A stretch of 64,000 nt of DNA from Isoetes taiwanensis. Taxonomy: Eukaryota; Streptophyta; Lycopodiopsida; Isoetales; Isoetaceae. Position 1 is the first letter of the stretch, and each line of letters opens with the position of its first letter. The stretch lies in the NCBI GenBank assembly GCA_021234155.1, contig JAJEKV010000049.1:3191487-3255486 (forward strand), written 5' to 3'. The notes under the pieces are model-generated. The model did no database searches. It was not told the origin of the DNA and was given only the letters and a program-made list of their open reading frames with translations. Positions 1-64,000 of this stretch are shown here, piece by piece. Position numbers and translations under genes: made by a program.

Positions 1-292
1 GGAGATGATGACCAAACATCGAGAAGCACACAAAGAAATAGGGCTTATAATATGAATCGCCCAAGAGGTGAGACATGGAAGCCCACAAAACGCTCGGCTA
101 AAATCTAATTGATAACGATGCACCACCGCATGGCCATGACGCCGATTAAAAGCGGGGTGGCGGTATTAATAGAAAGTAAGAAAAGCCTTCAGAAAAGGCT
201 ACAATATACCAGCGTGATGTGCTAGTGGCGCCCTTTAGGGAGGTCACCCATGCTACATCAGTCCAGGGGCCTTAGGGCACAAGGGACATCTC
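1..292 (+). mobile_element. LINE-B' 3' UTR fragment
   Basis: This stretch matches 4797-5054 almost base for base, which is the 3' untranslated end of the LINE copy at 3736-5193. It starts at the window edge, so its 5' extent is unknown. It has a ~24-base indel relative to the other copy and lacks the long ATTCT tail. It joins the start of the 1.04-kb repeat (copy A) in nearly the same place as LINE-B joins copy B. This suggests that LINE and host repeat were duplicated together. Confidence 0.6.
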
Positions 293-3200
293 CCCCATGC
301 TCGCATCATATCAATTCTTCCTTTCTCAATAGATTGTCTATGATCATCTCTATAACTTTAATAACTTTGCAAAATCTAGAAATAATTATGGATATTCTTG
401 TTCTTCCATAGTATCATAAATCCCTTGTACCTCCACGGCACTACTCGATCGTATCTCTACAACATAGATGCAACTTGTGTCAGGCTTATTGTGTTGCAAT
501 CACAATTACCACTCTTCAAAAATATACATTATGCACCCTTGTTCAAACCTATTGCATTGTGCATCACAAGTGCTAATTTACTAAGAGCCATTCACATTTA
601 GTGCACTGTGTTTGAGCTTATAATGTTGCAACTATAATTATCAATCTACCATGGGTACACTTTATACAAAAGTAAATATTTAATTTTTATTGTGCATAAA
701 GAAAAATCAACTTACAAGTTTGTCCATTTAATATGTAGCAAAATAACAGGGGGTTCCAGGGGGATCTGATATGGATCAATGCCTCGCAGTCTTGACGAGC
801 TGATGAATATGCAAGGGTTCCTCTACTTACAGAAGGAAACTTTATATGGGTCACTAAACACAGAAGTTAGTCACAGGCTTTAGACTGGTCGTTGACGGCA
901 GAAGCTGGTCACAGACTTGGAGTCAATATCCTTTTGATGAGTCTGACTGTCCATTAAGTAGACGATTTTTCCTTTTTTTTGTACCTTTTGTTACAAATCT
1001 CCATAAGTGACATCTCCTTTTGCTGGTTGCATTATTGCTGCTCAGGGACAGCAACATTTCCGCGTAACCGATGGTTTGATGCGGAGTGTAAAGAACGCAA
1101 GCGCCAGCTCCGTCACATTCTGGATCCAGGTACCCGCTTGCAGGCCACCACACAGTACCGCGCCCATCTGAAGGAGACAAAGGCGCGGTACCTTGCCAGG
1201 CATCAGGGGGAGATGTTCGGCCTGCTGGACACTCATCCTCGAACCTTTTGGCGCAGAGTGCTTCGAAGGCCAGCCCAGCCTACAGGGGACATCACACCCG
1301 GGCAGTGGGAACAATACTTGCAGCTCTATGACCCACCAGGGACGCGTACGCCCATACCCCCACAGGATGGCCCCCCATTGGTTCTCGCGGAGGAGGATGT
1401 TGTGGAGGGCCTGCAACGGCTGGCTAATGGGAAGGCAGCTGACCTCGATGGTATGCAGGCCGAGTTACTCAAATGGGCAGGGCAGCCGCTGGTGCCGATC
1501 CTCACTACCGCTCAACGGATCATTGCGGAAGGTTTCCCCGACAATGGACCACAAGCGTGGTTGACCCCATTCACAAGGCTGGGCGACCCACACCGTCCGC
1601 CCAATTACGGACGATCATGTTCGGGATTCCAAGATTTGCCAAACCGTTATCGGCATTCTCGAAAGCGCGATTTGACCCATCGGGCGTAGAGGGCAGCGAG
1701 ATGTGCGAGCCCTCACACAAAGTAAGGCTTTAGACCCCGCCACTCAACGATTGACCATATCTTTAAAATCGCGGCACCGATTGAAGATGGACCCGTAATC
1801 ATCGGCAGGACTTGTATTGCTGCTTTGTGGACTTCGCGAAGGCTTTAGATACGGTCCCCCGGGAAAAGCTACGGGCTAGACTGCATCAACTGGGGCTGCC
1901 GCTGCCTATGCAGAATGCCATATACAGGCTGTATGAGAGTTGTTTTGGCAGGATGCAGCCGACGGACCAAGCATTCACCAGTAGCATCGGGGTCCGGCAG
2001 GGCTGCCCCCTCTCAACAACACTTTTCGGCCTCTACATTGATCAGTTAGAGCCCTGGCTTCATGAGCATGGGGGGATGGCATACAGCTTTTGCACCAGGT
2101 CATCCGCCAGCTCATCTATGCAGACGATGTTGACCTTCTGGCCCACACCCCAGAAGTTATGCAGTCTCATCTGGATGCCCTAGACACATTCTGTCAGGCT
2201 ACAGACATGCGCGTGAATCTGGCCAAGACCAGGGTGGTTCTCATATCCTCTTCACGCCACCCCACGCCTCCTGCACTCACATATCGGGGACAGCCTGTGG
2301 AGGTCACGCCCACCTACAAGTACCTAGGGGTGGAGTTCCCCTCCTCGCTCTGTTGGGAGGCATCCATCCGCTTGCGGGTGGTGGCCCAGCCGGAAAAGCT
2401 TTATGCCATGCGTAATAACACCACCGTGCGTAGAGCTCTCTATGATTGGGGCCATCGGGCCACATCTGTTTTCGCAATCGGTCGAGCCCGCCCTTCTTCA
2501 GACGGTCGAGGTTTGGGGCCGATCGTCTCTTTAGCTTACACTGGAATGACTTGGAGCAAAAGTGTATAAGGCATTTTGGCACGCACTTGGGGTGAAACCT
2601 TCAGTCCCCATCGTAAGGGCCGCTAAAAACCGGATTCTTGTCGCTTCAACGGGCAGCCCTTGATAGACACATCGCCTATTTTCGTAAAGTGGTTAATATG
2701 GGTGATGCTTTCGGCCCCGCACCGCTTACGCCGGGCAATGGGCCCGCAGCCGCTCGGCCGCTTGGAGGGGTAAGAGAGATCGCTGGTTCGCCAGATGGAA
2801 CGCAAGAAGAGCATGTGTACGCAAGTGTGGGACACAGAGGCCGATCGTGGCGTACCAGGGAGTACCGGACGCTTGCTTCCTTGGCAAGCTCTGGGACCCC
2901 GGCGCTCTAGAGCAGGTCAAAATGGCCCATTACAAGGAGCATATCAACCCCGTGTTAGCCCGGGGCCCGCAGCTCTATCTGCGTTCCCAGCTGCCCCTGA
3001 AAAAGCGCATTCGCTCATTGCCTCCATTCGCTCTGTCAGTGCTGTCAAACGGGTGCCATTGAGGATGAGTCTCACACTTTCCAGAGTTGCCCAAAGATTC
3101 GGTCGATCCGGGCGATATCGCTCCCTTAGTACGGCCGGACTTGCCCCTACATTTGCTGATGAACACACCGTCAGTACGTGCTCTAAGGTCGTACATTCAG

Positions 3201-3735
3201 GAGGTACTGGATCTGCGAGCTCACCTTTGCCCCGCCCTGGCTGCCCGCTCATCAGGCACTACGGGTGCGGTGCATGAGTGTATATATTTGTGTGTTTTTG
3301 CATTTTATATATTGGAACAGTTTGTCAGCAGGCTGATTGCTGCCATGGTTTTTCCCTCGAAAACCCTTCGGGGCGGGGGTGTTTTAATCCGGGTAGTAAT
3401 CCGCTTGCTGCGCTTTTGTATTGGGTCCCATAGACCGATTGGTCTCCGTGGACGATAAAAATACCTTCCTTCCTTCCTTCCTTCCTTCCTTTGTATTAGT
3501 CAAGCTTGTCCATTAAATGGTTCACGTTGCTTGTCTTTGCTATTATAAAAATAGCATGTCAACATTTTAGAAGGATTATAACAGGCTTGCCTTTATAAGA
3601 AAAAGATGCCTTTGTAAACAATATTTTAAAAATGGTCCCCCATATTATCCTATGCCCCTTCATAGTATTATTGGGAAAATCTCATAGGCATAATATTTAC
3701 ACTGAATTTGTCATATTTCTCAAACCTATTAGAGA
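293..3735 (+). repeat. 1.04-kb tandem repeat, copy A, split by LINE-A
   Basis: The segments 293-1036 and 3490-3735 together match copy B (5194-6229) along its length. The intervening LINE is absent from copy B, which therefore serves as an empty site. Features shared by the copies include a stretch resembling the start of the 440-bp repeat (near 739-780) and the segment around 3600-3720. No coding potential is evident; short open frames such as 398-601 recur only because the repeat recurs. The origin of the repeat is not recognised. Confidence 0.65.
1037..3491 (+). mobile_element. LINE-A, 5'-truncated non-LTR retrotransposon with frameshifted RT
   Basis: Readable pieces in order are a pre-RT segment with a WFDAECKERKRQLR block (about 1070-1590), an RT piece with FVDFAKALDTV and GVRQGCPLS (1812-2090), a piece with the IYADDVDLLAHT catalytic box (2090-2400), and a C-terminal region (about 2640-3250). 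The pieces lie in different frames, so the copy is dead. There is no endonuclease, so it is 5'-truncated. The 3' end has a hairpin (3428-3451), a GACGATAAAA motif and a (TTCC)n tail (3467-3490). Relative to the sister copy at 37590-38345 it has a deletion near 3030. The insertion site can be read against the empty site near 5945-5960. Confidence 0.85.
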
Positions 3736-5193
3736 ATGCACAGGTTATTAAAGCTACTAGAGAGCTTCTGCGAAAGAATAGGGTTAACAGTGAACCTCGT
3801 GAAAACCAAAATAGTCATCTTCGGTAACAGGAACAGACACAGGCCTTTTAGGTATATGGGGAGAGAATTAGAGGAATCAACAGAATATAGGTATCTGGGA
3901 TATGACGCACACAGCACGGGGAAATGGGCTAAAGGTGCAGATGCCAGGGTTCAATCAGCCATTGGGAGCTACTTCAGTATGAAAAATTTCTGTAATAAAA
4001 GTAGAATAATCAACTGGGAGATCAAGTGCTACTTGTTCAGTGCAGTGGTCGTGTCGACTCAACTATATGGGGCTGAAGCATGGGGATCGGGCCTAACAGA
4101 TAAGAAATGGGACAAACAAGAAGGGATCTTTAGACAATGGCATAAACAGGAATTTAGGGTGCGGGCAAACACACCCCTGACAGAAACCAATGGAATTGAG
4201 AGCATGGGAAAGGACTATCAGGTACCTAATGAAAGACAATTCAGGGGGTCACTTAGGGAAGCTGTCAAGCATTGCAATCAACGAAGCAAAATCACACATC
4301 ATCATAAGCAGTGGATGGTTCAAAGATGTAGCGATATGGACTAGAGAAATGGGGATGAACCTGAGTGATCTAGTAAATGAAGGGAAATGGAATGAAGACT
4401 GGGCTGACAAGGCTACATGACCATGGCTGCAAAAACACACCGGACCCAAGACACTTTGGCTCACGACAGTTTTCAATCCAGAACAGCAGATAGGGCAACA
4501 GATGTACCGAGACAATCTGCTAGGGAAGGCCAGGAGAGATGTCCTGGCGAGATTTAGGATGGGGAGCCACGATCTAAGAATTGAAAAAGACAGATGGAGG
4601 AAAATAGAAAGGGAGAACCGGATATGCAGAATCTGTGACACAGGAAAAGTAGAGGATGAGAATCACCTGCTCAACGAGTACCCAGTGTACGGAGACATCA
4701 GGAACAAGTACTCTGGCATAAGATGGGGATAGCCAGTACACACCCTGATGATAAGGGCAGACACAATGAAAGATCTGGCAGATGCAATCCAGGAGATGAT
4801 GACCAAACATCGAGAAGCACACAAAGAAAGAGAGCTTATAATATGAATCGCCCAAGAGGTGAGACATGGAAGCCCACAAAATGCTCGGCTAAAAGTTGAT
4901 TGATAACGATGCACCACCGCACGGCCATGACGCCGATTAAAAGCGGGGTGCCGGTACTAATAGAAACTAAGAAAGGCCTTCAGAAAAGGCTATAATATAT
5001 CAGCGTGATATGCTAGTAATGCTACATAGTCCAGGGACCTTAGGGCACAAGGGAGAATAATTCTATTCTATTCTATTCTATTCTAATCTATTCTATTCTA
5101 TTCTATTCTATTCTATTCTATTCTATTCTATTCTATTCTATTCTATTCTATTCTATTCTATTCTATTCTATTCTATTCTATTCTATTCTATTC
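3736..5193 (+). mobile_element. LINE-B, 5'-truncated LINE 3' end with (ATTCT)n tail
   Basis: The element encodes only the end of an RT polyprotein. The region after the YADD box (LTVNLVKTKIVIFG, then EYRYLGYDAHSTGKW) is at 3736-4190. It is frameshifted near 4190-4200 and continues to about 4420. A last piece at 4502-4732 has a terminal zinc-knuckle-like motif (CRICDTGKVEDENH), in which the expected final cysteine appears as tyrosine. A 3' UTR of about 330 bases follows, then about 135 bases of ATTCT units (5059-5193). Left and right flanks join to give the uninterrupted sequence found at 6225-6245, so copy C is the empty site. The target contains ATTC, the same as the tail unit. Confidence 0.85.
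5059..5193. repeat. (ATTCT)n pentanucleotide microsatellite
   Basis: About 27 nearly perfect ATTCT units with one ATTCTA-to-ATCTA slip near 5086. The tract sits exactly between the LINE-B 3' UTR and the resumed host repeat, so it is best read as the replicated or expanded 3' tail of that LINE. Confidence 0.95.
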
Positions 5194-6229
5194 AAGTGGA
5201 CCACTCCCCCATGCTCGCATCATATCAATCCTTCCTTTCTCAAGATAGATTGTCTATGATCATCTCTAGAACTTTAATAACTTTGCAAAATCTAGAAATA
5301 ATTATGGATATTCTTGTTCTTCCATGATATCATAAATCCCTTGTACCTCCACGGCACTACTCGATCGTATCTCTACAACAGAGATGCAACTTTTGTCAGG
5401 CTTATTGTGTTGCAAACACAATTACCACTCTTCAAAAATATACATTATGCACTCTTGTTCAAACCTATTACATTGTGCATCACAAGTGCTAATTTACTAA
5501 GAGCCATTCACATTTAATGCATTGTGTTCGAGCTTATAATGTTGCAACTATAATTATCAATCTACCATGGGTACACTTTATACAAAAGTAAATATTTAAT
5601 TTTTATTGTGCATAAAGAAAAATCAACTTACAAGTTTGTCCATTTAATATGTAGCAAAATAACAGGGGGTTCCAGGGGGATCTGATATGGATCAATGCCT
5701 CACAGTCTTGACGAGTTGATGAATATGCAAGGGTTCCTCAACTTACAGAAGGAAACTTTATATGGGTCACTAAAGACAGAAGTTAGTCACGGGCTTTAGG
5801 CTGGTCGTTGACGGTAGAAGCTGGTCACAGACTTGGAGTCAATATCCTTTTGATGAGTCTGACTATCCATTAAGCAGACGATTTTTCCTTTTTTTTGTAC
5901 CTTTTGTTACAAATCTCCATAAATGACATCTCCTTTTGCTGGTTGTATTATTGCCCTTTGATATTAGTCAACCTTGTCCATTAAATGGTTCATGATGCTT
6001 ATCTTTGCTATTATAAAAATAGTATGTCGACATTGTAGAAGGATTATAACAGGCTTGCCTTTATAAGAATAGAATAGAATAGAATATGATTTTATCGTCC
6101 ACGGAGACGAAAAAGATGCCTTTGTAAACAATATTTTAACAATGGTTCCCCTATCCTATGCCCCTTCATAGTATTATTGGGGAAATCTCATAATATTTAC
6201 ATAGAATTTGTCATATTTCTCAAACCTAT
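5194..6229 (+). repeat. 1.04-kb tandem repeat, copy B
   Basis: The second copy of the repeat, free of the large LINE that splits copy A. It carries its own 42-bp insertion at about 6069-6110. Comparison with copy A (3583-3620) and copy C (6230 onward) gives empty sites for three different retrotransposon insertions. No gene is seen. Confidence 0.75.
6069..6110 (-). mobile_element. Extremely short LINE 3' stub with (ATTCT)n tail
   Basis: Read on the minus strand this is GTCTCCGTGGACGATAAAA followed by ATTCT units. That is the last ~20 bases of the LINE 3' terminus seen at 3441-3460 and 38313-38332, plus a short tail. The corresponding position in copy A (3593-3610) reads straight through without it, for a net difference of 42 bases. 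It appears to be a retrotransposition event truncated inside the terminal hairpin. Confidence 0.75.
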
Positions 6230-6931
6230 TCAAGTGGACCACTCCCCCATGCTCGCATCATATCAATCCTTCCTTTCTCAAGATAGATTGTCTACGATCA
6301 TCTCTAGAACTTTAATAACTTTGCAAAATCTAGAAATAATTATGGATTTTCTTGTTCTTCCATAGTATCATAAATTCCTTGTACCTCCACGGCACTACTC
6401 GATTGTATCTCTACAATACAGATGCAACTTTTGTCACGCTTATTGTGTTGCAATCACAATTACCACTCTTCAAAAATATACATTATGCACTCTTGTTCAA
6501 ACCTATTGCGCCGTGCATCACAAGTGCTAATTTACTAAGAGCCATTCACATTTAGTGCACTGTGTTCAAGCTTATATGTTGCAACTATAATTATCAATCT
6601 ACCATGGCTCATGGGGGATTCACACAGAAGACCCGTATAAACCTAGTGAGTGTATGGAAGGGGGTTTTTTCTCGACGTTTTTGTACGTATACTAGGGGTT
6701 TAAATCCCCCTCTTACTGACATTCTAGTGTGTTTTGTCCACGGAAGGGGTTTTTTCCAACACTTTTGCGTACGTATATAGGGGTGTTTCTTCTCACCTGA
6801 AGCACGCAGGTGGCATATGTTCATGAGATAAAGGTGAATCCCCCGTGCCATGGCTACACTTTATATAAAAGTAAATATCTAATTTTTATTGTGCATAAGG
6901 AAAAATCAACTTACAAGTTTGTCCATTTAAT
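6230..6931 (+). repeat. 1.04-kb tandem repeat, copy C (partial, with MITE)
   Basis: This begins with the undisturbed CCTATTCAAGTGG junction that shows the LINE-B target. It runs parallel to copies A and B as far as the element at 6610-6847, resumes after it, and passes into the 440-bp repeat array near 6932. It is shorter than copies A and B because its 3' part is replaced by that array. Confidence 0.7.
6610..6847. mobile_element. hAT-type MITE with 8-bp target duplication
   Basis: A 238-bp element with 14-bp terminal inverted repeats (CATGGGGGATTCAC at 6610-6623; complement of CACGGGGGATTCAC at 6834-6847, one mismatch). It is flanked by the perfect 8-bp direct repeat CCATGGCT (6602-6609 and 6848-6855). 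Copies A and B lack the insert at the matching place. An 8-bp duplication and CA-start termini fit the hAT superfamily. The interior codes for nothing recognisable. Confidence 0.85.
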
Positions 6932-8155
6932 ATGTAGCAAAAGGGATCTGATATGGACGTGAAAAAAACAATTCCTGAAACCATAGACCATATATCCCTA
7001 AAACAATTGAATGGGTTGTTATAAAAAAAACATAGATTCAAGATAAAAAATAATCATATTAACTCACTGGATATATTGCTTAAAGTAGTCTTATTAGGAC
7101 ATTGAGTTATTTTGATAGAGGTTCGAGCCACCATGTTTTATATTCTAAAACCTTGGGCCGTATAGAGGTTTGATATTCCCTCAAAACCTTAGGCGAAATC
7201 GTATTTTATATATCAAAATCATAGGCGCCTCCAATCATAAATAACTATTAGTCCAAAGTGCACCTCGTTTAGAGTATGTAGCAAAATAACAGGGGGTTCC
7301 AGGGGGATCTGATATGGATGTAAAAAAAAAGCAATTCCTAAAACCTAGACCATATATCCCTAAAACAATTGAATGAGTTGTTAAAAAAAAACATAGATTC
7401 AAGATAAAAAATAATCACATTAGTTCACTGGATATATTGGTTGAAGTAGTCTTATTAGGACATTGAGTTATTTTGGTAGAGGTTCGAGCCCCCGTATTTC
7501 ATATTCTAAAACCTTAGGCAAAGCCGTATAGAGGTTCGATATTCCCTCAAAACCTTAGGCGAAATCGTATTTCGTATTTTAAAATCATAGGCGCCTCCAA
7601 TCATAAATGATTGTAAGCGAAACAAGAGGTGCCCACAGGCCCCAACATATGATTGGGTCATAGGATCGACGAATCCGACGACTGTAGTAGTCCAAGGTGC
7701 ACCTCGTTTAGAATATGTAACAAAATAACAGGGGGTTCCAGGGGGATCTGATATGGATGTAAAAAAAAAATAATTCCTGAAACCATAGACCATATATCCC
7801 TAAAACAATTGAATGAGTTGTTATAAAAAAAAACATAGATTTAAGATAAAAAATAATCACATTAGCTTACTAGATATATTAGTTAAAGTAGTCTTATTAG
7901 GACATTGAGTTATTTTGATAGAGGTTCGAGCCCACGTATTTGATATTCTAAAACCTTAGGCAAAACCGTATAGAGGTTCGATATTCCCTCAAAACCTTAT
8001 GCGAAATCGTATTTCATAATTCAAAATCATAAGGCGCCTCCAATCATAAATGACTATAAGCGAAACGAGAGGTGCCCAGAGGCCCCAACATACGATCTGG
8101 GTCGTAGGATCGACGAATCCGACGATTATGGTAGTCTAAGGTGCACCTCGTTTAG
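6932..8155 (+). repeat. Tandem array of a ~440-bp repeat, three units
   Basis: Units at 6932-7275, 7276-7714 and 7715-8155. Each starts with an ATGTAgCAAAATAACAGGGGG-type segment and ends GTGCACCTCGTTTAG. The first unit lacks ~80 internal bases and part of its start. Each unit contains two GGTTCGA(G/T) motifs resembling tRNA B boxes (for example 7120, 7481 and 7530). A diverged inverted copy is at 21117-21463. Family unknown; a SINE-like or satellite origin is possible. Confidence 0.8.
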
Positions 8156-9099
8156 ATTCACTGAGAAAGAAAATAAACTCAATTCTTTATCCTAAAGTTG
8201 CAATTTGTAACCACTTCTTCTTTCTACACATATATAATCGGAGTCTCCTATTTTTTTTTTCTTGTTCCTTTACTTATTTTTTCTCCGCCGCCTTTTCGTC
8301 GTTTGTCCACAGCTTTTTTAAAGAGAACCTTATCTACTCATGAGACAGCTGTATTGTGTCTTTACAAGAAACGTGCGCAAATTGTCTTCAATCATCATTT
8401 ATTTAAGGCGTCGATCTTCATTTAATGCTCCGATCTTCATGATTCGTTAAGGCTCCGATCTTTAAGGAATGAAAAAACACAGCAAACTTTGCAAAAATTT
8501 AAGAATCAGAATTTGTAATTGACACCTCTTGACGATTGGCACCACTAGGAGATTGAGCATGGTGTTTCTTATGCACGTATAAAATTTGTTGTTGTTCCAG
8601 ATGTTACTCTGGATTCAACAAGATTTTTATTATGGATCAATCTACCTCTAACATTTCATGTGGATCTCTCTGGGTATAAATAGATAGAGTTAGATTGCCT
8701 AAGTTTTTCAATTCAGTAAGACTCGTTGTAAGCAGTTTCATATAAGTTATACCGCCTATTACCAAATTTGTTTCAAATCCCCTGTTTTCTTTGGTTTCAC
8801 ACAGTAGCACCAGTTAATCACGGAATTAGTGTCTATAACAGTGTCACCTTTATCTTTTCCTGCTATAAGTGAGATCATTCACAGAATTAGTATCAAGAAT
8901 AGACTCGCCTGTGTATCTTTTTCTGTTGTAAGTGATAAATTCATTGCTTTTAGAGCTCTAGGCTGCGCCAAAATTTTCAAACATGTTCAGAGATCTATCA
9001 TCTCTTCATGTTTGCCTGAGCTTAGCCATACTAGTGAGGGCCAACTATTCCACAGAAGCTGAGCTGGCCTCGAGGTAAGATGCAAAGAGCTGAAGCTTT
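8156..9099. other. Unassigned AT-rich sequence upstream of the LTR element
   Basis: No convincing gene. A TATAAATAG string at 8676-8684 looks like a TATA box, but no reading frame nearby is recognisable. The sequence is probably old retrotransposon DNA; that is inference only. The right edge is the target of the LTR element that follows. Confidence 0.3.
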
Positions 9100-9104
9100 G
9101 GCTG

Positions 9105-9335
9105 TATTAACAGTAATGAATTAAGGGATTAATCTCCCTGAACAAACACAATCAGTTTGTGCTTGTACACGTCATCAATCCATGTCAAAGGACATGATGA
9201 TGTGTAAGTGTCCATTCATGAAGAGATGCAACTCATGCCTCTTCACTGACTATGTAAAGCCATGATCCAGGCTCTTTGGATCAATCATCAATCTTCAATA
9301 CATACAATTTTCCGCTTATTTTCTGATTATTAACA
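9105..9335 (+). repeat. 5' LTR
   Basis: A 231-bp repeat beginning TATTAACAG and ending ATTATTAACA, about 98% alike to the 3' LTR by eye. Its edges are fixed by the GGCTG target duplication on the left and the primer binding site on the right. Confidence 0.92.
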
Positions 9336-10426
9336 TGGTATCAGAGCCTCGTTAAAAGGCTGAAGAAATCAAGGGCTGCCTTGTAGAGCAGCCCAGCCCA
9401 AGCAACAGTCAAGCGAACGATCCTGGACACTGCGGAAGAAATTAAGGTTTATACAAAAATCTTAAATTTTTTTTCTCAATCTTAAGCAAGCACATAAAGT
9501 AGCAAGATTATGCTGCTATGACATTGCTCATTGAAGCAAATTTATCACGGCTTCTGTACAAGAATTTTGAATTGGCATCCCCCCTGCCAAATTCATGTTA
9601 AGGTCTCTGCCATGGAAGGCAATGAAGACTGAAAAAGGATGCTGACGCTATCAAACGATGCTCAGCCTGAATTCCAGTGAACAAGACACTGAGAAATATG
9701 CACAAAGTTTGCATGAAAATCTCCCAGAGAGATCACCCTGCGAAGAATAATGCCGCAGCGGAACCTTGCAGAAGAAAATTGCAGAAAGAAACATGGGCCA
9801 ATCCGAGTTATTGGATCCATTCAATCTATGAAGGGCAAGAAGTTTTTGTCCCTTCTCGTGAACAACAACAGCAGAAGAACGTCAAACACTCTGGTTTTAA
9901 TCAACCGGAGCAAAGCAGATCATGCCATCAATTGGTTCTTTCCACATAACAGAGATATGACGGAATCGAATTCCAGTCATGCTGTCCAACGACAGCAGAA
10001 GGAAGGAAAAATAACTTACTGGTTTTTTGGATCAGCCGGATTTAGCCATCCTAAAAATATGGCCTTTTGCCCAATTCGCCCAGACCAACAGGTCGAGACT
10101 ATTATGCCGAAACTCTGTTTTTTTAACCAGATCATTATCAGATACGGCGTTCGCGGCTGATGGACGTCGACCAAGAAAATTTTTGGCAATACTTTGCCAC
10201 GTGGCCAACTGGAACGAAGAGGTGCGCCTACCAGACGCACCCCTTCCGGCTCCTTAATCTTGCTTCCAACTTTGATTTATCATCTCTGCTCCAACTTCGA
10301 TTCTATCTAATCTGCTTTTCCAAATCACTCTTGAAGAGCCTGCGCAACTCTTCAAGCCTCATATCTTCTAGCAGAAAATTATTTTGGATTGGAGCACCTT
10401 TCAACAAGCAAGCAAATCCTTACAAA

Positions 10427-10995
10427 ATGGACAAAGGGAAGAGACCTGCAGAAGAACAATCTTCGAACTCACAAGGCAGTTCCAAGTATTCACCTCCTCC
10501 AAAGCGAAAGGTGAAGTACTCTCAGAATTTGTTTATGATAATGCCAGAATTATTTAAGACTTCCAATAAGAGTCAAAATCATGGATTGTGAATTGAATTC
10601 ACATCATCCACATTTGGACCTTAAACTCATATTGTTGCTCTAAGCATCAACAAGAGCTTCAGCAACCGGTGTACATCTTACACCATCCAGGGGAAGAGAC
10701 CAAGGAACCCAGTTCCTTGAATGGTCCCCGGATTAATGAGAGTCCCATTGAGATCACTTCAGATGACAACACTCCAATTCCCAACGGAAATAATGAGAGT
10801 GCTGCATCTCCAATTTCTATTATAGAAATATCAAGTGATTCATCTATTCTGGCAGCCGAGTCTTATGACGATTACTCAAGCATAAGTACTCCTAATTCTG
10901 ATGAAGATTTGGCAAATGATGGCGAATACTATCAACTCTTTGAAGCCACCACAACTGGAGCTCAAGAGTATTCGGAGTCGTCATACTCCAGATAA
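10427..10995 (+). pseudogene. Internal acidic/serine-rich reading frames of the LTR element
   Basis: Two short readable stretches. One at 10427-10591 begins MDKGKRPAEEQSSNSQG and has a basic PPPKRKVKY patch. The other at 10669-10995 is rich in Ser, Asp, Glu and Asn (for example ISSDSSILAAESYDDYSSIS). They are separated by stops. They may be remains of a gag-like or captured host sequence. No domain is recognised, and both may be non-functional. Confidence 0.3.
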
Positions 10996-11520
10996 GTTGT
11001 TCCATTCTGCAAACATAATAAAAACCATCCATAATAATTTGGATGTATAAACCCACAAACTAGTGGTCATCTACATGATGTTAAAGCCACCTCTAAGTGG
11101 TACTCCATAGGGCACTAACTCTTCTAGGTCAAAAACTCTCCAACCTAGATCTTGTTGGAAGTTCCCAAGATCAAAAGGGGGAGAAGTTAGGGAAAGCCAT
11201 AAGCACATGGCACACCCATTTTATGTGTGAAGAGTAGTGGAGTTATTCTGGAAGTTTGATCTTGTAAACTTCCAAAGACTTGAAATAAAGTTCAAGTGTT
11301 GCAGCTTACAAAGTTAAGGGTAAGTCCACAACCCTAGTGGTAGTACCTAACTTGTGAATTTGGGAATAAGCCCACATTAGATGGCATCCATAGTAATGAA
11401 GACCACGTTCTGGTGGTAATGCTTATCATGAAGCTGCAAGTGAAGAAAGGAGCAATGAAGACTCCAAGATGAAGCCGCATAAAATCATATAAAGGTTTGT
11501 TCATGAAGATTAAGGGGGAG

Positions 11521-11756
11521 TATTAACAGTAATGAATTAAGGGATTAATCTCCCTGAACAAACACAATCAGTTTGTGCTTGTACACGTCATCAATCCATG
11601 TCAAAGGACATGATGATGTGTAAGTGTCCATGTCCATTCATGAAGAGATGCAACTCATGCCTCTTCACTGACTATGTAAAGCCATGATCCAGGATCTTTG
11701 GATCAATCATCAATCATCAATACATACAATTTTCCGCTTATTTCTGATTATTAACA
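11521..11756 (+). repeat. 3' LTR
   Basis: A 236-bp partner of the 5' LTR. It starts immediately after the polypurine tract and ends at the second GGCTG. Confidence 0.92.
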
Positions 11757-11761
11757 GGCTG

Positions 11762-12849
11762 CTCCCTGTGCAAAAACTGCCACGGAATGGCAGATCAAGG
11801 CGAAGATGGAAGGTCTTGGGTGTATTCCAATGCAAGGGCTTCGACAAGATCAGATAATTAGGGGGAAAAAAAATAAGCCATTCCGATGCAAGGGTAGAAT
11901 GGCAAAGATGGACTTAGGGCAGATGGTGAAGGGCGTTGCGGGCACTGGCTACATAGCCCATATCGTTATTGTGGAACAAAATATAAAGAATGGATTTTCT
12001 TACACAGAGGATTTTGATGGAGAGACTTCACTGCAAAAATAGGTGCAAAATCAGCTACAATGTTGGCAAAAAGAGTGCAAAAACTTACTGCCTAACAAAA
12101 CAGCGGAGAAAAGAGATGATCATAATAGAGAATATTTGATTCAGGCACAATATCATACCCACAAATTAATCCCTTCACCTCATCTTCTACACCCCAATGA
12201 AGGGCCTATGCATACCTAAGTCCATCATCAGCCAGGATCACCTCTTTAATCATTTCAATGTTGTAGATTAGATACTACCTGAGGCAGATCTATAAGTATA
12301 AATTGAGCTCCTAATCTAGCTGCCACAGGCCAGAAAGTCCTATTTCCCCATAGTTTTCTTGGAGATACCATGAAAGAGCCATGGCGGCCACAACTGAAAA
12401 GTAAAGCCTTTTGAGGGCAATTGGGTCATGGTTTCATTTTGTACTCCACAATGGCTTCCAACACCTCTTGTACCGCATCTATGCTAACTAACGCGGCCTC
12501 CTCAAATAGATCTCCAATATCTGGATCCTCCATTTGCCTGCAGAAACCCACTGCCCAATCAATTCCACTCAAGTTGATTCGGCAATAATTTTTGCACTCT
12601 TTTTTGCCAAATCAAGAGAACTTCAAAAAATATACCCCAAATGAAGGGTATTTTTATATGGTGGCTGAACAATTACAACAAAGTTGTTTTTCAGAAATAA
12701 CAGCTACACGATGCATCTTCTCCTCTATCATTTTATATTTTACCGAAAAAAGGCAACTTTTATTGAAATTTTTTTGAATCGGTGTTCCCCAACCATTATA
12801 ATATTCCACCATAGCTCAAGATAATTTCCTTTAGGGACAAATCAATATT
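11762..12849. other. Unassigned sequence
   Basis: The sequence just right of the LTR element continues the interrupted target (CTTTGGCTGCTCCC when the element is removed). Open frames such as 11806-12042 match nothing I recognise. The lower part may belong to the degraded gypsy element that follows on the minus strand. Confidence 0.25.
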
Positions 12850-14040
12850 AGAACACGAGAACACTTCTTAATCCTAGTGCCCAACTTTGACAAAAAGATA
12901 TCTTACATCACTCTTCTCCATTCAACAATAAATTCTCTAGCTAAAAGGTACTTTAGTCTCATATGGATATGTAGCCTATTGAGGCCAATGTGCCATAAAG
13001 TCTTGTGTGACTTCAATGTTGATAATGGCTTTAGCTTTAGCTATCACTTGCTAGCTTCCACAACATTCCAACTTCATATTGTGCGTCAGTATAGGGAAAT
13101 GTATAGCGCCTAGGGGGCGATAAGTTTCTTGTGGCTATAACCCTTGCTCATTCTTCATCCTAGAGACTTGCTTTTTCTCGCTCTTCAGTAGCATTAGATA
13201 TTTCGGCTATCTGCTTCAAAGGCTTGACTTCTTCTAACATATGCATTTGAGTAACTTCTTGAGGTTTGGGTGGTTCAATTTTTGTTATTTATCCCTCCCT
13301 GTAAAGACAATCCCTTATATAATGCTTTCTCCACATCTATAACATCCTCTCTTTGGTTTCTTCCTTTGCTTGAATTGATTGCCTTCTTCTTGCTTTTTTC
13401 CAAATTCATTGCTCTCACTATTGTACCTTCTTCTTTTAAAATATTAAAAGTATATGTATTTCCATTCTTTTATTTGCCTTTTTTTCACATCCACCTGGTC
13501 TGAAGTTTCCTCGTCCGAGATGTTTAACTTTCGAGTTTTAAATCTACCTTCCTCTCGACTATAAATGCCAACTTTGTAGCCTCATCTAAATCTATCGGAT
13601 TCAATATTTCCATCTTTACACATATGTCATCTCTACATCCACTGACATATTTTTGCGAAAGTTCATTTCCATCTAAATTTCTTATCAATGTTGCCAAATG
13701 GGTGAATTTAGAAGTGTAGAACAATTGTTTCATATTCATTTTGTATTAAATGGTCCCATGTGCTTTGCAGCTCAATTTGACAATTGGAAGATAGATGATG
13801 CGCTTAAATGCTTTTTGGAAACTTTCCCATTTGTCTACCTTAGGATCACACTCTTGTCTGCTTGGCACCATGCTTGAGCTTGAGCTTGATCCTTCAGACA
13901 AGTATCCATTGCTTGCAATCTTTCTACATCAGTTGCTTAACATGCTCGAAGAACTTTTTCCACTGACTTATAAAACTAACAACTCCAACTGGCTTCGTCT
14001 TTCATCCGTTGAAAGTCGGCATGCCTGCTTTCTTTAACTA
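12850..14040 (-). pseudogene. Decayed Ty3/gypsy gag region (zinc knuckle visible)
   Basis: Read on the minus strand, 13524-13739 gives a retrotransposon-gag-like segment (FTHLATLIRNLDGNELSQKY, then CVKMEILNPIDLDEATKLAF). Downstream, near 13331-13344, is a CYRCGES zinc-knuckle start after a basic KKPKRG stretch. Upstream (13740-14040) is more gag-like sequence with stops. Further downstream toward 12850 is probably protease-region remnant. Stops and frameshifts throughout mark it as dead. No LTRs were found. Confidence 0.55.
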
Positions 14041-14061
14041 CTTTCTCAACTTTGGTGGTGG

Positions 14062-15198
14062 TGGAGGATTTGTTAGTTGAGGATAATTACGTAGAAATAG
14101 CTGCTGGTATGTATCTGGAAGGAAGCGGTACAAAATAGCCAAATTTGAGAATTTGTTGTCGCTTTTCTTGTTTTTAACATATGAAATACATATTTTGTCA
14201 AAAAGGGCACCTTTCATTTATTCCGTACTTTTTTTGCATTTTAGATATTATACTTTGTGCCTATTCTTGACATAAACTTTGTTAATCGAAAATAGAAAAT
14301 ACACTAGAACATACTATGTCTATTGATGCAAGTATAACAAGATGCAACTAGAACCAGCCTCAAGCACAATGCACTTACAAACTATAGCGTGGTCAAGTGA
14401 TAAGACCCAATCTAGAGATAATGTCTCTAAATACAATCTCTTGCATCCGGTTCAAGAGATTCATATGCCATCAATAAGTTTGCTTGGCAACAGAAACAAT
14501 GCCAGGAGCAGAGAATATAATACCATGAAGGACATAGAGTCTTCGACATTCTCAAATGGACTACAACGACTATGGAGAGTCAAGATGGAATGCTCTTTTC
14601 TTAGTTGGATGCCAAGAGAATGCTGGTTAGACCTCCTCACGATCAATGGACATTTTGCAAAAGGTACAAAAGGTTCAATGGACATATTGCAGAGACACGA
14701 CGATCACAATGATGGCAAAATGCATTCACATGCAAATGCCTATGAATAACCTACCATTGAAGTATCGAAACCTTCAGATGATGCTCCTAAATCCACAAAC
14801 TACGAGCCCAATTCTCCTGTAGAATTTTTACTGCCATCTAGCATGCAGCAAAAGGGCAATTAATGTCAAGAAAAGAAGATATACAAAGCTGACATCATGG
14901 TATATTTTCCATAGCACTAGCAGCCACAATCAAAGGCAATTTTTCTGCCACCTTTTTCCACAATAACGTATTCCATATAGAGAGAAAGAAAGTTGTTTGA
15001 AACATAGTTCGTGGTAATAAACAGCTCTTAATGTGCCAGACATGTGTTGAAATAGAACCTATTTGAACCCATCATCGACGTTGAATGCACAGACCGATGC
15101 AAAAAATGGAGGCGCTCATAAATCTTGTGATCATAGTGATGCCCACTATTAAAGTACCTCCAATTAAATATAGGTTGAAGATGTCTCATTGCATCCCA
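14062..15198. other. Unassigned sequence
   Basis: Contains an open frame of 135 codons at 14342-14749 with no recognisable similarity, and the downstream end of the interrupted minus-strand frame described at 15050-15830. No RNA gene or repeat stands out. Confidence 0.25.
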
Positions 15199-15830
15199 AA
15201 CCGTCAAGGGAAAATTTAAAAAATGCCCCTAATTTTTTGCAAAATTGCGAAAAATACCCATGTTTTAAGGGTATTTTTGGTAAAATGATCATAACTTTTT
15301 TTTGATGATCCAAATAGGAATATGTCCTTCAGATGAATTATAGGTGAGAATGATATCTTTCCATTAAAACTAAAATCATCTGAGAGTTTGGAATTGTAAG
15401 TTATGATTACAATTTGTTTGTGTCTAAGATTTCACATAACTTGTGATTCCAGACTCCGATTCAGGTAATTTTAGCTTTGATGAGAAGATAGCATCCTCAT
15501 ATATAATTCATCTGAAAGATACATTCCTATTTGGAACATCAGAAAAAAGTTATGGCCATTTTACCAAAAATATCGCTAAAATAGGGGTATTTTCGCAATT
15601 TTGCAAAAAATTAGGGGCATTTTTAAAATCTTCCCAACCGTCAATAAACTCTGCAAAAATGGAAACGTATTTTGAGAATGGCCTGAATGAGTAAAACATA
15701 GCCCATGGTAAAACATATTTAACTGCAATTTATCAAATGGAATGTAGCGATCAACTAGTTGCCTGATAAGACACAAACCAAGAGAATCATCCACATCCCC
15801 GAGAAGCCTCCAATATAATAAGTTCTGCAC
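15050..15830 (-). pseudogene. Unknown minus-strand reading frame interrupted by a MITE
   Basis: On the minus strand a frame runs from about 15830 (NLLYWRLLGDVDDSLGLCL) to the MITE at 15635. It resumes after the MITE and one target copy (WDAMRHLQPIFNWRYF) down to a TAA near 15053. Ignoring the 428-bp MITE and one 9-bp target copy, the frame stays open for roughly 120 codons. The protein is not recognised. The insertion introduces stops, so the present copy cannot be translated whole unless the MITE is spliced out. Confidence 0.45.
15208..15635. mobile_element. Mutator-type foldback MITE with 9-bp target duplication
   Basis: A 428-bp element that is nearly one long palindrome. The left arm starts GGGAAAATTTAAAAAATGCC and the right arm is its complement ending ATCTTCCC; pairing is strong over at least 50 bp and continues weakly inward. 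The perfect 9-bp direct repeat AACCGTCAA flanks it (15199-15207, 15636-15644). Long inverted repeats with a 9-bp duplication are the signature of Mutator-like elements. No transposase is inside. Confidence 0.88.
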
Positions 15831-15844
15831 CTTAGATTATGAAT

Positions 15845-17182
15845 CTATCAACAAGGAGGCCCTGCATACATGGGTACTACTGAACAAAGACTTGGACACT
15901 GTGATGCCATCCACAAGTGATAACTTTATTGTAATCCACCAGAAGAGATGTTGCTCTAAGCTTTAATATTCTCTTTACAAGAACCCTACATGGATAATCA
16001 TGCAAGGTTCTTGTAAAGAGATTATCGGTGCAAAGATTATTGAGATTATTCTTGTAAAGACATTGAGGTTTAAAATGGCCAAAAATACATTTTATACTTC
16101 TAAGATATGTTTTTTGGGAAAAATATGTACGAAATTTTTATTAAAAAAAGTACAGTACCTATCCTTGACTAATACATGCTTCTTCTGTGCCTTCCTCCTT
16201 GTTCGCTTTAGTGGCTAGTCCATTGGGTTAGCAACTAAGAAATCTTATGTTAAGTCTCTGGGGGGTTTGTTATATGTCCTCATGGATGCTGCCAATGTGG
16301 CATGACGTAAAAATTCTATCTATTTATTTATCCATCTTTATAACAAAGCGTAAAAGAGCCTCTTAGATGATGCAACAATAAATAACTAGCACAAAGCCTC
16401 AACGATGGATGGATGGATGGATGGATGGATGGATGGATGGATGGATGGATGGATGGATGGATGGATGGATGGATGGACGCACGCACGCACGCGGGGCCAT
16501 TGGGCATTCATGACGAATGTCAATGACTGGATGAAAAAACTTAGATGGGCCCTTCATGAAATAGAACAATTGTTAGAGCAGAAACATGGAGCTTCATAAG
16601 ATCCATCATGAATTGGTATTTAAAACCTAATCCAAGTAAGCATTAACACATAAAATATCAAGGTGACACTATTATAAGCTTTCGCAAAATCATGTTCAAG
16701 ATACACAATCAGAAGATTTTGCCAAGACGGGCCCAATTAATTCCCTTATATGCAGCGGTAAAGTTGTTAAGGATGCACCTCCTAGGCAAAACTCACGACT
16801 GAGTTGTTGAAATGGCATGTCCGACTGAGTTGTTGACAGGTCTTTACGGACGTTATTCATTCATTCATTCATTCATACAAACAAACAAACAATGAGCATG
16901 AAAAACAGGGGCATGGACAAGCAAGTTATGGGCTATTGAAATGACAGATTGCAGCTATGTTCTTTGCTGAAATTTTAAAGTTCTTCTTGGGAACATTTCT
17001 AGAAATTCCAAATCGATGGGGCTGTCAATTTGTAAGCTTCTAAAATATTGGAGTTGAATGGGGACTTTGGTTATGACATACCTTATATATTAGCTTGATC
17101 ATAAGAGCTCATTTACATTAAATCTCAGGAATATATTTACAGGCTACAAAAAATAGTCTCTACAATCTACAAAGAGTGCAGG
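15845..17182. other. Intergenic, downstream of EXO gene 1
   Basis: AT-rich sequence with the (ATGG)n tract at 16404 and a short (ATTC)n/(AAAC)n run at 16856-16890. No gene seen. The part immediately next to 17183 is the 3' UTR side of the EXO-like gene. Confidence 0.35.
16404..16494. repeat. (ATGG)n and (ACGC)n microsatellite
   Basis: About 18 GATG/ATGG units followed by a short run of ACGC units. The apparent reading frame here (repeating MDGW) is only the microsatellite. Confidence 0.95.
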
Positions 17183-18145
17183 CTATGGTGAAGGATAAGC
17201 ACAGCTGCTAGTGGACGGATCCCACAAGGCAGGTAAAAGAAATGCTCTGCTTCCAACACCATAAGCATTGAAACTGGCACCACTCTTTTTGTCCACCAAC
17301 AGATCTCCTGGATAACCAGAGTAAGAACCCTTTCCAAATATGCCTGTGCAAGCTGTAGCAGCTTCTAATGGGGCCTTAGCATCTCCTTGATAGTATCCAT
17401 TGGTGAAAGGATTTGTGGCAGTCCCAGCAACTATGGTAGCAATGTTTATGATCATTCCGTCAATACCCACATCTCCATTTGGTGCAATCAGTGGCTTTGT
17501 ATCAGGCCCAAAATAATTTTTGGCGCTTGCAAATGGCCAGGCGCATTTGCCAGGGCATTGGGCTGCTGAGTTTCCAACCCAAGCATATGGAATTGCTTGC
17601 TTTTTATCGCTTTTGATTGAGGAATGCGAAGCACAAGTTTGCACACAGAAGCCTTCTACATTGACATCATCAGAAGTGAGGAGCAGATAGAGAGCATTTG
17701 ATCCTCCGGCAAAGGGCTTAGAATTGGATGCCTGCTTTACCAGATTCTCCATATCCAACTTCTTCAGATTTTTACCAAGCGAATACGAATCAGATGATTC
17801 TGCTCCCAATTTCACAGATTCCAGAACAGATTTTCCTGCAGCATCTTTATAGCCAGAAGTTTTTTTCCACCAGGAACTAACGGAGGGGGTTTTCCTATCG
17901 ACGGATGAAAATGATGCGAGGAAATCTTTGACAATAGCCCGTTGAGCAGGAGTGAAGGAACCATACCATATGAGATAAACATTGAGGGTTCCCTGGCCAG
18001 ACAAAAGGGGGCCTTTGTGGTAATTAAGCACCACAGAAGGCTGCTGCACAAGCTCGGCTAGATGGCGATGGTGAGAAGGCCTGGCATTTGAGAGTAGAAT
18101 AGAGGCACAAAACAGAGCAACAGAAAGGAGGACTCGGAAACCCAT
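17183..18145 (-). CDS. EXORDIUM-like / phosphate-induced protein 1 family, copy 1
   Basis: A 320-residue single-exon protein of the plant EXO/PHI-1 family. These are secreted apoplastic proteins linked to cell expansion and brassinosteroid or sugar response; the biochemical activity is not established. A signal peptide is evident at residues 1-21 (MGFRVLLSVALFCASILLSN, then ARPSHH). Family hallmarks follow: VLNYHKGPLLSG and NVYLIWYGSF near the N-terminus, YLLLTSDDVNVEGFC and CASHSS in the middle, YAWVGNSAAQCPGKCAWPF, and a GYPGDLLVDKKSGASFNAYG C-terminus. The cysteine pairs are conserved and the length is normal for the family. The MGF start is chosen because the signal peptide follows directly and the paralogue at 62268-63230 starts alike. 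It is intact and likely functional. Confidence 0.95.
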   Translation of the reverse strand: MGFRVLLSVALFCASILLSNARPSHHRHLAELVQQPSVVLNYHKGPLLSGQGTLNVYLIWYGSFTPAQRAIVKDFLASFSSVDRKTPSVSSWWKKTSGYKDAAGKSVLESVKLGAESSDSYSLGKNLKKLDMENLVKQASNSKPFAGGSNALYLLLTSDDVNVEGFCVQTCASHSSIKSDKKQAIPYAWVGNSAAQCPGKCAWPFASAKNYFGPDTKPLIAPNGDVGIDGMIINIATIVAGTATNPFTNGYYQGDAKAPLEAATACTGIFGKGSYSGYPGDLLVDKKSGASFNAYGVGSRAFLLPALWDPSTSSCAYPSP

Positions 18146-18229
18146 TTTGCAAATGATGTTCGGTTTCGCAAATGGCGAAGAAAGAAATATTAGACAAACA
18201 ACTTGGGAAATGAAAGGAAGAGTCCTCCA

Positions 18230-18236
18230 TTTTATA
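18230..18236 (-). promoter_or_regulatory. TATA box of EXO gene 1
   Basis: TATAAAA on the minus strand, about 85 bases upstream of the start codon and in a good position for a core promoter with a short 5' UTR. Confidence 0.7.
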
Positions 18237-18294
18237 GGCCCCCTTGTAACATTGAAGTTTCAATGTAGGTTCCATAACCCAGCCTGGAATTATA

Positions 18295-18304
18295 TGACGT
18301 GGCC
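18295..18304 (-). promoter_or_regulatory. ACGT-core element upstream of EXO gene 1
   Basis: GGCCACGTCA on the minus strand, a G-box/ABRE-like bZIP site about 150-160 bases upstream of the start codon. The other EXO gene has GACCACGTCA at a comparable place (63440-63449). Conservation in otherwise diverged upstream DNA suggests a shared control element. Confidence 0.5.
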
Positions 18305-18962
18305 TCACCTTCGCTTGGTCCATCATCTTTGTGTTGGTATATTTAATTTGATCATAGACATTTGCGATTAAGGTAAATTTCTAGGTACCAATTTAATTAA
18401 ACAAACCGGCAATATATGTTTCCTTCACGCCGACATGAACACATATCTTAGTACCCTTCCACTTCTTCATTCCTATTTTATCATCTGAATGCATGAATCA
18501 TTCATCTTAGGTACATAGTTTATAGCTTACGAGCGAACATGGCTTGTTTAATCCTTTGGCAATCAGTCCATGCTCCTTCGCCTTCTAACAATGTCTCTCC
18601 TTTCTTCAACATTACGACTATATATACTGATTATATACTTAACAAAACTATGTTGATTATGAACTCTTTGTTTAATGCCATAATGTACCTACCAATGTCT
18701 CCAATGGCCCGACATAATGTCATTCAACTTGTTCATCCTCTCAACAATAAGTCATTTCTTGAGTACTTCATTCTTTAGAGTTGACATGCATCGAGTTTCA
18801 CAACAATTAGGTCTATCCTATACACATGTTGCAACATGTCATTAGCAATTGATAATGATTATCATCCACTATATGAGATTTGCAGCTCCTCAACTGATGT
18901 TCAAAGCTTGGTCGATAAGTTATGGGATCTATTCCCACAGTGTCCTACTAGTTGGCCCACAA
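18305..18962. other. Unassigned sequence between EXO gene 1 and inverted-repeat element
   Basis: No intact gene. On the minus strand around 18540-18700 a short stretch is reminiscent of LTR-retrotransposon pol sequence but is too weak to call. Confidence 0.2.
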
Positions 18963-19721
18963 ACGAAATTTTGACCACCTTAAAATTTCGCCCTTTTTCG
19001 ACTCGTTTTTTTACAGTGAAAAAGTTTGTTGATTGTCTTTGCGGTTTTGGCGGCGCCGCTTTCTACTCTGCTTTTGCACTGCGCCTTCTCCTCTGCTTGT
19101 GCACTCTGCTTCTGTCGGTTTCAACCATAGCTTTGCCCTGTAGTCGGCCGGAACTGTAGCACGTCCTGTAGTCATAGATTTGTGGTTGCCCTGTAGTCGG
19201 CTGGAACTGGATGGACGATGGTCCAAAAAGGGCAAGATTCTTTCCTGCACTGATGTGAAGAAAAAACAGAGGAAATTTGGAATTTTTCACAGCAAAAACA
19301 AGGTGCAAACAGGGGATTTTTTTCACTATTCTTCCATGATCTTCCCCTTTCCGGGCCGATTCTTGTTTTTATTTTCTTTCTATCTTCTTCCAAACGCAAT
19401 GATCCTAATATCAGGAGTTTTTTCAGCTTTATTCTTCAGGAGCTCGTAGCTCGATTATTGCAGACGAGTCCAATCCACAGAATGAAGGCCTCCTGCATAC
19501 AGTGTAAACACCTATCAAATGTAATAGAGTGCAGAGTGTAAAATCAGAGCCGCCACCGGGCAAAGATACGATGCAAACGCCATAGCCATGGCTGGAAACA
19601 AGGCCGGAAACGCTGGAACCATAGCCAAGGCTGGATGGAACCGCTGGAAATGCCGGAAACGCAAAGCCAAGACTGGAATCAATCATGAACGGGCGAAATT
19701 TTAAGGTGGACAAAATTTCGT
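18963..19721. mobile_element. 759-bp inverted-repeat element (non-autonomous DNA transposon)
   Basis: Terminal inverted repeats of about 31 bp at 18963-18993 and 19691-19721 with one mismatch. Each contains GAAATTTTG-N-CCACCTTAAAATTTC, which is itself nearly palindromic. The interior is GC-richer and holds short repeated phrases (GTAGTCGGC(C/T)GGAACTG twice; variants of GGAAACGCTGGAACC around 19600-19670). There is no transposase and no clear target duplication. Its right end directly abuts a second, related inverted-repeat element. Confidence 0.75.
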
Positions 19722-19722
19722 C

Positions 19723-19857
19723 GGAGAATTTCACTCACCGTTGAAATTTCTCCAGGAAATTTCGAGCAGACCTGGCGGCACCACTCGCGGCTCCGGCCGC
19801 CGTGGCCCGTGTCAGTCCTGAATTTCCGAGAAATTTCAAGGTGAGTGAAATTTCTCC
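19723..19857. mobile_element. 135-bp inverted-repeat element next to the previous one
   Basis: Inverted repeats of about 30 bp (19723-19752 and 19828-19857) with core GAAATTTCACTCACCTTGAAA, allowing one or two mismatches between arms. The core has the same layout as the termini of the 18963-19721 element: a GAAATTT half, then CACCTT, then an AAATTTC half. The middle is GC-rich (CTCGCGGCTCCGGCCGCC). Likely a miniature element of the same superfamily. Confidence 0.65.
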
Positions 19858-21116
19858 TTCCTAAATACATATAGCAATGAGCCACCACTCTGGAGAACTC
19901 TTTAGCTTGTTGGAAATCGAGAATTTTCGGCACGTGTAGAATTTGTGCTCATTGGAGATTTGTTATTTCTTTTGGCATTGTATGCAATCATTTAGATACA
20001 ACAATCATTGCCCATTTCGTTTGCAACCTTACTCTTGCAATGACAAACTAATAAATACCATCTTTAAGAGAAGCATGGGCAATGTTGATATGAAGTTGTA
20101 TCTAGACACACTGCCTATATAAGATGGCCATTTGGGTTCACATATCGTTTATTACAAATGCTATATATGGGAAAATACAGGATATGTGGTTGCCTCTTAT
20201 AGAAGTAATTGAAGACATTGTTTTTTCCGCAGAGGAATGGGATAGAGTATGGAAACATTTAAGGCATACGATGCTTGGCATCAATTAAGTGATATGATGC
20301 TACATGCTTGATGAAATAAATTTAATCTGCTTAATTGATTATATTCTTTATGAATCAATATCACATTGCGCAAGGTTGTCATTGTGGACCCTATACAAGC
20401 CGAAAGATTTAATATAAGATGCCGATAAACACAGAATGTTCTACAATTGGACTTTATTCTAGAGTGCTCATTATACAACATTTTGAATGACGTAATAAAA
20501 AGCATTCTCTCACTTTTATATGAAATTAAATTATCCATAAAGAAAAAGGGCATTCCTTAGTTAAAAATTATTTGGCTTCAGGGAGGCAGAAAACATATGA
20601 ATGCAAATAGTGGAGTAGATCAAGTAGAATCTTTGCTTTTTCCAAGCATGTCATACAAAGCGCTCATCTGGAGCTGAAACATCATATCACGCAGAGGAGA
20701 GGTTCCATGCTCCAAGGGGAATTGAAGGGTAGAATACGGCCATATATTTGAAAGAAGATGGTGAAGCAAATTTTGGATTCGACCCGGGGGGGAGGGGATG
20801 AAGAAAGTAAATAAGATTTAGGAGACTGTAGAAGGCAGTTATATAGCAAATACATGGATATCATAATTTGATCATTATATTAATTTAAAAAAGCAAAACT
20901 ATCATTACCTTTAGGTTAGTACTGGATATTTGATATCATATAGCTAGAATTTGCTACCTAATTTTTTACATCCACAGACTTCACAAATAACTTCATTATC
21001 AAAATGCTCATTATGGCATCTAACAAAGAGCACTAAGGATTTTTTTAGAAGAGTTATAAAGGCTATGGAGGGGATAATGAAGATCAGTTTGAAGGACAGT
21101 CAACACCTATGTTTTT
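19858..21116. other. Mostly unassigned; possible 3' exon on the minus strand
   Basis: AT-rich sequence. On the minus strand, about 20770-20640 reads as a possible terminal exon (NIWPYSTLQFPLEHGTSPLR, then DMMFQLQMSALYDML) ending in TGA, but no upstream exons or family are recognised. Nothing else stands out. Confidence 0.2.
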
Positions 21117-21463
21117 CCCTATATTCTAAACGAGGTGAGCCCTGGACTACCTCGATCGTCGGATCCGTCCATCCTATAGCCTAGATCGTATGTTGGGGCC
21201 TCTGGGTGTGTTTCGTTTCAATTATGGTCATTTATTATTTGGGGTGCCTATGATTTTGAAATATGAAATACAAGTTCGCCTAAAATTTTAGAATATAAAA
21301 TAAGGAGACTCGACCAGAATAGTTCTTATCCTAATAAGAATGCTTTAACTAATGCAACCATCAAGCTGATGTGCTTATTCTTTCTATTGAACCTATGCTC
21401 CCCGTTAGGGGTATAGTCTATGGTCTCAGGAATGGTGATTTAAATGGATTCATATCCCCCTTG
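21117..21463 (-). repeat. Inverted, diverged copy of the ~440-bp repeat
   Basis: On the minus strand this matches the unit at 7276-7714 end to end, including CACCTCGTTTAGAATAT at one end and the GGGGGATATGAATCCA-like segment at the other. It is more diverged than the array units are from each other. It lies alone, so the repeat is dispersed as well as tandem. Confidence 0.7.
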
Positions 21464-21840
21464 AATGAATGAATAATGAATAAGCTGGGTTGTCTTAAAT
21501 AAATATATCAATATAATATTTATGTTTGCTTTGTTAGGGCCCAGGACCCAATTTTTTTTTTTTTTATTATAACAATCAACACATAATTACCATTAACATT
21601 AATTAACACAGCCATTGCATCCAACACTTTTAAATTAAAACCCCCTTTGGTTTGGGTGCATATTCACACGGGGGGGTGACTCTGGATATCGAGAGCTGTT
21701 GGATGGGCATATTTACCCATTATTCCTCTATCTAGGCCATTGATAGCGATCCTTGTTTGTGGGATATGCTTGTACAAATTTTTGTATACTGTATCACAAG
21801 GCTTGCAAAATAGTATAAGGTTTGAGGCAATGTACTAAAT

Positions 21841-21842
<2 letters not shown>

Positions 21843-21878
<36 letters not shown>

Positions 21879-22040
21879 ACGACAAACTTTATTGAAACAC
21901 CAAGCCAAAAGCCAGATACAACTACAGAGGCGGGAATAAAATCTCAGAGGATAGTCATGATCCTTTGAGTAGAACACCAGCCTAAGCAGTTCGTCTAATT
22001 CTGCTCTCGAGCCTATAACCATAGACCTTTGTACTAATGA
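21843..22040 (-). mobile_element. 3' end of a minus-strand poly(A) retroelement
   Basis: On the minus strand a segment with an AATAAA signal (in TTTCAATAAAGTTTGTC) is followed within ~20 bases by 32 A residues (T run at 21843-21874). This is the usual 3' end of a plant L1-type LINE or processed transcript. Its 5' limit is unclear because another LINE starts nearby. Confidence 0.55.
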
Positions 22041-22089
22041 AAAGCACGAGGAGCTGAAAAACTATGGAAACCTGGACTCCACTGTAAAC

Positions 22090-23380
22090 AATAATGAAGA
22101 TAAAAGATTTAATCTGTGGAAATAGGGCAATACCTTAGAAAGAATTATAAGACCTAGGTTTTCTGAATGGATTAAGAAAGGAGTTCCAAATGAATCCCGT
22201 AGCGGCAGAGTAGAAGAGGCCTTAAATTCTCTTTCTTCTAAAAACTTGTCTGCCAATCTAGAACATCTTCTTCAACCAGCAGGTATCAAACCAGAACATG
22301 GCAACCTTAAAGTAACAGAGATAAACCATTCAAGGCATATCAGGAACATAGAAAATCTAATCTCTAAGGCAGTGGTGGGATTTTTTACGGGAGGTTTTTT
22401 GGACCACAGGAAGCTACAAAATTGGCTCACCAGGCATCTTGACGCTCTGAATATGCCGCAATTTCAGAGCATCAAAGCTATTGGGAATAACCTTTTCCTA
22501 ATACTATTCGATGATGAGAAAGCGGTGGAAAAGATAGTTTCCAGGGGAGTAGACCGCTTCGCGAGGAATTTGTGTTATATCAGTACTATACTCCAGGTTT
22601 CACCCCAGATAAATTGTCTGTTGTTAAATTTCCCTGTTGGCTTGAGATAGAACAGCTTCTAATGGATATGCTTGACTCGGAATTTTTAACTGCCATAGCA
22701 AAGACCCTGGGGATATACATAACTTATTCGATTGCAAAGGGGCCAAGGATTTGTATGGGCATTACAACAACGGAGGGTACTCCACAGTTCACTCCCGTGC
22801 GAAGTGGGACATACTTACTCCATGTTCAAGTTAAGACTCATAAACGGATGGAAGATTAGAAGGATTTCCCCACAATGGAAATTAAGGGTTTGGAAGATTG
22901 TTTTGTGTTCAGGAGAGAATCACAAGGCAACATCAAAGTAGCAGGAGAAAAGGCAACAAAGTTGCACGACAATGTCAAAGTAGCAGGTGAAAAGGTAATA
23001 GAGCTAAATGGGAAAAAAAGGAGGGATCATATAAACCCAGGTGAAATGGAATGTGATGTTATGTCACCATCTAAAGAAAATCCAGAATTGGACAAGAAGC
23101 AAGAGCGAGGGGTAAACATAGAAAATAGAAAGGAAAAGGCGAATGAAGATGGGTGGGCCATGGTACAACACAGAAATGGTGGCAAAATTAAAAATCAGAT
23201 GCGAAAGAGGTTGCCCAATCCGGGAGGTACCACAAAAAATCTCACAGGTCATAACTGTCCCAATATGTAAGCAACAGTAGAGAATCACAATGAGGAAATA
23301 CCAACTGAGTATATGGCAATAGAATATCAAGCTACTAATGAGGAGTTTCCAATGCATAATAACAGATAAGCGGATTTACC
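22090..23380 (+). pseudogene. LINE-G ORF1 (gag-like, DUF4283-type)
   Basis: The frame at 22246-22650 contains the plant LINE gag-type segment (VVGFFTGGFLDHRKLQNWL, later NNLFLILFDDEKAVEKIVSR). After a frameshift near 22580 it continues (FTPDKLSVVKFPCWLEIEQL, then YLLHVQVKTHKRMED) to 22859. The rest is lysine-rich and low in complexity. Frameshifted and non-functional. In intact elements this protein binds the LINE RNA. Confidence 0.65.
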
Positions 23381-23499
23381 AATGGATGAAAATATAGACG
23401 ATCTTGCTGATGGAATGCCAAGAAAAAAGCGAGCTATACCAAGATTGGGAGAACAGTGCTATGAGATGACATCACCCAGACAATTGAATGTGTTCTCTA

Positions 23500-25150
23500 A
23501 TGCAACATAAAATCCTTAGCTGGAACATCAGGGGGGTAAAATCCTCTGAGGCCAAAGGCAGTAGGCTATCTCTAGCGTTGAAAAAAATTTTCCCAGATAT
23601 TGTTTGTTTACAGGAGCATAAATGTAAGAAGGAAGAAGGAAGAAGGAAGAAGGAAGAAGTTGGGGTCTTGCTTAACCTACTAGGAAAACATTATGTGGGC
23701 ATCATGTCGTCTAGTGGCAGTTCTAGTGCGGGAACCTTTATTGCATGGAGAAAATAGTTGAAACTTCTATCGACATATACAGATCATTTTGGGAGGTGCA
23801 CAATACTAACCTGGTATGCTCATGGTAAAAAATGGGGAATGATAATTATTTATGCACATAATCAAGCCAGGCAAAGAGCGTCCTTATGGGCCAGTATGAA
23901 GAACAGACTGAAAATTTTTGACAGAGATACACGGTGGATTATGGTTGGGGAACTTTAATATGGTAGAAAGCAGTAATGATAGATATGGGGGTGGGATCGA
24001 AGTTGTGCATGGATTCAAAAAGGAAGGAAGGAAGGAACATGCTTAATGAATTGGGATTCATGGAATTACAGGGAGATCCAGGCTTCACATGGTGTAATGG
24101 TTGGATTGGAGATGGCAGAGCATATGCATGGCAGGACAGATGCTACGTAAGTGCTCAGGTCTTGCAAGAAAGGAACATGTCACTATACCGTCATAATCTC
24201 TTAGAGAACTCTATTTCAGATCATAATCCGCAGATTATACGCTCTTCCAGAGTTAGTACATCTAAACCAATAAAGACAGTCTTCAGATTGAATCCCAGAT
24301 TTCTTAAGGATGCAGATTTTAAAGATCAATGTAAACAGATTTGGACAACGGCTAGTAGAAACAAACAGGGAATGGAAGCAATGATTGTGTCTCTAGCAGC
24401 AGTTAAAAATATTGCTAAGGCTTGGGGTCGTAATAAGGTGGCCAAGGAAAACGCTTTATTGGAGTCACATTACAAAAAATTGATCGAACTTAGAAGAATT
24501 GATACTAGCTCAGGCGAAAGGGAAAAAATAGTTCTAGAGAAAATTAAGAGAATAGAACAAATCAAAATTCATGACGTGGATCAACGAAGGTGACAAATGT
24601 AGTGTACAGGTTTTTTTTTTAGAGTTGCAAAGCACAAGAAACAAGCAGCCATCTTGTCCTCAGTACAGGTGGAGGATGGATCCATTATCCGGAACCCACA
24701 ACAGGTGAAGGAGTTTGTTTCTAAACATTTTGAAGATTTCTTTAAGAAAAAGAATATAAATTTTCAAGAGTGCTTTGAGGAGTTAATTCTTTCCAAAGTT
24801 GTATCTAAAGTATCTGCTACGCAAAGGGAACAGCTTGAACAACCGCTGTCCGTTGAAGAGATGCGTGGGCCATCTGCTCTCTGACCAAAAATAAATGCCC
24901 AGGTCAAGATGGCATTCCAGCAGAATTCTTTCAGGAGTATTGGAAATGGGTACAGCCTATTGTGTACAGTGCTTATCAGGACTTTCTACCAGCAGATAAG
25001 CTTGATCACAAACTAAACACTGGATGTATCACCTTAATCCCAAGAAGGAACCGAAGGCCATAGGGGACTGGAGACCTATTACATTGTTGTCAACCTTTTA
25101 CAAAATTATAGCAAAAGGTTATGTGGAAAAAATAAAATTATATCCTGCAA
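23500..25150 (+). pseudogene. LINE-G ORF2: endonuclease and start of RT
   Basis: Starts MQHKILSWNIRGVKSSEAKG, the opening of an APE-type endonuclease, followed by VCLQEHKCK. A GAAGAAG expansion inside the domain (23627-23658) inserts a charged repeat. There is a TAG at 23755-23757 and a frameshift near 23950 at the GNFN box. SDHNP closes the endonuclease (about 24215). RT begins with NKCPGQDGIPAEFFQEYW (about 24890) and GDWRPITLLSTFYKIIAKG (about 25063), then breaks off. Confidence 0.75.
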
Positions 25151-25152
25151 CA

Positions 25153-25740
25153 TGTCTTTTCGAATGGTGTGTTGATTCAACACGATGAATTGTAGCATTT
25201 CTTGTTCCATATTTGCAAACATATCACAATGTATTCTTGAAATAATTGGCCAGCCATGTGAAGGGGAGATGCATGACCATGACGCATGAATAGATGATAT
25301 CTATAGTACTACATAATAGTTACTTCCTTTGCATCACTCCGTCCATGAGGTATTTTAAGATGCCATCCATCTGTACCATAGGGAAGAAGTAGCACAACGT
25401 GTAATGGATCATATACTGCGTGATATGCATCTATGAACGTCAAGCCACCATCCTTAGAGTGTATAATAATGTCTCTTTGACCATCTTCAGGCTTATCATC
25501 AATAGGCAGCACTTTGCAAGAAGGTATATGCAAATGGATATCCATATTTGGATGAATACGCAAGATTTGTGCCGCGCTAAAAAATATGCTAACAAGTGGA
25601 TTATGCTCGGTCATAAGGACCTGCAACTGCACCGCTATTTCTTGCTTCAATCCATCAAAAATGGGCATCCTGCATTCAACTTGCATATCATCACCATCCA
25701 TGTGTATAACTGTGCAAATTTTGCATGCTCTTGATGCCTA
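25153..25740 (-). pseudogene. Helitron Rep/helicase N-terminal fragment
   Basis: On the minus strand 25309-25701 encodes the segment that precedes the Helitron_like_N domain (MPIFDGLKQEIAVQLQVLM, PSCKVLPIDDKPEDGQRD, DPLHVVLLLPYGTDGWH). After a frameshift near 25240 the start of the domain itself follows (GQLFQEYIVDMFANMEQEML, then LNQHTIRKDM). In intact Helitrons this protein is a rolling-circle replication initiator/helicase. Only the N-terminal part is present, with no Rep HUH motif or helicase, so it is a captured or decayed fragment. Confidence 0.8.
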
Positions 25741-25918
25741 TCACACCGATGTTTTTAAGTTGTATAGAAGTGTTGTTTTATTCCAAAAACAACATCATCA
25801 AAATGGCACCAAAAGTCCAGGTGGTCATTTTCTCTAAACTTGCTAGAAGATACAGTTGACTTTTGGCAGAAATTTCCTACAATGTTTTTTTGGGACTTTT
25901 TATTCTGTGTTGTCAACG

Positions 25919-26005
25919 TTTTTTTTTTTTTTTTCATTATTGTTTTTTTTTTCATTATTGTTTTTTTTCATTATTGTTTTTTTTTCATTATTGTTATTAT
26001 TTTTT
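25919..26005. repeat. T-rich (CATTATTG)-type simple repeat
   Basis: Four CATTATTG units separated by T runs of about 8-15 bases. The F-rich and K/N-rich open frames here are artefacts of it. Confidence 0.9.
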
Positions 26006-26045
26006 GTCAACGTGCCCTTGTGGTGGTTGCAAGTGGAAATCAATA

Positions 26046-26884
26046 GAGGCTGTGTGCCACTTTTCTCGGTGGTGAACAAAAGAACGCAACACAGATGGAT
26101 TGGGGCAGGTTTATCGTGCATTGGAGATTGGTATCGATGCGGTGTACAATGTTCCTGGGAGTCATTCCAAAGCGAGTTTAACTTGAGAATGCGAGATAAG
26201 CGAATTTGGAACATGGTCGTACGTGATAATATTCCGCCTTATGCGGTTCCACAAGTAGATGCTTTCTGCCTACCTCGCGAAAATCTTGATAAAAAACATT
26301 TTGTTTCAAAGGCATACAAGATCCTGCATGTGAATGAATTGATAAGTCTCCCCTCTTAATGGGAGTTAACATTAGAAGATAATCAAGTCACTCGAGTATG
26401 GAAAGGGGTCTGGAGGAGCCACTTGCCACCAAAGGTATCCACACTATTATGGCAAATTTTTCATAGAGCAATCAGGGTCAATATATTAGTGAGCAAGTTC
26501 AACCATGATGTATCATCGAGTTGCCCAATGTGCGGGCGAGAAGTAGAAACAATTGAACACTGTCTCATGGATTGTAGAGAACTCCATCTAGTATGGGAAA
26601 ATTTGAAGGACGCGTTTGAGACTTCTATTTCAGAAAAGGAGATCGTGTTAGGCCTATATCCATCATCTTGGCCAACTGAAAAAAGAGTTGCTTTGAATCT
26701 ATGCAAAGGATGGCTTCTATGGCTAATATGGAAAAGGTGGAGAAAAGTTGTGTTCTCCCAAGAATATCTCCACCCTAATAACCTATGGCCATCTTTGAAA
26801 CAAAAGGCCCGCCAATATCTTGCAGCATTTGAGGAGGAGGAGTGGGCTTCCCAAGCCCACGACTTTCTTTCATCACTCTTATAA
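26046..26884 (+). pseudogene. LINE-G C-terminal region with RT zinc-binding domain
   Basis: About 26080-26359 reads as the segment between RT and the C-terminus (WNMVVRDNIPPYAVPQVDAF). After a stop at 26357-26359 comes the plant LINE zf-RVT domain at 26400-26620 (HLPPKVSTLLWQIFHRAIRV, then CPMCGREVETIEHCLMDC, a C-x2-C...H...C metal-binding pattern). It ends at 26884. Confidence 0.75.
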
Positions 26885-27029
26885 AAGTTTAGCTTCATAG
26901 CCAAGTGGTTATCCCTACATAAACAAATATGGTGTGTAGGTGTATGATATCACTTGGCGTATGTATGTCATTGATGAGTTCCAATTAATATATATATCTG
27001 ATCCTTCAAAAAATAAAAATAAAAATCCA

Positions 27030-30000
27030 CCCCCGTAAAAGGACTTGTGACTTCTGGGGAATAAATCCAATTGAAATGACGTGCGCCATTTTTCTTGAAC
27101 TTTTGTCTTTTCCTCCATTTTCAGTTCAAAATTGTTTCTTGGCAAAAAAACTCCCTGAAGCCTGCATTGCTATTGGATCTGAAGGAAATTTGGCAATTGA
27201 AGGGGCTGCCCCTGTAGAGGGCCAGCATTATCGAATTGCTCATAATTTTCTCTTTCATGGAAGCTAAAATTTTTGCAATTCTTAAACAGGGACAGAAACT
27301 AATCTGTGGTTTTCTCTGTGGCACTCCTGCTGATCTTTGGAATAGCTTCTTAACAGAAAATCTCTTCCCGGATAATCTTTTCTCACAGGAATATAGCTTT
27401 GTTCCAAGCTGTGTTGAATTTGAGACAGAGATCATCGATTCTTGGCTGGAGGAATTTGTGGGAAGCAAGAGAATTCAAGCTACTGCTATTTTCAGAGTGC
27501 ATTGTGACTGGTCGGATGACAAAATTATAGTTAAATTGTACTCCCCAATCTGATTTCAATTGTTTTTAGTGTTCCTAAATTTCATAGTTTAGCAATTGAA
27601 GGTAATCCATTCCGCCTAATTTGTCCAATTTCTCTCGATCCTACTCTCTAGCCTATTTTTTTCCCTTTCTTTAGACTCCCTCTGTTTTTTGGCGCTCAAT
27701 TGCCCCTTTGTTGTCCCCTCCTGAAGTAATCATGAACTCTGCTGGCCAATGTAACCTAAATTCTTCGACATTGCCCTTTCTCCATTGCTTCTTTGCTCTT
27801 TCTAAGGAGGATCAAGGCGCTCTCTTGGCAAATCTTCATAAAATCTCGGCTGGTCCTGCAAAATTCATCCCTTTTGGAAATTTCAAGGATTTATCTCTTC
27901 TGGAAAGAAAACTGACACCCCTGTCAGATAAAACTCCAATTTGGGACAATCTCTCCATGGATCCAAGTGCAATTGGAAACTCGACCTCTGATAAATCCTG
28001 CTACTGATGTTCCTTTGCCATATGGAGTCGTTAGGCCATCAAATGAAGTTCGCTCTGATGAAGATTGGGATGGTATTCTTCAGCAAGAGAGGCCAGACAT
28101 TGCTTCAAACCTCGCCACTGTTCATGGTATTCATCTTAACTCACCTATGGTTCTTGAAAAGCTGAAATGCCTCTCAAACTCTGCTGTTGTTGTTAAAATC
28201 AATAAGGTCGGGATCAGCATTGAAAAACTTTGGTCTTTTCTGCTTTCTTTACAAAAAGGCCTTTCTATCAGAGCTGTTTACTGGTTAAACTATCCTTAAA
28301 TTATGGTTGAATGTGGTAGTCAGAGGTCTGCTAACTATCTGTTGCAAAGTGGTACTCTAGTTTTCGAAAATTTTCATTTGTCTTTTATCAAATGGAATCC
28401 TAAGCTTTCAACTGCCGACCTCAATAACTTTCTTGTTGCCTCAACCTCTTTATTTGGCTTAAATCCTATTTACTGGAATGAAGAATCAATCAAAAGCCTA
28501 TTCAATTCTATTGGCAACTATGTATCTACTGTTTATGCTCCATATAAGCCTCCTGTTGTCTATGTCCAAATTGACATTTCTAAAAAAATTCCAACCTCAA
28601 TTCCTTTCACTGATTGTTTTGGCCAAAAAACTTCCCTGGATCTAAGGTGGAATGGTTTACCTCCTATTTGCTCTTCTTGTGATTTTAGGCATGCTTGGTA
28701 TACTAATTGTAAGGAGAAAGGAATTCAAGACTCAAACTCAAAGGGAGGAACTTGTGATTATGCTATCCCTTCTCTTCCTCCTACAAACCTACTTCCTGAA
28801 AAACAGCAAGAAGACAAAGCTACCACTTGGAAAAAGGTCAATGGTAGCACAAAGAGAATTGCCAAAAAAGGGATGGAAAAGGGCATTCAGATTGGTGTAA
28901 ATGCTCAATTTGCTGCTGGTCACAGAAAATCCTCAATTCCCTCTGAAGTTATCACTAATTCTGAGAGATACAAAGCCAAAGGAAAAGCAAAAATGTATGA
29001 GGACGAGACTTCTAAGGATTTACATTCTACTTTGGCTAAAATTGCTGCTGATTCAAAATCTTTGAGGTACCAAAGTCATCATTCAAACTCAAAATGGAAT
29101 CTATCCAACTGGATTCCCATCAAAGGCATTCATTAACTAAGGAAATTCAAGCAAAATATTCCTTGCAGAATAAGGAGGAATAAACTCAAGAAGACAAACT
29201 GGTGTTATCCCCAAACCACCAGATAACTTCATCAGAAATAAAGATATTGCTGAGACTTCCAAAAAGGTCTCCTCTGAAATACATGATCCTAAAGTGACAA
29301 AGGAAAATTTGGTGAAAACTTCTGAAGACAATTCAAGTAAGCAAGACATTGATGAGGTAATCCAATGTTCTAACCAATTTGCTGTCTTTACTAATTCTCA
29401 TGCAGAACAGATGGAATTACTGCAATCAGAAAATGAGGATTTAGAAGTTCCCCTAAATCACTTAACTAAACCTCCATCTCAGCCACCACCTAATCTGCTG
29501 GAATTTGATACTCCTATCCCAAAAATGGTGAATTTCCTTGACCTCATTGACCTTTCCTCTCCTGAAGACTCTATCTCTTGCCATGACCATCAACCTGTTA
29601 TCTCTAACAAAATAGCAGATCAGCTGGCCTCCATAGATTTCACTGTTAGACCTATGAATACTTATCAACAGATAAGTCATGAAGGTTTGGAATTAGATAA
29701 GGATAAAGGAAAAAAGTTGGATCAGCAGGGTCATAAAGGATCAGAAGAATCAACTCAGGACTTACTTAAGGGTGATATTTGTGACATTGAATTTGTTCCT
29801 GAGACTCCACAATCTGCTGGTATACAGTGCACTGAGCGAGAAAAGTCCCCTTCCAGGCAAGTTCTTGAACCTTCCAAGTGTCAATTTCATAATAGTCTTA
29901 ATAATAATGAAATGGCTAATAATGCTGCTGTTAATAAGACTATTAATAAATTGTTTGAGTTTATTCCTGGGGGGATTTCCTCTGATGAATTAGACAGTGA

Positions 30001-33000
30001 CAAGGAAAATTTGTGTACTAATGGGAATGACAGTAATTGGGATATTGAATATTATCTTAACTCCTCCTCTGGAGCTAATAGTGACAAGAGAGAGACAAGT
30101 AAAGCAAAGGTGGGCAGAAAAGCTAAATTGATTGCAAATTATAGTGCTCCTGCCAATAATACTAGAAGTAAAAATAAGAAAGATAGAAAAGGGAAATCCA
30201 AATCCAAGCATAGATAATTTCCTTGTCCTTTCCTAGCTTTCATTTTCTTCAAAAATGAAGATTCTATCATGGAATCTTAGGGGAATTAAGGGAGTTCTCA
30301 AAAGAAGGAGAGTTATTTCTCAAATTAAATCTTACAAGGCTGATATCATCCTTTTGCAAGAATTAAAGCTGCAGAAATTTGAATGTGCTAATCTTGGGGA
30401 CTGGATAATCCCTGGTAGCTCCTCCATCTGGTTGGAGGCTGAAGGAACCTCTGGGGGCATATGTATGATTTGGAAGGATCTAAACACTGAACTTTTTATA
30501 ACAGCCTGAGCAAAATGTGGCAGTGTACCATCTTCAATATTATGAATAAATCATTTGGTCTTATTAATGTCTATGCCTCAACCAATCCAAAAGAGAGAGA
30601 GCTTCTTTGGTTAGATATTAATCATTGGATGAAGGCACAGAATATTAATGATTGGATTCTAGCTGGAGATTTCAACAACACTCCAAATTGGGACCAAAAA
30701 TTAGGTAATAAGATCAACATGACTAGATTGGAAAAAAATCATTGGAATGATCTTATTGATGATCACTCTTTGCTGCTGATCCCTTCCTCCTCTGCTAAAT
30801 TTACCTGGTCTAACAAGAGAAAAGGAAATGCTAGAGTTTTCTGTGCCCTTGACAGATTTTATTTAAATATCTCTAACTCCAATTTCTGGGATAATGCCTA
30901 TGTTTTTAGTGATGAATCTATTGCTATTTCTGATCATCAACCTCAATTCCTTTGCACCTATCGTCAGATTTCTGCTCCAAGATCTGGAAATATCCCCTAC
31001 AAATTTAACTCTAGTATGCTTCAAAATGCCTCCTTTTGTCAAGAGTTCAGGGTTTTTTACTCTCAGCTTCCTAGAGTAACTGAGGTCATGTCTATGAAGA
31101 GCTTTTATTCTAATTTGAAGACTTCCAAGTCTTGGATTAAGGAATGGACCAAAAAGCTAAATTCTGAGAGGATAAAAGAAAAAAATATCCTTCTACAGCA
31201 CATGAGAGATGTTAGGCTGGCCTTAAATGATGATCCTTTCAATTCCACCTTACATATTCAAGAGGAAAATCTTGAGAAAAAGATTAAGCTTATTGAAGAA
31301 TTTGAGGCCAAAGGTGCTGCTATTAGATGCAAAATTAAATACACTAATGATATGGACTCTGGCAGCACTAAATTCTTCTTTAGAGCTGCCAAAACAAGGC
31401 AGGCTAAGAGCTCTATTAATGAGATCACAAATGACTCTGGAATGGTTTTGAACAGTCCCTCTGAAATCTCGAATTTCTTTTATTCTAAATATTCTAATTT
31501 GTTCTCTAAAAGCATCAACTCTGATACTTTTGTGGACAATCAGGCTAAGAAATTTATTGATTTGATTGATTCTATTATTCCAAGTGATCATTGTCAAATG
31601 GATCTTTCCTTCTCAAAGGTTCCAAGTTCTGATGAAGTTTTCTCCATCCTCAAGAGCTTTAAGCATGGCAAATCACCTGGTCCTGATGGATTTCCCCCAG
31701 AGTTTTTCTTAGAATTCTGGGATGTAATCCAGAATGACTTCATGTATTTCATAAGGGGTTTTTGGGAAGCTAAGCATCTTCACCCTTCTATTGCTAGTGG
31801 ATTTATCTCTCTAATTCCTAAAGTTGATAAGCCTTCTTCTTTTTCTGATTGGAGACCCATCTCTTTAACTAATTCCACTTATAAGATCTGTGCTAAAATT
31901 ATTGCTTCAAGAATCAAGGATTATTTGCAGAATTGCATCAGTGGAAATCAGAGTGCTTTTCTTCCCAATAGATTTATTCTGGAAAATTACATTGCTGCTA
32001 TGGAAGGTTTACATTGGAATAAAATTTCGAGTCAAAATTGTGTCCTCCTTAAATTGGATTTCAAAAGAGCCTTTGACAATATTAGATGGGATTTTATTGA
32101 ATATGCTATAAAAAAACTTTGAAATGATTAAGCTTATCATGGGCTTGAATCTTAGATCAAATTCTGCTATCCTCATCAATGGTTCTCCAAGTGCATTCTT
32201 CCCTCTTGAAAGGGGGTTCAGACAAGGCTGTCCTTTGGCTCCCTATCTATTTATTGTGGTTGTTGAGTTATTAACCAAGGCTGTAAAGCATCACCAAAGG
32301 ATTGGAAATCTTTCTGGTCGTAGGCTTCCTGACTATACTTCTATTTGCATCCAGCAATATGCTGATGACACTTTATCATTCTTGGAAAATAAGGCTCATA
32401 ATATTAATTTCTTCATGGATGTCTTGAGCCAGTTTAGTGCAGCCTCTGGAGTGGACTTAAATTTATCCAAATGTGTAATTATTGGTGACTGTAATATCTC
32501 TAGTGTGGCTGGCATTAAAATTATTAAGACCTCAGAGGTCAACAAACTTCTGGGTATGCCATTATCTCTAAATTCCTATATTTCTGGTCTGTGGTCCCCA
32601 ATTATTGAGAAGATAAGAGCTAAACTTCATTTATATAAAAATTCCCTATCTCTGGCTGGTCGGGTGGTTATTGCTAATCAGGTTCTCACCAGTTCTCATA
32701 TTTACTTCTCCACTGCCTTAGTGGCCCCTGCCTCTGTTTACAAGCAAATAGAGAAGATAATAAGGAATTTCATTTGGAATGGAAACAATTTGGTTAATTG
32801 GAACACAATTACTAAAAAGAAAAAGGATGGTGGTCTGGCTTGTAAAAATATTCATAAGCAAGCTCAAGCTCTTGCTGGCAAGTTTGTTTGGAAAGCTTTA
32901 AATGGTTCTGATAGTGTGGCCTCCAAATTTATTATGTATTGGCTTAGGGAAAGTTCTCATGTGGAACATCCTTCAATCTCTCATGAATTGCCAAATTCTG

Positions 33001-33910
33001 CTTTTTGTGAAGTCTCTTTAGCTCCTAATATGTCCCCTCTCATGAGAAATATTATTAAAGCTTGGAATATCCTTTTGGCATTCAAATATGATCAGGGTGC
33101 AAGTTTTCATTCAAATATGTCTATTTTCTGGTCATCTCCTTTTATGGATCATCCAAATCATGTTCTGGCCTTAAAACATCCCCAGATTTATAAGAAATGG
33201 AGTTCTCTTGGCTTCAAAAGCTTGGGTGATTTGTGGCATAATATTAGATGGATTACTTGGTCGAATCTCAAATTGAGAATCAAGGGATCTCATACTGATA
33301 AGAAGATCTATAAACATATCAGGAACATAGTTGGTAATTCGATTCCAAATCATAATTTAAGCAGCAAATTGGCTTGGAGCCTAAACAGGAAATCTTGCTA
33401 CAAGGTAAAGGATATTTACAATTTCTTAGATCAGAGTCTTGACCTTCCTAAATCTTCCACAGCTTGGAACATTGATGCTGCTGCTACTAAATCTCTTATC
33501 AAAAATGTCTGGAACTCTTATGCTTCCAAGAAAATTTCCTTCTTTATTTGGCTTATTGCAAACAAAAGTGTTCCTTGTCTTCAGGTCATAAATAGTAGAA
33601 ATCCAAATGTTTCAGCCAATTGTCCTCTAAATTGTAATGTTGTTGAGGATTTGGAACACATCTTCTTCTGCTCTAAGTTGGATCCCCTATGGTCTTGGTT
33701 TATTTCTTACTTTGGCAACTTTGATAGATCTTCCATCATTAATTTTCTGCAAGGGAATGACACCTACAAAAACACTATTGCCTTCTTGTATCTTTGGAAT
33801 GTTTGGAAATCGAGAAATAGATGCTTGTATGGTAAAAAAAAGTTTTCTGTTACCTGGATCAAATTGCATTTCAAATATGATATTGAGCTATGGTACACAT
33901 CAAAAACGAT
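27030..33910 (+). mobile_element. LINE-F, nearly full-length L1-type LINE
   Basis: A 5' region (27030-27730), ORF1 (27731-30217) and ORF2 (30255 to about 33910). Only two frameshifts break ORF2, so it is fairly young. It runs 3' directly into a minisatellite without a clear poly(A), and the last ~35 codons of the ORF2 frame are encoded by minisatellite. The element has therefore lost its own 3' end, or the minisatellite grew from it. Codon usage is AT-rich. Confidence 0.88.
27731..30217 (+). pseudogene. LINE-F ORF1 (gag-like protein with zinc knuckle)
   Basis: Begins MNSAGQCNLNSSTLPFLHCF. It is frameshifted near 27980, has one in-frame TAA at 28297-28299, and changes frame again after a TAA at 29134-29136. 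The middle segment (28303-28700) ends in a Cys/His cluster (CSSCDFRHAWYTNC) typical of plant LINE gag zinc knuckles. The C-terminal part (29294-30217) is acidic and then basic (SKNKKDRKGKSKSKHR). Without the three breaks it would be about 820 residues and would act as an RNA-binding chaperone. As it stands it is broken. Confidence 0.7.
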
Positions 33911-34028
33911 GCCCATATCCTCCTTAAAATCCCCCATAAAAAACCCCTTAAAATCCCCCTTTTCGTGGAATGGACATGATTTTCAGAAACGGGGTATTTG
34001 GCCACAATCCCCCGTTGTGATTTTGTAG
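30255..34028 (+). pseudogene. LINE-F ORF2 endonuclease-reverse transcriptase, two frameshifts
   Basis: Order of domains: APE endonuclease (MKILSWNLRGIKGVLKRRRV, LLQELKLQ, LAGDFNNTPNWDQ, SDHQPQF) from 30255 to about 30950. Next a linker, then RT (KSPGPDGFPPEFF near 31670, DWRPISLTNSTYKI near 31848, FKRAFDNIRWDFI near 32060, RQGCPLAPYLF near 32220, QYADDTLSF near 32357). Finally a zf-RVT region (CPLNCNVVEDLEHIFFC near 33625). Frameshifts lie at about 30505-30515 and 32115-32124; all else is open. Catalytic residues of both enzymes appear intact. Confidence 0.9.
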
Positions 34029-34446
34029 ATTGATATCCCCTTATTTGAATTTTCTTTATATCCCCCATTGCCATATGCAATGGTCATACCCCTTTTCTCA
34101 CAAATAATGTTTATACCCCTTTCTAGGAACAATCCCCCTTTGTGATTTTGTAATTTAATATACCCTTATTCCGTTCATACCCCTTATTCCTTTCATACCC
34201 CTCTTCTCAACCATCCTCCTTTTATGTTTTCATACACCTTTCTAGGAACAATCCCCCTTTGTGATTTTGTAGTTTAATATACCCTTATTCCGTTCATACC
34301 CCTCTTCTCAACCATCCTCCTTTTATGTTTAATATCCTCTTATTCCGTTCATACCCCTTTTATGTTTATACTCCTTTTCCGTTCATACTCCTTTTATGTT
34401 TCATATCCCCTTATTCCGTTCATACCCCTCTTCCCAACCATCCTCC
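33911..34446. repeat. Minisatellite with TTATTCCGTTCATACCCC-type units
   Basis: Repeats of about 112 bp (for example starting 34126 and 34238) built from shorter phrases: AATCCCCCTTTGTGATTTTG, TTTAATATACCCTTATTCCG and TTCTCAACCATCCTCC. The same array resumes after LINE-E at 37300-37560, so LINE-E landed inside it. Confidence 0.85.
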
Positions 34447-37297
34447 TTGCAGGAGTGATACGCAGGATGGGGGAGCTAGTGTGTTGGATTACCTTCTCGC
34501 TCCTGTAGCAGCACTTGACATGGTTACACACTTCTCCATTGGCACAAGCACAGGGGATGAGGAGGCTTTGTCAGATCATTACCCGCTTTATGTCACGCTG
34601 AATTGGGAGCACTCAATAGTGGAGACACCGCAAAGGGGGCATGGAGGGTTACCGTACATCCCACGCTATCAGAAGCAGGGACAGTATGAATCTGTGTTGG
34701 TGCGGGAGTTACAGGGGTTTGATAGCTTCTACACACTGCAAGACAGGTGTGCATGGGTCGGTGAGGGCCGCTGGTACTTGAGAGGCTTCCTTTGCAGTGA
34801 AGGGCCCTCCAAGGAGGGACACCGCACATTTTCCTGAGAACCCGTGGTTTGATGCTGATTGCAAGGCTCTAAAGAGCCAGTTGCGCTTGGTAATAGATCC
34901 ACAGTTGCGGCCACAGGCCCTGCAAGACTATAAGATCTTCCTAAAAGCCAAGAAGGGGAGATACATGGCAGAAACCCAGGAGCGCCTGTTTGACATGCTT
35001 ATGGCAGAGCCAAAAGCTTTTTGGCGTAAGGTGTTATACAAGAAGCGCCCGGTGGTCGGTAATGTAAGTGTGGAGCAATGGATGCACCGCTTGCCAGGGG
35101 AGTTATATGACCCCCGAGGGGAGCTAATGCGGGGTCCCGGTGAGGTAGGAGAGGTGCTGCGGCTCACGCGGGAGGATGTCAAGCGGGATCTCGGGCATCG
35201 GGCGAATGGCAAGGCAAAGGATTTCTGAGGGGCTGCAGCGCCGAATTTGTTGAAGTGGGGTGGCCCATCTATAGTAGGGCCCCGGCGGTGATCATTAACC
35301 GTGCTCGGCGAGGGCCTCCCCGTGAGTGGATGGTTAGTAAGGTTGTTCCTGTTCATAAAAGCCGGTATCTACGGATGAGCCGGTAATTCATTGGATGATT
35401 ATGGTAAGCTCGCTCTTTGCAAAGCTCTGGCGGGGTGCTAGAGAAGAAACTCACTAAGTGGGCCGAGGAGGCGGGGGGTGCGGGCAATTGGTCAGCGGGG
35501 CTTTCGCCCACTCACTCCACCACCACCATATCTTCACTTTGAGAGTGTCGATGGAGGCAAGCCGCAATCTTGATGAGGACTTGTATTCTTTGCTTTGTAG
35601 ATTTTAAAGGCTGCATATGATCCGAGTCCCGAGACATCTTTGTGGCGAGAGGTTGCAAGAATTGCGAGTTCCACGGGGAGTTGCGAGAATGTGGTGCACC
35701 AGCTTTATGATGGGATTTATCTTTGCTGTACTGCCTTATGAAGATCGGCGGGTAGCTAGCACTATGGGAGTTAAGCAGGGCTGCCCGTTGTCTCCAACGC
35801 TTTTTGGGTTGTACATTGATAGCTTGGAGGCGTGGATCTGACACCATGGGGAGCCGGGGTGCAATTATCCGATGCGACCTCGTGGGGCGATTACTATATG
35901 CGGATGATGTAGCTTTGCTAGCCCACACGGCCAGCAGTATGCAGCAGCATTTGGATGCCCTCAGTGGGTTCTGTGGGGCAACGGGAATGACAGTGAACTT
36001 GCACAAAACTAAGCTTCTCGCGATCCTGTCCTCGCAACACCCTATCCCGGGAGTTATATTACGGGGGCGGGGAAGTGGAGATGGTCGGAGCTTCAAGTAT
36101 CCGGGAATTGATTTCACTACTAACATCTTTGTGGGATGAGTGTGTGGAGAGGAGAGCCAGTCAGTTTGGAAGGCTTTTATATGCGATTAAAAAACGCGTG
36201 TTCTTGGGATAGATCTCTGTGGATCGGGCGAGGAGAGCACACACATTTTAGAGCTTTGGTCGAGCCGGTCTTTGCTATATGGGGTGGAGGTTTGGGGCCC
36301 AGCAGTTAGCAAAAATACATGGGATAGGTTGGAAAGGGTGCGAAAGCTTTCTTGACATATAGCTTGGGAGTGAAGGACACCGCATCAGACGATTTTTGTT
36401 GTATGAGGCGGGGTTCGCCTTTACAAAGATTCGCTATCTTGAGGGCATCTTACTTGCTTCCATAAGGTGGATGGGATGGATGAGCATCGCTGCCCCCCAC
36501 AGTTTGTGTTGTTAACGGAGGGCCCCGGTTGGTTGAAGAGGGTATGGCACGAGCCTTTGTAAGGGATGGTTTAGGAGGTGGTCTATGGATTACCAACGGA
36601 TGGTGGCACCGCGCATTCGGCGCGAGAATGGGCAATTGGATGCGGGCTATCTTTGCCACCACCGTGGGATGCCTCTACTCTTGCAAAGCCCAAGGCGAGC
36701 ACTATCACGCTTCAGATTAATCCCGGCCTTGAGCATGGACCCCATCGGTACTTGAAAGCACACATCTCAGTGAAGAAACGGAGAGCTATTGCTGCCATAA
36801 GGACGGGTTCCCATTACCTCATAATTGAAACAGTCCGCTGGGGGTTGAATGGCGGGCACGGGATCCCCAGGGAGGAAAGGATATGTCAGTGTTGTGAGAT
36901 GCACGTGATAGAGGATGAGCACCATGCCCTCCAAATGATGCCCAAAGATATGCCCATGTCCGAAAGCAAAGGCACACCGATCTTAGATGCTTTCGACACA
37001 CCGCTACATCGGGTTACTTGCATCACCTATGGTAGCGCGGCTGGGAGCTTACATCCTGCAGATTTCGGCCGTCAGACTTGCTCTTCTGGGGCATGGTATT
37101 TGAGAGCCTACTGCTAGGGTTTTTCCTCCCAAGTGGGGGTTTTTTCATCCCGGTAGTAGGGTTCTACTGTACAGTTACATTGTTTGTTTTTGGTGTTGGG
37201 GTTTTTGGCTTTTTTGCCTGTTCTCTGCATGTACCGTCTCATAGGCCTTTGGCCTCCGTGGACGTTAAAATAAACTTCCTTCCTTCCTTCCTTCCTT
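34447..37297 (+). mobile_element. LINE-E, 5'-truncated LINE related to LINE-A
   Basis: Begins within the endonuclease end (LDYLLAPVAALDMVTHFSIG, EALSDHYPLYVTLNWEHS, about 34480-34620). It continues through a pre-RT segment (NPWFDADCKALKSQLRLV near 34840), RT boxes (VKQGCPLSPTLFGLYIDSLE near 35770; LLYADDVALLAHTASS near 35890) and a C-terminal Cys/His piece (CQCCEMHVIEDEHHALQM near 36885). Many frameshifts. The 3' end has the hairpin AGGCC-TTT-GGCCT (37243-37255), CCGTGGACGTTAAAA and a (TTCC)n tail (37277-37297). It is inserted in the minisatellite. Confidence 0.85.
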
Positions 37298-37589
37298 TTG
37301 TGACCTTGTAATTTAATATCCCATACTCTTAATACCCTTTTCTCAAAAATCCCCCCTTCGTGATTTTGTGTTTAATATCCCCTTATTAAACACAAAACCT
37401 ATTCTATTCTATTCTATTCTATTCTTATTCCGTTTCTTACCCCTCTTCTCAACCATCCCCCTTTTGTGACCTTGTATTTAATATCTCGTACTTAGTTAAT
37501 ACCCTTTTCTCAACAATCTCCCTTTTTTATTTTGTAGTTTACTTAGATCAGATAATAAAGCATATAGAATAGAATAGCATATGAAGATG
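37298..37589. repeat. Minisatellite, right part, with (ATTCT)n tract
   Basis: Continuation of the 33911-34446 array (TGTGACCTTGTAATTTAATATCCC phrases). It contains five ATTCT units at about 37402-37427, flanked by CTTATT/TTATT. That looks like an insertion of little more than a LINE tail. Confidence 0.7.
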
Positions 37590-38352
37590 TAGATTTGAAT
37601 GCAGATAGGACGGAATTGGGTGCAGGAGCACAGATGCGTGCAGGTGAACACAGAGGCCGATCGTGACAGCCTGCGGGAATACCTGGACGCTTGCTTCCTT
37701 GGCAAGCTCTGGAACCCCGACGCTCTAGAGCAGGTCAAAACGGCCCATTACAAGGAGCACATCAACCCCGCGTTGGCCCGGGCCCCGCAGCTCTACCTGC
37801 ATTCCCAGCTGCCCCTGAAAAAGCGCAGACTCATTGCCTCCATTCGCACAGGTGCCCACCATCTCCGCATCGAGATGGGCAGGCGGATTGGGGAGCCCCG
37901 CCAGGACAGGCTCCGTCAGTGCTGTCAAACGGGCGCCATTGAGGATGAGTCTCACACTGTCCAGAGTTGCCCAGGATTCAGTCAGATCCGGGCCAGATAC
38001 ATTCTCTTAGTACGGCCGGACTTGCCCATATATTTGCTGATGAACACACCGTCAGTACGTGCTCTAGGGTCGTACATTCAGGAGGTACTGGATCTGCGAG
38101 CCCACCTTTGCCCCCGCCTGGCTGCTCGCTGATCAGGCACTATGGGTACGGTACATGAGTGTATATATTTGTGTGTTTTTGCATTTCGTATATTGGAACA
38201 GTTTGTCAGCAGCCTGATTGCTGCCACGGTTTTTCCCTCGAAAACCGGGGGTTTTTTAATCCGGGTAGTAATCCGCTTGCTGCGCTTTTGTATTGGGTCC
38301 CATAGACCGATTGGTCTCCGTGGATGATAAAAATATCTTCCTTCCTTCCTTC
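37590..38352 (+). mobile_element. LINE-D, 5'-truncated copy of the LINE-A family
   Basis: Matches LINE-A from about 2830 to its 3' end at high identity. It keeps an open frame (37599-38132) across a segment that LINE-A has lost, including the C-terminal knuckle LRQCCQTGAIEDESHTVQSC. The 3' end carries the AGACC-GATT-GGTCT hairpin (38304-38317), GATGATAAAA and a short (TTCC)n tail. It ends about 220 bases upstream of the first inferred splice site of COG5, so it lies within or next to that gene's promoter. Confidence 0.88.
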
Positions 38353-38570
38353 TAAAACAAAAAACTTATTATTTTACACTGTGTTGTCATCAGATGCGTC
38401 ATATTTCATGCGGCAGAAAAATCAACGTGATGCGTTATCAATACTACGCAGTGGCCAAAATATGGCGGACTTGCTCTTAGGGCAGCCAGCTCCATGGATC
38501 GCTTTCTTAAGTCTCTTGCCTTCTGCAACGGGTTATTGTTTCTCCTCTCCTTTCCAAGATTTATATTGTG

Positions 38571-38669
38571 GTAAGTAACTTATTTAAACTCTGATTTATC
38601 TACTCTATTGTCAGAATTTTAGATCTCTTTATAGCCCAAACTTTTGCACTGTGTTGCTTTGGTTTGTAG
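38571..38669 (+). other. COG5: Probable 5' UTR intron of COG5
   Basis: GTAAGTAAC donor at 38571 and a TTGGTTTGTAG acceptor ending at 38669 bound a 99-base AT-rich stretch just upstream of the start codon. Inferred from the splice signals alone. Confidence 0.5.
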
Positions 38670-38737
38670 CTTCTGGAGGACATAATCGCGCTATTTTGTT
38701 CAAAGATCTGGTTTAAGGAGCCAGATCTTGCTTTCCT

Positions 38738-41700
38738 ATGGCTGCTGTTTCTCCTAGGCGATCTGCGGGTTACCTGCATTCATCTCCGGGTACCCTTTCC
38801 TCATTAAGTCGTCCGCCCAGCCATAGAAGCCCTTCGAGTCGGTATGACAGAGAATCCTCTTTGGCGACCTCAAATGGTGGTGAGAATGCAACAGAAACTG
38901 CAGAAATGTTGGCTAAATTGGCCATTGAAGAATTTGCCAAGGATAGTGTCTTTTCTAAGTTTTTGTCTGATGACTTCAATGCTACACAATTTGCCAGTGA
39001 TGCATTGCGTAGTGGGTCTGCGGCGGCTTCTACAGAAAAGCTTGAGGAGGGAATTCAGCTGCTTGATAAACAGCTTAGGAATGAGATATTTCTCAGGCAC
39101 AATGAGCTTTTCCAGCAGCTTTTGCGGCTAAAGGATATGGAAGGTGCACTTACAGTTGTCAAGGCAGGAGTAAGTAGCCTTCAAAGCTCTTTGAAAAGAG
39201 TTAGGTCAGAGATTGCTGATCCATATAAGCAAATCAAGCTGAAGTCTCAGCAACTGTCATCTCTTCATGAAACCATCGAGCTTCTCAGGTCTGTTGTTAG
39301 AACCCTCAAACTGTTGAAAAGATTAAGGGAACTACTGGAAGCTGAAGGGGCAAAGTCAGATTTATCAAAGGCTGCTCAACTTTATAGTGAAGTAGAAACA
39401 TTGAGAAAGGAATCAGATCTTTCTGGAATTGAAATCATAGATGAGGAGATCCCTTGGTTCTTGGAAGCAGGAAATAAAATTAGGGCCGAAGCCATGAAAG
39501 GTTTGGAGAGAGGCATGGAAGCCCTTAATCAGGCTGAAGTCGCTAGTGCTTTGCAAGTATATTATAACATGGGAGAACTCAAATCTACTGTGGAAACAGT
39601 GGTTAATAGGTATAAGGTGCAAGCTATTAAGAGTATCAACACAGCATTAGATATGAAAGCGATATCTTCAAGTGCTGGCACTTCTGCCGGTCCGGGGGGT
39701 GTTCAAAGAAGTGGTACTCCACAAATTGGAGGTGGATCAAAGGCAAGGGAAAGCCTCTGGCAAAGATTGGCAGTTTGCATGGATCAACTGCACTCTATTA
39801 TTGTTGCTGTATGGCATCTGCAGCGTGTTTTGTCCAAGAAAAGGGATCCTATATCTCATGTGGGGTTTTTTGATGAAGTTGTCCAGGTATTTAAATTTCA
39901 GTCTTTCTGTTTATATTATGCAGAATTTGTTACGTAAACATATAAAGTTGGCTTGAATACCTTCAGGCTGGTGATTCATTTCTCACTGAGCGTGTTTGGG
40001 AGGCTTTGGTCAAATGTTTTACAAGTCAAATGAAATCTTATTTCACAGCATCAAGCTTTGTGAAAGAAACTTTTGTATCAGGCTATCCAAAACTTCTGGC
40101 AACTGTAAGTGGTCTGCTTCAGAAGGTTGTACGGGATACTGATGTAAAGGGCATTTTCCCAGCCATTAAAACTGAAGATGGGGAACAGCTCATAAGGGCA
40201 CTTGAGCCATTTCAGACCGCCTACTTGACTCAATGCTTGAATCGTTTGTCTGAGCAAGTGCATGGTATGTTCCCAGCAGCAATTCGGGGTAGCATACCTA
40301 CACAGGATCAGATTGCAAAATTTGTCATTCGGATTCAGGAGGAGATTGAAGCTGCAAAACTGGATACAAGACTCATGCTTCTAGTTTTACATGAAATTGG
40401 CAAAGCACTGCAATTGCTTGCAGAAAAGTCGGAATATCAGGTGTGTTACATGTATCTAACCTTTTATTCTTAAAAAAGTCTTTATTCCACAACTAAGATC
40501 ACGACTCACCATTTAGGTTTCTTAGAAATGTACTCTTGGAAACTAGGGCATTTTCTAAACACTGCCTTTGGTAGGTAGAATCCTTCAATTGAGCTTTAAA
40601 CATGCCTCTAAAACATGCATTGATAAGGACATTTGAATTTCGGTAGGGCTTATTTTTCTGAAGGAAGAGTCATTTGCAGTTTGCATTCAATTAAAGGTAA
40701 TATTATATAGCCTCTTCGTTTTTGGACTCCATTTGAAGACGCCATGTCACGCTTCATGCCATGCAATTGAATGATTATCTTTAATTACAAGAATAAAATT
40801 TCTAACATGTAAAACTGCTTCATTTAAGACAATTTTTCATCTATAATTCAAGTTTAGTGCGCTTTAGGATTTTAGATTTCCTTCATTCTGTTTCGTGCTC
40901 CTCTTTAGATTTTAACTTTTGTTAGGCTGCTTTGCATTTATGCAGATCACAACAGGTCCAGATTCACGTCAAGTGTCTGGTTCTGTAACCCCCCTGCAGC
41001 TGAAAAATTTTAGCCTCTGCCTCCATTTACAAGAAGTACATCAGAGAGTCACTGGCATGCTTGCTGGTCTACCAGATGCTGCAGCAGAGATGCTTTCACC
41101 ATCGCTTGGTTCAGTCTATGGTGTGACACTTGATACAATCACTCCGCTCTTTAAAGCCATGATGGAAAAGTTGGAAAACTGTATCCTAAAAATGCATGAA
41201 CAGGATTTTGCTTCAGATGCTATGGATGTGGATATGGATGGTGGTAAACAGAAATATTTGGAAGAGATACAAGAAGCCACACTACATTTTCGTAGCGAAT
41301 TCCTATCAAAGCTTATGCCTTCCCCTGCATCTTCATCTATTATAGGCGATTCAATCTATTCAAATCTTGCGAGGAAGATGGCATCACGTGTTTTGTTGTC
41401 ATTTGTACGCCATGCTGCATTAGTCAGGCCATTATCTGAGATGGGAAAGCTTAAGATGGCAAAAGATATGGCAGAACTTGAACTAGTCGTTGGTCAAAAC
41501 GTATTTCCAGTTGAGCAACTTGGTAGTACCTACAGAGCTTTGAGGGCGTTCAGACCCCTCATATTCCTTGAAACCACAGAAATTCTCAACAGCCCCCTCT
41601 TGCATGAACTTCCACCAAGTGTCATACTTCATCATCTTTTCTCCAGGGCGCCTGATGAGCTGGAGTCTCCCATGAAGCGTCTGAATCTTACACCTTTACA

Positions 41701-41884
41701 GTACTCATTATGGTTGGATTCTCAAGGGGAAGAACAAGCATGGAAGGGCATTAAAGTGGCATTAGACGATTATGCAACCAGAGTGAAATCTCGTGGGGAC
41801 AAGGAATTTAGTCCTGTTTATCCTCTTATGTTGCAGCTGGGCACAATTCTGATTGAGGAAAAGCAATCACAAAAGAATCAATAG
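38738..41884 (+). CDS. COG5: Conserved oligomeric Golgi complex subunit 5
   Basis: COG5 is a lobe-B subunit of the COG tethering complex, which captures vesicles for retrograde intra-Golgi transport. Three coding exons are inferred: 38738-39886, 39967-40440 and 40946-41884. The introns are CAG|GTATTT...CTTCAG| and CAG|GTGTGT...TGCAG|, and both junctions are phase 0. The product is about 853 residues, close to other plant COG5 proteins. A low-complexity Ser/Pro N-terminus precedes the conserved start (EFAKDSVFSKFLSDDFNATQ). A coiled coil follows (KLEEGIQLLDKQLRNEIFLR; LKRVRSEIADPYKQIKLKSQ), then the C-terminal helical region. No frame breaks. The nearest neighbour upstream is LINE-D. Confidence 0.96.
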
Positions 41885-42610
41885 GATGGAAGTCACATAA
41901 GGAAATTTCTGAGATGTTTACTTCATTCTCTGTATTGCTTCTTGAACATGATGGCGGCCATAATTTTCCTTGTGCAAGTTGTATAGGTAGTTTTATATGA
42001 GAGGCTGTAATTCGGGCAATTGTTGTTTATGTTGAATGAATAGCTCTACCGGAGATGTATTTTTGGGAGCAAAGTTCATCGTGTTGTTGGAAAAGTTGTT
42101 TTCCTGGTCATCTAGCAACAACTTTGCGAGATAAAAGAACAAGACAAGTCCAACATGAAATTCAAATTACAATTGCTATTTAACACTACTTTCATGTAGG
42201 TATTTGACATGCCTTTAAGAATCAAAGGAAGTTTTATATGCCCAACAGAAAGTGTATTTTCAGAAGGCACCTTGTCTTATGATTGGCATCTAGAAAAACC
42301 TCAAAGGAACATTTCAAGAAAGCATGAAAAGGTGCCACAGGAATGTACAATATAGCACCTTCTGCACCATTCTTTCATAAGCAAGTTCAAAGAAATATTA
42401 TCAATTCATGACACCAAATTTCAACATGCTTGAAGTTGCTTTGGAAGATGGAGAAGAAAGATGGAACAAATTCGGGTTTGGAGTGCACACTGTGAACATG
42501 GTGTACTGACATGCCTAAAGCATACAATTTTTGGCATTCCGGAAAGATAAGTGAGAATGATGAGGGTTTCCAGGTGCTGCCTCCCTTGAGAAGATTGAGA
42601 TATGGTAAGT
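41885..42610. other. COG5 3' flank and unassigned sequence
   Basis: The first few hundred bases are the probable COG5 3' UTR. No canonical AATAAA is close; AT-rich runs at 42000-42050 may serve. The remainder has no recognised feature. Confidence 0.35.
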
Positions 42611-42614
42611 TGGC

Positions 42615-44626
42615 TTGTCCATTATATTTATTTTATTTATTAATCAAGCCATTTAGGCCCCCAAGCCTCTATGGCAAAGAATACAAATTAATACTTTGGC
42701 ACTTAATTCAGAGTGCCATCAATATCAAAATTACTCATAAGAGTGAAAAGCTCAATTATGTCTTCTCGTTCTTTCAAAAGATCTCTAAAATATGAATATA
42801 AAGTATGTGCAGGCAAAAGGAAAAGTTCACCAAGTGTTAAAGCTATAATGCCATAACGAGCCCTTATCTGTTCGGAGTGCATGTTCTTCATCTTCAATTG
42901 CTAGTTCTAGGCAACTTGGATAAAACCGCTCTTTATGGGGTGTTTCATCCCACCTACCAGTCTCAATTCACAAATTATGAGATGATAATCTCATTTGCGA
43001 AATAAGCATGCGTTTCTTCCTGCTGATACATGAGAGTAGATAAGCTGCTCTTTATACTCTGCCAGATCGTTTAGATTAGTCAAGTAAAACTTCTTTTTTA
43101 CATCTTTATCATCGTCTACTCGCCAAAGTTTACGAATTGCTCATGCAGCTACATAATCATGTATCTCTTCAAAGTTCTGGGATAGCAGTCAATTGTCATC
43201 ATCAAGCCATTTCCTTGCCCATCACTTAACATCGGCGTACCAACCTTTTGTGCTATGCATAAAGGATTGGTAAGGTAATCGGTCAGTGTCCATATCTAAA
43301 ACCCTGTTAACAAATGAAATGGTTCTGCACTTGATTCCCAATTCAACTATCAAGAATCTTTTTTGTATCTTCTCTATATTGCTCCACCCCTTTGAAGATA
43401 AACCTGGCCCCCAAACCGGGCTTCCATAAAGAACCACTGTTTTTACTTGTATCCAAAAAAAAAGTTTCTTTAGTCGCCAATGTTCAAAATTGTTGATTTT
43501 GCACTGATTCATCATACTGTAAAACGCTCTGAGACCACCTGATGTACGTTTCTGAGCTGCCAATGTCCACTTATAATTATTTGACACTTCAATTCCTAAA
43601 TACTTATAATTCGTGACCTGTTCAAGTGGAACACCACCTACATAAAATATTGTGTATCCTGGCCTCCTAGCACCATTATCTTTGATTTATCGGGATTTAC
43701 CCTCATGTTTTTTTCTTCACGAAAGCCACATAATACATCTAGATGGTGTTGCAGTCCAGCTGGGTTCTTTGAAATTAATAACAATATCATCAGCAAAAAG
43801 CAGAAGCTGCAAAACATACCTTCCCAAATGGACTCCTAAACCTCCAAGCATCGTCGTCCAATTTTCTAGTTCATCTATGAACAATCCAAAAAGAATTGGA
43901 GAACAGGGACAACCTTGCTTTACCCCAATGGTATTCTGCACTTTTTCTGGCCCTGTAAATGGGAAAGATAGTTCTACTAGCACCCTGTAATATAAGCACG
44001 CAACTGCATGACGAAGTTCCTCTGGAACTTGTAGCATTTCCAGTCTGCAAGCAAGATCCTTCCTCTTAACTGTATCAAAAGCCTTTGTGAGATCTATAAA
44101 GGCAAGGTATCTTTTATTACTAGCACCCTTTGCACTTTCAAATAGTACTTGCAGTGTAACTAAATGGTCCAAAGTGGAGTGATCAGTTCTAAAACTTGCT
44201 TAACTAAAGGTCCGAATATCATTTTCATCTGCCCATAAAGACAATTTCCGTTCTAGCATAGACGCAAATAATTTAGCAAATATATTGCTCACTAAAATGG
44301 TCCGATAATTCTGCACATCATCTCTACTACCAACTTTATGAATAGATACAATCCTATTTAAGCACCATGTATCTGGAAATCCATTTTTCAAAGCATCATT
44401 ACATAGATCAGCAAGGAGTTCATGTAACTTGGATCCTTCCCATTTCAGAAGCTCGATTGTCAGCCCATTGAATCACATGCTCAGCCATTTGCCATATTTC
44501 TAAGCGCATCAGAGACATCTGTGTGTGTGTGTAAAAAACAATGATGCTTCTCCACTAAACGCGAAACCCTCTACATGAATAGTCTGATATAAGGCCTTTA
44601 CCAAATTAAAGAGATCATCTCTTTGG
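42615..44626 (-). mobile_element. LINE-M, 3' half (reverse transcriptase), split by a large insertion
   Basis: The RT half of a minus-strand LINE whose other half is at 57562-59570. Downstream on the minus strand are VKALYQTIHVEGFAFSGEA (about 44600-44540) and ELLKWEGSKLHELLADLCND (about 44450-44390). Next come KNGFPDTWCLNRIVSIHKVG (44390-44330), YLAFIDLTKAFDTVKRKDLA (about 44110-44050), GVKQGCPCSPILFGLFIDEL (about 43930-43870) and LLLFADDIVI (about 43810-43780). A C-terminal thumb region is at 43222-43587 (VLYGSPVWGPGLSSKGWSNI). Several frameshifts. The 3' end shows a hairpin (42650-42675) and an AAATA-type tail (about 42620-42645). Confidence 0.85.
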
Positions 44627-44652
44627 ATATGGATAAAAGCATGAAAGGGTGT
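44627..44652 (+). repeat. Left terminal inverted repeat of the 12.9-kb element
   Basis: Twenty-six bases containing TAAAAGCATGAAAGGGTGT, complementary to 57536-57561 with a single mismatch (A versus G at the sixth base). The outermost ATAT is palindromic and could be a 4-bp target duplication instead of part of the repeat; in that case the terminus would begin GG(A/G)TAAAAG. Confidence 0.85.
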
Positions 44653-44952
44653 ACGTACATCGTACTGAATTGAAGGACGAATTCGTGCTTTTTCGGGCTA
44701 CATTTTGGGTGTACAACGTGACACTCCGATTTGTCTTTTTGTAGCAGGTCCGCAATGATTGCGAGAACATCCCCTGACAACCCACCGCCGGAATTCTTGG
44801 CGCACCGAATCGAACTCAGTTTGAATGAATCCGTCCCTCCCTTTTCAAAATTTCCCCCTTCCCAGAACGTTAACCAAACAAGAATCCTGCAAGAAAGATG
44901 GAGAATTTCACAAGAATTCTACAAGGAATTCCAATCAATTTCATTTTTGCAG

Positions 44953-47928
44953 ATGGAGGGCGAGAACTCCATTGCAATTGCTGGTTCTAAATGCAGGTAT
45001 TCCGACACTGGCCTGTGCTACGCTACGAAACAAATAAAGCAGCGTGTTGATAGGTCGGTGGATTGCATTCTCAGCTGTTTGCAACCCCTTCGTCCAGATC
45101 AAAGAGTAGTCTTTGGTGCTCGTTTAGGATGACAGGCTTTTTTCTTTTTTCAAACCTGTGATTGGAAATCCTTCTGAAGTTATTGTTATGAAATCAATGA
45201 TCAGAAACTTGAAAGATGGGCTTCAAGACGTAAAATCTGCTAATAGCAAAGACCTGTTGGCTGCAAAACATTCGCTGTTATCAATGATTATTGGAAAAAA
45301 AAGGCGATATAAACAAGACTGTTTCTTCAAAATTACTAAAGATACAACCAAGAAATTTATCCAAAGCTGCAGCAAGAAGGAAGATAATGTCATTAAGTGG
45401 AGCAAACATGTGGGCTTTGGCAGGGAGAAGGCCAAGATCGAATAGAATCGATGACTCAATCAAGCGTCAGGTTCATGAATTTCGGCTTGATAATACCAAA
45501 GTTTCACCGAAGGTTAGAGATGTCATGAAGAGAAGAACACAAGCCATACAATACCTTGACATCTCACACGTTTGTTCTTGCAATTGAATCAATTCTCAAT
45601 GGAATCTGCAATTGAATCGATTCTCATTGGAATCTTATATTTTCTTCTCAATTCTTTCATGATCTTCTTGTGTACATTGCAGTACAGTTTCCCAGTGACC
45701 TCTTAGTGAATGCACATGGTTATCATGACATGTATTGCATTACAATGTCTGTTACATTGTTTACATGGTAGCAGAAATTTTGCAGTCATGTACCATTAGC
45801 TACTTTTTAGATGTGAATCCATTTACAGTTACACGTACATGCACCTGCATTTAACATGTACCTGCCTATTAGATTTACATCCCTTTATACTTAAATGTAC
45901 TTTCAGGTAATGAAGCCAAGAAGCTATAAGATATGTACATTACATGTACATTTATGTACATTCTATGTACAGTTATGTACATGCACACTATATGGACATC
46001 TCTAAAATTCGTTAAATGTACATCAGATGTACACATGTATTACAAATGTACAAATGTACTGATTAGTACTTTGGATGCATCTGCTTGCTTATAACAAATT
46101 GCTAACATGGTCTAATACTTGTGTTGTTGCAGTCTGAGCTTTATCAGCAGTTTGTCTAACAGAATCCTGATACCAAGATTCGCCTTCGACATTTTGAGTA
46201 TCTGAAACCTGAGTGTATAAGGAAATTGAAAGAGAGGAACACATGTTGTTGTGTCAAACATGAACAGGCATATCTGTACAGAAAGGCCTTCAATGATATG
46301 AGAAGGGCTCTACATGTTAATTGCACTTGCTGCTGCAGTGTTTGTGCATCCCAGGAAAACAATGGAGTGTGTCAAGCAAATAAGAAGACTTGATAATGTC
46401 AGCATCTTGTGGAGGTCAAGAGTTTGTGAGAAATATGTGACAGATGAATGGCATAAATTAAAATGTATCAAGGGTGAATGTGAGGAATGTGGAGACATTT
46501 GTCCAAAAGAGGAAGATGGAACATGCATGCAGGATGTCGATTGGCAAGTATATGCTTATGTCAATGAGCCTTCCAAGAAAGGTACATCCAGAAGGCTTAG
46601 ATTAGTTGCACAGCATGACAAGGTATCTGTCATGTTAAAGAACATGAAAAATCAGCTTGCTAAGTTTACAGATCATAACTTTACTGCACACTGGCAGAGG
46701 AAACAGTTCAAAAGATGTATTGAGAAACTCCCTAATAAGAGTGTGTTGTCTGTTGTTGACTTTGCAGAGAACTACACATTGAAGCCAGGGACAGAAGTGC
46801 AATCAGAGCACTGGAATCCTGATCAGATTACGATTTTGGTCCATATTTCAATGATGAAAAACGAAGGCAAGCTTACAAAAACAGTGCATTTCTTTGTTTC
46901 AGATGACAGGAAACATGACACTCATTTTGTACAACATGCTTTTAAATTACATTTGGCGTGGCTTAAGAATAATGGAGGCAGTGACATAAACCTTCATTAT
47001 GTGTGGTCGGATGGTTGTGCATCTCAATTCAAGTCTTCAAGGGTATGGTATGGAATCTGCAGATACCATGTTGAAAACAAAATTCGAGTGATATGGAATT
47101 TCTTTGGATCTGGCCATGGGAAAGGCACACATGATGGAGAGGCTGGTATAGCCAAGTTATGGCTTGAGAGCGAGCAAAGAAAACAAAATGGCATGCCAGT
47201 GACAGGTGCAGCAATAGCTTGTGCAGTTTTAAGGACCAAGGAATCGGAGCGTGAAAGGATATTTTGGGAGGTTGGAAAAACTGATGTGGACAGGCAGCAA
47301 GCATTTAATTGCAAGACTTTACATAATATTCAGCAAATACATTCCGTCTCAACCATAAACCCAAATGACCCAACGAAGTTGCTTTGCAGACCACTCTCGT
47401 GTTTCTGTGATGCTTTCATTATCTTCGATTGGCTGAATTGTGAGAACATACAACATTGTGGCGAATGGTCCCTGAAAAGTTTGGAGCCCACAGATCATGT
47501 TGCCTCTCGTGGAGAAGCTAAAAATGATGTGGATGTGTTGTATGCAGAAGACGAGCCTGGTTTAGATGACACCGTAGGAGTTTCTGATGTTTTTGTATCA
47601 TTTGCAGCACCAGACAATGTAGAAGGTGTTCCATACTATGTTCTAGTATGTACAAGGGAAAAACATGCATTGGAAGAAGATTCGGTTGATGACTATGGAA
47701 ATGAGTACGCTACTGGTACTAGAACTAATTCCAGGCTGCCACAACAAGTATAAACTACTTCCTAGTAAGAATCTTTTGGTACCCGCTGAATCCGTCATTG
47801 GGTTTAGAATTCCATTCAACAAAGTAACTCACAGGCTGAAGGGGGCGACCACAGCATTTCATTTGCCCGATGAAGTTCATGAGTCATTGCTATCACAACT
47901 TCCAACAATTGTAGATGTCATGGACTAA
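44953..47928 (+). pseudogene. DDE-type (RNase-H-like) transposase, decayed
   Basis: It resembles a family of uncharacterised transposase-like proteins I know from cnidarians and other animals, with SDG...Q and GHGKG..DG motifs. In order it shows a basic N-terminal region (45158-45445), then KRQVHEFRLDNTKVSPKVRD (45440-45560) and an exon opened by TTGTTGCAG at 46132 (SELYQQFV, then NPDTKIRLRHFEYLKPECIR). A Cys-rich stretch follows (NTCCCVKH, NCTCCCSVC). The catalytic core at 46314-47753 has DFAENY, WSDGCASQFKSS and FFGSGHGKGTHDGEAG, supplying candidate acidic residues. Breaks: frame changes near 45140, 45425, 46355 and 47750, and a TAA at 46157-46159 inside a conserved block. This copy probably cannot make active protein. 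Confidence 0.7.
45830..46065. repeat. Cluster of TGTACAT/ATGTACA motifs, left
   Basis: At least ten copies of the palindrome-like TGTACA with AT flanks in about 230 bases, lying in the intron before the transposase exon. Similar clusters lie at 47945-48000, 48735-48760 and 51825-51955 within the same element. Confidence 0.7.
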
Positions 47929-48166
47929 CTCAGATCTGGAGATGTGAACATACATTTACATACATCAATGTACATCTGTTGTACATCAGCGTACATTTTT
48001 GAAATAACTTGTATATCCCAATTTGAACAGAATTGAATAAAGTTTATTGCATAAGCATTTAATATCATTTTATCAATCTGAAGATAAGACATGAACAGAT
48101 TTTCATGGAAAAATGGTCTATATATTCATATTGTACAAATAAATACAACATATTTATACCACGGGT

Positions 48167-51100
48167 TCATGGTTCATGGTGTACTTTCAAAATGTCCTCA
48201 GGGGGCTTATATCTAATGACTTCTGCATTATGCCTTCCTTTCTTCCAGTTGGCTGTAGAAATGCTCTCCAAAGCAGTAGTCCATGCTGTTTCAATTGCAC
48301 GTGCCATTGGGAACCTACCCCATCTTATTCGTTCCTCATCCACTACAATTGGTTGCCCCCAAGGGTTATGCACCAAATGATTTGCTGCCAACCGAATTTT
48401 CATTTGATCTCGTTCTCCCTTATCTTCTACATTGTCAACTTTTTCCCAAATTCCAGGAAGAGCGGTATGGCAGCGAGGACTAGTGCCCAACCCAATGTAC
48501 TTGCAGCTTTTCGTGGTGGTTTGAGCATCCGGGCGCAACAGAATTCTTTCCCTTAACAATTTAATAGTCTTTTGCACATTAGTCCCTTCATCTACAAAGC
48601 AAATTAAGATCACTTAAATATATGTAGACACTGAAACTTAAACCAAATATGAAAGGAGAGAAAAACTTGTACCAAAACAGAATACTCATGTGCACTTTGA
48701 ATAACAAAAAAACTGTCATATATTTACATCTGGAAAATGTGTACATCAGTTAAAGTCTGTACCAACAATAGGCCATTCGAGAGGCCAATAACAGTTTGGC
48801 AATTTCTCCATTCCCTGCTCCACGTATTAACTGAACTTAGAAAGTAGAGCAGCCAAGTTATTGCCATAGTTACCCAGCAAAATGCCTTCAACCTGCTCAG
48901 ATATTCCATCTGCTGCATTACTCATTGGGCGCTCCTTCACGTAGCTTGTAGCATCTGCAACAACTTTTAAACCACTAAGCCAGGGAATGAGTTCCATGAC
49001 AAACAACATGTCGCCCTGTAGAACTGGTGTCCAAGAGAAAGGACATATGAAGCTTCCTGCAGGATTCAGCGTTGCTTTGTATCTTTCGTCATTGATTAAA
49101 ACTGTATTGGCATAGTATTCAGGATACTCTTTCCATACTACAGCTAATGGTTTCACAAACAATCCTTTGTCTGGTTCAGTGGGATGTTTGTGTGGAAGAG
49201 ACCAACAATGCTTCTGACTGTAAATAAACTTCAGTTTTATGCCAAAGACATTGCAGATATGGTCCACAACTGGCTGCAGATTCTTTGATGTGAGTGATGA
49301 CCAAATGGCAACATCAAAATGCTCTCTAACAAATGCTAACAGTGATGCTAGCCCTGGCCTACAATAAAATATCCTGTTTCCTAAATCAAATTTCAGCTCA
49401 TCTTTTTGAATCTTCTGGTATCTTGAGTTCGCAGCATCACTCTTGTGGACGCTTTTGCCCAACACAGAATTTAAGTCAAATACAATGAGCTTCATGATTG
49501 ACTCAGATGATTCACCTGTGTCAGCAACAAAACACTTGAGAGTAGAGTGAAAGAAATATAATTACAGTAAATATATTACAGTGAAATACATGTTATTACA
49601 CAGTTAATGTTTGCACAGGTACAAGTGACATAAGAAAGTCATATTTCCATTAATTGTTGAATACAAAGAAAAATGAGCATGACTCATGATAAACTGTAAT
49701 TCATATGGCCAAACTATTTACCCATGGTAAGAACAACACTTTGTATGTCCATCTCGCCTTCGACAATTAGAACCTCTATTAGATGATTTCTCCATGACTT
49801 GGCATAGGCATCAGTGAACCAGTTGGATGTCATCTGCATGGTTCACAAGTATTAAAAAACTGTATCAGCAAAGAATGCACAAGAAAATACTTTGTTCTAC
49901 TTACAAAAATGGAACTTGGTTGTGCAACAACCACGGCATCGATGAATGCGTGCATGTAAGCCACAATGTATGTGCAAGGAGTGCTGTTACTGGTTTCAGG
50001 CACTTTGGGATGGTGGACAGGGGCATCAAAATTCTTCCTGCCATGGCTTAGACTGTTGGATCGCAACATCATGTTATTAATCACAAGCTTATGAAACCTG
50101 CAAGATCGCAATGTGAGAATAAGGAAAGCATAAGAAGTTGCAATATGTGCATAATCAAATGATTCAAAAGAATTCGAAACTGATACTACTTTTGAAGTAG
50201 TTTAGCGTCCACTGCGTAGCCTTTGACAGGAGATAATATCTGTATGCTTGGACTCACTAAATATGGGAGAGCGTTTTTGAGTGGACCAGCAAGCACAAAT
50301 ATTGCCAAACCAAAATTTGGCCCTTGCAGAACCGGGACAAAAATATATTGACATCGTGCAAGCACAATACCATCCATCCCTTCCTTTATGTGGGTGTTCT
50401 GGACATTTGCAGAACTCCTGTTCTTAAGGGCACTCACAAAATTGAGGAAGCTCTCTGGTTTGAACATAAAGAACTTATTTTTAAGCTCAGATGAAAGAGA
50501 GCTGCAAAGGTACATGCACACGAATCCAAAAGATATATTAATACTCTGAATGAGTGTAAGAATGAAATAATAGAAAAAATATTTAAAAGCCTACCTCCCA
50601 TACACTTCTACCATCTTTGATGTCAAGTCAAGCTTCCAGCAAAACTCGTCAACATCGGTTTGGAACACAACAGGTGCAGGCTTAGGTGGACAGTCCCTGT
50701 GAGGAGTGAATGGGACCAACCTTCTCAGTCGGTCCATTAAACTGTACAAGGCAACGAGAGTATTAGCATCACAAAAATTATATAAGTCATGAATAAACAA
50801 GATACTCACTTTGCTCTGTCATCACCATCCTTTGTGCCAGAGTCAGAGGCTGCTCCTTCTGCATCTTTTGTGGACTCTTGCATCTTGTTTGCTATGTCAT
50901 CAAGCGCGCGATCAATGTCCTCTTGTTCTGGTTCTGACTCAGAAGCAGGTTTATCCTTAATTTCAACTTGTGATATTGTCCTATGTATTGAAAAACTATG
51001 GTTAATTATCATAAAGCTGAGATGATTAAACAAATTAGCTAACTAATCCTGCACATACCTCTTTCTTGGTGGTGGTAGTGCCTTGCCTGGGGATTTCCTT

Positions 51101-51725
51101 TTTGGAGGGTTCTTTTTTGCTGTAGCCTATTTTTTTCCTCGTGGAGTTACAGCAACAACCTTCTTTTGTTTCCTCCTAGGAGTAGACTCAACATCCACCT
51201 CTTCCTCTTGGGGCTCCTCTTCCCTGCACTTGCCTAGGTTAAAATCAGGATCTGTATCCACTGTAGCATCTGTAATAGGTACAGAACTAGCTTCTGCAGA
51301 TGATGCTGATGTTGATGATGGAGCAGACCCTGATTTTGCAGCATCTGAAGCTTTCTCTGGAGATTTTCCAATTACTAATATTTCAGTTTTTTCAGTTAAT
51401 GATTTTGCAGCTTCTGATGGACCTAAGGATACAGTTTGATCAATTGGTAACGTATTTGCAATTCCTGCTGCTCTAGCTCTCAAAACTGCCATCTTCTCAA
51501 TTTGTTCAATTTCAGACTGCCATGTTCGAGCTGGGACTATTGTGACAGGTTCTGTTACTGGCAGAGACATCCTGGTTGGTGTTTTGGAAGTGGAATCTGG
51601 CATCTGTTCATATTGAAGGTTTTCACGGTCATCACCATCTGTACACAAAGTCGATGCAGATGGTTCAGCAATGTCAGCGACGGTAGGTTGCATGGAAGTG
51701 GCCTTTTGGATATAAACATCCTCAT
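48167..51725 (-). CDS. Multi-exon gene with Ulp1-like and FCP1/NIF HAD-like domains (one premature TAG)
   Basis: Inferred exons on the minus strand: 51059-51725, 50810-50980, 50595-50741, 50190-50501, 49905-50097, 49722-49833, 48874-49515 and 48167-48591. All seven junctions use GT...AG and keep frame, giving about 890 codons. Exon 1 is Ser/Glu-rich and then basic (TPRRKQKKVV; NPPKRKSPGK), with an in-frame TAG at 51127-51129. Exons 4-5 resemble a C48/Ulp1 cysteine protease (YIFVPVLQGPNFGLAIFVLA; SNSTPCTYIVAYMHAF with the candidate Cys), but Asn stands where His is expected. Exon 7 is an FCP1/NIF-type HAD domain (LIVFDLNSVLG, FYCRPGLASLLAFV, VAIWSSLTSKN, VLINDERYKA), but the second Asp of the DxDxT box is Asn. 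Function unknown; both domains may be binding rather than catalytic. Confidence 0.65.
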
Positions 51726-51824
51726 CTAGAAACAAACAAATGGTGTAAATGTTAATACACATAAAAGCAAAACTCAATGTTAATAAACATGAAAATAGAA
51801 CTTAAGTATGAGAAATATCAGGTA

Positions 51825-51960
51825 CATTCTGGTACATCCACCTGTGACATGTACATTTCATGTACATCGAATGTATCAAATGTACGTAACTTTAAAAGCA
51901 GCCATTCAACCTACGTCTATTGTACATTTAATGTACATATAATGTACATAATGTATATAG
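51825..51960. repeat. Cluster of TGTACAT/ATGTACA motifs, right
   Basis: About eight GTACAT-type motifs in 130 bases upstream of the minus-strand gene, mirroring the cluster beside the transposase. Confidence 0.7.
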
Positions 51961-52353
51961 GTGGACCCAAGCATGCAGATTGCAGAGAGAGAGAATATAG
52001 ACCTATGCCCAAAAAATGCACATATATGTAACAAAGGTACATTAAATATGAATCATCTACCGATGCACTCCAACCACAGGAACATATGCATCCAAAAAAG
52101 GAACATGTACATCTACTTGCAGATGTAGACTCAATTAAATCCATGTATAACTAATACATAAAACAAATCATACATATGCAGCCCAAGCTAAAAAATAGAA
52201 GCATCAATAAACAAGCAAGTATATGCCTATGTACCCCTGCAAACAGATGTACAATAAAAAAAAACACATACAAGGAACAACAATGCACTATAAGACATAC
52301 ATGTAGAACTATGTAGATTACAGTAACAAATATGAATCAAGAGCAATCTAAGA

Positions 52354-52647
52354 TTAATCATTTAGAGTAATGCATACCTTGTCCAGCAGGGAAACCAAGC
52401 TGATTTTGAATCCCTCATCCCAAATGCAGCCTTTTATGCAATTCTGTTTTTCATATACGAGATAAGACAAGCAAAAGAGGCAATAAGGATCTCTGCAAGG
52501 AGCCAGCAGCACCAAACCAGATTTGCCAAAGCCTTGGCCACAACAGGTACACGAATTGAATGAGATGAACTCTTGTACAGAAGTAGCTCCTACAGGATTT
52601 GGCCTAAGAAGCAAAGTTTCATTAAATCTGGAAAAATATGAATGCAA
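52354..52647 (-). CDS. Possible upstream exon with Cys-rich zinc-binding segment
   Basis: On the minus strand this frame has a Cys cluster (CTCCGQGF, then APCRDPYCLFCLSYL, then CIKGC) resembling a RING- or PHD-like zinc-binding domain. It has a plausible donor (GACAAG|GTATGC, ending about 52382). That donor does not fit the phase of the exon at 51725, so either another exon lies between or this is a separate gene. Confidence 0.4.
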   Translation of the reverse strand: MHSYFSRFNETLLLRPNPVGATSVQEFISFNSCTCCGQGFGKSGLVLLAPCRDPYCLFCLSYLVYEKQNCIKGCIWDEGFKISLVSLLDKVCITLND

Positions 52648-52649
52648 TG

Positions 52650-55600
52650 GAATTTTTTTATGGTAGGGTTGTTGGAGGGTTATATATACCTGTTGTAGGG
52701 TTATGCACGTTGTAGGGTTATGTATACTTGTTGCAGGGTTATGTATACCTTAGATTAAACACACATATCTATATATACACGAATACATTGACATGTGTCA
52801 TACCTACCTCAACATGATATGTAATGCATTTTAGCATACACAACTAGAATAAGGATACATCTGATACATACAACTAATTCAAGATAAGAAACATACGATA
52901 TATAAATATGATGTTATAATCTAAGAGAACCTTTGATTGATGTTATGTCCTTCCACACGTCTACTTGGAACCTTCATTCGTCAAATATAGAACCACAGAT
53001 CCTGCATTGCATGTCCATAGACCCAATTAGCTCATTAAGGTTGAAGATTTCCATGCATCAACATCATTATACGTACTATCATGAAGCCAACTTGGATTTC
53101 ATCAATACGTCATCTATGCCAAGACAGATAGTAAAACACATACTTGTTTTTGGAGTATTGTTAATGCTTCTTGCAAGGATATGATATGGTATCATTGACT
53201 GCTTGCATACATCACCTACCTACATTTAGCAACAAAGTAGGTGATGGTGGGACATCCTGCACGATTAAAAAGAGAGAGGAAAGTCAATCTACATGCCAAA
53301 TATAAGTCATTAGTGAAATAGTCTCCACTTATGGAGTCATATGCTCCACTTGAGTAAAATGGGGCCACTGCGCCATTTAAATGGTGTGATGCCTCATTTG
53401 AGTCAAACTAAAGTAAATGGAATGTCGACATGCAGAAAATGGTGCCATATAATGGTAGCTCCATTTACTACTAATGTCACCATTTAAATAGCTTCATGGC
53501 TCTATATTAGATTAAATGGAGCCTGACAGAACCAAATGTCATCTCCATTTTAGGTTTTACATTTTGACTCAAATGGGGTAGGCTTTTTATCTATTCATTA
53601 CATTCAATCTGACATCAACTCATTGTACACTATAAATTTCTGCTAAAATTCCTGGCATTCTATTACTCTTTTATATGCATCTATCCACTTAAAACTTACA
53701 CATCAATACCTATCAAAATTTAAAGCACCAACCTCGGAAAGAATAGTGTAGAGAAGAGGTTTGGAGTTGATTACAGCAGTAACATTGGAATGTAGAGAAG
53801 ATGCAAAGCCAATTTGTCCATGCCACGAGCTAATACCTTGATGATCAACAAAGAAAAAAAGAACTTTGCAAGATCAAGCATCTAAGATTAGCTCCATATA
53901 GAATGCGTAAACTAAAGCAAGAATAGTACCCATGTAGGCGCTTAGCATATGACGTGCATCCGCGTTAAACAAATTGCATTCGCATGGTGTGTCGCAGAGG
54001 AAGCGCTAAGATGGAAATAAAATAACCTCCTTTCTAAATGGCATTAACATGGAAGGCTTTTTTAATTTCGAAATAGGGATATTAGAGGTAATTCAAAATT
54101 TGAATTCAAATTTTAGATTGACGGGCGGGATTGGGGGGAATTTCAAAATTTGAATTCAAATTTTAAAATGAGGGGCGGGACTTGGGGGGAACTGAAAAGT
54201 TTGAATAACATATTCCCTCCAACCCCTACTTTCAAAATATTTTACCATTTCCATTCCACCATATTGCTCTCCTTCTCGACCACCGTATCATTTGTCGCCA
54301 TGAATATTGTCCTCCACCGCCTCCTCGTCCAATGCCCCTACACACCTCCATAAACCTTCACAACGTGCGTTATGCAGCAGCACCACAAGCGCTTCATCCT
54401 GGAACACTGTATAGCCTCCTACCACCAACCTAGTGCTCTTCTCCTCCTCCATTGCCATATCCTTTGTTGTCATACCATCGTCATCTATTGCCTCCTGCAC
54501 CAGCACCCTCTAGCTCCAGCATCTTCTCTTCTCATTATCTCCTTCTCATGTGCTCCTCTAGCATCTCGTCTTCTCATGTTCTCCCCTAGGTTTACCTCCC
54601 TCTCTCTCCCTCTCCCTCTTCCTCTCCCTCCCTCCCTCCCTTTCTTTGTTAGTACAGTTGGATTATGTTGTACCAAGTGCCATTTGATGATGAAGTAGCA
54701 ACTTATACAATTGGAGTAGCATTCTACATGTTTAGCCTTTACGAGTTACCAGTTGAATATCAGTTGGCATGCACATTCACCTATAACTCTATAATTCTTA
54801 CCCGAATATGGGCTCTACTAGGACCCATTGCTCTTTGACCAGCTCCAGCACCATCATCAAGGATCTACAAGCAAGCAAATATTTTAGAAGAAAAAATAAG
54901 AATTCTTGGTTGAAAAGTGTTTACAGTGCAGAGGAGAGACCATTGATTATATTCACATGCTGCAACTCTTGAATTACATGCTGCAAACACATCAACATAT
55001 CTCTTGATTTCAGTTTGGATTTACTGCAAGATGATTTTAGTAGCTTTCAGAAGCCTTTCGTATGCTTTGATGCATCAAGACACAGCTGGTAGCAGTTATT
55101 TAATGCCTCAGCCAATGGATCTCCATAGTTACTGCAAGAACAAAAACGCCAAGACTAAAATACGTTAACTTGTTTACCATAGCCTAACAGAATGCATGTG
55201 CAAAACCCCAACATTATACTTACCAAGTCCAAGCCATAGAGCTGTGGCGGTTGGATCTTTTGACTTATTCCGTGTTTCTGTGCTTCCGATGAAGATCATC
55301 GAGAACGGCTTAATCTGTACCTGACTTTAAGTTGAATCTTGAATGGGACGCAGTGCCGAAAATATATCACCTGCATTTGTGCGATTAGAGAGTTAGGAAA
55401 GCCTGCAAGCGTGGCCCATCCTTGCCATGGAATCATGATTTCGTAGCACTTTCCAGAAAGAAAATAAATAGTTTAGACCGATCCATAGTTTCATAGAGTT
55501 TTAAGAAGTCTCAGGTATTACCTGAATACCATGGCTCTTGCAGACTTGGAGCAGTGTAGAGGTTGCAAAGCTCGGATCATTCACCCTCCGAAGGCAGCGG

Positions 55601-56300
55601 TCACCTTGGATTTTTTGGCGGACCTCCAGGTTTACCAAGCTCCATTCCGGCGCCAGAGAGCTGCTGTGAGATCTTGGATTTCCGTCATCTTGGAGCTTGG
55701 ATTTCTTAGGGATGAGCTGCAGCGCCGCCAGAGGGCCGCTGAAGAGATTTTAGGTTAGAAAGCCGCTGGAGATATTTTAGGGTTAGGAACAGAGAATTCT
55801 TAAGTCTTCGTTATGTACAAGGTCTAGTTTTCTAGAACGTATTTTTTGGCAACACTAGCCACTAGGTCTTGCACCATACTGTAAAAATAAAATGATCGAC
55901 GTAAGATAGCTAGATAGATAACTATTTGACCATTTTAGCCCTAAATCTTGTGACTAATATTTATAAAATCTTACGATTCTTTGTATAATTGGTTCTTGAT
56001 AATAATCAAATGGCACTATTTTGTTTGATTTACTTCCACAGTTAACTTAAATAGAGCGAGTTTTCACTTCTAAACTTAATAAGGTTGGGGTATTGAAATG
56101 CTATTTATCATTATTTTGTTTGTTTTGCATCCAATGGTACCACGTTCTTGGTAAAATAATTGGTTGGTGGCGCCATTTGCATTCTTTTTTAGGTTGTTTT
56201 CCGCTGTTTTTTCCCCAAATGGCGCAATTTTAGGCACGAAATATAACAGAAATTAAAAAAAAAAAAATATTTTCGAGCAAAATTGGAATCACCAAATTTC
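52650..56300. other. Non-coding interior of the 12.9-kb element
   Basis: No convincing gene. There are several ATTTAAATGG/CTCCATTT phrases at 53330-53560, two ~66-bp tandem copies with CAAAATTTGAATTCAAATTT at 54085-54170, and a pyrimidine-rich CTCCCT tract at 54590-54645. A 75-codon frame at 55531-55758 contains RRQRAA twice and is unrecognised. The segment may hold promoters or first exons for the minus-strand gene. Confidence 0.35.
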
Positions 56301-56321
56301 CAGATTTAATGAAACTGTGCT

Positions 56322-57483
56322 TTAAGGTGCAGAGCAATAGGTCCTGCTCTCCCCATGAAATTCAAAAATCTGGGAATGCCTTTGTTGAACAAGTTCCATG
56401 CAGCTAAGTTTCTCCTTTGCTTGTTGAATTGAAATTTTATGTTTTTCAATGTCTCTAGTTGCTTCCTGCAAACCAATCTCTAGCTTAGAACAGTGCTGCT
56501 TCTTCTCTGTTCTACTCATAACCAAGTCTTCCAATTTGCATTTCAAAACTCCATAGCTAACTTGATTTTCAGCAGGATCATTGGCCAATTTGTCAAATTC
56601 CAACTTCGTGTCTTTTATTTTCAGGAAAATCTGCTGCAAATCTTCTTCTAGCATATCCTTTTTACCCTCAATCCGGCTGATCACTTTCAATGCATCCCTC
56701 CTTTTGGCTTCCAGTGCTTCCACTTCATTCAATAGGTTAATTTTATCCTCTGAACCATTCTTAAGTAACTGATTTATTATGTCAACATCAAATTTAGAAT
56801 AGCCTAAAGCCCTAGCATTCTGATGCAATACCACCTCCTGCTTGATGTTCGACGATTTTCTTGTTGTAGGTTCCTCTGTAATATCTGAAGTTTTGGCAAG
56901 ATCCTTGGCGGTCTTAGCAACATCCACCCAATCAATAAGGCGTTCCTTCAAATGAAGAGCAAATGCCCGAGCAAAATATGTGGAAATATAGTGGTTTGTT
57001 ACCTGCTTCTTGCCATAAAACCAATTCATAATATTTAAAAAATTCTTCTTTCCATGCATTCTGAACTCTGCCTTCCTTGAATCCTCTTCTATTCTTTGGA
57101 GCTGCACCCCATACTTCATTCATAATTTCCTCGAGTCTGGGTATGTGGATCTCGGCATGTTTTTCACGGAGGTCTTTGGCTTGGATCACAGCCAAAAGTT
57201 TTCTCTTTGTTGGTAATTTTCCACTGCCGGAATTGCTAGTTTCTTGGTTCGGCTGTGGTGAAGAGCAAGCACTGAGTTGGGGAACAGATTTTGGGGCCAT
57301 AAGTGGACCAAGAATTGGTGATCGGAGTGGAGGCAGAGTATGCGCGGGCGGGATAGCGAACGCGAGGCAAAGCAGTGCAAGAATTTGGTAAAGAAATTTA
57401 AAATCCGAAAATGGTGCGGTTGCAGAGTGGTGGATAGCATTAATCATGGCAGTTACTAGCGGTTCATGATTATAGGACTCCAT
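56322..57483 (-). pseudogene. Coiled-coil protein gene next to the right terminal repeat
   Basis: Two overlapping minus-strand frames appear to be one gene with a frame change near 57000-57060. The N-terminal frame (57483 to about 57000) starts MESYNHEPLVTAMINAIHHS, has a hydrophobic stretch (FLYQILALLCLAFAIP) and then a conserved-looking region (LLAVIQAKDLREKHAEIHIP, RLEEIMNEVWGAAPKNRRGF). The C-terminal frame (to 56322) includes ISTYFARAFALHLKERLIDW and a long heptad-rich coiled coil (INLLNEVEALEAKRRDAL; LEEDLQQIFLKIKDTKLEFD). Family not recognised. A splice rather than a frameshift could also join the parts. The start codon is within 60 bases of the terminal repeat. Confidence 0.5.
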
Positions 57484-57535
57484 AATTTGTGCATTGGGTA
57501 CATATGTATATGTATAAAAAAGGCTACATTTCTAG

Positions 57536-57561
57536 ACACCCTTTCATGCTTTTACCCATAT
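57536..57561 (-). repeat. Right terminal inverted repeat of the 12.9-kb element
   Basis: Complement of 44627-44652 with one mismatch. Plus-strand reading begins ACACCCTTTCATGCTTTTA. Confidence 0.85.
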
Positions 57562-59570
57562 TACCTATGCCCATATGTTTTTTGCATCGGCTATCTCCTG
57601 TTCCGTCATGACCATCTCTTGATGCTTCCGTAGCCACTCTCTTTTCTTTCTTTTTACTACTATATTCTTATAATGTTTCAAATCTCATATCCCTTTACTC
57701 TGTTTAAATGTCCTCTTTGCGTCAAAGCATTCTTTATCAAACCATTTACTATATGTTTTTCTTTTTCCCTGTGGGTTTGTATATCCAAAAACAAAGGATG
57801 CAACATCCTGTATCAAATGCTGAATCTGCATATTTCTTTCTTTGCTGCCATCCCATTTTATGTTTTCCAGTTTTTGCGTCAATCTATCTTCATACTTGGA
57901 TGCTAATTTGTAGCTCATCCTTAATTTCAGTTGTGGCAGAACTGGTGGCATACTTTTATTGCACTTCATATCCAAACAAATGTGCAAGGGTGCATGGTCT
58001 GAGTCTGGATTCCTGTCCATAACAATAAATACTGACACGAGCTGTATATTACTTGGTTCACCGATTAACAAATCAACAGTGCTACAACTATTAGGCTGGA
58101 AACATGTAAGTCCTCCGGAGTCAAAATATTTTTTAAGGCCATTGTAGATTTTCATATTAAATGATTCGCATAATGCAAGAAGATGCCTTCCCATCTTATT
58201 TTGCATGCAATCTACGGATGTTCTTGACCAAGCATCATGTTTCGCAGTTAAGTCATTTAACCACAAGTCATTACCTTCTCCTGGCAGCAACGTGGCTTGC
58301 GTATCACTGATTCTGCTATTTAAGTCACCCATTATGAAAACTGGTCCTTTTTGCTGATATTTCAAGACATCAGAGGCTAGGTGGAGAAAGGGATCATCAG
58401 CACTCAAACATTTTTTTGAATATACCGCAATAGGCTGTGGATCTAATGGCGCAAAATAAGCAATTGCAAGGTATACATCTGCCTTACTTGTATGAAATTT
58501 TAGCCAGGCATACTGCGCATATTCATCCTTCTTCTCCATTGTGAAAGATTTTACAATGCTTTTCTTTGCATAGCAAGCTATTCCACCCCATCCCCTTCTG
58601 CTGTTTCCAATAGGATTCCGGACTGAATCGATAATCTCAAAGCCAGAAATTGCCAATAACCTGCTAGTCTCCGATTCCCATGTCTCTAAAAAAGCCAGTA
58701 TATCATATTTTTGAAACAGAGTATCATCGCTGATGATAGTATTCTCATTTAAACCATAGACATTCCAAATTAGAAGCTTGAAGGCATCGTTTCCCTATGC
58801 CCGATTACAGACAACCAATCTGTTATTAATAATATGCGCATTTTTTCCCTCATCTTTCAGTTTATTAACTTCATCTAAGAGCTGTCTCCGTTCTTTTTGC
58901 TGCTGCAGCGTTAAATCATCATTTAACCAGAGTTTCTGCCCTTTGAGATGACTTCTGTGTTGCATCACCCTTGTTCGTGCTTCAATTGATCAAAATTTCA
59001 GCAATATCAGTCTATTTCTGCCTTCTATCTTTTTGCCAAGTCGCCTGCAATACAAGACTCCTGGGTCTACCAAATGCATGCATTCTCTAAAAAACATATC
59101 AACAGTATCATTAATGTTCTCACCTTCTTATTCCTTTTAGACCAACAACAATAGTATTCTTCGCCCTTACGGTCCCTTTCTTCTTGCTCAGACAGCCGCT
59201 CCTACCCTTGTGCAAAAAAGGATGTAACCTTGTTCTCTAAATTTGAGGTGATCTGTGCTATTATATGTTCATGGTTTTCAGATTTAAAATCAGATTGAGA
59301 CGAACCAGTGTCTCCTTTACTTCATCCAATCCTGATTGCACCTCCTTTATGCTGCTTTTGATTATCTGTAATTCATCCTTCACTGTCTTTATCTCCCCCT
59401 AAACATTTCGAATCTCTTCTCTGGCAGCTTTCAATTCATCTGTAACAAGTTTTATCTCATCTCTTGCTGCCTTCAATTCAGATGTGAGACCCTGAACCAG
59501 GTGGATTAGCTCGTCTTCCTCCTCCAACGGCTCTACTCCCTTACGAGATGCCCTTTTAAGGGACATCGCT
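57562..59570 (-). mobile_element. LINE-M, 5' half (ORF1 and endonuclease)
   Basis: The upstream half of the LINE split by the 12.9-kb element. ORF1 begins with ATG at 59566 (MSLKRASRKGVEPLEEEDEL) and runs through heptad-rich coiled coil with one in-frame stop near 59400. It then has a C-terminal region resembling an L1 ORF1 RNA-binding domain (about 59160-58800, ending QHRSHLKGQKLWLNDDL and ERRQLLDEVNKL). ORF2 endonuclease follows from about 58775 to 57685, and the pre-RT linker (REWLRKHQEMVMTEQEIADA) reaches the insertion. Confidence 0.8.
57685..58775 (-). pseudogene. LINE-M ORF2 APE-type endonuclease
   Basis: Opens KLLIWNVYGLNENTIISDD and continues in one frame: DILAFLETWESE, RRGWGGIACYAKKSIV, VFIMGDLNSRISD, the middle segment, and SDHAPLHICL near the C-terminus. 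These give the metal-binding Asn/Glu, GDLN and SDH boxes expected in the family. A TGA ends the frame at 57685. It would nick target DNA in an intact LINE. It is disconnected from its RT by ~13 kb of insertion. Confidence 0.85.
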
Positions 59571-59926
59571 CAACCAAAAAGGTCCGACCTATTTCAAGGG
59601 CGCCCAATTAAGCGCCAAAGTTCCGCCAAAATAAAGCACAAAAAAGGGTTGGAAACATTTTTGGGACCTTTTTTTTGGCATGTAACATCCTTTATCTAAT
59701 ATCTCTTACTTATAGAGACATTGTTGGAATGCTGAAGGATATGTAATGGGCACACATGAAGAATGACTCGGTGGAAGAGTGGTGTAATCCCACCAATGGA
59801 CTGGTAGCTCATTGTTAGAGTACTTGGTTTACAAGTTAGTGGTCCTGGATTCAATGCTTAGCATGTCCACCCAATCAAAGGAGGCTCATTTCTCAGCATG
59901 GTATTAGAGCCATGTCCCAAGTAGTA
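59571..59926. other. LINE-M 5' flank and tRNA-like SINE head
   Basis: 59798-59870 resembles a tRNA in layout: GGACTGGTAGCTCATTGTTA (A-box-like), an ACTTG...CAAGT stem around 59821, and GGTCCTGGATTCAATGC (B-box-like). The acceptor stem and anticodon arm are too degraded for a functional tRNA. A GGTATTAGAGCC string at 59900 resembles a retroelement primer site. A tRNA-derived SINE or LTR remnant is the likeliest reading. Confidence 0.4.
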
Positions 59927-60245
59927 ATTGCAAGGGGATAGTCCCCATTAGTGTATGGGTGAGAATGAGCAAAGCTTGGCCATAAATAGAGGGTGCTTAA
60001 TTGCAAGGGGATAGTCCCCATTAGTGTAGGGGTGAGAATGAGCAAAGCTTGGCCAGTGCAATCCATGGTCCCAAGTAGAGGGTGCTCAATTGCAAGGGGA
60101 TAGTCCCCATTAGTGTAGGGGTGGGAATGAGCAAAGCTTGGCCAATGCAGTGATGGAGTTGCCCTTAGAGAGGGGAGGGTGCTTAATTGAAGAGGATGGT
60201 CCCAATTAGTGTAGGGGTGAGAATGAGCAAAGTTTGGCCAGTGGA
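59927..60245. repeat. Minisatellite of ~73-97-bp units
   Basis: Four units starting at about 59927, 60001, 60090 and 60187, each beginning TTGcAAGGGGATAGTCCCC and containing GAGAATGAGCAAAGCTTGGCC. GGGGATAGTCCCC inside each unit is a perfect palindrome around ATAGT. Open frames on the minus strand here are by-products. Confidence 0.9.
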
Positions 60246-60995
60246 ATACAAAATAAGGCTTTACCCTTTGAGGCAATCTAAACAAGACGCTAACGCAGCG
60301 AAGAATTGCCTTAGTTCAAAACCCAAAGATAGTTATAATCTTAAAGTTCTCCCTTACAGGTCCACATTTGAATGTTGAAGCTGTAAGGGTCTGTATGCTC
60401 CCGATTTGCTTTCCAGTTGAAGGTTGCTCAAGAACATATTGGTGATTGATGGTTCTTGAAACTTGGAGCTTTCGACAGAGCAACTCATAAATTCGCAGTT
60501 ACATAATAATGCATAGGTATTAATAATAAAATTGATCAAAAAAAGTTATAATTAATGCAGGACAAGGTGCAGGTTTCTTATGATGAGTATGAAAGCTCTT
60601 CTGCTTGATCATGATAACCTTTTCCATTCAAGTTCTTGAAATTCTTGCCCCATGTGCAGATTAAATGGAAAAGCAGCTTCTTAACTTACTCTACATTGTC
60701 ATTCCGCTAGAATGGTGCAAGGGCTCGGATTACAAAAGCTTTTGAGTTGCAAAATCAAAGACGAAAGGCTTTGCTATTGCACAACCTGTTGTCGTCGGGC
60801 TCAAAATCGGCAACACAGGTCAACACAATAGTCTTAAATGCAAAAATTGATGTCTACACGAGCACAAAAAGAAAATACACAAAATTAAAGGTCAAGAGAA
60901 TAAGAACCGGCTAGTGACCAGTAAAAAATAAACATTCCAACAAATATTCATAGTATATTCCAAGATCTCACCAAACATGGGTTTTCCCCATTTTG
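60246..60995. other. Unassigned sequence
   Basis: No recognised gene, RNA or repeat. AT-rich. Confidence 0.3.
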
Positions 60996-60999
60996 CAAT

Positions 61000-61755
61000 T
61001 CCTCCCTCCTTTGCCCCTCGGGCTGAAAGGGCCGGGCCGGGCGCCTGCCGAGCACACCCGGGCCCTGTTTGGTCGATGCGGTGCCGCGTGGAAGGGTGGC
61101 GCTCGGGAGGTGCGATTGATGGGTGGCGCTCGGGAAGGAGCGTTTCGCCTTAGTGATGATGCACCTCCTCTGCGACTTCCTGGCGTTTTCGAACGCCGCC
61201 TTCCTCAAGCGCTTTGGGTGATTGGCGTTCGCCTATTGGATCTTTGTTTCCGACTTGGCCGGTGCCCTCGTGGCCACCTTTTGCCGGTGTAGCTCTGTGG
61301 GTTTAGGGACTTGACCTCGTTCCGGTGGCGGCTCTTATGGTCTAGTGGTTTGATCGAGCTCCTTGATTGGGTCGCCACTGGGATCTTTGCACCAAAGATC
61401 TATTTGCTCGGTTTTAGCGAGAAGGTGGAGATTTAGCACGTGCGTAAGCTTGCACCAGTCCTCAGCACCCAGCTGTGAAGAGGTTACGGTTCGGAGGCGT
61501 TTGGTGAAGTTCTTCTGTTTGTTGGAGGTATGCTTGTTGCTTCTTGCAATAGCATGGGTTTTTGGATATGTAGTCATCCTGGCAACAGTTTTTTCCCATG
61601 TGGTTTTTAATCTGGGCCATGGTGATTATACTTTATTTTGTTTGTAAGGGCTTCGGTCCATGTTCTGGTTAGGGACTTCGGTCCCGCTTTGTACTTGGGT
61701 CCCATAACCCGATTGGGTTCCGCGGACGTTAAAAATTTCTTCCTTCCTTCCTTGG
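61000..61755 (+). mobile_element. GC-rich LINE 3' fragment or non-autonomous partner
   Basis: About 750 bases, much more GC-rich than the surroundings, ending with the hairpin AACCC-GATT-GGGTT (61706-61719), CCGCGGACGTTAAAA and a (TTCC)n tail (61739-61754). The 3' end is homologous to LINE-A, -D and -E, but the body shows no RT and does not resemble their coding regions. It may be a long 3' UTR of another subfamily, or a SINE-like element borrowing the LINE tail. Confidence 0.6.
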
Positions 61756-62267
61756 GGCAACCAAAAAACAAGCTTTCTATACAGGTTTAGTTTGGGAGGG
61801 TAAATTGAGGGTGCACTTGCAGGGCAAACACCTAGGCTTGGGGGGTGGGAAGCTATACCTAAAGAAAAGCAGCTGGCCAGCATTTTTTTTTTTTTTTTTT
61901 TTTTTTTTTGCAGGGCAAACACTGAAAACAAGCTATCTATATAGGAATTTGAGCGCCTAAAACATAGGACTAGGTCATATTTAAACCACGGGCATATCTT
62001 TGGTATATCTGGCCAGGTTTTTGTTATGTTAAAAAACCACACAAAAAAAAAAAGAAAAGAAAAAGCACACGTGCTTGATGATTGTTTTAACATGATATCT
62101 TGGTAGGACTTAGAAAAAATAGAATCTTACATACTGCAAAAATAGTCCCAAAAATGTACACTGCACACCTCAAAAAGAAGTATCTACAACAGACTGCAAA
62201 ATTAGTCCCAATATGTACACTGCACACCTCAAAAACTAAGCATCTACAACAGGTTGAGGAGTGCAGG
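61756..62267. other. Intergenic, downstream of EXO gene 2
   Basis: Contains a T run at about 61882-61909 lying next to a 13-bp direct repeat (GCAGGGCAAACAC at 61819-61831 and 61910-61922). The last part is the probable 3' UTR of the EXO gene. Confidence 0.4.
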
Positions 62268-63230
62268 CTATGGTGAAGGACATGCACAGCTGCTGGTGGA
62301 AGGATCCCACAAGGCAGGCAAAAGGAATGCTCTGCTTCCAACGCCATAGGCATTGAAACTGGCTCCACTCTTTTTATCCACAAACAAATCTCCTGGATAA
62401 CCAGAGTAAGCACCCTTTCCAAATATGCCTGTGCAAGCTGTAGCTGCTTCTAGTGGCGCATTGGCATCTCCTTGGTAATACCCATTGGTGAAGGGATTTG
62501 TGGCAGCGCCAGCAACTATTGTCGCAATATTTATGATCATTCCGTCCACACCCACATCTCCATTTGGCGCAATCAATGGCTTTGTATCAGGCCCAAAATA
62601 ATTCTTGGCGCTTGCAAATGGCCAGGCGCATTTGCCAGGGCATTGGGCTGCAGAGTTTCCAACCCAAGCATATGGAATTGCTTGCTTTTTATCGCTCTTG
62701 ATTGAGGAATGTGAAGCGCATGTCTGCACACAGAAGCCTTCTACATTGACATCATCAGAAGTGAGGAGCAGATACAGAGCATTTGATCCTCCGGCAAAAG
62801 GCTTGGAACTGGAAGCCTTTTTTACCAGATTCTCCATATCCGCCTTCTTCAGATTTTTTCCAAGTGAATATGAATCAGACGACTCTGCTCCCAGCTTCAC
62901 AGACTCTAGAACAGATTCCCCGGCAGTATTCTTATAACCAGAAGTCATTTTCCACCATGAGCTGACAGAGGGTTTATTTTGATTCGCAGAAGAAAAGGAA
63001 GCCAGAAAATCCTTGACGATAGTTCGCTGCGAAGGGGAGAAGGAGCCATACCAGATGAGATAAACATTAAGCGCTCCCTTGCCGGATAGAAGAGGGCCTT
63101 TGTGGTAATTCAGCACCACAGAAGGCTGCTGGACAAGCTCGGAGAGACGGCGATGGTGGGAGGGTCTGGCATTACAGACAAAAATACAGGCACAGAGCAG
63201 AGCAGCAGAGAGAAGGATTCTGAAGCCCAT
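62268..63230 (-). CDS. EXORDIUM-like / phosphate-induced protein 1 family, copy 2
   Basis: A 320-residue protein paralogous to the one at 17183-18145, same length and orientation. It has a signal peptide (MGFRILLSAALLCACIFVCN, then ARPSHH) and the same EXO hallmarks. The central ~80 residues (from GGSNALYLLL to APNGDVG) are identical in the two copies, while the DNA differs at about a dozen mostly silent positions, pointing to purifying selection. The frame is open upstream to 63464, but the start at 63230 is preferred because the signal peptide follows and the paralogue starts there. The role is extracellular and linked to growth. The two genes form a duplicated pair now 44 kb apart. Confidence 0.95.
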   Translation of the reverse strand: MGFRILLSAALLCACIFVCNARPSHHRRLSELVQQPSVVLNYHKGPLLSGKGALNVYLIWYGSFSPSQRTIVKDFLASFSSANQNKPSVSSWWKMTSGYKNTAGESVLESVKLGAESSDSYSLGKNLKKADMENLVKKASSSKPFAGGSNALYLLLTSDDVNVEGFCVQTCASHSSIKSDKKQAIPYAWVGNSAAQCPGKCAWPFASAKNYFGPDTKPLIAPNGDVGVDGMIINIATIVAGAATNPFTNGYYQGDANAPLEAATACTGIFGKGAYSGYPGDLFVDKKSGASFNAYGVGSRAFLLPALWDPSTSSCACPSP

Positions 63231-63367
63231 TTTCGCAGATGAAATTGGGGATTGAGTTGAATCACAGAAACCGAAATAAGAGATATGATTTGCAGAAACG
63301 GCCTTAGAGATTGAGAAAATCGGAATGCCAAATTCGTGCTTGAGGGATGCAAAAGAACGGATGGGCA

Positions 63368-63375
63368 TTTTTATA
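63368..63375 (-). promoter_or_regulatory. TATA box of EXO gene 2
   Basis: TATAAAAA on the minus strand about 140 bases upstream of the chosen start codon. It also argues against translation beginning at 63464, which lies upstream of it. Confidence 0.7.
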
Positions 63376-63439
63376 GCGATGTCAAGCTCTTGCCAGCAGG
63401 CTGAGAAATAATAAAATCCAGCTGGACCACAGTCAACCA

Positions 63440-63449
63440 TGACGTGGTC
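63440..63449 (-). promoter_or_regulatory. ACGT-core element upstream of EXO gene 2
   Basis: GACCACGTCA on the minus strand, sharing CCACGTCA with the element upstream of EXO gene 1. It lies about 70 bases upstream of the TATA box, a similar spacing in both genes (about 60 in copy 1). Probably a bZIP-type site. Confidence 0.5.
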
Positions 63450-63464
63450 AATAGTTGGACGCAC

Positions 63465-64000
63465 ACCGCTGGCGCTTCATTATTTTAGGCCTATCGTACA
63501 TTTAAGAAATGGTGGATGTTACACATCTTGTTTGTATGCAATTTCTATTCCACCTTCTTTGTGCTTTGTTTTGTGCGCTCCCCTTCTAAGAAAAATAGAA
63601 AACAAAAAAAATATGTCTCCCTGTCTCTCTAATATAAGCATTGTAATCCTTTAACAAACAATTGTTTGATCTCTTCAAGCATATCCAACCGACACTACAG
63701 CCGCCACCAAATGGAGGTAGACAATACTAAACACTTCTTGCTTTCTTTTCACCAGAGTGGAAAATTGTTCCTTGTGATATGATGAGATTACTTCATTTCT
63801 TTTCCTGGAAACAATCAGAATTTTTTTATTTCATTCTGTAAAAAAATCAGAATGTAAGTAGAAACAGAATGCAAGTAAAGCACTTAACATTCCTCGAAAT
63901 GAAACTCGCGACGTGTCATCACCACATTGGAACTCAGGGCAGGATGACACGTAAGTGTTGTTTACGTTTAACCCACTTCATTTTAAAATTTCAAACCCTT
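63465..64000. other. Upstream flank of EXO gene 2
   Basis: No gene or repeat recognised. A near-direct repeat AAATCAGAATG(T/C)AAGTA occurs around 63840-63875. Further control elements of the EXO gene may lie here. Confidence 0.3.

Follow-up and report, generated by a model that had tools for sequence, protein, structure and literature searches.

Closest described elements

The Sola transposons and the plant elements carrying an Ulp1-type protease domain are the described systems closest to the element reported here, which lies in a window of 64,000 nucleotides from Isoetes taiwanensis (the whole stretch of DNA that was analysed). The account of Sola in PMC10741241 gives terminal inverted repeats of 11-1124 bp and a size of 2-9 kb for most elements, with some above 15 kb. 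Our element, with 22-bp repeats and about 9.2 kb once a nested insert is discounted, lies in or near this range, and what it has in common with Sola1, Sola2 and Sola3 as this source presents them is a DDD transposase, a 4-bp target duplication, short inverted repeats and a size of about 9 kb; Sola is also known from a moss. In the description given by PMC3627910, Sola2 is recognised by an AT-rich AWWT target duplication, and Sola2 elements of social amoebae can carry extra genes, as is the case here. Where Sola2 is accompanied by Fanzor, however, the present element has a large second gene, convergent with the transposase gene, that encodes Ulp1-like and NIF-like domains.

It was already known that an Ulp1 protease domain can be carried by MULE and CACTA transposons. 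In KI-MULE (Kaonashi) and CACTA-ULP, as presented in PMC2528002, this domain is found beside the transposase, and in KI-MULE it is placed in reverse orientation to it; both features recur here. The same source describes KI-MULE as a non-TIR element, whereas ours has terminal inverted repeats. KI-MULE and CACTA-ULP use a transposase of the mudrA or Tnp2 type; the transposase of our element gave no match to a Pfam transposase family, a result that does not by itself exclude such a type. The Ulp1-like domain is here joined to coiled-coil, RING-like, NIF/HAD-like and C-terminal domains. A literature search for Isoetes together with DNA transposon or Sola gave no Isoetes paper among the matches listed.

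The outer transposon and its insertion site

In the window a minus-strand LINE is interrupted. Its reverse transcriptase side (43222..44626, minus strand; RVT_1 at 43720-44199, Pfam E 5e-18) and its endonuclease side (57562..58794, minus strand; Exo_endo_phos at 57688-58794, Pfam E 5e-9) enclose what we call the outer transposon, which extends from the left to the right terminal repeat (44631..57557, plus strand) and measures 12,927 bp as found, or about 9,209 bp when the nested insert and the TAAG that it duplicated are subtracted. The left terminal inverted repeat is GGATAAAAGCATGAAAGGGTGT (44631..44652, plus strand) and the right one, in inward reading, is GGGTAAAAGCATGAAAGGGTGT (57536..57557, minus strand). 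Each is bordered by a copy of the target site duplication ATAT (44627..44630 and 57558..57561), and with ATAT included the repeats (44627-44652 and 57536-57561) are 26 nt long and complementary at 25/26 positions. The 19-bp core of the repeats has only these two sites in the window at up to three mismatches, with 0.04 expected from shuffles.

The uninterrupted LINE was found elsewhere in the genome, since the joined flanks are crossed by 35 of the 38 non-window matches of the empty-site search and all six aligned copies have a single ATAT at the join. The ends of the transposon recur in the same genome as well: on the left, 34 of 40 non-window matches start at 44627-44631 (best 40 of 520 candidates, two entries being pieces of one copy in C667), and on the right 38 of 39 stop at 57555-57562 (best 40 of 557). 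Nine pairs of ends were found within 50 kb among the best 40 matches for each side, and seven of them have identical 4-bp flanks, the unlike ones being those of C121 and C667. Similar terminal repeats were found in two of the four distant loci searched, namely the left repeat in L047, of a distant 54% subfamily, and the right repeat in L046, each alike at 20/22 positions; the stretch of L049 starts within the element. The original prediction is borne out on all these points: it had described 26-bp inverted repeats with one mismatch at the break of a minus-strand LINE, had read ATAT as a possible 4-bp target duplication, and had proposed the searches with the terminal repeats and for an intact LINE that gave these results.

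We conclude, with a probability of roughly 0.85, that the outer transposon is a multi-copy cut-and-paste DNA transposon with 22-bp repeats, a 4-bp duplication and two convergent genes, and that the window holds a relic copy of it.

The transposase and its classification

Gene 1, the transposase gene, is placed on the plus strand (44951..47930, limits approximate) by its frames, by its homologs and by the frames of the copies L039 and L041. It comprises an N-terminal part from about 44951, an intron end near 46132, a Cys-rich part and a DDD core, and in the window it is a relic with an in-frame stop and frame changes. An open stretch (46302..47753, plus strand) contains the core with the invariant acids D153, D237 and D278; this is the DDE-type transposase relic that had been predicted, its triad being DDD. 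The predicted model of the protein has an RNase H fold. Compared as a whole with the PDB using Foldseek it gave no match at E <1e-3, and the weak matches were mostly RNase-H-like nucleases and Argonautes. It can be aligned with the cores of retroviral integrase and Mos1 across the three acids, a likeness that lies in the predicted fold; identity, however, is about 6-15%, the third acid is Asp and the retroviral context is absent.

No Pfam or NCBIfam model matched the transposase at a meaningful score, and Pfam transposase families gave no match to the window protein, P0004 or P0063, which is no proof that such a domain is lacking. Named relatives come from Ceratodon, Klebsormidium, Riccia, Calypogeia, Taxus and Ptychodera. 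Taken together, the relatives are spread over streptophyte algae, bryophytes and lycophytes and include a gymnosperm and a hemichordate; 35 chosen proteins were included in the tree. Scans of viral contigs and of prokaryote genome contigs, with one or two short patterns each, confirmed no relative, and a search of the literature for the conserved SDG motif strings found no paper. In the sister subfamily formed by L047 and L049 (97% identical over 3.7 kb) the transposase frames are open, which points to younger, testable copies.

The outer transposon probably belongs to the Sola superfamily, gene 2 being an addition particular to this lineage. The DDD triad and the 4-bp duplications argue for this placement, as do the repeat length and size near the published range and the presence of Sola in moss, as reported in PMC10741241 and PMC9033089. 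The likeness is one of traits, and the AT-rich target preference of Sola2 is absent, only one of the seven duplications fitting AWWT. As an exact subgroup Sola2 was rejected: ATAT fits AWWT, but TAAG, TGGT, GACT, GCCA, TGCA and ATGG do not.

A separate, undescribed DDD superfamily, with relatives from streptophyte algae to a hemichordate, seems unlikely. Such a reading would agree with the missing Pfam and NCBIfam models and with the relatives found, but the defining traits that can be tested agree with Sola and, to our knowledge, Pfam has no models for several eukaryotic superfamilies.

The probable partner gene

Gene 2 (ORF2; 48167..57300, minus strand) is split in the window by the nested insert. 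It is delimited by a splice model, by the open frame in L039 and by the contiguity of its parts at other loci, and the order of its domains is coiled coil, RING-like, low-complexity, Ulp1-like, NIF/HAD-like and C-terminal. The 5' part, upstream of the insert, encodes the coiled coil (56322..57300, minus strand) and has a frame change in the window copy. Downstream of the insert lies a Cys-rich exon (52377..52608, minus strand) that may be RING-like, with weak matches (E 0.46 in L039 and 0.075 in L046). The splice model, predicted from the DNA alone, spans 51725 to 48167 and covers the three remaining domains, all on the minus strand: the Ulp1-like domain (49905..50501), the NIF/HAD phosphatase-like domain (48763..49515) and a C-terminal domain of unassigned kind (48167..48591) with matches in L047, L048 and L049.

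Active-site positions of the Ulp1-like domain are altered in the window's subfamily. A Pfam scan of this part of the window protein gave no match; only the homologous region of L046 passed the Pfam cut-off, as Peptidase_C48 (E 1.6e-6), and the Ulp1-type domain carried by the window copy is degenerate. The NIF/HAD-like domain shows homology to UBLCP1 and the NIF phosphatases of the HAD superfamily through PF03031 (E 6e-14), TIGR02245 (E 5e-8, under the curated cut-off) and the UBLCP1 structure 3shq (E 1e-5). The catalytic motif of these phosphatases is DxD. In place of this motif I the window's subfamily has DLN and L049 has EIQ, and therefore canonical phosphatase chemistry appears unlikely for this domain.

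When proteins were searched with the half of gene 2 that contains the Ulp1 and NIF domains, no homolog at E 1e-3 appeared among the 8000 best candidates scored, so that gene 2 is seen in the Isoetes genome only. No paper on a transposon carrying an FCP1-type phosphatase was found, as judged by titles and abstract starts, nor any combining Ulp1, phosphatase, passenger genes and Sola when five of six terms were required.

Gene 2 is likely to be a real partner in transposition and no accidental passenger. Where transposase and NIF domain are linked, side and orientation are the same in 28/28 places. Moreover parts of gene 2 adjoin transposases that are only about 54-56% identical; in L046 the NIF and C-terminal parts were not seen, in L047 only the C-terminal part was, and in L049 the coiled-coil match is on the opposite strand. 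The coiled-coil exon evolved under purifying selection: for this one exon, in the 24 of 29 loci measured (those without 500 exon bases in one match were omitted), dN/dS was 0.30-0.37 in comparison with the two copies that have diverged most and 0.24-0.87 with 22 closer ones, two excepted at more than 1.

These three observations make it improbable that gene 2 is carried along as a transduplicated passenger with no part in transposition. That explanation could draw on the altered enzymatic motifs in the window's subfamily and on the Ulp1 domains that plant transposons carry as passengers, as described in PMC2528002. It could also draw on the 60 of 88 transposase places without a nearby NIF match (25/53 at 61% identity or more and 35/35 at 59% or less), counted with the best 150 of 155 matches of a single NIF query. 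This NIF list entered 146 places, second pieces of split matches being omitted, and the transposase list entered 88 places from the best 88 of 95 matches.

The nested insertion

The 3,714 bp at 52609..56322 have inverted repeats of their own (52609-52634 and 56297-56322, 26 bp, 25/26), contain no open frame longer than 114 residues, and are flanked by TAAG (52605..52608 and 56323-56326). None of the three further full copies that were read (L039, L040 and L041) contains them, and each of these copies has deletions of its own (most of 46521-47521 in L039, 45681-47091 in L040, short stretches near 50740-50975 and 51422-51625 in L041). L039 has the empty site, with one TAAG and a single open frame that passes through it. 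At 30 right-end loci the two parts of gene 2 are contiguous in 22, the insert is present only in the window's own, and seven are truncated or unclear; these are not 30 independent insertions, because L013/L014 and L023/L024 have equal flanking bases, so that each pair probably goes back to a single insertion that was duplicated. The left end of the insert is also present at other places: of 39 further matches, 15 start exactly at 52609, and in L043 the bases outside it differ from those of the window. In C1080 the right end of the copy was not found within the stretch examined, and so it is the empty site of L039 from which the nested duplication is read.

The stretch 52609-56322 is thus a separate element of another family that later landed in gene 2 at TAAG. 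The original prediction had seen two further gene units in the interior; because of this nesting they are the halves of one gene. A single 12.9-kb composite transposon with a transposase and two further genes, as suggested by inverted repeats that surround the whole interior and by a whole stretch that interrupts one LINE, is refuted by the empty sites and the gene contiguity. What stands of that proposal is the entry into the LINE of a transposon with inverted repeats and a DDE/DDD-type transposase; its unity does not stand, 3.7 kb of the interior being nested. The window copy first inserted into the LINE at ATAT, and the 3.7-kb element then entered gene 2 at TAAG. The locus illustrates an annotation trap, in which a nested insertion with its own repeats made one gene seem two and the element 40% too long.

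Proposed mechanism and significance

We propose that the gene 1 transposase would bind the inverted repeats, excise the element and join it to 4-bp staggered cuts in the target. The gene 2 protein would most likely act on SUMO/ubiquitin-type modification, either of the transposase itself or of silencing factors of the host. Within the subfamily of the window copy it would serve as a binding platform, because the active sites of both protease and phosphatase are altered.

In the present lycophyte element an Ulp1-like domain accompanies a transposase of another, DDD type; the domain is fused to a phosphatase-like fold, and the gene bears signs of selection. Tentatively, this streptophyte DDD lineage, whether it is akin to Sola or forms a separate superfamily, might be an obligate two-protein system, in which a transposase is accompanied by a selectively maintained multidomain partner that manipulates SUMO/ubiquitin-type marks and that in one subfamily would have become a catalytically dead scaffold. 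The finding makes it possible to ask whether plant transposons repeatedly require functions of the deSUMOylation type.

Ends and insertion site of the outer element

The stretch 44627-57561 is a real transposon insertion, and its ends and target duplication are as first noted. The terminal arms (44627-44652 and 57536-57561) are 26 bp long and match at 25 of 26 positions, and a search for their 19-bp core that allowed up to three mismatches found no other occurrence in the window (against 0.04 expected). The arms interrupt a minus-strand LINE, leaving its reverse transcriptase on the left and its endonuclease on the right.

A genome search with the left end (window 44600-44800) listed 41 best-scored matches, and 34 of the 40 outside the window's locus start at 44627-44631. 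For the right end 40 best-scored matches were listed, 38 of the 39 outside the window's locus stopping at 57555-57562. In nine cases a left and a right end shared both contig and orientation and lay at most 50 kb apart; for these end pairs the four bases beyond each end were compared. The flanks were identical in seven pairs, namely in the window (ATAT) and on contigs C1038 (TAAG), C1028 (TGGT), C910 (GACT), C1048 (GCCA), C1053 (TGCA) and C952 (ATGG), and unlike in two (C121 and C667). The original prediction had proposed ATAT as the duplicated target and intact copies of the LINE joining both flanks as a check, and on both points insertion is favoured. When the LINE flanks were joined over one ATAT and searched against the genome, 40 matches were obtained, two being the window's own halves; 35 of the 38 others cross the join, and all six LINE copies aligned carry a single ATAT there. 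From the end matches, the identical flanks and these LINE copies, the element spans 44631-57557 and its target duplication is 4 bp.

At one right-end locus (L011) a second, left-type end lies about 1.5 kb from the right end on the same sequence stretch, so copies or fragments cluster. Two pairs of right-end loci (L013/L014 and L023/L024) have identical flanks on different contigs, which suggests that the assembly contains segmental duplications or haplotypes left uncollapsed.

The nested insert

The interior had been described as one composite transposon, a view that did not hold. The stretch 52609-56322 is missing from all three other full-length copies read (L039, L040 and L041), which have deletions of their own: most of 46521-47521 in L039, 45681-47091 in L040 and two short stretches in L041. 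It has its own 26-bp inverted repeats (25/26) with TAAG on each side, and L039 presents the empty site with one TAAG. Among the genome matches to its left end, 15 of the 39 others start exactly at 52609 and 11 more at most 7 bases before; relatives sharing this end are 71-96% identical, the best copy being 96%, and in one of the copies (L043) the bases outside it differ. At 30 right-end loci of the outer element, two pairs of which share flanks and are each probably duplicates of one insertion, 22 are contiguous across the insert site and seven are truncated or unclear; the insert is present at a single locus, that of the window. This is a 3.7-kb transposon inside a transposon, whose longest open frame is 114 residues; the outer element without it measures about 9.2 kb.

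Architecture of gene 2

The nested insertion also explains why the interior was misread as holding two further gene units. Gene 2 runs from 57300 to 48167 on the minus strand and comprises a coiled coil, a RING-like Cys-rich exon, a low-complexity region, Ulp1-like and NIF/HAD-like parts and a C-terminal part. The insert falls between the coiled coil and the Cys-rich exon. Since in L039 a single open frame runs from one to the other across the insert site, both belong to one predicted gene, which the insert has split in the window. Predicted splice sites in 51725-48167 keep a single frame except for two internal stops.

The NIF part has a Pfam match (E 6e-14), with weaker support from TIGR02245 (below its cut-off) and the UBLCP1 structure. 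A Pfam scan of the window's Ulp1-like part alone gave no match; its probable identity comes from the homologous region of L046, a locus of a distant subfamily, where two exons joined with X match Peptidase_C48 above the cut-off (E 1.6e-6).

We compared the Ulp1 and NIF residues that we take to be catalytic in four copies of the window's subfamily (the window, L039, L040 and L041) with those in L046 and L049, a second distant locus. All four have Asn at the Ulp1 His position and an altered Cys-Gly pair, whereas L046 keeps both His and Cys-Gly, and L049 has His and Ser-Cys-Gly; at the Asp position both of these loci carry Asn. In the NIF part, all four have DLN as the motif, and L049 has EIQ. 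Because these motif residues are altered, enzyme activity of gene 2 in the window's subfamily is unlikely.

Linkage and selection

Among the matches listed, a NIF match lies within 15 kb at 28 of the 53 transposase places of at least 61% identity, in all 28 on the 3' side of the transposase and on the opposite strand (chance about 0.003 per place). No NIF match was listed near the other 25, nor near any of the 35 places of at most 59% identity. Four places of this latter class were read directly and all contain gene 2 parts: coiled coil, RING-like and Ulp1-like parts without NIF in L046; the C-terminal part only in L047; NIF and C-terminal parts in L048; and Ulp1-like, NIF and C-terminal parts in L049, where a coiled-coil match also occurs on the opposite strand. 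Two of the four (L046 and L047) have window-like ends (20/22).

For the coiled-coil exon, dN/dS was measured at 24 of 29 loci. It was 0.37 and 0.30 against two copies at 81% identity, and 0.24-0.87 against 22 closer copies except for two above 1 (1.38 and 5.48), a spread expected for copies dead since insertion. The transposases of L047 and L048, compared with each other, gave 0.18. On the linkage, the gene 2 parts at distant loci and these values, we read gene 2 as a selected partner gene with a putative role.

L047 and L049, of a sister subfamily, are 97% identical over 3.7 kb, and their transposase frames are open over 629 and 620 residues, respectively; they point to a younger lineage that may still be mobile.

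Other features of the window

A direct repeat (280-1038 and 5193-5954; 762 bp, 96% identity, about 4.9 kb apart) resembles a retrotransposon's pair of long terminal repeats (LTRs); partial copies also lie at 6226-6942. Another (17174-18156 and 62259-63242) is 984 bp long with 87% identity, its copies lying 45 kb apart, and diverged direct repeats form a short array at 59925-60250. Two open exons on the plus strand (39946-41884) presumably resemble the plant COG5 Golgi subunit.

Comparison with known transposons

The transposase of Sola elements is of the DDD type; the elements have repeats of 11-1124 bp, produce 4-bp duplications, are mostly 2-9 kb long and are present in a moss (PMC10741241). 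In these structural traits the outer element resembles Sola. It differs from Sola2, which has an AT-rich target preference (PMC3627910), in not showing this preference. Ulp1 domains are reported beside the transposase in reverse orientation in KI-MULE and also in CACTA elements (PMC2528002). Our searches of openly licensed papers gave no report of the gene set of the outer element. Its lasting interest lies in a multidomain, putative partner gene travelling with a DDD transposase.
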